From: Proteromonas lacertae
Taxonomy: Eukaryota > Sar > Bigyra > Opalinata > Proteromonadidae
Direction of reading: 5' to 3'
Assembly (NCBI GenBank): GCA_002245135.1
Contig: NGBS01000618.1
Span: forward strand, 1-64,000
Length of the DNA stretch: 64,000 bases
Shown here in pieces: positions 1-64,000 of this stretch. The notes beneath the pieces were generated by a model. It was given only the letters and a program-made list of their open reading frames with translations. It did no database searches and was not told the origin of the DNA. The number at the start of each line of letters is the position of its first letter. Within the stretch, counting starts at the first letter, position 1. The position numbers and the translations under genes were made by a program.

Positions 1-239
1 ACATAATTGATCCTTTCTCACATTCAGGTAATGATCTATTCATATAGTTATTCGTAATAATTAGAGTAATTATACAATGCAGAAAATACATAGCCGTCAT
101 TAATTTGAATAAGAAGACCATATTCTTGAACTTCAGTTTCATTTGGATCTTTCTTTACAGAGGCACATAACTAAGGAAGAATTGGAGATAGATATACTGT
201 ACTGAAATCAGCTGGATTAACATAAGCAAAATTAGTCAT
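1..239 (-). CDS. NSF/Sec18-like AAA ATPase, N-terminal end only (runs off left edge)
   Basis: Three exons can be joined in frame on the minus strand: 239-198, 170-76 and 35-1, separated by introns of 27 nt (197-171) and 40 nt (75-36), both GTAT...TAG. The product begins MTNFAYVNPADF and continues to a GYVFSAL...PECEKGSI segment. This resembles the N-domain of NSF/Sec18, the hexameric ATPase that disassembles SNARE complexes, which has a short first strand, a YTFT-type strand and a PGSI turn in the same order. The AAA modules would lie outside the window. The ATG at 239-237 is the first in frame. The RP2-like sequence starts close by on the other strand, so the two are divergent. The family call rests on about 60 residues and is tentative. 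Confidence 0.45.
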
Positions 240-436
240 TCTAAAGATATAGATATAATCAAATAGCAATACGCAAGTTTGTTGCTCGTTAAACATTTTA
301 AAGTAACCACTGACTATTAATGAGTTTTCAAGAAAGATATAAAACAAATCAATCTGGTCAATGAAAATATTTTTGGCTTACTCACATATTTATAACGCAT
401 CTTTTTTTAATTATCTGACTATATCCATCACATAAC

Positions 437-1678
437 CATTTTGAGTATTATGGTTGTAAACATTCAACTCTAAGGCCAGGAGATATTAAACTACCAAGAA
501 TGAAAAGAGAACCTCGTCCGATTATTAATCCACCTCAGAATATTAACAATTTAAATTTTACTTGTGTAGATAAGTCTAATTGTACAAATTATATTGAGCC
601 AGGGTATATATTTATATATTTTCAGATAATTTTCAATTTTTAGATCTTTATATTTTCAAATTTTTCATATAAGCAACTGTTTTAATTCTCATATATACGT
701 TTGTGATGCTACAGCAGCTGTATATATAGATCAGTGTAAAGATTGTATTATTTTGATTGGAGCTTGTGAAGGTGATGTCCTAATTCGTAATTGTTCAATT
801 GCATATTCATTATTACTACTAGTATATTAAGAACAAGAGATGTTGAGAATTGTAGAATTCTACTGTTTTGTGAATCATCTCCAATAATAGAAAAAACTAC
901 TAATATTCAAATAGGTTGTAATACTATAGGATATGAAGAATATAATAGTATATTTACTATATAATATAATAATATGTAGATCAAATTGAATTATGTCGGT
1001 TACATCTATGGAATAACAATGGAGTGAAATAAAAGATTATACACCAGGTGTACAACATTGGCATTTTTTAGAAAGAGTATTAATAGCTTATATATATATA
1101 ATAGGATGATGATTATTTACAATCAAATCATTCCTGATGAAGAATAAGAAGTTGATTAAATATATAAATAACAACATAATACCAGTAACCTATGGATTAA
1201 CATACCCATCAGACAATAGTAATAATGAATTCTTGTTGTTTATATCCAAGGATTATGAATGTATTGCATTTCAAGTGATTGATAAGATTAATAATTATGA
1301 ATATAATAATAGTTGGAATAACAAAACAACGTCAATCACTTCATCTCCAACTAGATCAAGAGTATCATCATCAAATAAAAATTCAACGTATATATATGTT
1401 TTAAGAACATTTTCATTGTTATTTAATACACAAATGTCAAAATATATGTTTCATAAAAATAAAAGTTTCATGAATAGTATTGATAATAGTATATAATAAT
1501 AATAATAATAATAATATATAGAAATGTGATTATAATCCATTGTTATGGTGATAATTCTTTACATCAAATTGGTAATTTAATGAAGGAATATAAACATGAT
1601 TGTTATTATATTCCTAAAAGTTATAAAGAAGGGATGGAAGATATAAAGACTATTTTTACTATATGGAGTGAGAATTAA
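437..1678 (+). pseudogene. RP2 (XRP2)-like TBCC-domain protein, frameshifted
   Basis: Translation in pieces gives the TBCC/C-CAP fold of RP2, the GTPase-activating protein for ARL3 at the base of the cilium. Visible pieces are an IYVCDATAAVYIDQC segment, a CIILIGACEGDVLIRNC segment, an RTRDVENCRILLFC segment (the family's RDC region), a PIIEKTTNIQIG segment and a WSEIKDYTPG segment. A C-terminal part (about 1137-1678) would match the ferredoxin/NDK-like domain and ends with TAA at 1678. Introns are visible at 604-643 and near 942, 1081 and 1496. The frame does not hold. At about 800 and 1020 one T seems missing, and further breaks lie near 1130 and 1525. No start codon with the usual MGC myristoylation site is seen. 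It is either a decaying gene or a stretch with several single-base assembly deletions. Confidence 0.55.
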
Positions 1679-1864
1679 TGTAATTATAAATAGTACAGTG
1701 TAATTTAATTGTTTCATATTGTATATAATATGTTATATAAATAAATCATTAATAAACAATATCATGTATATCTCATAACCAAATCTGTAATTTTGTGTAA
1801 TTATGACATTCTGTTTGACACATTTATTACATTCTCAAAAATCTCATCTGCTGTAAAGACTGTC

Positions 1865-4800
1865 ATGCCTTGTAACAAAAACAAGAAGTCTAGTGAACAT
1901 ATAGACCAAGAAATTATTAAAACCAAAAGTTCAATACAGCGACGGTAATATAGTTGTGGTTAGAGTAAATAGATTAATTGATTATATAGAATTTATGAAA
2001 ATATTGAGAGATAAAATCAATATTGTATCATTAGATGGATGTAAAATTAAAGTAGCTGACTTAATGTTGTACAAAATGAAAAATGATAAAGAATGTTATA
2101 TAACAGATATGAATGGTATATTATCTTCACAAGACAAATTTTTCCTTGCAAAAAGGAAAAAGAAACAAAGCGGAACTTTCGATTTTAGTAAATATGGTGA
2201 AGTAAACTATTTAATTCGAATAGTAAATAGTTTTAAAACAGACTTTGATTCAAATACCTTAGAAAATTGGATGAAATCGGCAAAGTTGTTTATTGATCGG
2301 TATTTGTATAAATGTATAATTGTAAGTGAAAATAATCCCAATCTTACATCATATTATCTCGCGCTCTTCTATATATTCTACAATGAATATAATTCAAACA
2401 GAATATATTGTGATATACTTCGAATTTTTAAATCTTTTGATAATTGTAAGAATATAATCACTTCATATACAATTAGTTTATGTGAAAAATATTCTAATGA
2501 GATATACGTTATAGGGATTGGTAATGATAAGGCAATAGATGATAATTTACTCCATTCTATTTGTTTTATTTCAGTATATCAAACAGATATAAAAAAGAAA
2601 TGGGATTATAATTCAATTAAAACAATCATAGATAAATTAACTCCACTTAAACATGTTTTATGTTCAGAATTACACACATATTACAGTATAATAAAGAATT
2701 ATTTAATATTTTATGATTCTGATATTAATTTGATTGAACAGCTTCCTATAATTCCAACAAATGAAGAAATACATTGCAATGAAGATTTGATATATTCTAT
2801 GCTTAGAGAGAATAAATTAAAAGACTATAACAGTGTTAGAGAATATTTAATAACTCATTATTTGTTATTGAGAGCAGATGTGTTATTGCCATTACAACAA
2901 ACTGTAACTGTATTATTTATATTATGAAATTTATATATATATATATATATGAATAGATTGCCTCTCTTTCAAAAGTAGATGGTAAGAATAGAATGTTTTG
3001 CTTCTCTTACAAGAACGTCAAGTGTAAATCATTTAATTTTGATAGTAGGAAAGGGTTGCTATATGAAATAGAGTTTGATAAACCATATGCTAAACTGAAA
3101 TGGAAATTTTCGTATATATATTTTCTAATTTGTAAATTATTTTTAGAAAACGATTAAAATATGGTGCTTTATTATGTTTAAGTAATGATAACTTTAAAAC
3201 ACTAATATGGTGTACTGTTGAAGATAGAAAAGAGTTGGAAAATGAAAAAGATAATAATAGCAAATCAAAAATTACAATAAAACTGTTAAATACAGGTGAA
3301 TCATTTTGTAGAATGTTGGATTATAAAATATTATATCAAATGGCAGAATCTCCAGAGATATTTTTTGAAGCATACGTATATATATTATTAATATAATTGA
3401 ATAGAAATATACTCTGATGTCTTTAAGCAAAAAATTATTAAATGCAGAATATAAATTACCATTCAAATCCAATTTAGTTGATGGAAAGAAGAAAATATCT
3501 TATCCATCATATATTAAACCATCAACTTCATATAAAATGAAATCTGTGTTTCCTGATTATGAACATCTTAGTATACTTGATAAATGGCCTAGTTATGAAG
3601 AATGCAAAAGTTTAGATGATAGTCAACTAGAAGCATTGAAGAACATGTTAACGAAAGAAATCAGTCTAGTTCAAGTATAATAGTATTAATGATATATTTA
3701 TATAGGGACCTCCAGGAACAGGTAAAACATACGTTGGTTCATTAGCGGTAAAAATTTTATTAGATAATCATAAATATAAAAGTCCCATTTTAATAGTTTG
3801 TTATACAAATCATGCACTGGATCAATTTCTTGAAACATTTACTGATGTGTTAAAACCAGGAGAATTAGTAAGAATAGGAGGTAGATGTAAATCAGAAAGA
3901 CTAGAAGAATATTCATATTATAATTCGAGTAAAAGGAATAGATACCGTTTAGACAGAGATTATGAAGAAATGAATAGACGTGTATTAAATATAAATCATT
4001 CATTTTGCTTATAGGTTTGTAAATTATCGTCTGAATTACATCAAACTTTTTCTGAATATAAGAAGAAAGCAGAAAAACCAATTAGATTTAGCGATTTATG
4101 TGATGCAGAAGTTATAAATAAAGAAGAGAAATACAATTTGAATGAACTAAAGCCACTTGATCCTCTTCCATATATCACTGCAGAAGAATTTAATAGAATT
4201 TATAAATCAAGCAAAGATATGCCATTAAATGATTTTATTGATAAAGAAAAGATGAGTTTATATAATGATCCTCTATACAAGTTCACTCATCAGGATGAGT
4301 TTTCAAAAAATAAGCTGATTAGAGAAAAAGAAGAAAAGAAGAAGAAAATGAATGAAATGTTTATTAATTGGTTCAACCAAGTACATTACTCAGAATATGA
4401 AATATCTATTGATATAAATGATGAGATCAAATTACACAAAGTTGATGAATTCTATAAGATTTATACAAAATACATTCCAAAATATGTAGAGATTTATAGA
4501 AAACACTTTGATCAATATATGTCAGTAGAAATAAAGAGTGGAATATGGCTATTAGAGCATAATGATAGAATTAATTTGAGCAACAAATGGATAAATAATT
4601 ATTATCATCAACAAAATGGAGATAAATTTAAGCAATTTGAAATCTATAAAGAATTATCAGAAAAATCGGAGATGATTAACTGTGAAATAGAAAGACAAAG
4701 ATTAAGAAATACAAAAATGATAGGAATGACAACTACTGGAGCAGCTAAATTAATAGATACCATTAATGAGTTAGGAATTGAAGTGATAGTAATAGAAGAA

Positions 4801-7800
4801 GCAGGAGAAGTATTAGAAGCTCACACTTTATCATTGTTGTGTGAATCATTGAAACATTTGATATTGATTGGAGATCATAAACAATTAAGACCTTCAGTAG
4901 TAAATTTCAATTTAGAGAATAAATATAATTTAACTAGATCGTTGTTTGAAAGATTAGTATTAAATGGAGTTGATTCAGTAATGTTAAAGACTCAAAGAAG
5001 AATGAGACCTGAAATATCTGACTTGATTAGATGTCCATCTTTATATCCAGACTTGAAAGATCATGAAAGTACCTTAAATCGAAGTAATATTCGTGGTTTA
5101 GTTTATAATGTTTATTTCTTTGATCATAATGCTCTAGAACCTGCATTTTATGAACAAAATGAAGAAAGTCATAGCAAAATAAATCCATATGAATGTAAAA
5201 TAATAATTCATTTTATGAAGTATTTACTTCAAGTAGGATATAACCCAGAACAAATAACAGTGTTAAGTTTCTATTTAGGTCAATGTCAATTAATATATGA
5301 AGAATGTAGTAAATTGTTAGGAATACAAACTTCAAAGAAATTTCGAATAATTGCTGTTGACAATTTCCAAGGTGAAGAAAATGATATTATAATTTTCAGT
5401 GCAGTTCGAAGTAATTTAAATAACAAAATAGGATTTTGTAGAGTAGAAAATCGAGTGAATGTTGCTTTATCTCGAGCTAAGAATGGTTTATTTATGTTTG
5501 GAAATATGGATTGTTTAATAAATGGAAGTCATAATCGAAGTGTATTTCCTGAAACGAATTTATGGGATTTTATAAAAGAAACATTGACTAAAAGAGATAT
5601 GATAGGAAAAAGTTTGCCATTAGTATGTCCAAATCACAACGATAGATTTTATTCAATTACAAAAGTTGAAGATTTTAAGAGATATTGTCCAACAGGAACA
5701 TGTGGTCAAATTTGTAAAAGAAGAATGAAATGTGGTCATAGTTGTAAATTGCGTTGTCATTTTGATGAATGTGAAATTCATTGTCAAGAACAATGTATGG
5801 AAATATTACCATGTGGTCATCAATGCAAAGGAAGATGTTCAAAATGTAAAAAGAATGAACTACATAGAAATTGTTTAGAATCATGTGAAAGAAATTTAAA
5901 ATGTGGACATAGATGTCAGAATAAATGTTCAGAAGAATGTACAAGTAAATGTATGGAAATGATAGATGTAACTCTTCCATGTGAACATAATAAGAGAATA
6001 CACTGTTATGAACAATACAATTTAGATATAATAAAATGTTTAAAGGTATATTTAAGTATATGAATATAATAAACATAGAATTGTAATAGGCAAATGAATT
6101 GTAATCATCAATGTAAAGGTAAATGCTATGAATGTAAAAATGGTCATATTGCTTGTTTAGAACCATGTGATAAAATGCTTTTATGTGGACATAAATGTTA
6201 TAATAAATGTTCAGAAGAATGTACAAGTAAATGTATGGAAATGATATATGTAACTTTTCCATGTGAACATAATAAGAGAATACACTGTTATGAACAATAC
6301 AATTTAGATATAATAAAATGTTTAAAGGTATATTTAAGTATATGAATATAATAAACATAGAATTGTAATAGGCAAATGAATTGTAATCATCAATGTAAAG
6401 GTAAATGCTATGAATGTAAAAATGGTCATATTGCTTGTTTAGAACCATGTGAAAGAAATTTAAAATGTGGACATAGATGTCAGAATAAATGTGGTGAAAA
6501 ATGTACAAGTAAATGTATGGAAATAGTAGATGTAACTCTTCCATGTGAACATAATAAGAGAATACACTGTTATGAACAATACAATTTAGATATAATAAAA
6601 TGTTTAAAGGTATATTTAAGTATATGAATATAATAAACATAGAATTGTAATAGGCAAATGAATTGTAATCATCAATGTAAAGGTAAATGCTATGAATGTA
6701 AAAATGGTCATATTGCTTGTTTAGAACCATGTGAAAGAAATTTAAAATGTGGACATAGATGTCAGAATAAATGTGGTGAAAAATGTACAAGTAAATGTAT
6801 GGAAATAGTAGATGTAACTCTTCCATGTGAACATAATAAGAGAATACACTGTTATGAACAATACAATTTAGATATAATAAAATGTTTAAAGGTATATTTA
6901 AGTATATGAATATAATAAACATAGAATTGTAATAGGCAAATGAATTGTAATCATCAATGTAAAGGTAAATGCTATGAATGTAAAAATGGTCATATTGCTT
7001 GTTTAGAACCATGTGAAAGAAATTTAAAATGTGGACATAGATGTCAGAATAAATGTGGTGAAAAATGTACAAGTAAATGTATGGAAATGATAGATGTAAC
7101 TCTTCCATGTGAACATAATAAGAGAATACACTGTTATGAACAATACAATTTAGATATAATAAAATGTTTAAAGGTATATTTAAGTATATGAATATAATAA
7201 ACATAGAATTGTAATAGGCAAATGAATTGTAATCATCAATGTAAAGGTAAATGCTATGAATGTAAAAATGGTCATATTGCTTGTTTAGAACCATGTGATA
7301 AAATGCTTTTATGTGGACATAAATGTTATAATAAATGTTCAGAAGAATGTACAAGTAAATGTATGGAAATGATATATGTAACTTTTCCATGTGAACATAA
7401 TAAGAGAATACACTGTTATGAACAATACAATTTAGATATAATAAAATGTTTAAAGGTATATTTAAGTATATGAATATAATAAACATAGAATTGTAATAGG
7501 CAAATGAATTGTAATCATCAATGTAAAGGTAAATGCTATGAATGTAAAAATGGTCATATTGCTTGTTTAGAACCATGTGAAAGAAATTTAAAATGTGGAC
7601 ATAGATGTCAGAATAAATGTGGTGAAAAATGTACAAGTAAATGTATGGAAATAGTAGATGTAACTCTTCCATGTGAACATAATAAGAGAATACACTGTTA
7701 TGAACAATACAATTTAGATATAATAAAATGTTTAAAGGTATATTTAAGTATATGAATATAATAAACATAGAATTGTAATAGGCAAATGAATTGTAATCAT

Positions 7801-10800
7801 CAATGTAAAGGTAAATGCTATGAATGTAAAAATGGTCATATTGCTTGTTTAGAACCATGTGATAAAATGCTTTTATGTGGACATAAATGTTATAATAAAT
7901 GTTCAGAAGAATGTACAAGTAAATGTATGGAAATGATATATGTAACTCTTCCATGTGAACATAATAAGAGAATACACTGTTATGAACAATACAATTTAGA
8001 TATAATAAAATGTAATGAAATTTGTGAAATATATTTACCATGTAATCATGTTGTAGAACGCTTCTGTTATGAAAATATAAACAAAAGTATATGTGAATGT
8101 AAACATCCTTGTGATATGTTATTAAAATGTGGACATGTTTGTAAAGGTACATGCTTTGAATGTAGAAATGGTCATATTAAATGTAGAGAAATTGTATATA
8201 AGAAAATTAAATGTGGGCATTTTAGAGAATATGAGTGTTTTATTTATAGAAAACATACTTTATTTTGTGGAGTATATTCTTTATTTATATAATCTTTAGT
8301 TTTTGTACAATTTTATTTCTAGTTTATCATATAAGTGTGAAAATCACTGTATGAAGATATTACCTTGCGGACATAATTGTCCTAATAAATGTTATGAACA
8401 TTGTCCATCAATTTGCAGGGTAGTTGAAGAAATAACCTTGCCTTGCAAACATTCAATCGAAGTAGAATGTAATGAAAAGTATAAAACATATATTTCACCA
8501 TGTAATATTGTGATGAGTAAAACATTATCATGTGGACATACAATACAGTATTTATGTTGTGAAAGAGACTCTAGAAAGTCATATTATTGTCCAAATCAAT
8601 GTGAAATCACATTAGATTGTGGTCATAGATGTAGAGGTATTTGTGGTGAGTGTGTTATGTGTAATAAACATAAGCTATGCAATGAACCATGTGATAAAAT
8701 GCTTTTATGTGGACATAAATGTTATAATAAATGTTCAGAAGAATGTACAAGTAAATGTATGGAAATGATATATGTAACTTTTCCATGTGAACATAATAAG
8801 AGAATACACTGTTATGAACAATACAATTTAGATATAATAAAATGTTTAAAGGTATATTTAAGTATATGAATATAATAAACATAGAATTGTAATAGGCAAA
8901 TGAATTGTAATCATCAATGTAAAGGTAAATGCTATGAATGTAAAAATGGTCATATTGCTTGTTTAGAACCATGTGATAAAATGCTTTTATGTGGACATAA
9001 ATGTTATAATAAATGTTCAGAAGAATGTACAAGTAAATGTATGGAAATGATATATGTAACTTTTCCATGTGAACATAATAAGAGAATACACTGTTATGAA
9101 CAATACAATTTAGATATAATAAAATGTTTAAAGGTATATTTAAGTATATGAATATAATAAACATAGAATTGTAATAGGCAAATGAATTGTAATCATCAAT
9201 GTAAAGGTAAATGCTATGAATGTAAAAATGGTCATATTGCTTGTTTAGAACCATGTGAAAGAAATTTAAAATGTGGACATAGATGTCAGAATAAATGTGG
9301 TGAAAAATGTACAAGTAAATGTATGGAAATAGTAGATGTAACTCTTCCATGTGAACATAATAAGAGAATACACTGTTATGAACAATACAATTTAGATATA
9401 ATAAAATGTTTAAAGGTATATTTAAGTATATGAATATAATAAACATAGAATTGTAATAGGCAAATGAATTGTAATCATCAATGTAAAGGTAAATGCTATG
9501 AATGTAAAAATGGTCATATTGCTTGTTTAGAACCATGTGAAAGAAATTTAAAATGTGGACATAGATGTCAGAATAAATGTGGTGAAAAATGTACAAGTAA
9601 ATGTATGGAAATAGATAGATGTAACTCTTCCATGTGAACATAATAAGAGAATACACTGTTATGAACAATACAATTTAGATATAATAAAATGTTTAAAGGT
9701 ATATTTAAGTATATGAATATAATAAACATAGAATTGTAATAGGCAAATGAATTGTAATCATCAATGTAAAGGTAAATGCTATGAATGTAAAAATGGTCAT
9801 ATTGCTTGTTTAGAACCATGTGATAAAATGCTTTTATGTGGACATAAATGTTATAATAAATGTTCAGAAGAATGTACAAGTAAATGTATGGAAATGATAT
9901 ATGTAACTTTTCCATGTGAACATAATAAGAGAATACACTGTTATGAACAATACAATTTAGATATAATAAAATGTTTAAAGGTATATTTAAGTATATGAAT
10001 ATAATAAACATAGAATTGTAATAGGCAAATGAATTGTAATCATCAATGTAAAGGTAAATGCTATGAATGTAAAAATGGTCATATTGCTTGTTTAGAACCA
10101 TGTGAAAGAAATTTAAAATGTGGACATAGATGTCAGAATAAATGTGGTGAAAAATGTACAAGTAAATGTATGGAAATAGTAGATGTAACTCTTCCATGTG
10201 AACATAATAAGAGAATACACTGTTATGAACAATACAATTTAGATATAATAAAATGTTTAAAGGTATATTTAAGTATATGAATATAATAAACATAGAATTG
10301 TAATAGGCAAATGAATTGTAATCATCAATGTAAAGGTAAATGCTATGAATGTAAAAATGGTCATATTGCTTGTTTAGAACCATGTGATAAAATGCTTTTA
10401 TGTGGACATAAATGTTATAATAAATGTTCAGAAGAATGTACAAGTAAATGTATGGAAATGATATATGTAACTCTTCCATGTGAACATAATAAGAGAATAC
10501 ACTGTTATGAACAATACAATTTAGATATAATAAAATGTAATGAAATTTGTGAAATATATTTACCATGTAATCATGTTGTAGAACGCTTCTGTTATGAAAA
10601 TATAAACAAAAGTATATGTGAATGTAAACATCCTTGTGATATGTTATTAAAATGTGGACATGTTTGTAAAGGTACATGCTTTGAATGTAGAAATGGTCAT
10701 ATTAAATGTAGAGAAATTGTATATAAGAAAATTAAATGTGGGCATTTTAGAGAATATGAGTGTTTTATTTATAGAAAACATACTTTATTTTGTGGAGTAT

Positions 10801-13800
10801 ATTCTTTATTTATATAATCTTTAGTTTTTGTACAATTTTATTTCTAGTTTATCATATAAGTGTGAAAATCACTGTATGAAGATATTACCTTGCGGACATA
10901 ATTGTCCTAATAAATGTTATGAACATTGTCCATCAATTTGCAGGGTAGTTGAAGAAATAACCTTGCCTTGCAAACATTCAATCGAAGTAGAATGTAATGA
11001 AAAGTATAAAACATATATTTCACCATGTAATATTGTGATGAGTAAAACATTATCATGTGGACATACAATACAGTATTTATGTTGTGAAAGAGACTCTAGA
11101 AAGTCATATTATTGTCCAAATCAATGTGAAATCACATTAGATTGTGGTCATAGATGTAGAGGTATTTGTGGTGAGTGTGTTATGTGTAATAAACATAAGC
11201 TATGCAATGAACCATGTGATAAAATGCTTTTATGTGGACATAAATGTTATAATAAATGTTCAGAAGAATGTACAAGTAAATGTATGGAAATGATATATGT
11301 AACTTTTCCATGTGAACATAATAAGAGAATACACTGTTATGAACAATACAATTTAGATATAATAAAATGTTTAAAGGTATATTTAAGTATATGAATATAA
11401 TAAACATAGAATTGTAATAGGCAAATGAATTGTAATCATCAATGTAAAGGTAAATGCTATGAATGTAAAAATGGTCATATTGCTTGTTTAGAACCATGTG
11501 ATAAAATGCTTTTATGTGGACATAAATGTTATAATAAATGTTCAGAAGAATGTACAAGTAAATGTATGGAAATGATATATGTAACTTTTCCATGTGAACA
11601 TAATAAGAGAATACACTGTTATGAACAATACAATTTAGATATAATAAAATGTTTAAAGGTATATTTAAGTATATGAATATAATAAACATAGAATTGTAAT
11701 AGGCAAATGAATTGTAATCATCAATGTAAAGGTAAATGCTATGAATGTAAAAATGGTCATATTGCTTGTTTAGAACCATGTGAAAGAAATTTAAAATGTG
11801 GACATAGATGTCAGAATAAATGTGGTGAAAAATGTACAAGTAAATGTATGGAAATAGTAGATGTAACTCTTCCATGTGAACATAATAAGAGAATACACTG
11901 TTATGAACAATACAATTTAGATATAATAAAATGTTTAAAGGTATATTTAAGTATATGAATATAATAAACATAGAATTGTAATAGGCAAATGAATTGTAAT
12001 CATCAATGTAAAGGTAAATGCTATGAATGTAAAAATGGTCATATTGCTTGTTTAGAACCATGTGAAAGAAATTTAAAATGTGGACATAGATGTCAGAATA
12101 AATGTGGTGAAAAATGTACAAGTAAATGTATGGAAATAGTAGATGTAACTCTTCCATGTGAACATAATAAGAGAATACACTGTTATGAACAATACAATTT
12201 AGATATAATAAAATGTTTAAAGGTATATTTAAGTATATGAATATAATAAACATAGAATTGTAATAGGCAAATGAATTGTAATCATCAATGTAAAGGTAAA
12301 TGCTATGAATGTAAAAATGGTCATATTGCTTGTTTAGAACCATGTGATAAAATGCTTTTATGTGGACATAAATGTTATAATAAATGTTCAGAAGAATGTA
12401 CAAGTAAATGTATGGAAATGATATATGTAACTTTTCCATGTGAACATAATAAGAGAATACACTGTTATGAACAATACAATTTAGATATAATAAAATGTTT
12501 AAAGGTATATTTAAGTATATGAATATAATAAACATAGAATTGTAATAGGCAAATGAATTGTAATCATCAATGTAAAGGTAAATGCTATGAATGTAAAAAT
12601 GGTCATATTGCTTGTTTAGAACCATGTGAAAGAAATTTAAAATGTGGACATAGATGTCAGAATAAATGTGGTGAAAAATGTACAAGTAAATGTATGGAAA
12701 TAGTAGATGTAACTCTTCCATGTGAACATAATAAGAGAATACACTGTTATGAACAATACAATTTAGATATAATAAAATGTTTAAAGGTATATTTAAGTAT
12801 ATGAATATAATAAACATAGAATTGTAATAGGCAAATGAATTGTAATCATCAATGTAAAGGTAAATGCTATGAATGTAAAAATGGTCATATTGCTTGTTTA
12901 GAACCATGTGATAAAATGCTTTTATGTGGACATAAATGTTATAATAAATGTTCAGAAGAATGTACAAGTAAATGTATGGAAATGATATATGTAACTCTTC
13001 CATGTGAACATAATAAGAGAATACACTGTTATGAACAATACAATTTAGATATAATAAAATGTAATGAAATTTGTGAAATATATTTACCATGTAATCATGT
13101 TGTAGAACGCTTCTGTTATGAAAATATAAACAAAAGTATATGTGAATGTAAACATCCTTGTGATATGTTATTAAAATGTGGACATGTTTGTAAAGGTACA
13201 TGCTTTGAATGTAGAAATGGTCATATTAAATGTAGAGAAATTGTATATAAGAAAATTAAATGTGGGCATTTTAGAGAATATGAGTGTTTTATTTATAGAA
13301 AACATACTTTATTTTGTGGAGTATATTCTTTATTTATATAATCTTTAGTTTTTGTACAATTTTATTTCTAGTTTATCATATAAGTGTGAAAATCACTGTA
13401 TGAAGATATTACCTTGCGGACATAATTGTCCTAATAAATGTTATGAACATTGTCCATCAATTTGCAGGGTAGTTGAAGAAATAACCTTGCCTTGCAAACA
13501 TTCAATCGAAGTAGAATGTAATGAAAAGTATAAAACATATATTTCACCATGTAATATTGTGATGAGTAAAACATTATCATGTGGACATACAATACAGTAT
13601 TTATGTTGTGAAAGAGACTCTAGAAAGTCATATTATTGTCCAAATCAATGTGAAATCACATTAGATTGTGGTCATAGATGTAGAGGTATTTGTGGTGAGT
13701 GTGTTATGTGTAATAAACATAAGCTATGCAATGAACCATGTGATAAAATGCTTTTATGTGGACATAAATGTTATAATAAATGTTCAGAAGAATGTACAAG

Positions 13801-15402
13801 TAAATGTATGGAAATGATATATGTAACTTTTCCATGTGAACATAATAAGAGAATACACTGTTATGAACAATACAATTTAGATATAATAAAATGTTTAAAG
13901 GTATATTTAAGTATATGAATATAATAAACATAGAATTGTAATAGGCAAATGAATTGTAATCATCAATGTAAAGGTAAATGCTATGAATGTAAAAATGGTC
14001 ATATTGCTTGTTTAGAACCATGTGATAAAATGCTTTTATGTGGACATAAATGTTATAATAAATGTTCAGAAGAATGTACAAGTAAATGTATGGAAATGAT
14101 ATATGTAACTTTTCCATGTGAACATAATAAGAGAATACACTGTTATGAACAATACAATTTAGATATAATAAAATGTTTAAAGGTATATTTAAGTATATGA
14201 ATATAATAAACATAGAATTGTAATAGGCAAATGAATTGTAATCATCAATGTAAAGGTAAATGCTATGAATGTAAAAATGGTCATATTGCTTGTTTAGAAC
14301 CATGTGAAAGAAATTTAAAATGTGGACATAGATGTCAGAATAAATGTGGTGAAAAATGTACAAGTAAATGTATGGAAATAGTAGATGTAACTCTTCCATG
14401 TGAACATAATAAGAGAATACACTGTTATGAACAATACAATTTAGATATAATAAAATGTTTAAAGGTATATTTAAGTATATGAATATAATAAACATAGAAT
14501 TGTAATAGGCAAATGAATTGTAATCATCAATGTAAAGGTAAATGCTATGAATGTAAAAATGGTCATATTGCTTGTTTAGAACCATGTGATAAAATGCTTT
14601 TATGTGGACATAGATGTCAGAATAAATGTGGTGAAAAATGCACTGATATGTGTAGAGCAGTAGTTACAGTACAACTTACATGTGGACATAATAAGATAAT
14701 ATATTGTTACCAACAGCATAATATGAGATGTGAAGAAGTATTATATTCTCAAATTTATATATTCTTATAGCCATGTGGAAACATACTTCCCTGTGGTGAT
14801 AAATGTCAGAATAAATGTTATGAAAAATGCACAACTGAATGTAAAGCAATAAAGAGAGTGAAACTTCCATGTCAGCATTATAAAAGAATATATTGCTATC
14901 AACAATACTATTTAAGAGATATTGCATGTGATGAGATAGTGAATGTGAAATTGAAATGTGGACATGTAGTTCAAGTTAAATGTCGTGAGAAAGAAAATAT
15001 TAAAAGAGAAGTATTAAATATTGTTATTTATTGTTTTAATAGAGATGCAAGGCAATGGTAAAAATTCCTTTAAATTGTGGTCATTATAAGGATGTAATGT
15101 GCTGTGAAAAGAATAAACAAACACATTGTGAAACAATGATTTATCATACTCTTCCTTGTGGTCATTCTAAACGAATCATGTGTTTTCAAAAGAATTATAC
15201 TCATATTAAATGTGAAGAAGAATGTGGAGCTATATTGCCGTGTAGACATAGATGTAAAGGAATATGTTATAAATGTCAACATTCTCATTTAAAATGTACA
15301 GAAGAATATAATTTGAGACTACCGTGTGGTCACTATAGAACAGTCATGTGTTTTCAACGTAGTTATACTAATTTAAAATGTAGAACTTGTAGGCATAGAT
15401 AA
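1865..15402 (+). CDS. ZNFX1-like SF1 RNA helicase with a giant NFX1-type zinc-finger array
   Basis: Hand splicing joins the first seven exons (1865-1944, 1964-2909, 2957-3111, 3147-3375, 3405-3674, 3706-3981, 4015-6045), then a long array of repeat exons, and finally 14498-14737, 14771-15010 and 15043-15402. The total is about 4,155 residues, against about 1,900 for human ZNFX1. All UPF1-like SF1 motifs are present: GPPGTGKT (near 3706), VIEEAGEV (4790), GDHKQLRP (4868), QRRMRPEI (4994), VDNFQGEEND (5358) and RVNVALSRAKN (5452). An N-terminal helical region precedes them. From about 5630 to the stop the protein is Cys/His rings of the NFX1 type (CGHxCxxxC and CxHxCxGxCxxC). ZNFX1 proteins act in RNA surveillance and small-RNA pathways, and in mammals as antiviral dsRNA sensors; that role is inferred here. 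Intron 1 (1945-1963) would be only 19 nt. One unit exon (9449-9698) carries an extra base. Confidence 0.85.
7771..10295 (+). repeat. Higher-order repeat copy 1 (2,525 bp)
   Basis: Contains the 501-nt fused exon (7771-8271), a 28-nt intron (8272-8299), a 552-nt exon (8300-8851) and five unit exons in the order B, A, A, B, A. It is one base longer than copy 2 because of the extra base at about 9614. The 167- and 184-residue exon products equal those of the other copies. Confidence 0.9.
9449..9698 (+). other. Repeat-unit exon with a +1 frameshift
   Basis: This unit is 250 nt instead of 249. Where sister units read gaaatagtagatg or gaaatgatagatg, it reads gaaatagatagatg, which looks like a blend of the two with one extra base. 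Read straight, the frame meets TGA about ten codons later. Because the flanking introns are both phase 0, skipping this exon would restore the frame. A consensus error in a collapsed repeat is equally possible. Confidence 0.75.
10296..12819 (+). repeat. Higher-order repeat copy 2 (2,524 bp)
   Basis: Same layout as copy 1: fused exon 10296-10796, 28-nt intron 10797-10824, exon 10825-11376, then unit exons at 11410, 11692, 11974, 12256 and 12538 in the order B, A, A, B, A. Every unit stays in frame. Confidence 0.9.
12820..14497 (+). repeat. Higher-order repeat copy 3 (partial)
   Basis: Fused exon 12820-13320, intron 13321-13348, exon 13349-13900, then only two units (13934 B, 14216 A). The next exon (14498) begins as variant B, switches to A-like residues at CGHRCQNKC, and then diverges into the unique C-terminal fingers, marking the end of the amplified block. 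Confidence 0.85.
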
Positions 15403-15684
15403 CAACAAAAACACTAGTTGAATTTTAAAGAAATTTCTATTAAATATATTATATGGTTTTAAACCTTTTTTTATACAATCATAGATACTGCTTCATTATT
15501 TATAATAAAACTACATCATATACAACTCTTTAAAAACAATACTTCAATTCTGTCCTTTAATAGTGGATATATGAGGCTTATATAATAGTAAAAATCTAAT
15601 TAACGATTGTATTGTTTTAACAATCAGTACAATCGTATATTGTAATAAAGTCGTTTTTCTATTTATTTTTTCTATTTAATAATC
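15403..15684. other. Intergenic spacer
   Basis: AT-rich sequence between the helicase stop and the next ATG, with no coding pattern recognised. It presumably holds the 3' end of the helicase transcript and the promoter of the next gene, but no specific site can be named. Confidence 0.5.
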
Positions 15685-17440
15685 ATGGCATCGTCATATG
15701 CTTTTTTTGAATATTCAAGAGAAGATGCTTTAGAAAAAGGATATGGTCAGAAGAGTATTTTTGCTTGTTTATTTTAGTAATTCGACCACCTTGGGCTGGA
15801 GGTAGATGTGTGTCTGCTCCACTTTTAAAAGTATTAAAAAATATATATGCAATATAGAATCAAATGTATTATTCAACAAAAGGCAATTCTTGGACAAATA
15901 AATATTTAACTCCAATTAATAGAAGAAAAGATCAGTTTGGTTATCGTCCTGATCTGGATGAATGTATGTCGATATTATATTTTATATAAATAGTTGCTAA
16001 AACAATGTATGAGAAAAAGAAAGAAGAAGAAGAAGTATAGTAGTTTTATTCTATACGTCTGTAATAGGAAAGAAAGGCTATGGAGATGGATCGATTGAAA
16101 AGTTTCAGACAAGCTCAATTGGATTTAATGAAAGAAAGAAGAGAAGGTCATGATGCAATAGATGTATAATAATTATTATTATATTTATAGTATTCTCGTG
16201 GTGGTGGTGGTGTTACAATAACACGAGATGAAAGACATCGAAAGAAATATATAGTAAAAGATAATTTATATTATCATGGAAGATGGAATAAATGGACAAA
16301 TTTATCACATATACCTGAGAATAGAATCCCTTTGTTATGTAGACCATATATAATAGAGAAAGATGAAGAAGCAGCTCGAACAATTGATAAGAAAAGGCAA
16401 GAAGAAGTAGAATATGAATATGCAAGACAAGATTATTTAGGATATTTAGCTGAAGAAGATAAAGCTCATTTAGATCATCAAAGAGCAGTAAGACAATCAT
16501 TTGAAGATAGTTTATATGGTCCTAATAGATGTAAATCACATCAACCAAAGTATAATATTAATATAATAATAATAATAATAGATGTTATACAGCAAGTGAA
16601 AGAACTGAAGCATTAGCTCAACCAAAGAATAAAATATATGATCCAAATGGTCCAGAAACAGCTGATTATACTGGTTTAATAACTACATCAACAGCAGCTC
16701 CTCAGATATATCAATCATTACATCGTCCTTATAAAGAAACAAATACAAAATATTCGTTAGATGATTGGATAGAAAGATCAAAAAGATCATCATCAACATC
16801 CTCCTCATCTAATAAGAAGAAGATGACATTAAGTGAACATAGTAGTGATATTCCATATAGTTTACCTGATAATGAAGAATATTCTGATGATGATATTCCT
16901 CCATTTAATGAATTATTAAATGATAATAATAGTAATGAAGAACAACAACAACAACGACAACATGAAGATTATAATGATGATGAAAATGTAAGATATATAT
17001 CACCAGATACAGAAGTAATTCCAACCAAAGTAGGTACAATGTTTGTGAATAGATCTGAATATCCCGAGCCAAAGAGTGTAATATCTCCTGATTTAGCTGA
17101 TAATGTATATCATAGTGTAAGTGAAACATCCTTAGAAAGAAATGATAGAATAGAAGGAATGAATCATATTGATGATTTATATAAACATTCAGCACCTCCA
17201 ATAGATAAAGGAGATGAAGTGAAGAATAGAAATCCCAAACCAATTCAAGAATATACTTCCCCAAGAGATTCTCCGAGATTGAATAAAACAAATAACAACA
17301 AAATTAGAAAACCATCATTTATTAGCAACTATTGGGAATATGTTGATAATGAGACAAAGAAGAAGGAAGATAAGAAGAAGAAAGAAGAACATTTACTTCC
17401 AATATTACAGAAATCTTATCCTCAAGGGCAGTTAATATAA
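15685..17440 (+). CDS. Charged coiled-coil protein of unknown function (527 aa)
   Basis: Seven exons join in frame: 15685-15754, 15778-15830, 15858-15963, 15994-16034, 16068-16163, 16191-16549 and 16582-17440. The six introns are 23-33 nt. The protein begins MASSYAFFEYSRED and has an IRPPWAGGRC segment near residue 24. A Lys/Glu/Arg-rich helical stretch follows (about residues 75-110), then a GGGGVTITRDERHRKKY segment and a second Glu/Ala/Asp/Gln-rich helix. The C-terminal 200 residues are low in complexity, with runs of Ser, Asn and Gln. No enzyme motif is seen. The make-up suits a cytoskeletal or ciliary scaffold, but I do not recognise the family. Confidence 0.8.
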
Positions 17441-17640
17441 ATATAAGTATTATGTATATTGTTTATCTTGTTTCTTTGATTTTGAGGAAATACAAATATA
17501 ATAATCAGATTATAATTCAAAACACTACATATTATTGATTGAGGGCTGTAAAAATTCACAATACTTCAATTTTCAAAATAAATATGAGAAACGGATAAAT
17601 ATTTTTAATTAAAAAACAGTTTTAATTCTATTTTTGAAAA

Positions 17641-19243
17641 ATGGGTGAAAAAGCATCCAAAGTGTCAGATTTTGGTTTAGAACCAATTCAAACTGACTCT
17701 AAAAAAAAGTCCAGAGATGAACTACTAGCCAATTTGATTGATAAAGACAATTCTGACTCTTTTAAAGTATAACACATTAAAATTCTATTATTAGTTTATT
17801 TCGCAAAGCGATATAAGTAAATGGGATCAGGATAGAAAAGACAAATTTCTACTAAGAGCATGTAAAGCAGGTTCTGTATTGTTATTTTTTTTATTTTCTT
17901 TTATAGAAAGAAATATTGCTGTATTTAATCTCTCAAGGAGCTAATTGTAATGCAAAAACTGAAAAAGGTGAAAGTGCTCTGTTTTTAGCATGTCTAAATG
18001 GAAGGAAAAAATGTGTTAAGCAATTACTTCTTAAAAATGTAAATGTATTTGAATCAGCAACAACAGTGTATATAATTTATATGATTTTATATTTAAATAT
18101 AGTACTTTACCATTATTTGATCGTCCAATAAAAATAACTCCATTTGAAGCAGCAATAATCTCAGGTGATCAAAGAACAATAGAAAGATTAGTAGAAGCAA
18201 CAAATCCATCAATAGCTGCATCTGGATTATCCTTTTATTATGCATGTGCATTAGGTAATATAGATATAGTTACTTATTTATTAACAATAACTGAACAACC
18301 AATGATTAATATCAGAACAGGTTTTGCAGTATCTTGTAAATTGAAAAGAAAAGCAATATCAGAATTGATATTCAATTATCATTCAGCTGATTATATAAGA
18401 GATAAACATGGTAATAATGCATTACATATTGCTATTAAATATAATTATTATGATATAATTCCTACAATAATTAGTAAAAATATTGATATTTATGAGAAGA
18501 ACAATGATAATTTAACTCCTTTACAATATGCTATTCAATTAGGAGATGATATAATTATTAATCTTTTAAAAGGTTATGTAAATGAGAATAAAAAGAAGAA
18601 ATTGGATGAAATAGTAGATAATGATGATGATGTTAATTCTACTAACCCTGTTGAAAATGCTATTACTTGCACTAATAATAGTAAGGCAAATAATGATAGT
18701 AATGTAGAAACAAATACATCTAATAAAAATAATGATACAGAGACAATTCTAACATCTCCAACTCCATCAACTAAAAGAACAGCAAAATTACCACCAATTG
18801 ATAATTCACTTTCACCAGTAATGACACAAAAAAATAATCTTTCCAAATTACCACCATTATCATTAAACAAACCAGAAACTAATAAAACGGTTGAAGAAAC
18901 AAAACCAATAAAAGAAGAAGAAGAAGAAGAACCAAAATCAATACCACAAATAAACCATCCAATTTATGAAAAACCTGAACCAATTGAAGAAGAAAAAGAA
19001 ATAACACAAGAAACTAAACCTATAAATGTGGAACCTCCTCCACCACCTTCACCTGTCAAAGAAGAATCTCATTCAATCCAAGAAGAACAAAATGAGATAA
19101 TGAATGAAGAAGAAAATGAGCCAATACAAACTGATAGAAAAATGACAGAAGATAATGCACAAGTGAAAGAAGAAGAATTAAATACAAGTCAGATTGAAAG
19201 TGAACAAATACATGAAGAATCTGAAGCATTGCAGATAGAATAA
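17641..19243 (+). CDS. Ankyrin-repeat protein with acidic C-terminal tail
   Basis: Exons 17641-17766, 17795-17870, about 17911-18067 and 18103-19243 join in frame. Intron 2 needs an AAAG acceptor at 17910 rather than the TAG six bases earlier, so that junction is uncertain. Residues about 60-300 hold four or more ankyrin repeats, seen as GESALFLACLNGRKKCVKQLL, ITPFEAAIISGD, GNNALHIAIKYNYYDIIPTII and LTPLQYAIQLGDDIIINLL. The last 200 residues are disordered, rich in Glu, Pro, Asn and Thr, and include a PPPPPSP run. The start MGEKASKVSD could suit N-myristoylation (Gly2, Ser6), which would place it at a membrane; this is inference. The partner is unknown. Confidence 0.85.
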
Positions 19244-19380
19244 ATTATTTATATTTTCCTCTTTATTGTCTTTATTTTGTTTATTAGAAAAATTGTAATA
19301 TGTAATTGACTGATTTAGAATTTTATTAAAATCCATTTCAAAACAAAATAATTCTAAGAATATATATTAAACCTCCCCAA

Positions 19381-19550
19381 AATACCATTTAGTGAAAGAA
19401 TAAAGTATTATTTAACAACTACTGCTATCCAGCCGATTATAGTTAGTTATTATTCATATTTTCCAAAGTTGACATTAGTTACTATAATGTTGAATGATTC
19501 AATAAAAGTAAAAGATAGTTCATGTACTTGTGTTTATCATCAATTCTATT
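19381..19550 (+). pseudogene. Inverted partial copy of the HECT-like gene
   Basis: Read on the plus strand this stretch gives PFSERIKYYLTTTAIQ and then the same residues as the minus-strand HECT-like exon at about 20482-20314, with only a few substitutions (for example CTC for CNC). It ends at a stop after YHQFYL. It lies just beyond the stop of the parent gene in opposite orientation, so the two copies form an inverted repeat about 760 bp apart. It has no start codon and no neighbouring exon. Confidence 0.85.
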
Positions 19551-19777
19551 TATAAAAAGTTCAAAAAAGCAACTTTCGATTTAGTTATTTGTATTTGGAG
19601 AAATGAAATCAGATTATTGTTCTACAATTATCTTTATAATTATTATTTCAACATCATATTACTAGTAAATATGTAAAGAACATATAACTGAAAAATAAAA
19701 ATTCAGAAGTAGTTGAAACCCCATAACAACATTTGAATATATAATATAATATATAATAATATTTAATATAGTCTTGA

Positions 19778-22700
19778 CTACATCTTCTGTAAAGAGTGGA
19801 TGAATTTATATGACAAAAATTTGTACATATCATAAGGTACAACTGCCAATACTCCCTTTCGTATATATTCTATACTAACATTATAACAGAAATGATATGA
19901 ATCAAAATCACCGTTAGATATAAGTTGATCAGTGTATGACTTAAACACTCCACTATTATTCTCATTCATACTATTAGTTAAAATATCAACATCAATATCT
20001 TCAACAGATAAACTATCATTAAACAGTAATTTCCAGAAATAAACAGGAAAATATTGAAGTATATCAAAACTTACTGATTCTAGTATTAATCCAATTAATA
20101 CACCTATTCCATAATAATCCTTTTCCAAATAAACACTCTTTCCGTTTATATTGATCATATATTTACCACTTCTATTACTAAATAAGTATTTATGATTCAT
20201 TGCTACATATAATATATAAGAAATTGATATTTGTTGATAAGATTGATTTAATATTGACAATGAATGAGTTAAAGCAGTTTTCTTACAGTTTGATATATTC
20301 CATATATTATTTAAGAATTGATGATAAACACAATTACATGAACTATCTTTTACTTTTATTGAATCATTCAACATTATAGTAACTAATGTCAACTTTGGAA
20401 AATATGAATAATAACTAACTATAATCGACTGGATAGTAGTAGTTGTTAAATAGTACTTTATTCCTTCACTAAATGGCATTTTTGAGATACTTAATACATG
20501 CTTATTACTTGTAGATACAATACTTTGGTTTAATCTTGATAAACAGTATATTCTAAAACATAAATGATATAGTAATCTCTTCTCAATTATTTCTTTCATT
20601 ATTTCTTTATCATTCTTCAACATATTATTAATTATGGATTGTTTATTTGATGTAATAAAATCAAATTTCATTATACATTCATCATATTTGTATTTCCATT
20701 CATCCCACTTATATAAGAATGAATATTTATCTTCTTGATCTTCTTTACAACACTCTATATCATCATTAACTACACATTCATTATCTTTAATCTCTACATT
20801 ATAACATGAAGATTTATAAACATCATAAAAGAATTCTTTTCTGTTATTCATTTTATCTTTGTATAAGAAATATTGAATGGTAGTATATAATTCATTTAAT
20901 AATTTATTATTATCATCTGATTCATGATGATGATGGTTCAGTTCATATAACAATTTTATACATTCTGATGTATTTACTAATTTTGAATTTTTACTCGAGG
21001 AAACTATACCTTTTGATTCTTCAGTGCAATAATAATAATAAGGATTATTATTATTATTATGTAAAACTGAATATAACTGTCTCAATTCAATAAATTTATC
21101 ACCATTTCCTTTCTCTACTTCTATTTCCTTATATTTATTATTAGCTGTTGATAGATTTAAATCATAATTTGATGGTATAAAATATAACAATGATGTTAAA
21201 CAGGATAGTATATTGTTATATTTATATAATGAATCATATTGGTTATTATATTCCTATATAATAATATAAATAATGAATAATATTATTTATATACTTTTAA
21301 TTTATAAACTTTGCTCACTACATTTGATTTCTTATTATGTAAAATGAATGAATTGAAATCATTATCTATCACCAATATATACCAATCATTACAATTCTGG
21401 TAAGTTAATGGTATTGAATATAAAATATTAGTTTCTTCTACCAAATCTTTCTTCACTAATGATGTATACTTGCAATTAATATCATATAAGTCACCTAATG
21501 AGACATATCCTATGTGACTATGTTGTCTTACAAATGGCAATTCATTCATCAACTTGTATGAATTTACACGCGATCTAAATATACCGTAAAAAAATAAGAA
21601 TTAAAGAAACAATAACAGAATGGTTATTAGAATATTCAAAAAAGAAAAAGATATAATATTTGAATCATTTATCATTACAGGTGATATACTATTTTGGTTA
21701 TTTGATAATTCTGATGGAATAATTGATTGATATATCGAATTATCACTCATTTTAGTGAATCTAATATCATTGGTTGATTCTAGTAAATCTGACTGTTGAT
21801 ATAATATATTCAGTGGTAATTCATTAATTGAGAATATGTATAAAGTATAACCATACAATGTATCTTTATCTTCTTCACAATCACAACTAAAATGAATATT
21901 CAATTCTTCAATATTACCTACTGGTATTAGATTCATTGGTTTATATTCATTCTTAAATTCATAAGAATTATCTTCAGTTTTGAAGGTTAAAACAGCACCT
22001 TCAGATAGTTTTAGTGTTGAGATGTATATATATGAATTTGGTTTTGTTATTGCTACATGTTCTTCATAATTACATTTCTTTGGATGATTATGGAATGACT
22101 CTGATAGATAATAATTACATTTATATTTCTTTAATGCTTCTTTCATTTCAATATCATACATTTTATTCAAAGTATCTTTATATCCATTCATTTCTTCATT
22201 GTTAGTTGTAGTTAGCAGTATATTCTTAAGATTCTTGTTTATTGATAATAAATACTTCATTTCAACTGTATCATTTCCATCTATTGACTTACAGTAATTC
22301 ATATAATATTTCGATAATATTTCTGGCTTCATATTATTCAATAATAAACACCTATTCATCAACTGCAACATATCTGAGTATATCAATTGATATATCTCAT
22401 TCATATTCACATCGTTAAATGATTTATTATTGAATGACATACATCTCAAATTAGATACTCTTTCATACTTCGGTATTATCATATTCAAACTATTATTCTC
22501 AATTTTCACTTTAACTGTATTTTCATCTTCGACTTCTATAGCTTTACCAAAGTATAATGAATCTTTATTACTATTTACTATCAAAACATTCTCATTAACA
22601 TCAACAACTTCTTTCTTTTTATTATAATCACTTTCAATGGTTGAGACTTTGATTAAATAGAATAATGATTCTTCTGGTTTAGTATAAGATTCTATTTTTT

Positions 22701-25700
22701 CTTCTATTCACATTTATAATAATAATAATAATAATAATAATATATACCATTATCACTTGAATTGGATTCTAAATAAACAGGATGACTTTCACTCAATAAT
22801 ACTGTAGCTAAATAAGTGGAAGTATTTAATGCAACAACCATATAATCAGCTTTATGATCTTCATATAGATATTTCAAATGAGTTTTATGTAAATAACAAC
22901 CATAACATACATTTGAATCTTTCAGATATTCTTTTAAAACAACAGGACAGAATATTTTATCACTAATATTATAATACAAATCATATGGCAAATCATTGAT
23001 AATTGTAGGTTTTAACTTTGGTTTTAATGATAATAGTTTATTCTCAAGATGCAATTCATTGATTAAATCATTTGATATAATATGGCTAGTAATATTATCA
23101 GAATAAACTATTGAACTATCTCTCTTCTTTAGTTCTAATACTTTGGGCTTTGTATATCGTTTTGGTATTTTCTTGTCAAATAAATCAGAATCATCAGAAT
23201 CATTATCATCATCTGATGGATCTGAGAGATTATTATGATTGGAACTATTTGAATCAAATACTGTACTGATATTGTGACCATCATCATCACCTAGACTATC
23301 ATCAATATAGAAATCTGAAGCAAACATCCTTAAATTGTTAATAAACGTATCTTCATCTTCATCATCAAATTCTTTACCATTATCACTTAATTCTTCATCA
23401 AATTCATCATCAAATTTCAATTGAACTGGTTCTTGCATTGTTAAGATTGGAGATGTATATGATCCGTATTTCTCTAAGATCTTAGTTTCATCATTTTCAT
23501 ACATCAAACATATAATCTTGGCTTGAGAGTAAGTTTTACAGAATTTTGAATTACTGATTTTAGCACATAAATCAGCTGAGAGATTTGTACAATCATATGG
23601 TCTACTGCCACTACCGTTATTTTCATCATTATCATCATCATTATCATAACTATTATATTCTGGTTTCTTTATTGATAATGGAAAACTATCCGTTATTCTG
23701 ACTTTTGATTGGTTGATCAAATTCAACATATATTCTATTAATTCTTCATTATATTGATTAGGTATAAAATCAATTACATTCTCATATTTATTGTAATAAT
23801 CATAAAGTGTGGTAATACTATTGAATAAATTATTCTTTTTGTTGTTATTATCATAATATTTGATATATCTATTCATAAATCTCATGATTAAGTTTTGTAT
23901 AAAACATTTTGTGACAGTTACTTCATTTATCTTTAATAACTCCATAAATACTTTGTGTATTTCTTCACTATGAATGATATATTCTGTGGGTAAATCATAT
24001 GTTATTGGTGGTTCTTCGACTATAGTCTCTTTGTTCAAATTCATACTATCAACATTATATTTCATCTTCCATATTGATGTATTACTATCTTTAATAATGG
24101 TGTTATTACTAAAAGTATATAATTCTAATACTCCAATAACAAATGGTAATGATTTGAGTGTAAATTTCTCTAAGATTAACTGTTGTAATTCATCTGAAAT
24201 TGGTTTAACTTTAAACATTATTCTCAATAACAATATAATGTTGTGAATGAACTTTATATTCACTATTTCATTATCATGTTTATTATTCAAACTATTACTA
24301 TAGTAATCTCCAATTGTATTAATAAACAATTCTAACAGAGAAGGTAAAGTATCAACCTTCTTATCCAATATATTCATATTCTTATATACTATAGAAACAT
24401 TCTTTATTACTAACAACTCTATTATATCAAATGATAATTGAGTTAAATAAGGAATGTTAAAATTCCAAACATTATATAAAAACTGAATCAAATTTACATC
24501 TACAATATCTTTCAATACAAGTTGTTGTCTTTTCAATTCATAATATAAATAATCTAAGAAATTGCTTAGATTAATTATGACTTTGGTTTTCATATTACTA
24601 TTTGTTTTTACATCTTTTATACTGTTATATAATATAATCTCTTTCATAATATATTCCTTAATAATCTTATTATTACCATTTCCTCTGTTACTACTATTAT
24701 CATTACATTGTTTCAATAATGAATATATTATATTTACTGATTTACTATATGATTCATAATAATAAAGTGTATCATTATTCTCTATCTCATTATCTATTAC
24801 TAATTTCTTATATTCTGATTCAGATACTTTGGTAGAATAACATAAACTACTTCCAATTGCAGTAATCATCTTCAATGTAAATATATTATTATCTTTTGCC
24901 TTATTGATTTGGTTAATATATTCCAACAGTTTCTCATAACTAATACCACTTAATAATACTTCAGCTGTTCCATTTATGGTGGATATATTTGTCTCTGGTA
25001 AAAAATATGATGGAGTGTTAAATATATATGATAATAACACTGATGGTGGATATAATATTCTGCTTCCTTCTATTAATGATAGTGTTGGATTAATATAATA
25101 ATTAGAATCAGTATAATCTTCTCTGATTTTACCAAAAAAATAATTATCATTTGGTTTTTCATTATTCTTTCCTGAATATTTGTGTTGGTAATAACTGTAA
25201 CTCAATAAATCAGAAATATCTTCATTTATTGATAACTTTCTAAAGTATTTATTATACAATTTTTCTCTTTTATAATCAATCATTCCATATATCATCTTAG
25301 TCATTTCATCATACTCATTCATTGACAATAAAGGTAATAACTTTGTACTAATATCACTGTTAATATATTTCTTAAAATAACTCAATAATTCAATCAATAC
25401 TTTAATCAACATATAATTATGTTTTTTTACTTCATTTAGTATTAAATCAACTAATATATTTGATATAAAAACAAAACCTTCTTCTTTCTCTTTATTATAT
25501 TCATAATAATCATTTGTATTAGATGAATAAACATATTTATAAACACTTTTAATGAAATGATCTAATTCATAATGAGATAAGTCTTTCATATAATCATTAA
25601 TAGATTTAACAAACTCAACTAATTCACCATTTTCTAATAACTTCACACCATAACGGAATGACTGAGCTATTGATTCAGTTAAACAATATAAAGATGAGAA

Positions 25701-28700
25701 TATAAATGGTATATCAGCTGTATTGTAATTCTGAATTGAGCATGATTGTACTGAAGCAGAATCACCAACTGTAACTAATTCTAATCCAATCATAAAAGGA
25801 AATGAATCTTGTGATTCTAATGGTATTGAAGAATTGCTACCAAATAAACATAACTGATGGTATTGGTTCAATTAACATATTGATACTTTTACCTCTCATA
25901 ATCAATTATTAATGTAATGACAATATCCCGTTTATTATTGTCAGTAATTTCAAATATTTTGTTATTTTTCTTAACTTTACCATTTGAATAGATGAACAAT
26001 TCACCTTTATTACTAATTTGATAGATTTCTTTCTCAGTGAAGAAGTTAATATAGCATCTTCCTACATTATTAGATGGAATTGTAATATTATAACAATGTT
26101 GATATGATTGAGGCAATATTGATTTTATCTCAACTTGTTCAAAGAATGGAACATTTACATTCTTTGCTATATTCAGAATTCTTATTACATGATTCTTCAT
26201 CTGGTGCTTCAGTATTAGGTTGTACACGATACACTGTTGATTTATCATTTGATAAAATAATATTATAATTATCATTGTCATGTTCCGCTGACTCATTGAT
26301 TTGAAATTTCACTGGTAAAATGGATTGAGGTGGATCAACCAATGAATTATTATTATTATTATTATTATTATATGTTACACATTCCAACAATATGAATTTC
26401 ATTCCACTACCTCTCGTAACTGATATTGATGGAATGATTCCAACTCCTTTATTAATTGGATATGAATCAATAGATGTAATGAGGAAATTATTTATGCAAA
26501 CTTTCAATTCACCTTTTATCCTATTAATATAGAATTCTAATATGTCATTATCACCTAATTCATGTTTATTATATATTGAAATCATCTTCTTCTTATCATA
26601 ATAAGATATATTCCATTTTAATTCTTCATTTACTCCAATTACTATATTATTCTCACTATTATCAATACTCTTAAATCCAAAAATACATTTTCCTTTCAAC
26701 TCTCTTATACAAATTGTATATTTTATTATATCATCATATGAAGGTTTAGTGTAATTCAATACTGATAGATTATTACTAATACATTCATATATAAAACTAT
26801 TACCATTATAACTATTGTTATTACTGATATTCCAATTATTGCTAAACTCTGTACCTTCACATGTAAAATACCCTATCTGTTGAATATCACTATCTTCATG
26901 ATATTTAATATTGATTATTGAATCATAATATTCCTTTGCGATTGGCTCCATCTCTTTATATTCATTCTTACACTCACATAGAGTAGTATAGATTGTATGT
27001 AAATATTGAATATTGACATTCTCATAAGGTAATGGTAAATTAGTGATAAATGAACATGTGGTATAGTGTAAATAGTTCTTCATTTTGATTGGATATTCTT
27101 TACATTCTTTAATATTTAATGATTGAACTGTACAGAAATTAGATAAACACTCTAAATACTTATCAAGACTTTTAGTTGGTGGAATTATACTATACTCAAA
27201 TCTTTGAATAAAGAATAATAAATGGAAGAATAAACTAGACTGTATGTCTCTTATATTACTAATTGATTTTGATTGGATGAAATTGTGGTAAATTCCTTCA
27301 AAATCAACTTCAATAAACCATTGAGCATTAACTAAATAATCAAATATTATCTCAATAAAATTATATAACAATGTTATTGTTGATTCATCTTTATCTATAC
27401 TCATTAACAATTGATTTACTCCATTATAATCTATCCAATGAGATACAAAGGTTAATAACAAGTCGATAGACTTTTTATATTCTTCATTAATATTACCTTC
27501 GTTACTTAATACTAATTTCAATGTATGAATACAGAAATTTAACGGATTTTGATTGGATATAAAATCTACACTTCCTTTAATGCAATCTATTAATTCATTA
27601 TTGATAAATGGATAGATTTCATTGTTATTATTCAACAATATAAACAATATATTATCTATCTTTAAGAATAATTCATAATATTCCTCTTCTTGGAGAGATT
27701 GAATTGTTGAATTACTTTTCTTATGATTATTATTGCTGTTGTTACTATTATTGTTAATATTATTTATCATATCAGAATAGGATTTATAGAATTGACATAT
27801 ATTCTTAAGTATTGATATAAATCTAGTTTCATTTTTAGATACATCATTTCTTTTATTCTCATTATCATTATTTACCATATTTAACATTTCATATAATATT
27901 TTCAAAGTATTTAAATCTGTTTTTAACAAGAATGTATCACTATCATCTACATTTTTACATAATTTTATATGACTAAACAAATAGTTTATTAAATCATCAC
28001 TATTCTGTATTTTACTAAAGAACATATCATTTCTTTCTTGACAAAATGCACAAACTATTGAATCAAATGGATTGATAAAACTACAGTTAGGACATTTATA
28101 ATAAAAGTTACCTTCAATTTCATCTTCATCAACGTTTACTTCATATTGTAATTTATCATCATGAAAATATAATATCTTTTCTAATAGCATATTATTTGGA
28201 TTTATATCTTCTTTAGTCTTTGCTTCTGTATTTGCTGTTGCTGTTGTTGAAGAAGAAGAAGAAGATGATGATATTGGTGATGCTAAAGCAACATATCCTT
28301 CTAATTTATCATCTTTCCAATAACCATAATAATATTTATTAATTCCTTTCAATTTAGCAACGCCAGCACCATATTTCTTCTTATTACGTAATTGACCAGT
28401 CCAATTTTCTCTTATTTCTTCATTCTTTACATCATAATTCAATGTTGTTATTCCCGTTACTGGTGATTCACATGTTATTGATCTTATTTCGATTTTTCTT
28501 GTTTTACCATAGAAACAGACTGCTGGATAAACAGTTGGATATAAATCTACAAATCCAATAGCTGGTTCACTATTATTTACTGAAAAATATAATTTCTTAG
28601 CATCCATATCAAAAGTAACATTTACTACATCATTCGAATGTATTTTACTTATCTTATCTTGATGATTTCTTCCGTATAATGAACCATTATAACTTCTTAA

Positions 28701-30368
28701 CATCATCAATTCTTCACAATCATTATATTTACCATTAGATGGAGGCCATTTAGCACAACCAAAGGCAGTACATTCATCACCCATTGTATCTTCTAATAAT
28801 ACGAATTGTACAAGCCATTTACCACTACTGATTGGGAAATCAATTGCTACACATGAACTTTCACTTGAATTAGATGTTGCTACATGATTATTTTGACTAA
28901 ACTCTACATCAGCACCAACTACATACCTTTCAGAGAAGCACGCATCTAATATCTTTGGACCATCGATTGGTTCAATATCTTCAAGTATCGTTGAACATAA
29001 TCTCTTAAAATAAGGTTTACATTCACCATATAGATTATCACCATTCTATTTATTATTAATATAATAATATCTATATTTTATACTTTCATTAATTCCTCAA
29101 TCAATTGTAACAGTATTGCTGAATTACCACTTACTTGAGCTAATACACATAATGTATTTATTGAATCACATTTCAACTCATCAAATCCAAGACAATAAAT
29201 GAGAAATTTACTGATATGACTAAATAAACTGGAAGGATCACAGGAATATTTTGATTTACTGGATTGATATAATAATAAACTATCTATTTTATATTCATCT
29301 GAACAATCGATTGTTATATCTATTTCACTTACAAAACTATTGATTAATATCTTTTGACAGATATTATTTCTCTTTATTATATCACTTTCTGGTTCAATTC
29401 GAATTGATTCTTTCTTATTTTTATTATTGGTTATTATGACTATTACTACTTCAGGTATTTTACTCCATTTTATTTCTAATGATGAGATTTTCTCTTTTTC
29501 ATTATAACAGATTCTTAATTTTGTATTTCTGTTGATTATATTTTGTTCTAAATCATTTATACAACTCAATTCTTCGTTTGTTTCACTTTGATAATGTAAT
29601 TCATAATCTGATTTTCCTATTAATGTCTCTGAAGGTATTGCTGAGATTTCTAATTCATTTAATAAGGAATAATCTTTGTATATCTTTAATAAATCCAATA
29701 AATGGTTAATTATTGGTTTTAACAACTTTTGATCACAATTCAGATTGTCGATTATTGTTTGAAAACTTCTATAAACAATAAATTGATGTAAGTATAGGAA
29801 ATATACATCAAACAAAGTCGATGAACTGGGAAATTCTGTGAATCTGGAATATGAATATATCTCAAAGCATCATTTTCATCCTATTATATTATTAATACAT
29901 TTAATACATTCATATTCTTAGAATAGCATTTAGCTGCACTACATCTCAACAAAAAACCTAATTCCTCTTTACTTATTGTTGATATATCATCATCCTATTA
30001 TAAATTAAATAGACAATATTACGTATATACTTCATATAGAGTATTTCTAACTGCATTACAATAATTGTGGTAGAAATCGATTGTACTATCCAAATCAAGT
30101 TGATACGATTTTATATTCTCTATCTCTTCATAAACTTTCACAGTGGGATGACATATTATGCTCTCTATAATTGAAGTTGAATTACTGCCATTCAGTATCT
30201 ATATGCAGATTAGTCATATTAAAAATATACTTCATGTTTCAATTCCGTGGATTCTACATATTCTTTCCATCCACAACCATATTTACAGGGAGCTCCACAT
30301 TTTCTACATAAATCTCCTCCACTATGCAGATATGGTAATAAATTAAGCACAAATGTGCTTTTCTCCAT
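19778..30368 (-). CDS. Giant SPRY / RanBP2-finger / HECT-type E3 ligase-like protein lacking the C-lobe
   Basis: Eleven exons join in frame (30368-30231, 30198-30031, 29994-29908, 29880-29807, 29768-29084, 29045-26189, 26166-25893, 25836-22748, 22703-21617, 21574-21295, 21253-19778), giving about 3,404 residues. Introns are 22-56 nt. Domains in order: a short Cys-rich start (about residues 20-35), a SPRY domain (about 420-560), a MORN-like GYWKDDKLEGYV segment (about 620), a RanBP2-type finger CPNC...CAFC (about 700-720), a second beta-rich region (about 1115-1290), acidic low-complexity stretches, and a HECT N-lobe at the C-terminus (GVLIGLILESVSFDIL, then FWKLLFNDSLSVEDIDVDIL, about 3300-3350). 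HECT ligases pass ubiquitin through a cysteine in the C-lobe. Here the frame stops at the end of the N-lobe, and no C-lobe is seen downstream. It may be a catalytically dead scaffold or a truncated gene. Confidence 0.75.
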
Positions 30369-30631
30369 TTATTATATTCGAATCTAAAAAATAAAAGCAA
30401 GAATAAATTAATTAAATTTCAGCGAAAAAAGTGGGTTTATTTTTTGGAATAGATACTTTTTTCTTTATTTTGGACTATATAATCATCAAATAGAATAATT
30501 TCCTTGAAAATTCATTTAAACATATAAAATATTATTGATACAAACAAAGAACCAGCAATATACAATAAAATGAAAATAATTAAGAAAAATAACAACTCTT
30601 TACACTATATATATTCATTATTTTTCATTTT

Positions 30632-32904
30632 TCAAGAGAGTTTAGATAGTCGAGATATTTTATTTTTAATCTGAGATGAAAGACCATTTAATTCATATCT
30701 CTTTACTATTGGAGCAGCTAAATAAAATATAATAATCATTATAATAAATACTTTCAATCATTGAATCGAGAAGATCTTTCATACTTCGATAATAAGATTG
30801 AACTGAAGGATTATTATCTCTTTCAAACTGTAAAGCTGTTTCATACATTCGAATTATATCATCTCGAACTATTTTATTCTATATACATTTAGAATAACAA
30901 TTAATATATATCATACATTTATATAATTTAATATTCTTATCACGTTGTCATGATCTATTGATAATCCTATATTTATATTAACTATATTTCTTGGTTTTAA
31001 TGATGGAGATATTATTTTACTAGTTACTCTATCTTCTAATTCTGGATTTGGGATTTTATATTCTTCTTCATCTTCATTATTATTATTATTATTATCTTTT
31101 GATGATTTTATTTGTTGTTTTATATCATCAGGAACAAATGTTGAATCATAAGATGGAGGGTGTTGTGTAGATAATGGATCAGAAAATGGAACTTCGATTG
31201 TTGATGAAGCTGACGATGGTAAAAAGATCATATTATCAGAGGAGGAGGATGAATCTTCAGGAATTGGAGGAGGTAATTTGGAGGATTTATCTGAATGGAT
31301 TAAAGAAGGAGGAGATGGTTCATCACTTTTTATAGCTTTAGATGCATATAATAATGCTGGAGATTGTGAAGCAAGTGGATCAGTTGGGATTTGAAATTCT
31401 TCACTATCCTCTAATACAGTTGATGGAATATTCTCTGGTTTATCTAAATTTATATCTGATGGATTATATGTTGATTCAAATGTTGATGAAGATGATGATT
31501 TTATTGGATCTTGAATATCTGAAGGAAGAAATGTTCCATCTTTTATTGTTGAATTTCCACCAGCTAATGGATCTAATAATAATGTGTTAGATTTATCACC
31601 TTCATTGCTATTACTATTTGATGCTAGTGGATCTAATAATGAATTATCTTCATCATCATCTTCATCTTTTTCTTCTTCTTCCTTTTTTTCTTTCAAAGGA
31701 TCTTCTAATGGATCAATCATTAATGGAGAATCAGAATTCATACTACCTACCAATGGATCTATTAGAAAATCAGAATTAGATGATGTTGTCATTGGAGAAC
31801 TTTCATCACTTCTCTTTTTATACATTTCTTCTATTGCATTGGGATTGGATATACTTCTAGTTATTGTATTTTTGTTTGGTTGCAGTTTTAAATGGCTTGG
31901 TTCAGTTTTTACTTCAACATCTCTTCCACTTTTAGATCGATTTCTATTCTTACTACTTGATACTATCATATCAGATGTTGACGATTGTATTTGAGTTGAT
32001 AATGGATAATTCTTCTTTCGATGATGATGATGATGGTGTTTATCATCACTATCACCACTTCCTACACTTTCACTGTGTTTTATTTTTAAATCTTCAATTT
32101 GTAAACTACTACATCTAATGTGAGGCATTGCACTACTATTATTGTTAGTAGGAGTTGTTTTATTTGAATCATTTGAATAAATACTGTCATTACTAGCTGT
32201 TATATCTATTCCTGTTAAACTACATGATAATCTTTTATTTTCTATTGTTGCAATTGGCTTCTTACGATCTTCAACAGGTTCTGGAGTTGATACATTGCTT
32301 TTATATTTCATATCCATAACTGATATGTCAAATTTAAAGATTATTGGAGGTAATTGTATTAATGGATCTAATTTACATGCTTCTTTTCTTAAAGTTTCTA
32401 ATCCTTCTTCATAACTTAGCTATAATAATATATACAAATAATCTATACTTTATTTCTTTCATCAAAGTCGATTTGGTATAAAACTTCATATAAATGAGAT
32501 ATTTCTACTAGTTTCTTTGCTTTTGACTATTTCTTTATAAGATAATAAATATACCTGTGATGATTTTAAACTAAAAAAACTCTTCAAAGATTCAGTAACT
32601 GAGTTTATTCCATTCTTTAAACCATCTACACATTCATTATATGGTGGATGGTGTTGTGAAGCATAAAAACACGTTAATTCTTGTAAATATCCATCAATCT
32701 AAATAAAGAGACAAAAATATACTTTTGGTGATTTAGGAGTGTCTTTTAATATTTTTAATAAATATAACATAATTGAGTGACTAATTCTTTTATCCTTTTT
32801 ATATGCCTTTACTAGTTTTATGTAAGGATTAATAAAACTAATCTCACCTGGTGGATTTTCCTATGTTCAATATATACAATATAAGATACTAGTGTCTTAT
32901 TCAT
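30632..32904 (-). CDS. Protein with repeated DPL motifs, unknown family (670 aa)
   Basis: Six exons join in frame: 32904-32890 (only five codons), 32860-32723, 32698-32555, 32419-30917, 30878-30752 and 30717-30632. Introns are 24-38 nt except one of 135 nt (32554-32420), the longest traced intron in this part. The N-terminal 150 residues and the last 75 look folded and helical. The middle is disordered and rich in Ser, Asp, Pro and Asn. It carries at least eight DPL or DPI motifs (LIDPLVG, MIDPLEDPL, LLDPLAS, LLDPLAG, TDPLAS, FSDPLST). Repeated short Asp-Pro motifs are typical of tails that bind clathrin-adaptor ear domains, so a trafficking role is possible, but this is inference. A His run lies near residue 240. 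Confidence 0.75.
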
Positions 32905-33230
32905 TCCTAAATATTCTCTTTAATAAATTAACACTACTTAAAACAGAATATCGAAAAACAAAAATCAGATTCTCGAACTTAAGCTTGACTTAAGTATTTT
33001 TTCAATTTCAAAAATATGTTAGTGTTAATGTGGTTGTTTAACTTCATTCTCATCAGCTTAATGACAATTATGTGGTTTTAAGATGGATTATGATCGTATA
33101 ACGTAAATGAGTAGATGTAATTGAAATCGTTTAGTATTATCACCACAAACATGGTAGAAAAGAAAATATCAGTATTATCAATTAATTTTAACAGAATATA
33201 TGTATTTCAAATAATAAAAAATATATAAAT
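32905..33230. other. Intergenic spacer
   Basis: Noncoding AT-rich DNA between two minus-strand genes. No repeat or RNA gene was recognised. Confidence 0.45.
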
Positions 33231-35492
33231 TTACTTGGATGATTGTTTCTGAGTTTCTTCTTCATGTATCTTCACTTTCAAACTCTTGATTTCATCTTCA
33301 TTCACTGTTACTTTCTTACCTTCTTCAATATACGAAGGAATTGTCTCAGCCATATTAATCTGTTTCAAATATCTATTTCTATAATACAATACTATATTTG
33401 AATATTTTCCAGCTTTCTGAGCTATCTCCATTGCATGTTCCCATCTAAATAATCGAATATTCATCTTAATAGCTCTATAAGTCAATGGAGGATAATGTTG
33501 TAATAACATAGCTTCAGCTTCTTCTGGTCTTCTTTGATATAAGGATAATTCAGCATTCTTTACTGTATCATTTGGTAAATTCATTATATATAATATATAA
33601 CTCTGTTTAGCTACTTCACCAAGGCAAGCTAAAGCTTGTTCTGCTCTATTTAATTGATTATTACCAATTGCCATTGCAGCTAAAGTAGCCCATAATGCTT
33701 CTGACTCTACAAATCGACATAATCTAATTGCACCATCCCATTTACCTGTTACTATTAAATCATACAATATAGCAGGATAAGGTGAAACACTTGTAGATAT
33801 TAAACCGCCATTTTGATTCTTTATTGTTAATTGATTACCAGTAAATGAATATATTTCAGGTGATTTTCCTAGATATATATCATATCTTGTTTCTATTGTT
33901 TTCTCTAATAGATCTTTATCAATATAAATAATCTTTGGATAATAGAAACTTTCTATTTTACCATCACTTAAAGCAATCAACATATTACTGTTAGTTGCCC
34001 AACTTATACTATCAACCATTGATAATAGTTTAAATGGTTTATTCTTACTAATATTAGATATATATAATTCTCTATTTACATCTATATAAGCTATCATTCT
34101 TTCTTTATCTTTCCATTGACTTAATGCTATTTCTTCTATATTATGAGGATGAAATAAACCATTTCCTAAAGGTTTACCACTACTTACATCAAAGAAACGA
34201 ATAGTTTTATTATCACTTCGATCTATTACACCTAATATATCAGAACTCAAACTGATTGTCTTATTATTTAAGAATTGAGTTTGTAATCCTTTAAATCTAG
34301 GTGAAGATGTTACTCTTCCTTCATAACTCATTATTTGAATACCATTTGTATTATCTACTAACACAAAACTAGTCTCACCAGGTATAATTAAACTACAACT
34401 GTATCTCAAATCAAATGAATGAGGAGAAGTCCAATTACCACATTCATATATAAAACATTGAGTTGATGTTGCTACAACTAAATGATCATAACTCATTGCC
34501 ATTTCCACTATTCTATCACGATATTCCAATTCTTCTTTACTACCATTATTACTATCAATTATTTGAATTGTTCTACTATCTGTTTCTTCTACTGTTAAGG
34601 ATTTCCATTGTAATTTTCTTCCAATTGCATATGCTACAAGCATTGAACCTGTACCACAAGCACAACCTAATACAGTACCATCTGTACTCCAGCACATATC
34701 AAAGGGAGATCCATCTTCTATTGCTTGTCTTGCACTACAGAATCCATTATGTTCACATAATCTCAATGAACCAAAACAACCAACTACAAATTGATCACCT
34801 GATGGTTTCCAAGATACTGATGTGATTACATTGTCTACTAAAGAACTTTGATATAATAATCGACCATATGGATCCCATATCTTATATCTACAATCTTCAC
34901 CACCTGAGATTATTAGATTATTTACTGAATTCCAGTCAACTTTCATTATTACGCCATCATGAGCTTTCCAACGTAATTGTCTAGCTGCATTTTGTAAACC
35001 TTTGATTAATAAATCTTTTCCTGAAGCAATAACCATTTGATCTCCATCTCCACCCCAAGAGAAGGAATATACTGAATTGGGTAATTGTGCTATTACTGCT
35101 CTTGCCATACCTGTTTTTGACCATGCTTTTACTTGACCATCTTCACCACAAGACACAATTGCTCCTCCATCCATACTCCACTTTACATTAATAACAGCTC
35201 CACGATGTGCATCTACTTTCTTTTCCTCTCTACCACTTTTGTTTACTATTCTGTAAGTACCATCAGTACAACCGACTAAAAATATGTCTGAAGAGCTAGC
35301 TCCATGTGTTGGATACCAATCAATTGATGTGATACAACTATCTAAACTACAAACTGATCCTAAGTTTTGACCATCAATATCCCAACGATATATTGTTTGA
35401 TCATCAGAACCTGTGTAATATTCATTTGATGGGCTGAAACAGATTGCTGTTGCCATATCTGTATGGCATCTCTTACCTTTTCTAACATTCAT
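33231..35492 (-). CDS. IFT80: Intraflagellar transport protein 80 (IFT-B)
   Basis: A single uninterrupted frame of 753 residues, close to the 777 of human IFT80. The first half is two WD40 propellers, with blades such as GCTDGTYRIVNKSGREEK, HRGAVINVKWSMDGGAIVSC, GEDGQVKAWSKTGM, WKAHDGVIMKVDWNSVNNL and GGEDCRYKIWDPYGRLLY. These match the family almost blade for blade. The C-terminal third is alpha-solenoid (SKWEDAVRLCRF-like segment at about 33720, then MWATLAAMAIGN-like and NWERA-like helices). IFT80 is a peripheral subunit of the IFT-B complex, which carries cargo to the ciliary tip. Its presence shows that the organism builds a cilium or flagellum. It is the only long intronless host gene in the window. 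Confidence 0.97.
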   Translation of the reverse strand: MNVRKGKRCHTDMATAICFSPSNEYYTGSDDQTIYRWDIDGQNLGSVCSLDSCITSIDWYPTHGASSSDIFLVGCTDGTYRIVNKSGREEKKVDAHRGAVINVKWSMDGGAIVSCGEDGQVKAWSKTGMARAVIAQLPNSVYSFSWGGDGDQMVIASGKDLLIKGLQNAARQLRWKAHDGVIMKVDWNSVNNLIISGGEDCRYKIWDPYGRLLYQSSLVDNVITSVSWKPSGDQFVVGCFGSLRLCEHNGFCSARQAIEDGSPFDMCWSTDGTVLGCACGTGSMLVAYAIGRKLQWKSLTVEETDSRTIQIIDSNNGSKEELEYRDRIVEMAMSYDHLVVATSTQCFIYECGNWTSPHSFDLRYSCSLIIPGETSFVLVDNTNGIQIMSYEGRVTSSPRFKGLQTQFLNNKTISLSSDILGVIDRSDNKTIRFFDVSSGKPLGNGLFHPHNIEEIALSQWKDKERMIAYIDVNRELYISNISKNKPFKLLSMVDSISWATNSNMLIALSDGKIESFYYPKIIYIDKDLLEKTIETRYDIYLGKSPEIYSFTGNQLTIKNQNGGLISTSVSPYPAILYDLIVTGKWDGAIRLCRFVESEALWATLAAMAIGNNQLNRAEQALACLGEVAKQSYILYIMNLPNDTVKNAELSLYQRRPEEAEAMLLQHYPPLTYRAIKMNIRLFRWEHAMEIAQKAGKYSNIVLYYRNRYLKQINMAETIPSYIEEGKKVTVNEDEIKSLKVKIHEEETQKQSSK

Positions 35493-35758
35493 TATTACTT
35501 TTAAAAAATCAAAATAGATTAGGCTTAAACTAATAAGAATGAATATAAAAATAAGCCTCGAGCGTTTTTTGAATTTTGAATTTTAAAGCTGTTTTTCTCT
35601 TGTTGTAAACCATATTGAACCGTGTTTTATATTTTTATGGACAATATAAGATGAAACAGAGGTATAATTGAGTAAAAATTAGTGGAATAAGAAGAAATGT
35701 GAGATAGTACAATTACTACCCAAAAAATGTTATTAAGCGATAGAAGCAGTTATTATAA

Positions 35759-36909
35759 TTAAATTTCACTAAAAATGTTGATGTTATGGTTTGGATGTGA
35801 CATTTTCATTCCTTGTACTAACTCCAACTTGTTTATTATTCCATTATTACGATTAATCCATAATTTATCAAGTAATGGACAACTACATAAAGAAGTTTTC
35901 ATGAATGCTGACACATTATCTGTAATTTTGTTTTCTTGAAGATTTAGAGTTAATAGATTGGGTATACAGTAGCAATTCTCACAAAATATTTCAACGTCAT
36001 CGTCTTCTAAATCACATTCTAGAAAAATATAGGTTATATGTAGTATAATACTTCTCAAATCAAGATACATAAGATTTGAAATGTTTGAAAGACTAGCGCT
36101 TAAATATTTAATACCTCCAGATAAGTTATTATTGCTTAATCCTAACATTTTCAAAGATGGAATATATTTGAAATCTTTTGACAATTCTCTTAAGCCAAGT
36201 GATGTAATCTTATTGTTAGAAAGCCACAGATTTTGTAGATTTGGTAAGTATTGAAATAGACATAATGAATTGAAGCATATTTCATTTGTTAGATTGTTAC
36301 TTTGTAAGTCTAAATAGGTAAGATTTCTAAAATGAGATAATCTATAACACAAATAATCCACTCCTTTCTTTCCAATTTTTTCTATTTAAAAAGTAGTTAT
36401 ATATTATACTACCACTAAATATCATTTCGTTACAACAATTATCAATAACATTTACTATATACAAACTATAAAAAATAGTATTATATACTCTTTTTCTTAT
36501 TAAAGAATTTACTCTCTAACAATAACTGGAACATTCTTTCATTTTCATAGCAATCCCATTGATGTGGTTCTACATTCTTTAATATTTCTTCTTCTATAGT
36601 ATCGTTATTGTCATTTAACATTATTTTTTCTTCATAATCATTATTGATTATTCTGATTACTTCATTCTCTGAAAGATTGTATAATTGATATAATGTATTT
36701 TGATTAATGATATTTCTTTCTTTCTTTTCTAAGGCTATAACGTTTTCATTTTCACTATTAACTGTTATATTAATTCTCATTAGCGCCGAGAGATGTAATT
36801 TATTCAACAGTTTTACAAATTCGATTAAGCATAGCAATTTACTGTGTTTATTAACTACTCCTTTAATTGAGTTGAAGTTGATGGTATTAAAATCATTGTT
36901 CTGTTGCAT
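35759..36909 (-). CDS. Leucine-rich-repeat protein (336 aa)
   Basis: Exons 36909-36489, 36381-36052 and 36018-35759 join in frame, with introns of 107 and 33 nt. The 33-nt intron (36051-36019) has no in-frame stop, so both spliced and unspliced forms stay open. Splicing restores the repeat pattern YLDLRKCDLEDDDVEIF. Residues about 145-320 hold five or more LRRs of the LxxLxLxxN(x)L kind (NLTYLDLQSNNLTN, NLQNLWLSNNKITS, SLKMLGLSNNNLSG, NLLTLNLQENKITD). The ribonuclease-inhibitor-like spacing of about 28 suggests a cytosolic protein. The N-terminal 140 residues are helical, with a QWDCYENERMF segment, and are not recognised. No signal peptide or membrane segment is seen. Confidence 0.8.
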
Positions 36910-37033
36910 TGTACAGGATAAATAATTTTTTATAAATGATAGTTAATCTTTTCAGCTTTATAATCAAAAAATAAATATTCTGAAACGAATAGATTTTTGA
37001 AACAAATTTCAAAAATTAATTAGATTAATAAAG

Positions 37034-39809
37034 ATGGAGATAGATGGAGAAACCTATAACAGTAATAATGAGCAAGAGTATAACGACAAAGTCTACTTTT
37101 ATTCAATAGATATTCAACTTATCCGTTGATCACACTTGAAAGACCACTTAACCGTATGGGTTATTAGAATATCATTTTTTTATTTAGAATATGCAATCGT
37201 ATCTGTTGCAGCAGAAGGAGGTTCAGATGAAATAATCACTTATATACAGAATAATCAACTAAAGCTGTTAGTTATTCCATTTACTAAGAATAATGACATA
37301 TTATTATCAAAGAAATCCTCTTATGCAATTAATTTGTCATCTGAAGTAACAGTATAATCTTGTTTTATTAACTATAAATTATAGAAAATAGAATGGGATG
37401 AATCAGGTATTTATTGCTTAATTGGTGATAAAAGCGGTTGTTTGACTATAATTGACAAAAATGGAAGAATTATAACTTCTTATCATATTAAATTGAATTG
37501 GTATATAATATATTATTTATAATAATTAGTGAAATAATCGATATAAAACTAGTTAAGGTAAATGAAGAAGTATTAATATTTGCAATCCTATCAGATTTGT
37601 CATTATATGTACTGAAAGGGTTTAACCAAATAAATAACATGATATCAGGTGAAAAAATCAAATTTGAAGAAGAAAGTTTTAAAGTATCAGATGAATTTAC
37701 AACTATTGAAAATATGGTGGTGAGGATAGTGAATAGCGAAATTGTTGTATTAATAAATGGAGAAGGAGAATATAAAATAGGATTATATCTATATACTCAA
37801 AGTCAACTTTGTTTTTATAATGGAATTAATAGTGAGTTAATAGAATCAAAAGTTTTATCTGTTTCAATCTCAAATAATAGTAAATTCATTTATATCCTTG
37901 TAAATTCTGGAATATTATATTTATATGATATATATACATTATTGTATATGTATGAATGGAAGTATAATAATTATATATCATTTATATTTTCAATTTAGCA
38001 CTTCATTTACTTCGTTTCATATAATGCCAGATAGTAGTGATGAAAATCTATTTATGGCTAAAGATAAGGTATTATAAAAGAATAATTATATATATATATA
38101 TATTATAAATAGTCATCAGTTATAATTGGAACAATAAATGGAATGAAATTAATAACAAAAATATGTTATAATAACTATATAAATTACTTTACACCATCAT
38201 TTTCGAATAATAATCATTATTATATTTGGAGTATTGATTCATTAGGAGCCTATAACATTAACGTTTGTTATGAAACAAATCCATTACAAAGAATAAAAGT
38301 AAAATTCATTGTGTTTATGATATAAAATATATATAGATTCTATTACGTCAAGGAAATGAATTACTTTCATTTCAATTATCAGAAGAGAATAACATTCCAA
38401 AGGAAATAGTGTATAGATGTTATGCTGAAATAACCAAAGAGAAGATAGAAAATAATCAAGAGAGTATAATATTCCAATTAATTATAAACTGTTTGTAGAA
38501 TATGATGATAATAAAGTGAAGAATATATTGAATCAATTAACTGATATTGAATATGTCATAGACTATTGTATTAATGTATATATACATATAATATTCTTTA
38601 TGCTATTATTCTCTTGTATAGATAATACTGCCAGTCAGAAAAGACACTGAAAGTATGTTATATTATGCATCTGAAAGATGGACTTCCTTCCAAAACAAAG
38701 AAAAAGATATACAATATTATGATATTAAAACAAAGTTAGAAATATCATTTTTATAGCAATGCACTGTGTTTTAGTTTAATTAACCGTATATTTTTAATCG
38801 ACTTTAGTAAGATGGGGAACTTATTATATTCTATCTGATAATGAGATGTTTAGTCCTCAGAATTGGCATATTTTCAATAGTCAAGACATTGAAGAGAAAC
38901 TAATTACATTCATTGAGGAAGGTAATATTAGAAACTCAATACTGATATGGAGAAGACATTTAAAAGAGTTTGAGAATTGTTCAATTCCTGATAATTTTAT
39001 TAATTCAATATTATCATTACTACCGCAGAATATTTCACCAAGTAGTTATAGTTCATGGTTAAAACATGAAGTATTACCTCATATGAATAAAGAAGAAAGA
39101 TATGTATAAATATATATATATAGATAATATTATATGTATAGAACTTTGCTGAATGGGTAATGAATAAAGCAATAACATATTCACAATCATATGATTTTAA
39201 TAATGCTTTATTATTAACTGGAATATTCTATAATAACAACAACAGTAATACTGATATTCATTACTATAAAACAGCTGGTGAAATGATTAGAGATTATAAT
39301 TTATCAACAAACATATCATTCGTAAATCAAGATAATAATGATGGTATAATGTCATGTTATGTTGTTATAGATATTGAACTTCAAATACTCTCACTTCATA
39401 ACACATTGAATGATTTAAATGAATTGAAAAGAAACTATAATATTGTACTTTCTCCTAATAATATATTATCAATTAATGATATTTGTATTGCAATGATTGA
39501 TAGAGTTACTGCGAATGAATTGTTGGTAGATGAAATATCTATTAATATTAAACCATACTGTGAAAAACATGGTTTAAATTATGAAATGATTATGTTAGAT
39601 TATGTTAAACAAATGATATTGAAATCTTCAACTAATTTCATCGTGGAAAGAGGGATTTTGTTGTGTAAAATGATTGAATCTATTGAAATAAAAACTCGTA
39701 TATATGTTGTAGTTAATTGTATATAGAATGTAGTATAATCTTGATTGATAACTACAGCAAACAATATCCATATCTCATTCAACTTCTAATTGAAGATCTT
39801 CAAATATAT

Positions 39810-39854
<45 letters not shown>

Positions 39855-42800
39855 CGTTTTATGTAATTGAATAGGATGTTATTAGTGAAGAAGCCCGTAA
39901 ACACATAATAGAACAAAGTCATTATATATCATTACATCTCTTACTTTCAAAATATAATATAAACCATTCACAGTATGATATTAGTGATAAAACATCTACT
40001 TTAATGGTTATTAATTACATTTTATCTCAAGTACAATCTCCAGAAGTTTTAAATGATGCATTGTTGCTTATTCCTATATATCCTTCCATTCACATTATTG
40101 ATGTTTACTCACAATACATATTCAATATTATTAGTATGTTATATATAATTAATTAATATTTAAATGTATATAGATTCATCAAATGGAATGTTATTGTTAT
40201 ATATAAATCCAGATAATTTAGAGAATAGAACAAATTTCATTTATCAAACAATTAGATGTTTATCACCATCTTTGATAATTGAATTATACAACATACTACA
40301 TCAGTATTTCATAGAACTAACATCAAATATGAATAATATTACATGCAATACAGGATATATTTTAAATGCAGATGATATTGAAGAATATAAGTTATACAAT
40401 GAAATATTATACAGATTATTATCAATATTATTAAATGATGATAATGTTCAAAAATATATCAATTCAATTCCCAACTATAATTCTCATGTAAATATGAAAG
40501 CTCAAAATGTATTAAAGTCTCTCTATCAGTTAATTGATAAATATCATATGTATATAATACTATATTATTGTTTAGAGTAATATCATACTGTGATATATTA
40601 AGCTACAAGACAAAGTGTTTGGTACTTTCAAAATATATTGATAGAATAGCAAAAGATAACATAAACATTGTTGAATTAATCAATTTGGCTGATATATTGA
40701 GTTTATCTACAACAGAATTATATGTTAAACTCTCTCAAATTAATATTATGTATGGATTATTATATACATCTATAATAGATCTGGAGAGTATGATCAAGTG
40801 TTTGAATATATAAAGAAACTGTCAATTAATGATCCAGATAACGCACATTTCTATAAAGATATCTGCTTATCACTCATTATTACAGCGTTTAGTATTTCTT
40901 TTATGTTTTATATTTGATATAGAGAATCAAAGGAATTATAGCTATTTACCACTCAGTAAATTCTCTGATTGTGCATTATATTTGGTAATAAACTATCTAT
41001 TAACATGTAAGAATGAGAATATATCTGAAGCAATATTAATATACCAATCAATTACCTATTTCAATTCATTTCTTTCACTTTGCGATACTGTTGATGAGAA
41101 CGAAATAGATTGGGATAAGTATATATGTTATTATTATCTTTCTTATAGTGATGCAATTGATTTATTTACTGAACCACAGGTAACTACACCATCTAATGCA
41201 CTTTTATCTCATTCAAATCAATCAGATAATCCATTATATGAAAGTAATTATTATGTTGAAGATACAATGATGTTAAAAATCAATGAAGGAATGATGTTAG
41301 CAGTAAAATGTTTTGCAACATCAATCAAATCAAATTCTTCAAGTAATAACAATAGTAATAGTAATGACTTGATTGATTTTGTTAATTATTTGTCAGATAA
41401 TAGAGCACATCAATTATCAATATCAGTTCTATCTAGTTTTGGTAATTTGAAAGATATTACAACATATTTACCTGATTTATTGAGTCTATTATCTCAGAAA
41501 GTGTTGAATTGGAGAATTAATGATATTTCATTGACTCTAGCTTATATGTTACCACTGAATAGTGAAAAAGGATATAAATTATATGAGAAAAGTATAGAGA
41601 ATATAGATTTTGATTTTAAGTATATATATATATATATATATTTCTTCTTTTATATCATTTTGATAGTCGATTATTCAAAATATCTTGTCTTGGAATTGAT
41701 TTGAGTAGTTATTGGGGATTAGAAGACTTATGTTCATCATGCAATGACATGAGAATCAATTCATTTTGGTGTAAACATGTATAAATATACTTAATAATAT
41801 ATATGAATAGTTTATAAATTGGGGAGTTCAATTCAATCTATCAAAGTTTGATGATATACCTTATCTCAATACATTATTATTACCACTTCTAGAAAATACA
41901 AACTATGATTTGACATTACCTAAGTTGTTTGTGAAGAATAAAGCATTAGAGCTTAATACATTATACTTTGTTTTTATTAGATCCGTTTTGATAAATCCAA
42001 CACAACATGATTATATTGAATTATGTGAACCAATAATCAGTATAATGAATGAAAACAGTGTAAATAGTATTCTTTTTTCTGTTATTACAGAAGTTGATGT
42101 ATTTAGTAATCTTTTATCACTCTTATAGGGATATGATTATCAAAGATTATTATGGATTGCTGAAAAGTTGAATGAATTAAATCAGAATAATGAAATAATC
42201 GAAAGACATATAGAAATTTTGAATATTCTCTACAATCTATCAACAACAATGGAAAATGGTGAATATAAATACAGAAGAATCAATTATCATGAGTTAACTA
42301 AAGATCCTTGGCCAATCTTAAAAACTGTTTTAACTCCTCAAACATTTGATGATTTAATGACTTTAGCTTTGTCTTTAGAAATATCTTTGGATGATATTTA
42401 TATATTCTTAGTAAATCAATCCACAAATGTTCAGTATATATATATTACATTATTACTATATTATTAGAAATGGAAAATTACCTGAAGCAAAGACATTAGT
42501 TTCATATATTTCTCAGATTCAAGAGTATATATATATATATATAATGTTTAATTGTTATGATTAATAGTGTGTATAAATCAATTGATTTACTTTTGTCTTT
42601 ATTACAGAAATACCCAATTAATAATGATAAGATAGAATTATATGAGTATTATATTATATATATATGATTAAATATTTATTATAGTATGTTAATTAAAACT
42701 ATTCAACCGATGATAGTAAAAGAATGCAAATGTCCAATAAAACTAGAAGATGTAACAAGAAGTAAAAAGTGTGATTTTCTTCAATTATTGCTAAAGAGAT

Positions 42801-44456
42801 TGAATCTACCAGAATATAATGATGTAGTATCAACAAATAATATAAATATTGACAAATTGATATTTGATTTGTATATGAATTATTCATCACAAGCAGGGAG
42901 AGAACTGATTGAACATGATAGATCGTATATATATATAATATTTTATGTGAATAGTAAATTATGTGATTTGAATGATTCTAACAGTGTAGGATTAGTATCA
43001 ATTCACAATATTGTGGATCAAATATCAATTGAATGGTCCAAAGATGCTGAAAATTACAGAAATATCTGTTTAGACAGATTTTTATCTTATGACTATGAAA
43101 CACTAATAGCTAATAAAGGAAACAACATATTAGAATTATCATACTATGAGAATATGAAAATAATAAATGAGAATATTTGTTATGCTGTTTTATATATTTT
43201 ATCTCATGATAGAGATAATAGTGATATCTTATATGAAAATGGTAAAATATTAGCAAGAAAAGCTTATAATGAGAATATATGTTATAAAGAGAGAGTAATT
43301 GCTTTACAGTGTCTGTTTTTACTCTGTCCTTCAAATGTGATTGAGATATTAATGGACAAACCAATTAATGAAGTTCATATGTATTGGCAGTACTGTAAGT
43401 ATGATTATTATTATTAATTGTTATTATTGTTTATAGTTATTTATCAGTGTTAGAAGAAAAGAAATTGACATATTCATATGATGAAATAACATCAATTGAT
43501 AAAGAATATCTAATAAGTGGAATATTGAGAGATTATCCAAATGATGCTGAATTGGTAAATATGGTAACACAAATGCTATTAGATTTCAACATTAAGAATA
43601 TATCTTTTTATAATTGTTGTTAATCATTCTTCTAATCTGATTTCTTTAATTAAGAGTTTACCTTAAAATATGGATTAATGTGTTTAAGAAATTAGTCAAT
43701 TTGAGACAATATCGTTTGATAATAAAGATAATGATAGAATTAACCAAAACAGAATTAATAGAATCATATTCTCCTTTATCTGATTTGTGGAATCAAATAT
43801 TACAGAAACTAATACAAGAAATATGTAAACAATACCAAAACAGTATGAATAACATAGAGTATAAGTGTGAAGCAAATCATTTACTTAATAAGATAATAAT
43901 CATCTGTGAATCAAATCCATTCCTATTGAAAATGAATATATTGTCAATGATAAAAACACTCGTTAATATTGGAGATGATTTTATCCCAATTGTTGTTAGA
44001 TTATCATTGTTAATCCCTTCAATTAAAGGAAGAATAGATGTATTAAATCAATTTGTGAATAAAGGATATTATATAGAAGTATTATATGGATTAAGTAATG
44101 GAGTAAGTGAGATATCTTTAACAGAGAATTCAATAGAGTTGAATTTGATTCATAAGATATATGATGAAATAAATAAGCAGAAACTGTTCTATATGATTCA
44201 ACCAACTCAGTTTTATTCAGATTTTGTAGATTATTTGATATTCACTAATTCAATAGATTTTATCATTGAAAATTTTGTATGTAATGGAAATATTGATGAT
44301 GCAATTGGATTATTGAATAATTATAATGAGAAGAATGAAAATAAAGAAATGTCAATGACAAATAACAAGAATACAACAAGACTTCAACTATTGAAAGAGT
44401 TTATAACCGAATCTCAACTTTTAAGTAATAATCTATTATCTTTATTACCTTTCTAA
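37034..44456 (+). CDS. ROD/KNTC1-like kinetochore (RZZ) or NBAS-like tethering protein
   Basis: About twenty short exons join in frame from roughly 37085 to the TAA at 44456, giving about 2,100 residues, near the 2,209 of human KNTC1. The N-terminal 400 residues are beta-propeller-like (AIVSVAAEGGSDEII, WDESGIYCLIGDKSGCLTI, ILYLYDIYTLLYMYEW; the last recalls LSLWDIYTLTPVW of KNTC1). The rest is an all-helical solenoid. Around 38880-39160 a LIWRRHLKEFE segment and a WLKHEVLPHM segment also fit ROD. Two introns of 22 nt (38733-38754 region and just before TAAGATGGGG at 38812) are needed and work. The first exon (ATG at 37034) joins the rest only with a very short intron or a one-base change, so the N-terminus is uncertain. 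ROD recruits dynein to kinetochores; NBAS acts at the ER. The choice between them is inference. Confidence 0.6.
39814..39853 (+). repeat. (TA)n microsatellite inside an intron
   Basis: About twenty TA steps directly follow the donor G of intron 39813-39874 in the ROD-like gene. Several other introns of this gene also start with shorter TA runs. Confidence 0.9.
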
Positions 44457-44563
44457 CTTGTAATCGATATTTGATATTGTTATTTTTGTTGTTTATAAAG
44501 CTTATTCAAAATAGAAATGAAAAACGCTCATATTTTCATTAATTGTCCAAATCACTTTTTGAA

Positions 44564-45423
44564 ATGAATATAGACGATGATGAAGTATATGATGAAATAG
44601 AGGATAAATATGAGACAATTTTGAGTAGAATTAATGAATTAATAGATTAGGAAACGAAGAGAAAGACATAGAAGAGTCAATTGAAAGTTACAAGAGTTTT
44701 TGCAAAGTTTACAAAGAATATAACGTTATTTGGTATAATATATATCAAAATTGATATTGTATAGGTTATATTTATCAAAATACAGAATAATCATGTTGTG
44801 TATAAAATTAAGTAGAGTATATCCTATATAATCTTTTAATGTTACATAGAAAGATGAATGTTTAGTATACTTGAGAGAATTGATCAATGATTACACGAGA
44901 ATGTTCTATAGAAGTGAATTTGAAGATAAATTAGTTGAAATACTGAGATTATTATCATCAATTCATAGAGCTGAAACTATAAGAAATGATTTTATGTTAC
45001 TGGAAGATGTATTAGAGAAAATTAGTTTTGATTTTGTATAAATATATATATATATATATATTATAGAGTGTTCCTTGGTCATTATATATCTCAATGATAG
45101 ACTATTATATCTCAAATAATGATAGTGATTCAATATACAGAATACGCACAAAGATGAATGGATTATTTGAAACTAGAAAAGATGAATTGAATTCCAAAAC
45201 AAAGATGATGATAATCAATACATACATAAGAATATTAGAGTATTTTGGTCGTCCAAAGGAAGGAATATTATTGTTTAGACCACTTCATCTACAACCACCA
45301 ATAGAACCACTATACTTTCAAAATACACTAGAACCTCTATCACCATCTTCATATGAGAGTTTGAATAATATGATAGAAGAAGATGATGATGAAGTAGAAG
45401 ATGATGAAGAAGAATGGATATAA
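44564..45423 (+). CDS. Helical protein of unknown function (245 aa)
   Basis: Exons 44564-44624, 44651-44732, 44765-44816, 44850-45035 and 45067-45423 join in frame with introns of 26-33 nt. The product is all-helical in appearance, with Leu/Ile heptad-like spacing that could be TPR-like (KYRIIMLCIKLSRKDECL, LVYLRELINDYTRMF, TKMMIINTYIRILEYFGRP). It ends in a strongly acidic tail (EEDDDEVEDDEEEW). No catalytic motif is visible. It starts about 110 bp after the ROD-like gene on the same strand. Confidence 0.75.
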
Positions 45424-46860
45424 GAGTGGTTGTGAATATCTAAAACAATTATCATTATAATTATAAAATGATTGTTTCTTTATTATTGAAAAAATTGCAT
45501 CAACTGTTTTTTAATTGCACAAACTCATTTCTCTTGTATATATCATCTGATTCACCACTTATCTATTATAACAAATATTACTTTCATATCTATTTTTTAA
45601 GTAATTTACTCAATTTTTGATCAAATGATAAATGTTTACAACAAATATCAATATATAGATCTAATTCCCTCGCAACTATTGTAATTATTGAGTTATTGAT
45701 GTTGCTATAAAATAGACCTTGGCTTGTATAGCCACGATAAGAATTTTCTAAGTGCTTTTTGTGACTTTAAATAGATTTTTCTCAATAACTATAAGGAATA
45801 AAATAGTAAAAATTTGTCAAACGATGTATCATGCTTTGAGCTTTATCATAGTATACTTAGTTTCATAATTACCTCTTTCATGTCATTCGTCTGTTTTTGA
45901 TATGTTACATTATAATTGAATAACAACAAACATAAATAATAACATTGATATATTTTTATTTGATTTATATCATTTATTAGCTTTAAAAACTATAATACAT
46001 CTCGAACTGTACTGATTTTAAATACCACGTATTTGGCTAATAGGGACTGAAATATGTTAATAAATTTTATACGTAATCACTACCTATATACGATATGTAT
46101 AGTATAGGAGTATTCCAGAAAGGACGATATTAATTTTGACTAGGTAATTGAATGTAATCATGATATTATGTGATTTTTGATGTATGTGTGTGTAGTTAAA
46201 TAGAGCCATATTGCTATTTTTGACTAATTGCTTCTAATTAAGAAGATATCAAAATATTTTTCATATCAGCACTATATGCTGTATTATTATGTTAATCTGA
46301 ATAGCTAAACCCCATAAATACACTGTATAACATATATTATAGATAAATTACTGAATCAATATTCTTCTCCCCTGGAATTCTGTTGCTATTCTAATAAAAT
46401 AACTATTAAAATATAAAAATAACTATAATACTTATATAATCATCTATAATATCTATAAACATAATAACAAATTAAAACATACCAGTATAGCTTAACATGC
46501 AAGTTGCTGATATTCTCTGCCTTTCATCGATTAGTACAATGCTAAACAGCTATAATAAAATATAATATACTAAAATAGTTATACTTTTTCTAATTATAAA
46601 ATATAATATATAAACTGGATGTTTCTACTGTTCTTCACCTGGAATTCTAATGCAATTCATCTAATGATAATATATAAATAAGAATATACTTTGAATTATT
46701 GAAATTATATTCAATACTCTACTAACAATATATAAATAAGAATAATATACTAATATACTTATAAGAATATATTCATTTACCTATTATAAAATAATAAAAA
46801 TAATACTGGATATACTAACTCAATAATACCACTATATACAAATCCAAATGTTATTTTCAT
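45424..46860. other. Gene-free AT-rich stretch
   Basis: No open frame, spliced coding pattern, RNA gene or repeat could be supported on either strand. Stop codons are dense in all frames. Confidence 0.5.
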
Positions 46861-47765
46861 ATAATGGAGTAAAAACTAATAGAGTAAATAATAGATCAAA
46901 TACTTCTTAAATATAGGATTATCATTAACTTGATTCAATAAATACAATGATTGAACTGTTTCTAAATCAATTAATCCAAGAATAACATCAGCTAAATACT
47001 CTTGAATTGGAGATGGTTTAGAAGCTTCCAAGTTTTTTAATTACTATGAATAAATAAAATAAAATCAGAATATTCGTATCATCATACTTAATTTTCGTGT
47101 TCTCATCGAATGAATTGTTGAACTTACGATATATGTCTTTTCTACAGTTACTGTTTTGGCAACACCTGAAATCACACCAATTGTTGAATAAACATACCTA
47201 ATAATTCATCCTAACAAAAATAATTATAAAAAATATACTAATTCATCTTAGCTTCTTCATCATCAGACTTTACTATTTTATATTATAATAACAATTATAC
47301 TTATTTGTATTTGTTGGATTAATCGTTGATGGTAAACTTGGTTTATATTCTAATTATCCTAGTCTGACACCTAATTTAGATAATAAAATATATGATAATT
47401 GCTATAATACCAATATGCTAAATTAACAGAAATAGTTGAATTTCCTACTACTTATAACTCGAATAATATGTTGTACATCAAAAGTGCCAAATGTATTAAC
47501 AAGGTAAAAGTTTGTATATGTAGTTGATGAGCTTTAGTAAGACAGACTAAATCAAAGATGATAGTTGTATTTTTTTCTTCAAATGTTCTTAATTCTTCCC
47601 TTAGTTATAATATCTTTGATTTTTAATTATTAGAACTATTATCTAATTAACATATATGATAATATTATACTTCCTTCAACAATTATAATCAATTCCTGCT
47701 CTTTGTATTGTTTTGTATATTTCTTATCTGTAATAACAACACTTGTGCTGCCATTGTTATATTCT
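46861..47765 (-). pseudogene. Decayed or heavily spliced coding trace, unrecognised
   Basis: On the minus strand several blocks read as plausible protein between stops. They are GSTSVVITDKKYTKQYKEQE (about 47740), ELRTFEEKNTTIIFDLVCLT (about 47590), a YKPSLPSTINPTNTN block (about 47330), STIGVISGVAKTVTVEKTYI (about 47180) and KPSPIQEYLADVILGLIDLE (about 47010). Order and strand are constant, and intron-like GTAT...TAG segments lie between some blocks. The frames cannot all be joined, so this is probably a degenerating gene. I do not recognise the family. Confidence 0.4.
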
Positions 47766-48591
47766 ATATAAAATTATATACTATATATACTCATAACACA
47801 ACAGAAGAAAAAAGAATTAAAGTGTATTTCAAAAATTATATTCGTTTCAGTTTTTAAGTTTTGAGAAATTAAATGAATGTATAAGTTTAGATTATTTTTA
47901 TTATAGTGAATAGATAATAATATATAGTGTACATGTCAATTTGATGTTTGATTCACATAAAGATGCTTAAAATAAATATCCAAGTAAAAATGTGAAGTGA
48001 AAGGCGGTTAAGAGAAAGTAAATATGCAAATTAATCTATTGGCTATATAAGTTATTGTCTAAAAATCAAATTTCAATAGATTCAAGGAATTATTTTATAT
48101 GTGATTGTATTTATACTAATGTTACAACAAATTACTATCATGTGAGTAGAATGAGTTTAGTGAGTAATTTTTCGACTTGGTTATGCAAATTGTGAATATA
48201 GGAAGTGAAGAGAAGAGAGAATATGATAAACCTAAGAGAATATTACAATCTTCCACATGTTTATACTATTAATTCAGTAGTAAATGTTCGAATTGGATTT
48301 GTTTCTTATTTAGGTTGGATATTACAACAACTAAGATAACACCGAATATGTTATATGCAAAAGTATCATTAGCTAATGATTATTTGAATTAGTGTTATTA
48401 TAAACTGATATACAGGTAAAATAAAAGCTTCCTATACATTTGATGTATGGTTTTTATAATAGAAACAGATAATGGTGACTAATACTCATCATCCATTATA
48501 AATGTAATAATAGATACCTAAGCCACTGACTATTTGTCAGGATGACTTAAGAATACTCTGTAGCAATATAACGGTTATTTCCCCCTTTGGC
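47766..48591. other. Gene-poor stretch upstream of the transposase
   Basis: A short plus-strand trace near 48184 (QIVNIGSEEKREYDKPKRIL) ends at a stop and joins nothing. Otherwise no feature is supported. One end of the neighbouring transposon may lie here, but no terminal inverted repeat partner was found. Confidence 0.35.
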
Positions 48592-48635
48592 TTATTACTA
48601 TTGCTATTACTATTACTATTATTATTATTATTATA
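48592..48635 (+). repeat. Trinucleotide (TTA/CTA)n microsatellite
   Basis: Runs of ctattactattgctatt change into pure att repeats just before the next simple repeat. It lies about 100 bp upstream of the transposase ATG. Confidence 0.85.
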
Positions 48636-48670
48636 TAGATATATATTATATTACTTTATAATGAAAAAAT

Positions 48671-48710
48671 AAAAAAGAATAAAAAAGAATAAAAAAGAAT
48701 AAAAGAGAAT
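48671..48710 (+). repeat. Decamer tandem repeat aaaaaagaat
   Basis: Three exact copies of a 10-bp unit and one variant (aaaagagaat) end 18 bp before the transposase start codon. Purine-rich on the coding strand. Confidence 0.85.
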
Positions 48711-48728
48711 TAATATTTATATATAAAT

Positions 48729-51700
48729 ATGAAATTTTTAGACATTCTAGTTCAATTATACCCTAATATAATACATGATGATGTTTATTATAGTAATTCT
48801 TACAACGTGTTGGTAGTTGATGATACTATTTATAATTTCAATGAAAATACTCAAAAATATTATGAAGTAGTTTTTTATGAAGAATTCACAAATATTGATG
48901 AATTAATTAATATATACAATAATAAGAAAGTAAATATATATTTTCAAACAGACAAACCATCCATCATCATTACATTGTTAAGATTTAATGTTATTATAAT
49001 TTATAAAAATCAATTCATATCTACAAAAGTGGCTCAATATTACTTAAGACAAAATTTAGATAATAAAAATGAAGATTTTCTTTTCTATAATAATGAAAAA
49101 GATGTAATAATGGATAAAGTTATTGATAACTTTCTATTTCTTGCTTTTATATATTTCAGTAAAGTAATTACTACAAATGTAGAAAGAAATATACCATTGT
49201 TTTATAAGTTAATTGATTGTTATAAAAGAATTAATAATAAATACAGAGATTTTGGAAAGTGTGTAAAATATGTATTTGATGTAATAGGAGAGTTGGATAG
49301 AGAAATTATAAAGAAAGCAAATGAAGAGGTTATAATAGAGAAATTATATTATCCTCAATTCTATAAAAGTTTTAATGTAATAAAGGGAAAAACAATCAAT
49401 TATAATAAAAAAATGGTAAGTAGTATTAATGATATAGATTATATAAATAATAATTATTGTGTATTAGATTCTATCAATCCATTTTTATTCAAAAGAAATT
49501 ATACTAGTAAAAAATCAGTGGAAGATATGGAATATTTGGTTGGTAAATCAATTAGAATTGATTTTCCTTATTATTTAACAAATGTAATAATTGATAGAAT
49601 ATTGTCATATAATTATACAATACAAAGTAAAGGATATGTTACAAGATCAAGTAGAAACAATAAATCAGCTGTATTAGATTTTTTGAAAATTAAAGAAACA
49701 ATTAATGAAGAATATAGAAAAGGTAAGTACATTATTCAATACTCTGTAGAAGATAAAGTTCATTATATTTCACTAGATGAAATAAATATTGATAGTGTAA
49801 TGAATAGAGGAAAAAGAAAAAGAAGAGAAAAAGTAATTAATAGAGAAGATACACACAATAATAAAAGAATAGATGTTGATAATAATAATATAAGTAACGA
49901 ATATGATGATATTGCAGCAGATGGTTATGAAGATGAAACAGATAGTTCTGACAATGATGATAATACTAATGATGAAGATTATAATATTCTTAATAATATA
50001 ACAAAGAATGACATTTCTAATAGAAATAATAATGTATATGATGAAGATAGTAATGATGGAGATGAAATTGAATTAGAAATAATGACTGATGAAGAGGAAA
50101 TAGCTGTAGATGAAAATGGAAGAGATGGTAATGATGATGGATATGTTGGTTTTCGTGATGATGATGATGATAACGATGAAATATTAGATGATTCAGTATT
50201 ATATGATGATAGAGATAGTGAATATGAAGGTAGAAATGGCGATAGTGATAAAGAAAAATTATCGGTATACTTATACTATTTCTTTCTGAAGAATTCTATA
50301 TCTCAAGATAAAGTAAATAAGTTATTGAAACAATTAAACTCAATAGAAACAATAAAGAATTTACATTTAAAAGAAACATTCAAGCCTTTACGAGATTATG
50401 TTGAAAAGGTAGTAGGATTAAAAAAACCAGACAAAAATAATTATATTACAATTGAAAGTGGGATTAGAAAAATGTTGAAGAAGAAAATAATTAAATTTGA
50501 TGATTCAATTAATAATAATAAAAGCAAATATAAGAGCATTTATAGTAGTAACAATTACAAAAACATTTATAATTTAGATGTAAATAGAGAAAATTTCAGA
50601 CATATTTTGTTACAGATCAGTAGTGATGGTGTTGAAATAAATCACTTTAGCTTTATTAAAAAAAGTGTAAATGTTTTATCATACAAAGTATTAAATAATT
50701 ATAATGACAGTAAATTACTTCAAGTAATAAATATAAGTGATAATGATGATAATATAAATGATATTACAAAATTAGTAGTTGATGAATTAAACAATATATT
50801 TATTAAAGGTATAGAGGTAGAAGGTGTCAAATATAATATATATTTGGTAAGTATAGTAGGTGATATGATTGGAATAATAAAACTAATGAAATTACATAAT
50901 TTCGTAGGTAGTAATAGTTTCTGTAGAACTTGCACAGCAACTACCAAAATCATTACTATTAATAAAATAATCAATAATGTTGTAGTTGAAGAAAAATTAA
51001 AAATAAAAGACTCAATGAGAGCTTATAAGAAGAAGTATCAGAATTTATATCCTCAATTTTATCAATATAAAGAAAAAAGACTATTCCATATATTTAATAA
51101 CTATTCATATAGTAGATTTTTAAGAACTTTCAATAAAAAGCAACACAAAGAAGATATACAAAGCAGTTTTCGATCATTAATTTACTATGACATTAACTTA
51201 ATAACTTTTGATGCGATGCATACAATAAACAACTGTTTTAATAGGTTTTATGATCAAATGAAAGACAATATAATTAATTTATACAACAATAATCAATTTA
51301 AAATGGTTTATACTCAATCTTCATCATTTTACAATCTTCAGCTAAATAAATTTACAAAGTATAACATGATAGAACAAAACCACTTCTTTTTATATATCCT
51401 ACCTCTAATGATAATAAAATTAAGAAAAGAGAGTGAAATAATGATTTATGATGGATTATTCAACATCATAGATATAGTAAATAATGCATTAAACTATCAA
51501 TTCAGTAATATCACTTTAAATAAGATGGAAGACATTTTAGTAACTAATTTAAATATTATGGAATTATATATATTCTTCACTCCATCCTGTCATGATTTGG
51601 TTCACTTAATTAAATATTTGTCTAATATAGGCCCGCTTATTCACCAGAGTACAAGTGTTTATGAAAGAAGTTATAAACAAATAAAAAACATCTCTATAAG

Positions 51701-52121
51701 TAATAATCATCAAAAAACATCAATCTTAAATACAATATCATCAATTAACCAAATATATGTTTATAATTATAATGAAAAAATGAAGATCAATAGAAAATAT
51801 AATCTAGTTATTAATGATTCTAGATCAATATCTGACCTTTTTAAAACATTTCCATCTATTCATTATTATTCAATTATATCCTTCCATAGTGGAGAAAATA
51901 TTCATTTTGGTATTATAAAGTCAATAAATAATTCGCAAATCCATTATAATGAAATAAATGTTACAAAAATTACATTAACAATATACAAATATATAAGCAT
52001 TACTACATTGGATAAAATTGTTGATATAAATGATATTATTATATTTAATAATATATTCAAATTCAGTGATGTAGAATATTATATCTTTATTAGTGAAATA
52101 ACATTCTATAAAGATTTGTAG
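48729..52121 (+). CDS. Tnp2-type (CACTA/En-Spm, CMC superfamily) DDE transposase
   Basis: One intronless frame of 1,130 codons, unlike its intron-rich neighbours, which suits a mobile element. The order of conserved blocks fits the Tnp2 family. There is a DGVEINHFSF segment near residue 630 (first acidic position), then GDMIGIIKLMKLHNF followed by CRTC (about 710-737). Next is DAMHTINNCFNRFYD (about 828), then HDLVHLIKYLSNIGPLIHQS, which runs into VYERSYKQIK with the Glu near residue 978. The HL-GP-ER-K pattern is typical of Tnp2. A very acidic insert (about residues 380-505, mostly Asp, Asn and Glu) separates the N-terminal part from the catalytic part. The frame has no stop or shift, so the enzyme may be active or recently so. 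Element termini were not found. Confidence 0.75.
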   Translation: MKFLDILVQLYPNIIHDDVYYSNSYNVLVVDDTIYNFNENTQKYYEVVFYEEFTNIDELINIYNNKKVNIYFQTDKPSIIITLLRFNVIIIYKNQFISTKVAQYYLRQNLDNKNEDFLFYNNEKDVIMDKVIDNFLFLAFIYFSKVITTNVERNIPLFYKLIDCYKRINNKYRDFGKCVKYVFDVIGELDREIIKKANEEVIIEKLYYPQFYKSFNVIKGKTINYNKKMVSSINDIDYINNNYCVLDSINPFLFKRNYTSKKSVEDMEYLVGKSIRIDFPYYLTNVIIDRILSYNYTIQSKGYVTRSSRNNKSAVLDFLKIKETINEEYRKGKYIIQYSVEDKVHYISLDEINIDSVMNRGKRKRREKVINREDTHNNKRIDVDNNNISNEYDDIAADGYEDETDSSDNDDNTNDEDYNILNNITKNDISNRNNNVYDEDSNDGDEIELEIMTDEEEIAVDENGRDGNDDGYVGFRDDDDDNDEILDDSVLYDDRDSEYEGRNGDSDKEKLSVYLYYFFLKNSISQDKVNKLLKQLNSIETIKNLHLKETFKPLRDYVEKVVGLKKPDKNNYITIESGIRKMLKKKIIKFDDSINNNKSKYKSIYSSNNYKNIYNLDVNRENFRHILLQISSDGVEINHFSFIKKSVNVLSYKVLNNYNDSKLLQVINISDNDDNINDITKLVVDELNNIFIKGIEVEGVKYNIYLVSIVGDMIGIIKLMKLHNFVGSNSFCRTCTATTKIITINKIINNVVVEEKLKIKDSMRAYKKKYQNLYPQFYQYKEKRLFHIFNNYSYSRFLRTFNKKQHKEDIQSSFRSLIYYDINLITFDAMHTINNCFNRFYDQMKDNIINLYNNNQFKMVYTQSSSFYNLQLNKFTKYNMIEQNHFFLYILPLMIIKLRKESEIMIYDGLFNIIDIVNNALNYQFSNITLNKMEDILVTNLNIMELYIFFTPSCHDLVHLIKYLSNIGPLIHQSTSVYERSYKQIKNISISNNHQKTSILNTISSINQIYVYNYNEKMKINRKYNLVINDSRSISDLFKTFPSIHYYSIISFHSGENIHFGIIKSINNSQIHYNEINVTKITLTIYKYISITTLDKIVDINDIIIFNNIFKFSDVEYYIFISEITFYKDL

Positions 52122-52201
52122 TTTAATCAATTAATATTCTAAATGTTTAATAATATTTGTTTGTTAAATATATGATGAAATCAAATACATTTGTTGTATA
52201 A

Positions 52202-52675
52202 CGTTGGGAGATAAATGGATTTTAGATTGCGTTGAAGTTATAAACGTAATCTAAATCCCATAAATATTACAAAAATACACTTATATTTTATTGTTCTGGT
52301 TACTCAGTTATATATGTATCACTGCTTGTTTATACTTAATATTAAACATCTGTAGCAATAGTAGAAAACGAAATTAAGGCTAAAAATGATTAGAATTAGA
52401 TAACTTTAATTTCTTTATACTTAATATTGAATTTGAAATTATAGGCTTGAAAGAGGTTTGAACTCAATTTTTATTTTTCCTTTTTTAATTACCTTAACAT
52501 CTTTTTTTTCACATCTTATTCATCTCAGGTGATGAATTTTTGTCTCCAGAAGCTTTAAATAAAATATATCGCAAATGTAGCTTATATACCAAAATAAGAT
52601 TATATTTGAATATAACTCACTACCTAGCCCTCTACTGTCATATTATTTTCTATAAAACCCATTTATCTCCCAACG
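52202..52675. mobile_element. MITE-like element with 17-bp terminal inverted repeats (474 bp)
   Basis: The sequence cgttgggagataaatgg (52202-52218) recurs as an exact reverse complement at 52659-52675. A hairpin-capable subterminal stretch follows the left end (ttttagattgcg ... cgtaatctaaat, 52220-52258). No gene is inside and no clear target duplication is seen. The left edge of the large palindrome (52429) lies within it, so the right arm of the palindrome carries only the inner half, with one terminus at about 61454-61470. The same termini could belong to a larger related element. Confidence 0.55.
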
Positions 52676-52779
52676 GCATAAATCTCCTAATGGCTTATAA
52701 CAACATCGCATAATTCAATCAATTAAAATACTTCTCTTTACTGTCTTCTTCTCTTCTTGTCTTTTTCTAATACCTCTTC

Positions 52780-52890
52780 TTATTCCTCAACATTATCTAA
52801 TCTATTTATTCCTAAATTATCATCTTTGAACTTCTTTATATCACTTTCGTATATTAACAATGTAATTATTTCATCATTTTCATCACACAT
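52780..52890 (-). CDS. Small acidic ORF, left-arm copy (36 aa, doubtful)
   Basis: Mirror of 61239-61349. The frame reads MCDENDEIITLLIYESDIKK and stops at TAA, after which the same frame stays open for 13 more codons (EEVLEKDKKRRRQ). It may be a relict of a longer gene rather than a real product. Confidence 0.25.
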   Translation of the reverse strand: MCDENDEIITLLIYESDIKKFKDDNLGINRLDNVEE

Positions 52891-53855
52891 TTCTTCTTTA
52901 TAATTGTTTCTTAATCATCAATGTATAAATCATTTACTTTTTCATTAAATGTATATACACATGATACTATGAATATTATTCTATACAATTAGCAAATATA
53001 TGCATGTTTATATACAAAAATAGTTAAAATAACTAATTACAATCAAAATGATAATATTTTACACAAATAATAAAATTACATTAAAAGATGACAATTACAT
53101 GTATTTTTACTTCTTTTACTTTTTTTATTTTCTCATTTTTCTCTTCATATACTAATGAATATGTATTAATTTCTCTATCATGAATCAAATAAATAAATAT
53201 TCAATCTGAAGTTATATGTAATATAGGTTGCTAATCACTTTTTCTACTATATTACTTTGAAAGTGCATATAACGCAATATAAATTTTATAATTATACAAT
53301 TAAACATTAGATATAACTATATAACAACTAATTAGAATAGATCCTCTAAATTTGAAATGTCATTTATATACAAGGAGATATTTTCTTAGCTTTACTCACA
53401 TAGATTTACAATTTATATATTATCTTTAAGAATAATTCGAGAATTCTAATAAGTCTTCGGTACAAAGTGATTGCCCAGTGTTTGATAGTTTACTAATAGC
53501 AAGCGAATTTAGTTATGAAATATTACTTAATTTAGAAATATTGTTGGTTCTGTCGAGTTGGAATTTCTATTAAAAGTCTATCTAAAAAGTATTAAAATTT
53601 GATATTTTTAATTTATAGCTAAATACAAACTTCAACATGTAATTAATAGATGTGTAGAGTATTGGCTTTTTATTCAAACTTAAAGACAATTAAAAAACGA
53701 AAAGAAAATGGTGTTAAAGTCAAAATTCAACGAGCCCAGCTTGGGTCAAGTATATAAGTCCTATTTGCAAAATAGATTAGAATTCTTATAGTGGCTTGAG
53801 TTATTTTTCTTTTTTTAATTGTAAGTGAGCCATCCATTATTTTTTAAAATTGATA
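52891..53855. other. Noncoding flank upstream of CSN1 (left arm)
   Basis: About 965 bp of AT-rich sequence without a supportable gene. It must contain the promoter of the left CSN1 copy. Its mirror is 60274-61238. Confidence 0.45.
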
Positions 53856-55264
53856 ATGAGTTTTTCAGATAGATCAAACGACTCACCATTTTCATCGCAA
53901 GGAGATCCATTTGAACATATTTTATCATATTCTGAAGATTATATAGATTTAAAGAAGGTATTCTACTTTAATTTACATCACTGTAGATTTCAAGACTAGT
54001 TTATATGGCAGATAGAAACAATGAGTATTCTAGACATGCTTTTCTAGAAGCACTTAAGTACAGCAACAGCAAGCACATTCCAGCTTTTATTGAAGAAGTA
54101 TAGAAATAATTAATAACAATTATAGCTTAAACAAATCAATGCAAAACATCAATTTCACTTTGATGACATATTAAAGGACACTGTAAAGTCACATAACTTA
54201 AAAATCATTGAAACAACTAGAAAGGTATATTTTCAAGATTATTTGAAATTCATAGCTTGATTTAGAAAACAGAGCAGAATATTTCGCAAACAAACACGAA
54301 TACAACAAAGCAGTCGCATCGTTAGTCCAATCCAGACAATATGGCAACACAGACAAAGATCGAGGATTAACTCAATTAAAGATATGTAGTTTAGTCTCTA
54401 TCTTCGGTGATGGTAAAAGTCTATTAAATCACAGTCAATATAATAAAGGACTATTAGAATTAAAGAATCAAAGTTTAGAAATTTATCATGGTTTGAACGT
54501 ATGTTATGCTTTAAGTAAAATCATCACACCCTGCAAATTAGAAGAATATAAACGAAATTTAAGAGATGCTTCAAGGATATTAAGAGATGTAATATTATCA
54601 AGAAGGTATAAAGAAGAAGTTATGCCGTTTAATCATGTGATTATATATTTTGTAATTTCTTTCATTTGTGGTTCAAGCAGAGATGAATTATTGAGTGAGG
54701 TAGTGAATAATTCAACATTAATGAAGATTATTAAAGAATCATATCCAAATTTGAAAGTATTGTTTAATTCTATTACTCAATGTGATTATAAGTCCTATAG
54801 ATTATCTTGGATTAAAATGAATGTATATATAATGTATATTCATTTTTATACCCAAATTTTACATATTTTTTTTATTTTTTTATCTTTATTATTATTGTAA
54901 TAGAGATTCATTGAAAATGATTATATTCTCAGATTTACGAATGTAGCAATTGTAGGTTTATTCAAGAAAGCATCATTAGAACAGTACTTCAAACCATATG
55001 CTATCATTAAACTATCATTAATGGCAGAAGAATTTGGTGATAATTTAGATAATTTTCAAAAAGAAATGAACAATTTGATAATTACAGGAATTATTGACGG
55101 TGAAATTGATAAAGAGAATCAATATTTATATTTGAAGAAAGTCAAATGTATATATTTATTTACTAATTTTATTTATTTATAAATCTGACTATAGAGCACC
55201 TAGTTCTCATGGTCATTTAGTCCAAAGAAATCTGAGCATTTCGATAGAACATATTAGTAATTGA
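53856..55264 (+). CDS. CSN1: COP9 signalosome subunit 1 (CSN1/GPS1), left copy
   Basis: Exons 53856-53957, 53987-54097, 54126-54224, 54256-54822 and 54904-55147 join in frame (introns 29, 28, 31 and 81 nt). A last exon, 55197-55264, is reached only with an AGAG acceptor; with the nearer TAG acceptor the protein would end at once. Length is 374-396 aa, shorter than human CSN1 (491), mainly at the N-terminus. Residues about 36-60 (ISRLVYMADRNNEYSRHAFL) match the CSN1 N-terminal repeat. The C-terminal PCI domain shows CGSSRDELLSEVVNNSTLMK, like the DRQEL...NVISSSSFK block of CSN1, and KASLEQYFKPYAIIKLSLMA, like the ALIQYFSPY block. CSN1 scaffolds the complex that removes NEDD8 from cullins. Rpn7 is a paralogue but fits less well. 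Confidence 0.8.
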
Positions 55265-55459
55265 AACTGATTAATTATATTGTTTTTATTAATATATGTT
55301 TGTATAAATCGGTTATGACCTCTAGTAAGTATTAGTTGACCTCTTTTGTAGTATGTGTTTCTAATCATAAAATCATGTATAAACATATTAAGCTATATAT
55401 ATCATTCAACAAAAGATAAATTAACAGACGGTTGATTATTAACATTTGATTATTATCTC

Positions 55460-55467
55460 ATCTAAAC
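55460..55467. repeat. hAT target-site duplication, left
   Basis: atctaaac directly before the ctggg terminus; matches 58173-58180. Confidence 0.95.
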
Positions 55468-58172
55468 CTGGGTTCGATAAAGGGCGTCCTTTTCGAATTT
55501 TGCCCTATTTTTGCCCCTTTTTTTTCAGCTGAAAAGAAGCCTGCCCCTTACTGCTCGGGCATAGTAATATTACCATGTGTTATGCTGTAGTATATTTTTT
55601 CTGATTTTTTGTTATAACTTTTCCATATTATCATCTAGATATACTAACATATGTTAAAAAGGATATATTATTGTGTATTATAGCATAATAGTCATCTACT
55701 TTTCTTATGATTATATAATATCATATGTTTATGCATATATACTAATTATATAGAATATACATACTGTATATCATATTCTGATATGCATATATATACATTA
55801 TGTACATTTCAAGGTGATTGACGTCACTGAACATAAATGAAATTTATATAATAAATAATTTTGTATATTACACATATATCATATAGATAATTAAGAAGTA
55901 TAGCTATAGAATGGGTATTTTCAGTTAATTGATAATCAATAGTACTTGTTATGATAATAACATAATATATTTCATAAACTAATAGAAAAACTATTTCAAA
56001 ATTACTATTTAGTATATTTTGCATACTACTTAATGTATTTCAAGCAATTATTTCAATACTTAGAAAATGGTTTGAGAATTTCGAGCTATCATTTTGCATT
56101 TCAATTGTATATGGGTAAAACGAGAGATGCTGTGTATAGATACTTTAATGAAGATGTGGTGTTAAAGAAACCCCTTGAAAAATACAACAGAATTCAATGC
56201 AGAAGGTGCAAGGCAATGATTATTGCTCATTGCACTAATTTGAAACGTCATTACAAAAAGTATAAATATATTTATTATATTTATTAAATTAGATGTAGTG
56301 AAAAGCTAATCCAATCAAAACTTACATAATTGAGATATGATGAACGTGCAATAAACTTAATGGTGACCAAATATCTTATAGAAAATAACTTAGCTTTCAG
56401 AACCATACAATCTAAATCCTTTAAAAATCTAATATATACATTAAATCCAACTACAAAGTCAATAACAATAAACAAAATAAAAGCATCAATGAACGAAGAA
56501 GCAGAAAGAATAGTAAAGGAAATTGTAGATAACAGTAAAATATGTATAATTGTGGACGCTTGGAAATCAGTAACCAATGAAAACGTTATTAATTTGGCAA
56601 TAAAGAAAAGCAGTGATATTTCGTTTTTGGAATCCATTTATTTACATAAACGAGAAACATCAGAAAATATAGTGGAATTAATAATTCAAACATTAGTGAA
56701 GTATAAACTAGATATTAAAAACATTGTTGCTGTGAGTAGTGATAACAACTACACCATGAAAAAGATAAGTAGTATTTTAGAGAAAAAAATAAATAGACCT
56801 GTAGTAAAGTTTGGATGTTTAGCACACATCCTAAACTTAATCAGTAAAAAAGTATTCGAAATAGAGAAATACAAAAAAGTGATAGTCATGTGTAATGACA
56901 TTATTCATAAGTTAAATAATAATCAAAAGATTAGAGAAACTATATATTCAATTATACAAAAAAATATCCAAATACGCAAGGGTTGTGATACGAGATGGTC
57001 AAGCTATAGCGATGTATTTAGAAAAATATTACTCAATAAAGAAATTTTATTACAGATAAAATTATTAAAGGAAGAAGATATACAAGAAATTAAAGAATGC
57101 TACAAGATTGCAAAATATATTTCCACAAATATACACTTATTATGCAAAGATTCATCTACATTAAATGATGGTTTCAGAATATTGACCAAAATTAAAAGAA
57201 AGTTAATGAAAAGGTCATCAAGTGAAAAAGAACTTATTAAAGACATTATAAAAAAAGAGACTAGACATGCAAACTACAGCATTTTAGCTCTATATGAATT
57301 TTTAGACATAAACAGTAAACATAAATTTTCAGACATGGAGAAGGATAATATAAAAAGATATATATTATCTAAATTCAGCCCTATTTTAAATCAGAAAGCA
57401 TTAAATGAGATTTATCATTTTGAAAGAAGAAAACCATACTGCAAAAAGTGCCCTTCAGATATATTTTCGAAAAAGATATCAACTAATATATGGTACAATA
57501 TGTATGGAGTTTTTTACCCAAATGTTAAGAAGCTATATGATATTCTTTCAACTATTCCTGTCACAAGCTCATTTATTGAACGTTCATTTAGTATTGAGGG
57601 AATAGTTCATAATCATATTAGAAATAAATTACAGCTTAATACTATAAATAATATTTTAAGAATAAAATATGATTTATTAAAAGAAAAAAACAAAGAAAAA
57701 GATATAAATGAAGATGATAATGATATTAGTGAAGAAGAATATAATTTAGATGTGCTGAATGAAATTGATAACAATATAGTATATGACACTTTAGATTATC
57801 AATGTTCTGGTGATGAAGATGAAAGTTCTGGTAGTTCTAGCGATGAAGGTTTAAGTGATGAAAGTTCTAGTGATGAAGGTTTTAGTGATGAAGGATCTCA
57901 AAGCCCTTACTTTTAAGGCTATTATTATAATGAAATATTATTGTTTGTTATTGTTATAAGATAATAATACATAATTATGAAAAGAATAAATATTTTTATA
58001 GCGTTTAATATCCCTAAAATCGCACAAAATATAAAAATTCAAATAAAATAATTGAAAAGGGCAAATTGTACCCTTTTCTATTTTTAGATAGTATAAAGGA
58101 CGCCCCTTTCAATTTTTGCCCGGGACATGCCCTTGTCCCGCCACTGCCCTGTCCCTTTATTATTCAACCCAG
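55468..58172 (+). mobile_element. Autonomous hAT transposon (2,705 bp)
   Basis: Left terminus ctgggttcgataaaggg; the right terminus reads, as reverse complement, ctgggttgaataataaaggg, giving imperfect inverted repeats of 17-20 bp. An 8-bp target duplication atctaaac flanks it, the length typical of hAT. About 100 bp at each end is strikingly GC-rich for this genome and carries related subterminal motifs (agggcgtcctttt at the left; aaaggacgcccctttc at the right). It encodes one BED-finger transposase (56033-57916). The 565 bp before the gene are noncoding. The untouched palindrome arm keeps the empty site. Confidence 0.93.
56033..57916 (+). CDS. hAT-family transposase with N-terminal BED finger
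   Basis: Exon 1 (56033-56259) holds a BED zinc finger (CRRC ... NLKRHYKK). Exon 2 (56335-57916) follows in frame after a 75-nt intron that must use a GAG acceptor, since a TAA precedes it. Total about 602 aa. The catalytic part shows hAT blocks: IIVDAWKSVTNEN (first Asp), VSSDNNYTMKK (second Asp), CLAHILNLIS, CDTRWSSYSDVF, and the C-terminal dimerisation block PVTSSFIERSFSIEGIVHN with the catalytic Glu, then RNKLQLNTI. All three acidic residues are present and there is no stop, so it looks intact. The tail (about 60 residues) is acidic and repeats SSDEG/SDESS, unusual for the family. Confidence 0.9.
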
Positions 58173-58180
58173 ATCTAAAC
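58173..58180. repeat. hAT target-site duplication, right
   Basis: atctaaac directly after the cccag terminus; matches 55460-55467. Confidence 0.95.
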
Positions 58181-58384
58181 TGAAACTCAATACTGGATAA
58201 TCCACAATATTCATTGTTATTACACTAATTATTAAACAACTTCCTTGACAATTTGTATTGATTTGAGATACTACATCGTAAGCAGCTGTGCAGCTTATAT
58301 CTTTCATTTTATAACTTCCTTTATATACTAAATTTCTTTCATTTGTTATAAAGGAAGTGATTATCTCATAACTTTTCATTAAGT

Positions 58385-58457
58385 GGTGATAATTGTAATG
58401 GTAATTTATTATACAGTAATGCGATAACATACAGTTTACTTAGTCGTAACTATCAAA
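58385..58457. other. Palindrome spacer (73 bp)
   Basis: Unique AT-rich sequence between the inner ends of the arms. It starts ggtgataattgtaatgg and ends taactatcaaaa, with no obvious internal symmetry. Confidence 0.9.
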
Positions 58458-58462
58458 ACTTA

Positions 58463-58690
58463 ATGAAAAGTTATGAGATAATCACTTCCTTTATAACAAA
58501 TGAAAGAAATTTAGTATATAAAGGAAGTTATAAAATGAAAGATATAAGCTGCACAGCTGCTTACGATGTAGTATCTCAAATCAATACAAATTGTCAAGGA
58601 AGTTGTTTAATAATTAGTGTAATAACAATGAATATTGTGGATTATCCAGTATTGAGTTTCAGTTTAGATGAGATAATAATCAAATGTTAA
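58463..58690 (+). CDS. Small hypothetical protein (75 aa), intact right-arm copy
   Basis: Reads MKSYEIITSFITNERNLVYK and ends SFSLDEIIIKC. It has four cysteines, mixed strands and helices, and no signal peptide or known motif. It starts 6 bp inside the inner end of the arm, so a longer ancestral frame may have been cut by the inversion. Convergent with the CSN1 copy that ends at 58865. Could be chance or a gene fragment. Confidence 0.35.
   Translation: MKSYEIITSFITNERNLVYKGSYKMKDISCTAAYDVVSQINTNCQGSCLIISVITMNIVDYPVLSFSLDEIIIKC
58662..58669. other. Empty hAT target site in the right arm
   Basis: A single gtttagat (reverse complement of atctaaac), with the same flanks as both sides of the left-arm insertion. 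It shows the sequence before transposition. Confidence 0.92.
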
Positions 58691-58864
58691 TAATCAACCG
58701 TCTGTTAATTTATCTTTTGTTGAATGATATATATAGCTTAATATGTTTATACATGATTTTATGATTAGAAACACATACTACAAAAGAGGTCAACTAATAC
58801 TTACTAGAGGTCATAACCGATTTATACAAACATATATTAATAAAAACAATATAATTAATCAGTT

Positions 58865-60273
58865 TCAATTACTAATATGTTCTATCGAAATGCTCAGATT
58901 TCTTTGGACTAAATGACCATGAGAACTAGGTGCTCTATAGTCAGATTTATAAATAAATAAAATTAGTAAATAAATATATACATTTGACTTTCTTCAAATA
59001 TAAATATTGATTCTCTTTATCAATTTCACCGTCAATAATTCCTGTAATTATCAAATTGTTCATTTCTTTTTGAAAATTATCTAAATTATCACCAAATTCT
59101 TCTGCCATTAATGATAGTTTAATGATAGCATATGGTTTGAAGTACTGTTCTAATGATGCTTTCTTGAATAAACCTACAATTGCTACATTCGTAAATCTGA
59201 GAATATAATCATTTTCAATGAATCTCTATTACAATAATAATAAAGATAAAAAAATAAAAAAAATATGTAAAATTTGGGTATAAAAATGAATATACATTAT
59301 ATATACATTCATTTTAATCCAAGATAATCTATAGGACTTATAATCACATTGAGTAATAGAATTAAACAATACTTTCAAATTTGGATATGATTCTTTAATA
59401 ATCTTCATTAATGTTGAATTATTCACTACCTCACTCAATAATTCATCTCTGCTTGAACCACAAATGAAAGAAATTACAAAATATATAATCACATGATTAA
59501 ACGGCATAACTTCTTCTTTATACCTTCTTGATAATATTACATCTCTTAATATCCTTGAAGCATCTCTTAAATTTCGTTTATATTCTTCTAATTTGCAGGG
59601 TGTGATGATTTTACTTAAAGCATAACATACGTTCAAACCATGATAAATTTCTAAACTTTGATTCTTTAATTCTAATAGTCCTTTATTATATTGACTGTGA
59701 TTTAATAGACTTTTACCATCACCGAAGATAGAGACTAAACTACATATCTTTAATTGAGTTAATCCTCGATCTTTGTCTGTGTTGCCATATTGTCTGGATT
59801 GGACTAACGATGCGACTGCTTTGTTGTATTCGTGTTTGTTTGCGAAATATTCTGCTCTGTTTTCTAAATCAAGCTATGAATTTCAAATAATCTTGAAAAT
59901 ATACCTTTCTAGTTGTTTCAATGATTTTTAAGTTATGTGACTTTACAGTGTCCTTTAATATGTCATCAAAGTGAAATTGATGTTTTGCATTGATTTGTTT
60001 AAGCTATAATTGTTATTAATTATTTCTATACTTCTTCAATAAAAGCTGGAATGTGCTTGCTGTTGCTGTACTTAAGTGCTTCTAGAAAAGCATGTCTAGA
60101 ATACTCATTGTTTCTATCTGCCATATAAACTAGTCTTGAAATCTACAGTGATGTAAATTAAAGTAGAATACCTTCTTTAAATCTATATAATCTTCAGAAT
60201 ATGATAAAATATGTTCAAATGGATCTCCTTGCGATGAAAATGGTGAGTCGTTTGATCTATCTGAAAAACTCAT
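58865..60273 (-). CDS. CSN1: COP9 signalosome subunit 1 (CSN1/GPS1), right copy
   Basis: Exact mirror of the left copy: exons 60273-60172, 60142-60032, 60003-59905, 59873-59307, 59225-58982 and 58932-58865. The two genes converge towards the palindrome centre. The protein read from the large fourth exon is identical to that of the left copy, so neither has begun to diverge. The promoter region is duplicated as well (60274-61238), so both copies could be expressed. The same C-terminal splice ambiguity applies. Confidence 0.8.
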
Positions 60274-61238
60274 TATCAATTTTAAAAAATAATGGATGGC
60301 TCACTTACAATTAAAAAAAGAAAAATAACTCAAGCCACTATAAGAATTCTAATCTATTTTGCAAATAGGACTTATATACTTGACCCAAGCTGGGCTCGTT
60401 GAATTTTGACTTTAACACCATTTTCTTTTCGTTTTTTAATTGTCTTTAAGTTTGAATAAAAAGCCAATACTCTACACATCTATTAATTACATGTTGAAGT
60501 TTGTATTTAGCTATAAATTAAAAATATCAAATTTTAATACTTTTTAGATAGACTTTTAATAGAAATTCCAACTCGACAGAACCAACAATATTTCTAAATT
60601 AAGTAATATTTCATAACTAAATTCGCTTGCTATTAGTAAACTATCAAACACTGGGCAATCACTTTGTACCGAAGACTTATTAGAATTCTCGAATTATTCT
60701 TAAAGATAATATATAAATTGTAAATCTATGTGAGTAAAGCTAAGAAAATATCTCCTTGTATATAAATGACATTTCAAATTTAGAGGATCTATTCTAATTA
60801 GTTGTTATATAGTTATATCTAATGTTTAATTGTATAATTATAAAATTTATATTGCGTTATATGCACTTTCAAAGTAATATAGTAGAAAAAGTGATTAGCA
60901 ACCTATATTACATATAACTTCAGATTGAATATTTATTTATTTGATTCATGATAGAGAAATTAATACATATTCATTAGTATATGAAGAGAAAAATGAGAAA
61001 ATAAAAAAAGTAAAAGAAGTAAAAATACATGTAATTGTCATCTTTTAATGTAATTTTATTATTTGTGTAAAATATTATCATTTTGATTGTAATTAGTTAT
61101 TTTAACTATTTTTGTATATAAACATGCATATATTTGCTAATTGTATAGAATAATATTCATAGTATCATGTGTATATACATTTAATGAAAAAGTAAATGAT
61201 TTATACATTGATGATTAAGAAACAATTATAAAGAAGAA
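60274..61238. other. Noncoding flank upstream of CSN1 (right arm)
   Basis: Mirror of 52891-53855, with no gene recognised. Confidence 0.45.
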
Positions 61239-61349
61239 ATGTGTGATGAAAATGATGAAATAATTACATTGTTAATATACGAAAGTGATATAAAGAAGTT
61301 CAAAGATGATAATTTAGGAATAAATAGATTAGATAATGTTGAGGAATAA
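61239..61349 (+). CDS. Small acidic ORF, right-arm copy (36 aa, doubtful)
   Basis: Identical to the left-arm frame, with the same internal TAA and the same open continuation to 61391. It lies divergently upstream of the CSN1 copy in the same arm. Confidence 0.25.
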   Translation: MCDENDEIITLLIYESDIKKFKDDNLGINRLDNVEE

Positions 61350-61700
61350 GAAGAGGTATTAGAAAAAGACAAGAAGAGAAGAAGACAGTAAAGAGAAGTA
61401 TTTTAATTGATTGAATTATGCGATGTTGTTATAAGCCATTAGGAGATTTATGCCGTTGGGAGATAAATGGGTTTTATAGAAAATAATATGACAGTAGAGG
61501 GCTAGGTAGTGAGTTATATTCAAATATAATCTTATTTTGGTATATAAGCTACATTTGCGATATATTTTATTTAAAGCTTCTGGAGACAAAAATTCATCAC
61601 CTGAGATGAATAAGATGTGAAAAAAAAGATGTTAAGGTAATTAAAAAAGGAAAAATAAAAATTGAGTTCAAACCTCTTTCAAGCCTATAATTTCAAATTC

Positions 61701-62218
61701 GGGGTATTTTTTTTTGAACAGCTGCTCAAATTTTGAACAGGCTGTTTCTAAAAGCGCCATGAATCTCATATTGAAATTTGTCTGACTATTATTAATTATT
61801 TTAGCTTTTCTGAATTGTGTGTGGTATTTAGACATCATCAATGTTAATCATTAGAAACAATTAGATCGTTCTAGGTATCAGTCTATTATAAATAATATCT
61901 GTACACTGGACCTCCAGTTTTTTCTATTCTAATCTCTCTATTTAGAGAGAATAATAAAAAACAAATAAAATTGACGCAAGCCAGGTTTGAACATTTTTTC
62001 AAATTTTTATATTTTGAGCACCTGCCTCCTATAGGAAGTAAGGGCGCAATATAATAATATATTATGTGTATATGATGATTTTATCAAACATTCATTTAAT
62101 AATATTAATCAAATTTTCATAATCTAGCTATTTCCTTAATTAGTAACAATTGATTCCTAGCAAAATAAAATAATACTAGCTAATAACGCTTGTCTATCAG
62201 TCTATATATTATAAGACC
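61701..62218. other. Spacer outside the palindrome
   Basis: No gene. A near-palindromic motif ttgaacagctgctcaa lies near 61723, and gagagattaga ... tctctctattta forms a small foldback near 61930-61960. Local GC is slightly raised, which may mark old transposon ends. Confidence 0.4.
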
Positions 62219-62478
62219 TATTTGTACTATTATTAAACATATTTGTAAATATTGCGAATTATAACAAACAAAACACTAACAAATGTATATTTATTTGTTA
62301 CTCAGTGATAATTTAACAATTTTCTTAAAAACAAATCATTAAAGTAAATTTTGGCAATCTTACATCTATTCGAGTAAGTCAACATATTAGCCATTGGATA
62401 AGTTAAGAATTTAAAATCATCTACTTCTCGTTTTATAATCATGAATTTTGACAATTTGCTTTCTAAAGCATTTCTTAT
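62219..62478. repeat. Second inverted repeat, left arm (260 bp or more)
   Basis: Reverse complement of 63741-64000, paired coordinates summing to 126219, with no mismatch seen. The mate reaches the window end, so the full length is unknown. Confidence 0.9.
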
Positions 62479-62538
62479 ACCTACAACGAAGATATCTCTA
62501 TTGAATTGTAATTGATATACTTCTACTAATCTTTTCAT
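62302..62538 (-). CDS. 78-codon ORF, left copy, possible Hsp70-tail fragment
   Basis: Reads MKRLVEVYQLQFNRDIFVVG and then RNALESKLSKFMIIKREVDD. The NALES block recalls the KNALESYxFNMK tail of Hsp70, and Hsp70 debris lies just upstream on the same strand, but the rest does not match. It is probably a fragment or a chance frame. Confidence 0.3.
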   Translation of the reverse strand: MKRLVEVYQLQFNRDIFVVGIRNALESKLSKFMIIKREVDDFKFLTYPMANMLTYSNRCKIAKIYFNDLFLRKLLNYH

Positions 62539-62580
62539 ATATTATAAAGCTACTTCTTTTATATTCAATTTACCTCTCAT

Positions 62581-62807
62581 GATTTAGCTTTCAATATCTC
62601 AACTTTTACAACCATTCTTTAAAAATTTTCAGGTGTAAGAAGATCTTTATCATTTGTAATTGTAACCATTTTTATCATTTGTAAGTATAAATATCATAAA
62701 TTACTTCAATTGGTGGAATTCCATTTTCATTTAACTTACTTATTTAGTAATAATCTAATGTCATAGTTTTTTCACCTTCAAACAATTCAATTAACACATC
62801 GGGTTGT
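62581..62807 (-). pseudogene. Hsp70 (DnaK-family) substrate-binding-domain relic
   Basis: Minus-strand blocks match the Hsp70 peptide-binding domain in order. They are QPDVLIELFEGEKTMTLDYY (family QPxVLIQVxEGERxMTxDN), then after a stop KLNENGIPPIEVIYDI (family GIPPxPRGxPQIEVTFDID, shortened), then VTITNDKDLLTPENF, a stop, and RMVVKVEILKAK (family ITITNDKGRLSxEDIERMVxEAEKYKAE). Several stops and a missing segment make it a clear pseudogene. The parent gene is not in the window. Confidence 0.7.
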
Positions 62808-63740
62808 TAATTACTGTATGTACTAAATACTTGAGTATTATTAACTAAAATGTTAATAATTCTTTTAATCTACACAATTATTACACCACTAACTTTTATA
62901 ACAACATTTCATTTTATAACAACATTTCATCCAGTTTCTCATCTCTATCAACACTATTGTAAAAGTAACAGATTGTATTCCTGCAGTAAAAGCTAAATCT
63001 ATTTAAATTGAATTATATGCACATATTCTATGCATAAGGTTTCTAACATCATTTTTTGCTTTTGTCTTATTATAAACATTCTAATTTGTATTGTTTAATA
63101 CTCATAATATCTTCAAAATTCAAAAATTGGTTCAAACTTTAGCTTGAAAATCCCATTTATTTTTGTGTTTTTTGGATGATATATGTGGATTATGAAATAT
63201 TTTTTGTATATAATAAATTTATTTACACATCTAGAACAAAATGACAACAATAATTATTTTTAAAAGTAAAGTAGAAGAAAAAATGGTAGTAGAATATCCA
63301 CAGATCCCCCATTGCTTGAACAATTTGAGAAAGCTGGATATAAAGTAGAAGCAGATATATATATAATCCAAATATTATAATGGTTATTGAAATCACAGTT
63401 GATGTTAGTGATTATTTAAAAGAATATTAATATCTTATATTCTGGAGGATGTTTTTCAATTATTTTCAAGTATATATTATCCTAAAAGTTGATTATGATT
63501 GTCTATTATGTAATTAAATTCTTAATTAGAGATGTTTTTATAAAACAACATTAGAGGATAAGAATGTTATATTTTGTAAACAGATAGAATAGTAGAAGAA
63601 TATTGATTGTGTAAATAAACACATAAGCATATATGTCAATTTCAATCAAGTAGTTAAAACATAATATGGCAAATGAAAAGAAATAGAATCTATTGATAAC
63701 AAATATAATTCAATTATAGTTAAATGTACATCTATTGTTA
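62808..63740. other. Degenerate sequence between the arms of the second inverted repeat
   Basis: A plus-strand trace near 63290-63420 (DPPLLEQFEKAGYKVEADI, then VIEITVDVSDYLKEY) is broken by stops and frame changes. A minus-strand trace near 62950-63070 (NDVRNLMHRICAYNSI, DLAFTAGIQSVTF) may extend the Hsp70 relic. A direct duplication of about 15 bp (ataacaacatttcat) occurs at 62899-62929. Confidence 0.35.
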
Positions 63741-63917
63741 ATAAGAAATGCTTTAGAAAGCAAATTATCAAAATTCATGATTATAAAACGAGAAGTAGAT
63801 GATTTTAAATTCTTAACTTATCCAATGGCTAATATGTTGACTTACTCGAATAGATGTAAGATTGCCAAAATTTACTTTAATGATTTGTTTTTAAGAAAAT
63901 TGTTAAATTATCACTGA
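63735..63917 (+). CDS. 60-codon ORF, right copy of the repeated frame
   Basis: Same residues as the tail of the 62302-62538 frame, in opposite orientation. It begins only six bases outside the repeat arm and is therefore probably a copied fragment without its own start region. Confidence 0.25.
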   Translation: MLIRNALESKLSKFMIIKREVDDFKFLTYPMANMLTYSNRCKIAKIYFNDLFLRKLLNYH

Positions 63918-64000
63918 GTAACAAATAAATATACATTTGTTAGTGTTTTGTTTGTTATAATTCGCAATATTTACAAATATGTTTAATAATAGTACAAATA
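63741..64000. repeat. Second inverted repeat, right arm (runs off the window)
   Basis: Mirror of 62219-62478. The two arms are separated by 1,262 bp of unique sequence. Confidence 0.9.

Follow-up and report, generated by a model that had tools for sequence, protein, structure and literature searches.

The question raised by this locus is whether the long zinc-finger tract of a helicase gene in Proteromonas lacertae consists of tandem units that each carry an intron, and whether its length belongs to one haplotype or to the assembly. The window, i.e., the whole stretch of 64,000 nt that was analysed (contig NGBS01000618.1), points to an answer that we consider probable as a whole: a protein-coding VNTR in a ZNFX1-like SF1 helicase gene, with intron-bearing units and two haplotypes (H1, the window; H2, contig C476 of the same assembly). 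The gene outside the repeats is laid out as follows.

3417..3674, + strand: exon 5′ of the Walker A motif, taken provisionally from the earliest ATG in its reading frame (3417)
3675-3705, + strand: 31-nt GTAT...TAG intron, directly after that exon
3706..3981, + strand: exon with GPPGTGKT (Walker A)
3982-4014, + strand: 33-nt intron after the Walker A exon
4015..6045, + strand: main helicase exon and first fingers, with the 'lead' unit at its 3′ end
14498..14737, + strand: end exon, 80 codons, closing the array; the same in the other haplotig (243 nt compared)
14738..14770, + strand: 33-nt intron, unlike the array intron in sequence, at a C-x-x|x-C position (read from the sequence; outside the set of 15 motif-placed introns described below)
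14771..15402, + strand: C-terminal exons with more fingers, up to the stop
15011-15042, + strand: 32-nt intron, read by eye

The main helicase exon has Pfam matches to AAA_11 and AAA_12. Among 24 sequences compared, the best match of the helicase is 9q9z (ZNFX1; E 2.1e-81) and the second is UPF1 (5.7e-26), which bears out the naming of the gene as ZNFX1-like in an earlier, sequence-only reading of this DNA. The SF1 core is closest to ZNFX1, the alignment to 9q9z extends into the first fingers after the helicase, and NFX1-type fingers lie 3′ of it, with Pfam finger matches absent. A protein search with the helicase exon gave no match above 45% identity among the best 120 of 2165. Between H1 and H2, the stretch 4015-5816 of this exon shows five synonymous and two non-synonymous changes (dN/dS ~0.09).

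The array itself is built on GTATATTTAAGTATATGAATATAATAAACATAG, which occurs in 22 exact 33-nt copies with starts from 6046 to 14465; a search allowing up to 4 edits returned the same 22 places and none further.

6046..14497, + strand: array; 33-nt intron in 22 identical copies, with 21 exon segments between them
6046..6078, + strand: first array intron copy
Array intron starts 2-12, + strand: 6328, 6610, 6892, 7174, 7456, 7738, 8852, 9134, 9416, 9699, 9981
Array intron starts 13-22, + strand: 10263, 11377, 11659, 11941, 12223, 12505, 12787, 13901, 14183, 14465
6079..6327, + strand: first of seven identical type A exons, each 83 codons, phase 0/0
6361..6609, + strand: first of nine identical type B exons, each 83 codons; apparent mosaic of lead unit and end exon
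6925..7173, + strand: B′ exon, recombinant; B to site 138, lead-like at sites 164-177
7771..8851, + strand: long module L, 1081 nt; copies without difference at 10296 and 12820
7771-8271, + strand: L exon 1, 501 nt
8272-8299, + strand: 28-nt intron inside L; further copies at 10797 and 13321
8300-8851, + strand: L exon 2, 552 nt
9449..9698, + strand: Bfs, 250 nt; type B exon frameshifted by the insertion of one base

The last intron copy ends at 14497, so the limits proposed for the repeat by the sequence-only reading are exact. Spacings from intron to intron are 282 (17 times), 283 (once) and 1114 (three times), and Tandem Repeats Finder reports a single array (5871-14629, period 282) with a score of 9546, putting a chance origin out of question. 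The proposed unit of 282 bp, one 33-nt intron plus 83 codons, holds for 17 of the 21 segments (249 nt between introns), while one segment measures 250 nt and three measure 1081 nt. Likewise, the units follow one another in tandem and in frame, yet the phase 0/0 symmetry claimed for every one of them applies to 20 of 21 (counting the long ones as 501 + 552 nt), the remaining unit being frameshifted.

Are the 33-nt segments introns? Across six stretches of the gene family, which include the allelic pair C254 and C562, 15 distinct GTA...TAG segments of 28-41 nt lie in phase 0 at one shared place in the finger repeat, x-C-x-x|x-C-x(3-6)-C-x-H-x-C. The length of 10 of these is not divisible by three, and the other five contain in-frame stops. 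Permuting the motifs at the same place gave 0 matches for the other 35 pairs, and GTA/TAG ranks first of 4096 trinucleotide pairs (the runner-up has 7). The array intron agrees with the 14 other family introns in splice-site consensus, phase and position, features that these share as spliceosomal introns would. In the paralogue C49, a 34-nt intron of unrelated sequence occurs twice at the same place. Over the whole window outside the array, GTAT..TAG bridges long frames 16 times, compared to 1-7 times for eight decoy motif pairs; within the array it does so 24 times, but the decoys ATGT..TAG and GTAT..ATG reach 19 and 20, so that the scan says nothing there. The conceptually spliced protein, used as a query, retrieved three proteins, none above 51% identity, and therefore no transcript product of this species is among them.

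An in-frame ATG in each intact short exon opens 83-aa ORFs, and one unit is frameshifted, as might be expected if each unit were a separate mini-ORF or the whole a pseudogene decaying with stops. Either is very improbable given that segments of such varied length share position, phase and consensus, that intron removal joins the fingers with regular cysteine spacing, and that helicase and fingers are under purifying selection. Their identification as putative introns, removed by splicing, is well supported.

From 5′ to 3′, the segments read A B B B′ A B L A B Bfs A B L A B B A B L A B. They are less uniform than had been supposed, with three long modules, two exon types and one frameshift. Types A and B differ at 19 of 249 nt, every difference falling within sites 92-177, whereas the introns show 0 differences across 22 copies. 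Introns had been described as conserved to the same degree as the exons, and are in fact more so. When nine unit sequences were compared, the letters of type B at sites 92-103 were common to the H1 lead alone, and those at sites 132-138 and 164-165 to the end exon alone; these shared letters make type B a mosaic of the units that open and close the array. In sequence, Bfs amounts to a union of B with B′, and for this reason may be a consensus error. The relative P0241 has an L-like exon that runs out at a like place. The array also has a higher-order structure: the block A B B A B L, of 2524 bp, recurs about three times. A single base in 2525/2524 separates copies 2 and 3, and copy 1 is longer by one 282-bp unit, the distinct B′. 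The higher-order repeat, the two exon types and the mosaicism of type B do not figure in the sequence-only reading.

Each short exon carries two C-x-H-x-C finger cores, and the finger cysteines and histidines do not differ between A, B and B′. An NFX1 pattern matches one of the two cores in each of A, B and the end exon, and also stretches of L. Pfam identified no finger family in the units, even at E 10, nor in three ZNFX1-like relatives. The predicted structure of one 83-aa exon, at a mean pLDDT of 40, was left out of account. Counted from 5611 through the end exon, H1 has 62 cores and H2 has 16, the latter with the H1 version of H2's frameshifted L exon. The order of SF1 helicase then NFX1-type fingers is that of ZNFX1 (PMC11959080, PMC13270118). 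According to a review, human ZNFX1 has 1918 aa with six NFX1-type fingers and an RZ finger, and the biological properties of the NFX1-type fingers are largely unexplored (PMC11959080). The protein here has its many cores, and three C-terminal pieces (14498-14737, 14771-15012 and 15055-15399) gave no RZ match (0 families); the same profile library found RZ in P0016. An RZ search of the genome gave no match, but neither did its controls.

The 19.9-kb contig C476 is 98.5-99.1% alike to the window on both flanks of the array (0.64% and 0.47% substitutions). The genome is AT-rich, and its assembly appears to retain some second haplotypes. Among the best 120 of 707 matches of IFT80, two reach 96% and 81% identity, and those from named organisms at most 46%. 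C476 holds four array introns in the form lead-A′-A′-L′-end, compared to 22 in the window, so the guess that finger count is polymorphic is supported within this assembly by two allelic-looking contigs. The difference in span, 6742, equals 16 x 282 + 2 x 1114 plus two single-base indels; in other words, H1 exceeds H2 by 16 short and two long modules. C476 might instead have arisen by recent duplication of the 20-kb region, as a paralogous copy. It is tied to the window by sequence similarity only, and C409, another small contig, also matches the helicase (83-99%, with stops), so that more than two copies of the locus may exist. Such a copy is unlikely, as C476 and the window are colinear on either side of the array as far as C476 extends, and substitutions of 0.5-0.6% are of the same order as in the C254/C562 pair. 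C476 and the window appear to be alleles, and we infer that their copy numbers are correct.

The main rival to a coding VNTR is a collapsed or inflated assembly, with the true copy number equal on both haplotypes. Contig C1015, of the same haplotype as C476 (2 mismatches and 13 gap openings in 5.9 kb), ends within the array and has a frameshifted helicase exon, and one unit of each array carries a one-base indel; the consensus is therefore imperfect here and copy numbers could be wrong. Read literally, the spliced frame from 4015 is cut short by a stop, in H1 at residue 1754 of 3305 and in H2 at 869 of 1274. The frameshifted unit looks as if reads of different units had merged, and copies 2 and 3 of the higher-order repeat are nearly the same. 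The identical H2 units could conceal a collapse. Against this, C49 has a similar layout (lead, one unit, one L-like exon), so that H2 looks like a natural short form, and the first higher-order copy has its extra unit. Units of H1 and H2 also differ at fixed sites: site 47 is T in both short units and the long one of H2, and C in 18 short exons and three long modules of H1. The leads are 12 bases apart. A second locus differs likewise. There, C254 and C562 are 98.3-99.95% alike in flanking pieces and share a 979-bp block of 100% identity, but hold four versus two copies of a 33-nt intron and two versus one of a 28-nt intron, a length difference of the same kind as that between C476 and the window. 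An artefact is accordingly a minority reading, though less remote than a paralogous copy.

A coding VNTR with units amplified and homogenised within one haplotype is the most likely explanation. The anatomy, copy identity, mosaic and two contigs of unlike length are directly visible in the sequence as assembled. Had the 22 units existed since H1 and H2 split, they should by now carry 12-20 private substitutions; none were seen, apart from the A/B/B′ differences, which may be put down to exchange, and one indel. The absence of intron differences and the haplotype-specific letters shared by the units uphold the earlier suggestion of recent amplification or homogenisation. The end exon, identical in both haplotypes, has C at site 47 in H2 too, and homogenisation is therefore incomplete there.

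The short unit would consist of a small spliceosomal intron and a phase-0 exon with two cores. With introns recurring at one position of the finger repeat, misaligned exchange could add or remove whole intron-exon modules in frame. H1 would have passed through at least two rounds of amplification, the first of units, with conversion between first and last units producing type B, and the second of the 2.5-kb block, while H2 would have kept a short, ancestral-like form. A change in finger number may alter the strength or multivalency of the helicase's hold on RNA or partners. It is nearly an even chance that the length variation is real but neutral, the extra fingers altering nothing that matters, since tandem repeats vary by default. 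Set against this are the unchanged finger cysteines and histidines and the dN/dS of unit A versus the C49 units (~0.23 and ~0.29, i.e., below 0.3), which speak to sequence constraint rather than to the importance of finger number. More tentatively, an intron-paced accordion acting on several paralogues at once could serve an RNA-sensing system as a means of diversification or of dosage-like adjustment; with introns at one fixed point, modules would be exchangeable and finger number would turn over faster than alleles diverge.

The finger number of the PRDM9 zinc-finger minisatellite varies between alleles via unequal exchange, its units lying in a single exon, without introns, and encoding C2H2 fingers. 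The present array is similar in that finger number differs between apparent alleles, and unlike PRDM9 in having an intron in each unit. The kringle IV type 2 unit of LPA comprises whole exons with introns and encodes one kringle. In human LPA, which encodes a plasma lipoprotein component, this protein-coding VNTR has 1-40 units of 5.6 kb per allele and an intronic STR within the unit, consistent with intron-containing units (PMC11462820); the units here, in contrast, belong to an RNA helicase, measure 282 bp and include a 33-nt intron. In Cryptococcus CNN00420, a repeat of ~107 nt comprises exon ends and a full intron, the number of repeats and introns differs between strains (six introns in one), introns 3-5 are identical and splicing is EST-supported (PMC2395259). 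Here, by contrast, the unit of 282 bp takes in a whole zinc-finger exon, copy numbers are 22 versus 4, and there is a higher-order repeat. No such array was found in the literature on ZNFX1 and NFX1-type finger arrays, covered as titles and abstract openings with few subscription papers.

A fixed intron position can make a domain array a set of exchangeable in-frame modules, and a putative natural allele pair with ~16 and ~62 cores on a near-identical helicase allows the effect of finger number to be asked. Every frame repeats inside the array, and minus-strand ORFs of up to 833 aa run across it; these were discounted, because a repeat period that is a multiple of three yields such ORFs as a matter of course.

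The helicase exon (4015–6045) has Pfam AAA_11 and AAA_12 matches, and its best match among 24 solved sequences is ZNFX1 (PDB 9q9z, E 2.1e-81). Its 3′ end carries the first finger unit (the lead), and an end exon (14498–14737) closes the array. Between them (6046–14497), a single 33-nt segment, a putative intron, is found in 22 copies with zero differences, and the 21 exon segments separating these measure 249 nt (17), 250 nt (1) or 1081 nt (3). The 249-nt exons are of type A (7 copies, mutually identical), type B (9 copies, mutually identical) or a recombinant, B′. Nineteen sites, every one within positions 92–177, separate type A from type B, and each type has 15 cysteines and two C-x-H-x-C cores. 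The 1081-nt modules (L), all three identical, have an A-like start, then new fingers without the 33-nt intron, a 28-nt intron inside, and an A-like end. The array order, A B B B′ A B L A B Bfs A B L A B B A B L A B, contains a higher-order repeat, the 2524-bp block A B B A B L, in about three copies; copies 2 and 3 show a single base difference, and copy 1 is longer by one unit. On the antisense side, open frames as long as 833 aa run over the array (5675–8176, minus strand) because its period is a multiple of three.

The 250-nt exon (Bfs) is type B with one additional base. Its AAATAGATAG corresponds to AAATAGTAG in B and to AAATGATAG in B′ and the lead, and it contains the extra letters of both versions. 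This pattern would result if reads from two unit types had been merged into one consensus, so Bfs is not taken as proof that the gene is broken, although a broken gene is possible.

A second array length was found in the organism's own assembly (50.2 Mb, 1181 contigs). Contig C476 (19,949 bp) can be aligned to the window on either side of the array, with 37 substitutions in 5804 aligned bases and 22 gap events on the left, and 38 in 8092 and 13 gap events on the right. Its array is lead-A′-A′-L′-end and holds the same 33-nt intron four times. Measured from the first intron to the last, the array spans 8419 in the window and 1677 in C476, a difference of 6742, or 16 × 282 + 2 × 1114 + 2; the two odd bases are the one-base insertion in Bfs and a one-base deletion in L′ of C476. 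Contig C1015 belongs to the haplotype of C476 (2 mismatches and 13 gap openings across 5.9 kb), and breaks off inside the array, its helicase exon being frameshifted. The array of this ZNFX1-like gene is taken to be a coding VNTR whose units carry introns, and the sequenced organism to be length-heterozygous. A small contig (C409:1–948) matches the window's helicase at 83–99%, with stops, and represents either a third copy or one of the haplotypes with a poor consensus.

The window haplotype (H1) and the other (H2) differ at 4015–5816 by five synonymous and two non-synonymous changes (dS 0.0154, dN 0.0014). Had the 22 H1 units existed since the haplotype split, they should carry 12 to 20 private substitutions; apart from the A/B/B′ differences and one indel they show none, which points to amplification or homogenisation of the array after the split. 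At site 47, A′ and L′ of H2 have T and the H1 units have C, so these copies are nearer to their neighbours than to their counterparts; the end exon, which is identical in both haplotypes, has C.

In a comparison of nine unit sequences, the letters of type B match only the H1 lead at sites 92–103, and only the end exon at 132–138 and 164–165; B′ agrees with B at 92–103 and 132–138. The leads of H1 and H2 are distinguished by 12 bases, which all fall in sites 64–102 of the compared stretch, within which the H2 lead is A-like. Both the mosaic structure of B and the lead differences seem to record exchange between units rather than mutation. Between A and B, dN exceeds dS (17 non-synonymous and 2 synonymous changes), as expected if type B arose via conversion and not point mutation. 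Against the units of a paralogue contig (C49), A and B give dN of 0.14–0.17 and dS of 0.58–0.77.

The 33-nt segment starts with GTATAT, finishes with CATAG and has in-frame stops inside. Outside the array, 16 GTAT...TAG donors (29–56 nt, a few being adjacent alternatives for one intron) bridge long open frames; eight decoy motif pairs gave 1–7 such bridges and GTAA..TAG gave 3. Within the array the scan (24, compared with 19 and 20 for two decoy pairs) is uninformative because every frame repeats. A stronger test of splicing used the finger repeats, taking phase-0 segments that link x-C-x-x to x-C-x(3-6)-C-x-H-x-C in six gene-family stretches from this genome, of which two are allelic. GTA...TAG gave 15 distinct sequences (28–41 nt), the remaining 35 permutations of this motif gave none in the six stretches, and the highest count for any other of the 4096 trinucleotide pairs was 7. 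Ten of the 15 have lengths that are not multiples of three, and the other five hold in-frame stops. At the site of the array's putative intron, C49 has two identical copies of a 34-nt intron unrelated to it in sequence, and a protein relative (P0241) matches the first L exon and likewise runs out at the corresponding point, into an apparent donor.

Another ZNFX1-like array is present in the same assembly:
C254:49600–53400 and C562:9100–10800, second ZNFX1-like array, apparently allelic
Long flanking pieces of these two contigs are 98.3–99.95% identical. A 33-nt intron is found in four copies in C254 and two in C562, and a 28-nt intron in two and one, respectively; C254 also has a 979-bp block repeated at 100%. 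The allele comparison covered the window's locus and this second one. More ZNFX1-like helicase copies are carried by C129, C783, C1051 and C254:37513–38817 (45–76% identity), so the family has expanded in this genome.

Intron-bearing repeats that vary between strains are also described for Cryptococcus CNN00420 (PMC2395259), and LPA KIV-2 is likewise a large coding VNTR (PMC11462820). As far as the literature listed shows, three things are new: the setting in a ZNFX1-like gene, the repeat on two levels and the two lengths of contig. According to a review, ZNFX1 recognises long ssRNA and assembles into higher-order forms (PMC13270118), and by analogy the protein of this protist may do the same.

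Elsewhere in the window, a perfect (100%) inverted repeat of 3039 nt (52429–55467 and 58662–61700, spacer 3194 nt) could be an element of recent origin or a fold-back in the assembly; an ORF between its arms (56330–57916) has DUF659 and hAT dimerisation matches. An IFT80 gene (33234–35492, minus strand; 753 open codons, Pfam IFT80 propeller) indicates that the organism has, or once had, cilia. Among the matches listed for IFT80, the closest two show 96% and 81% identity, and the best from a named organism 46%.
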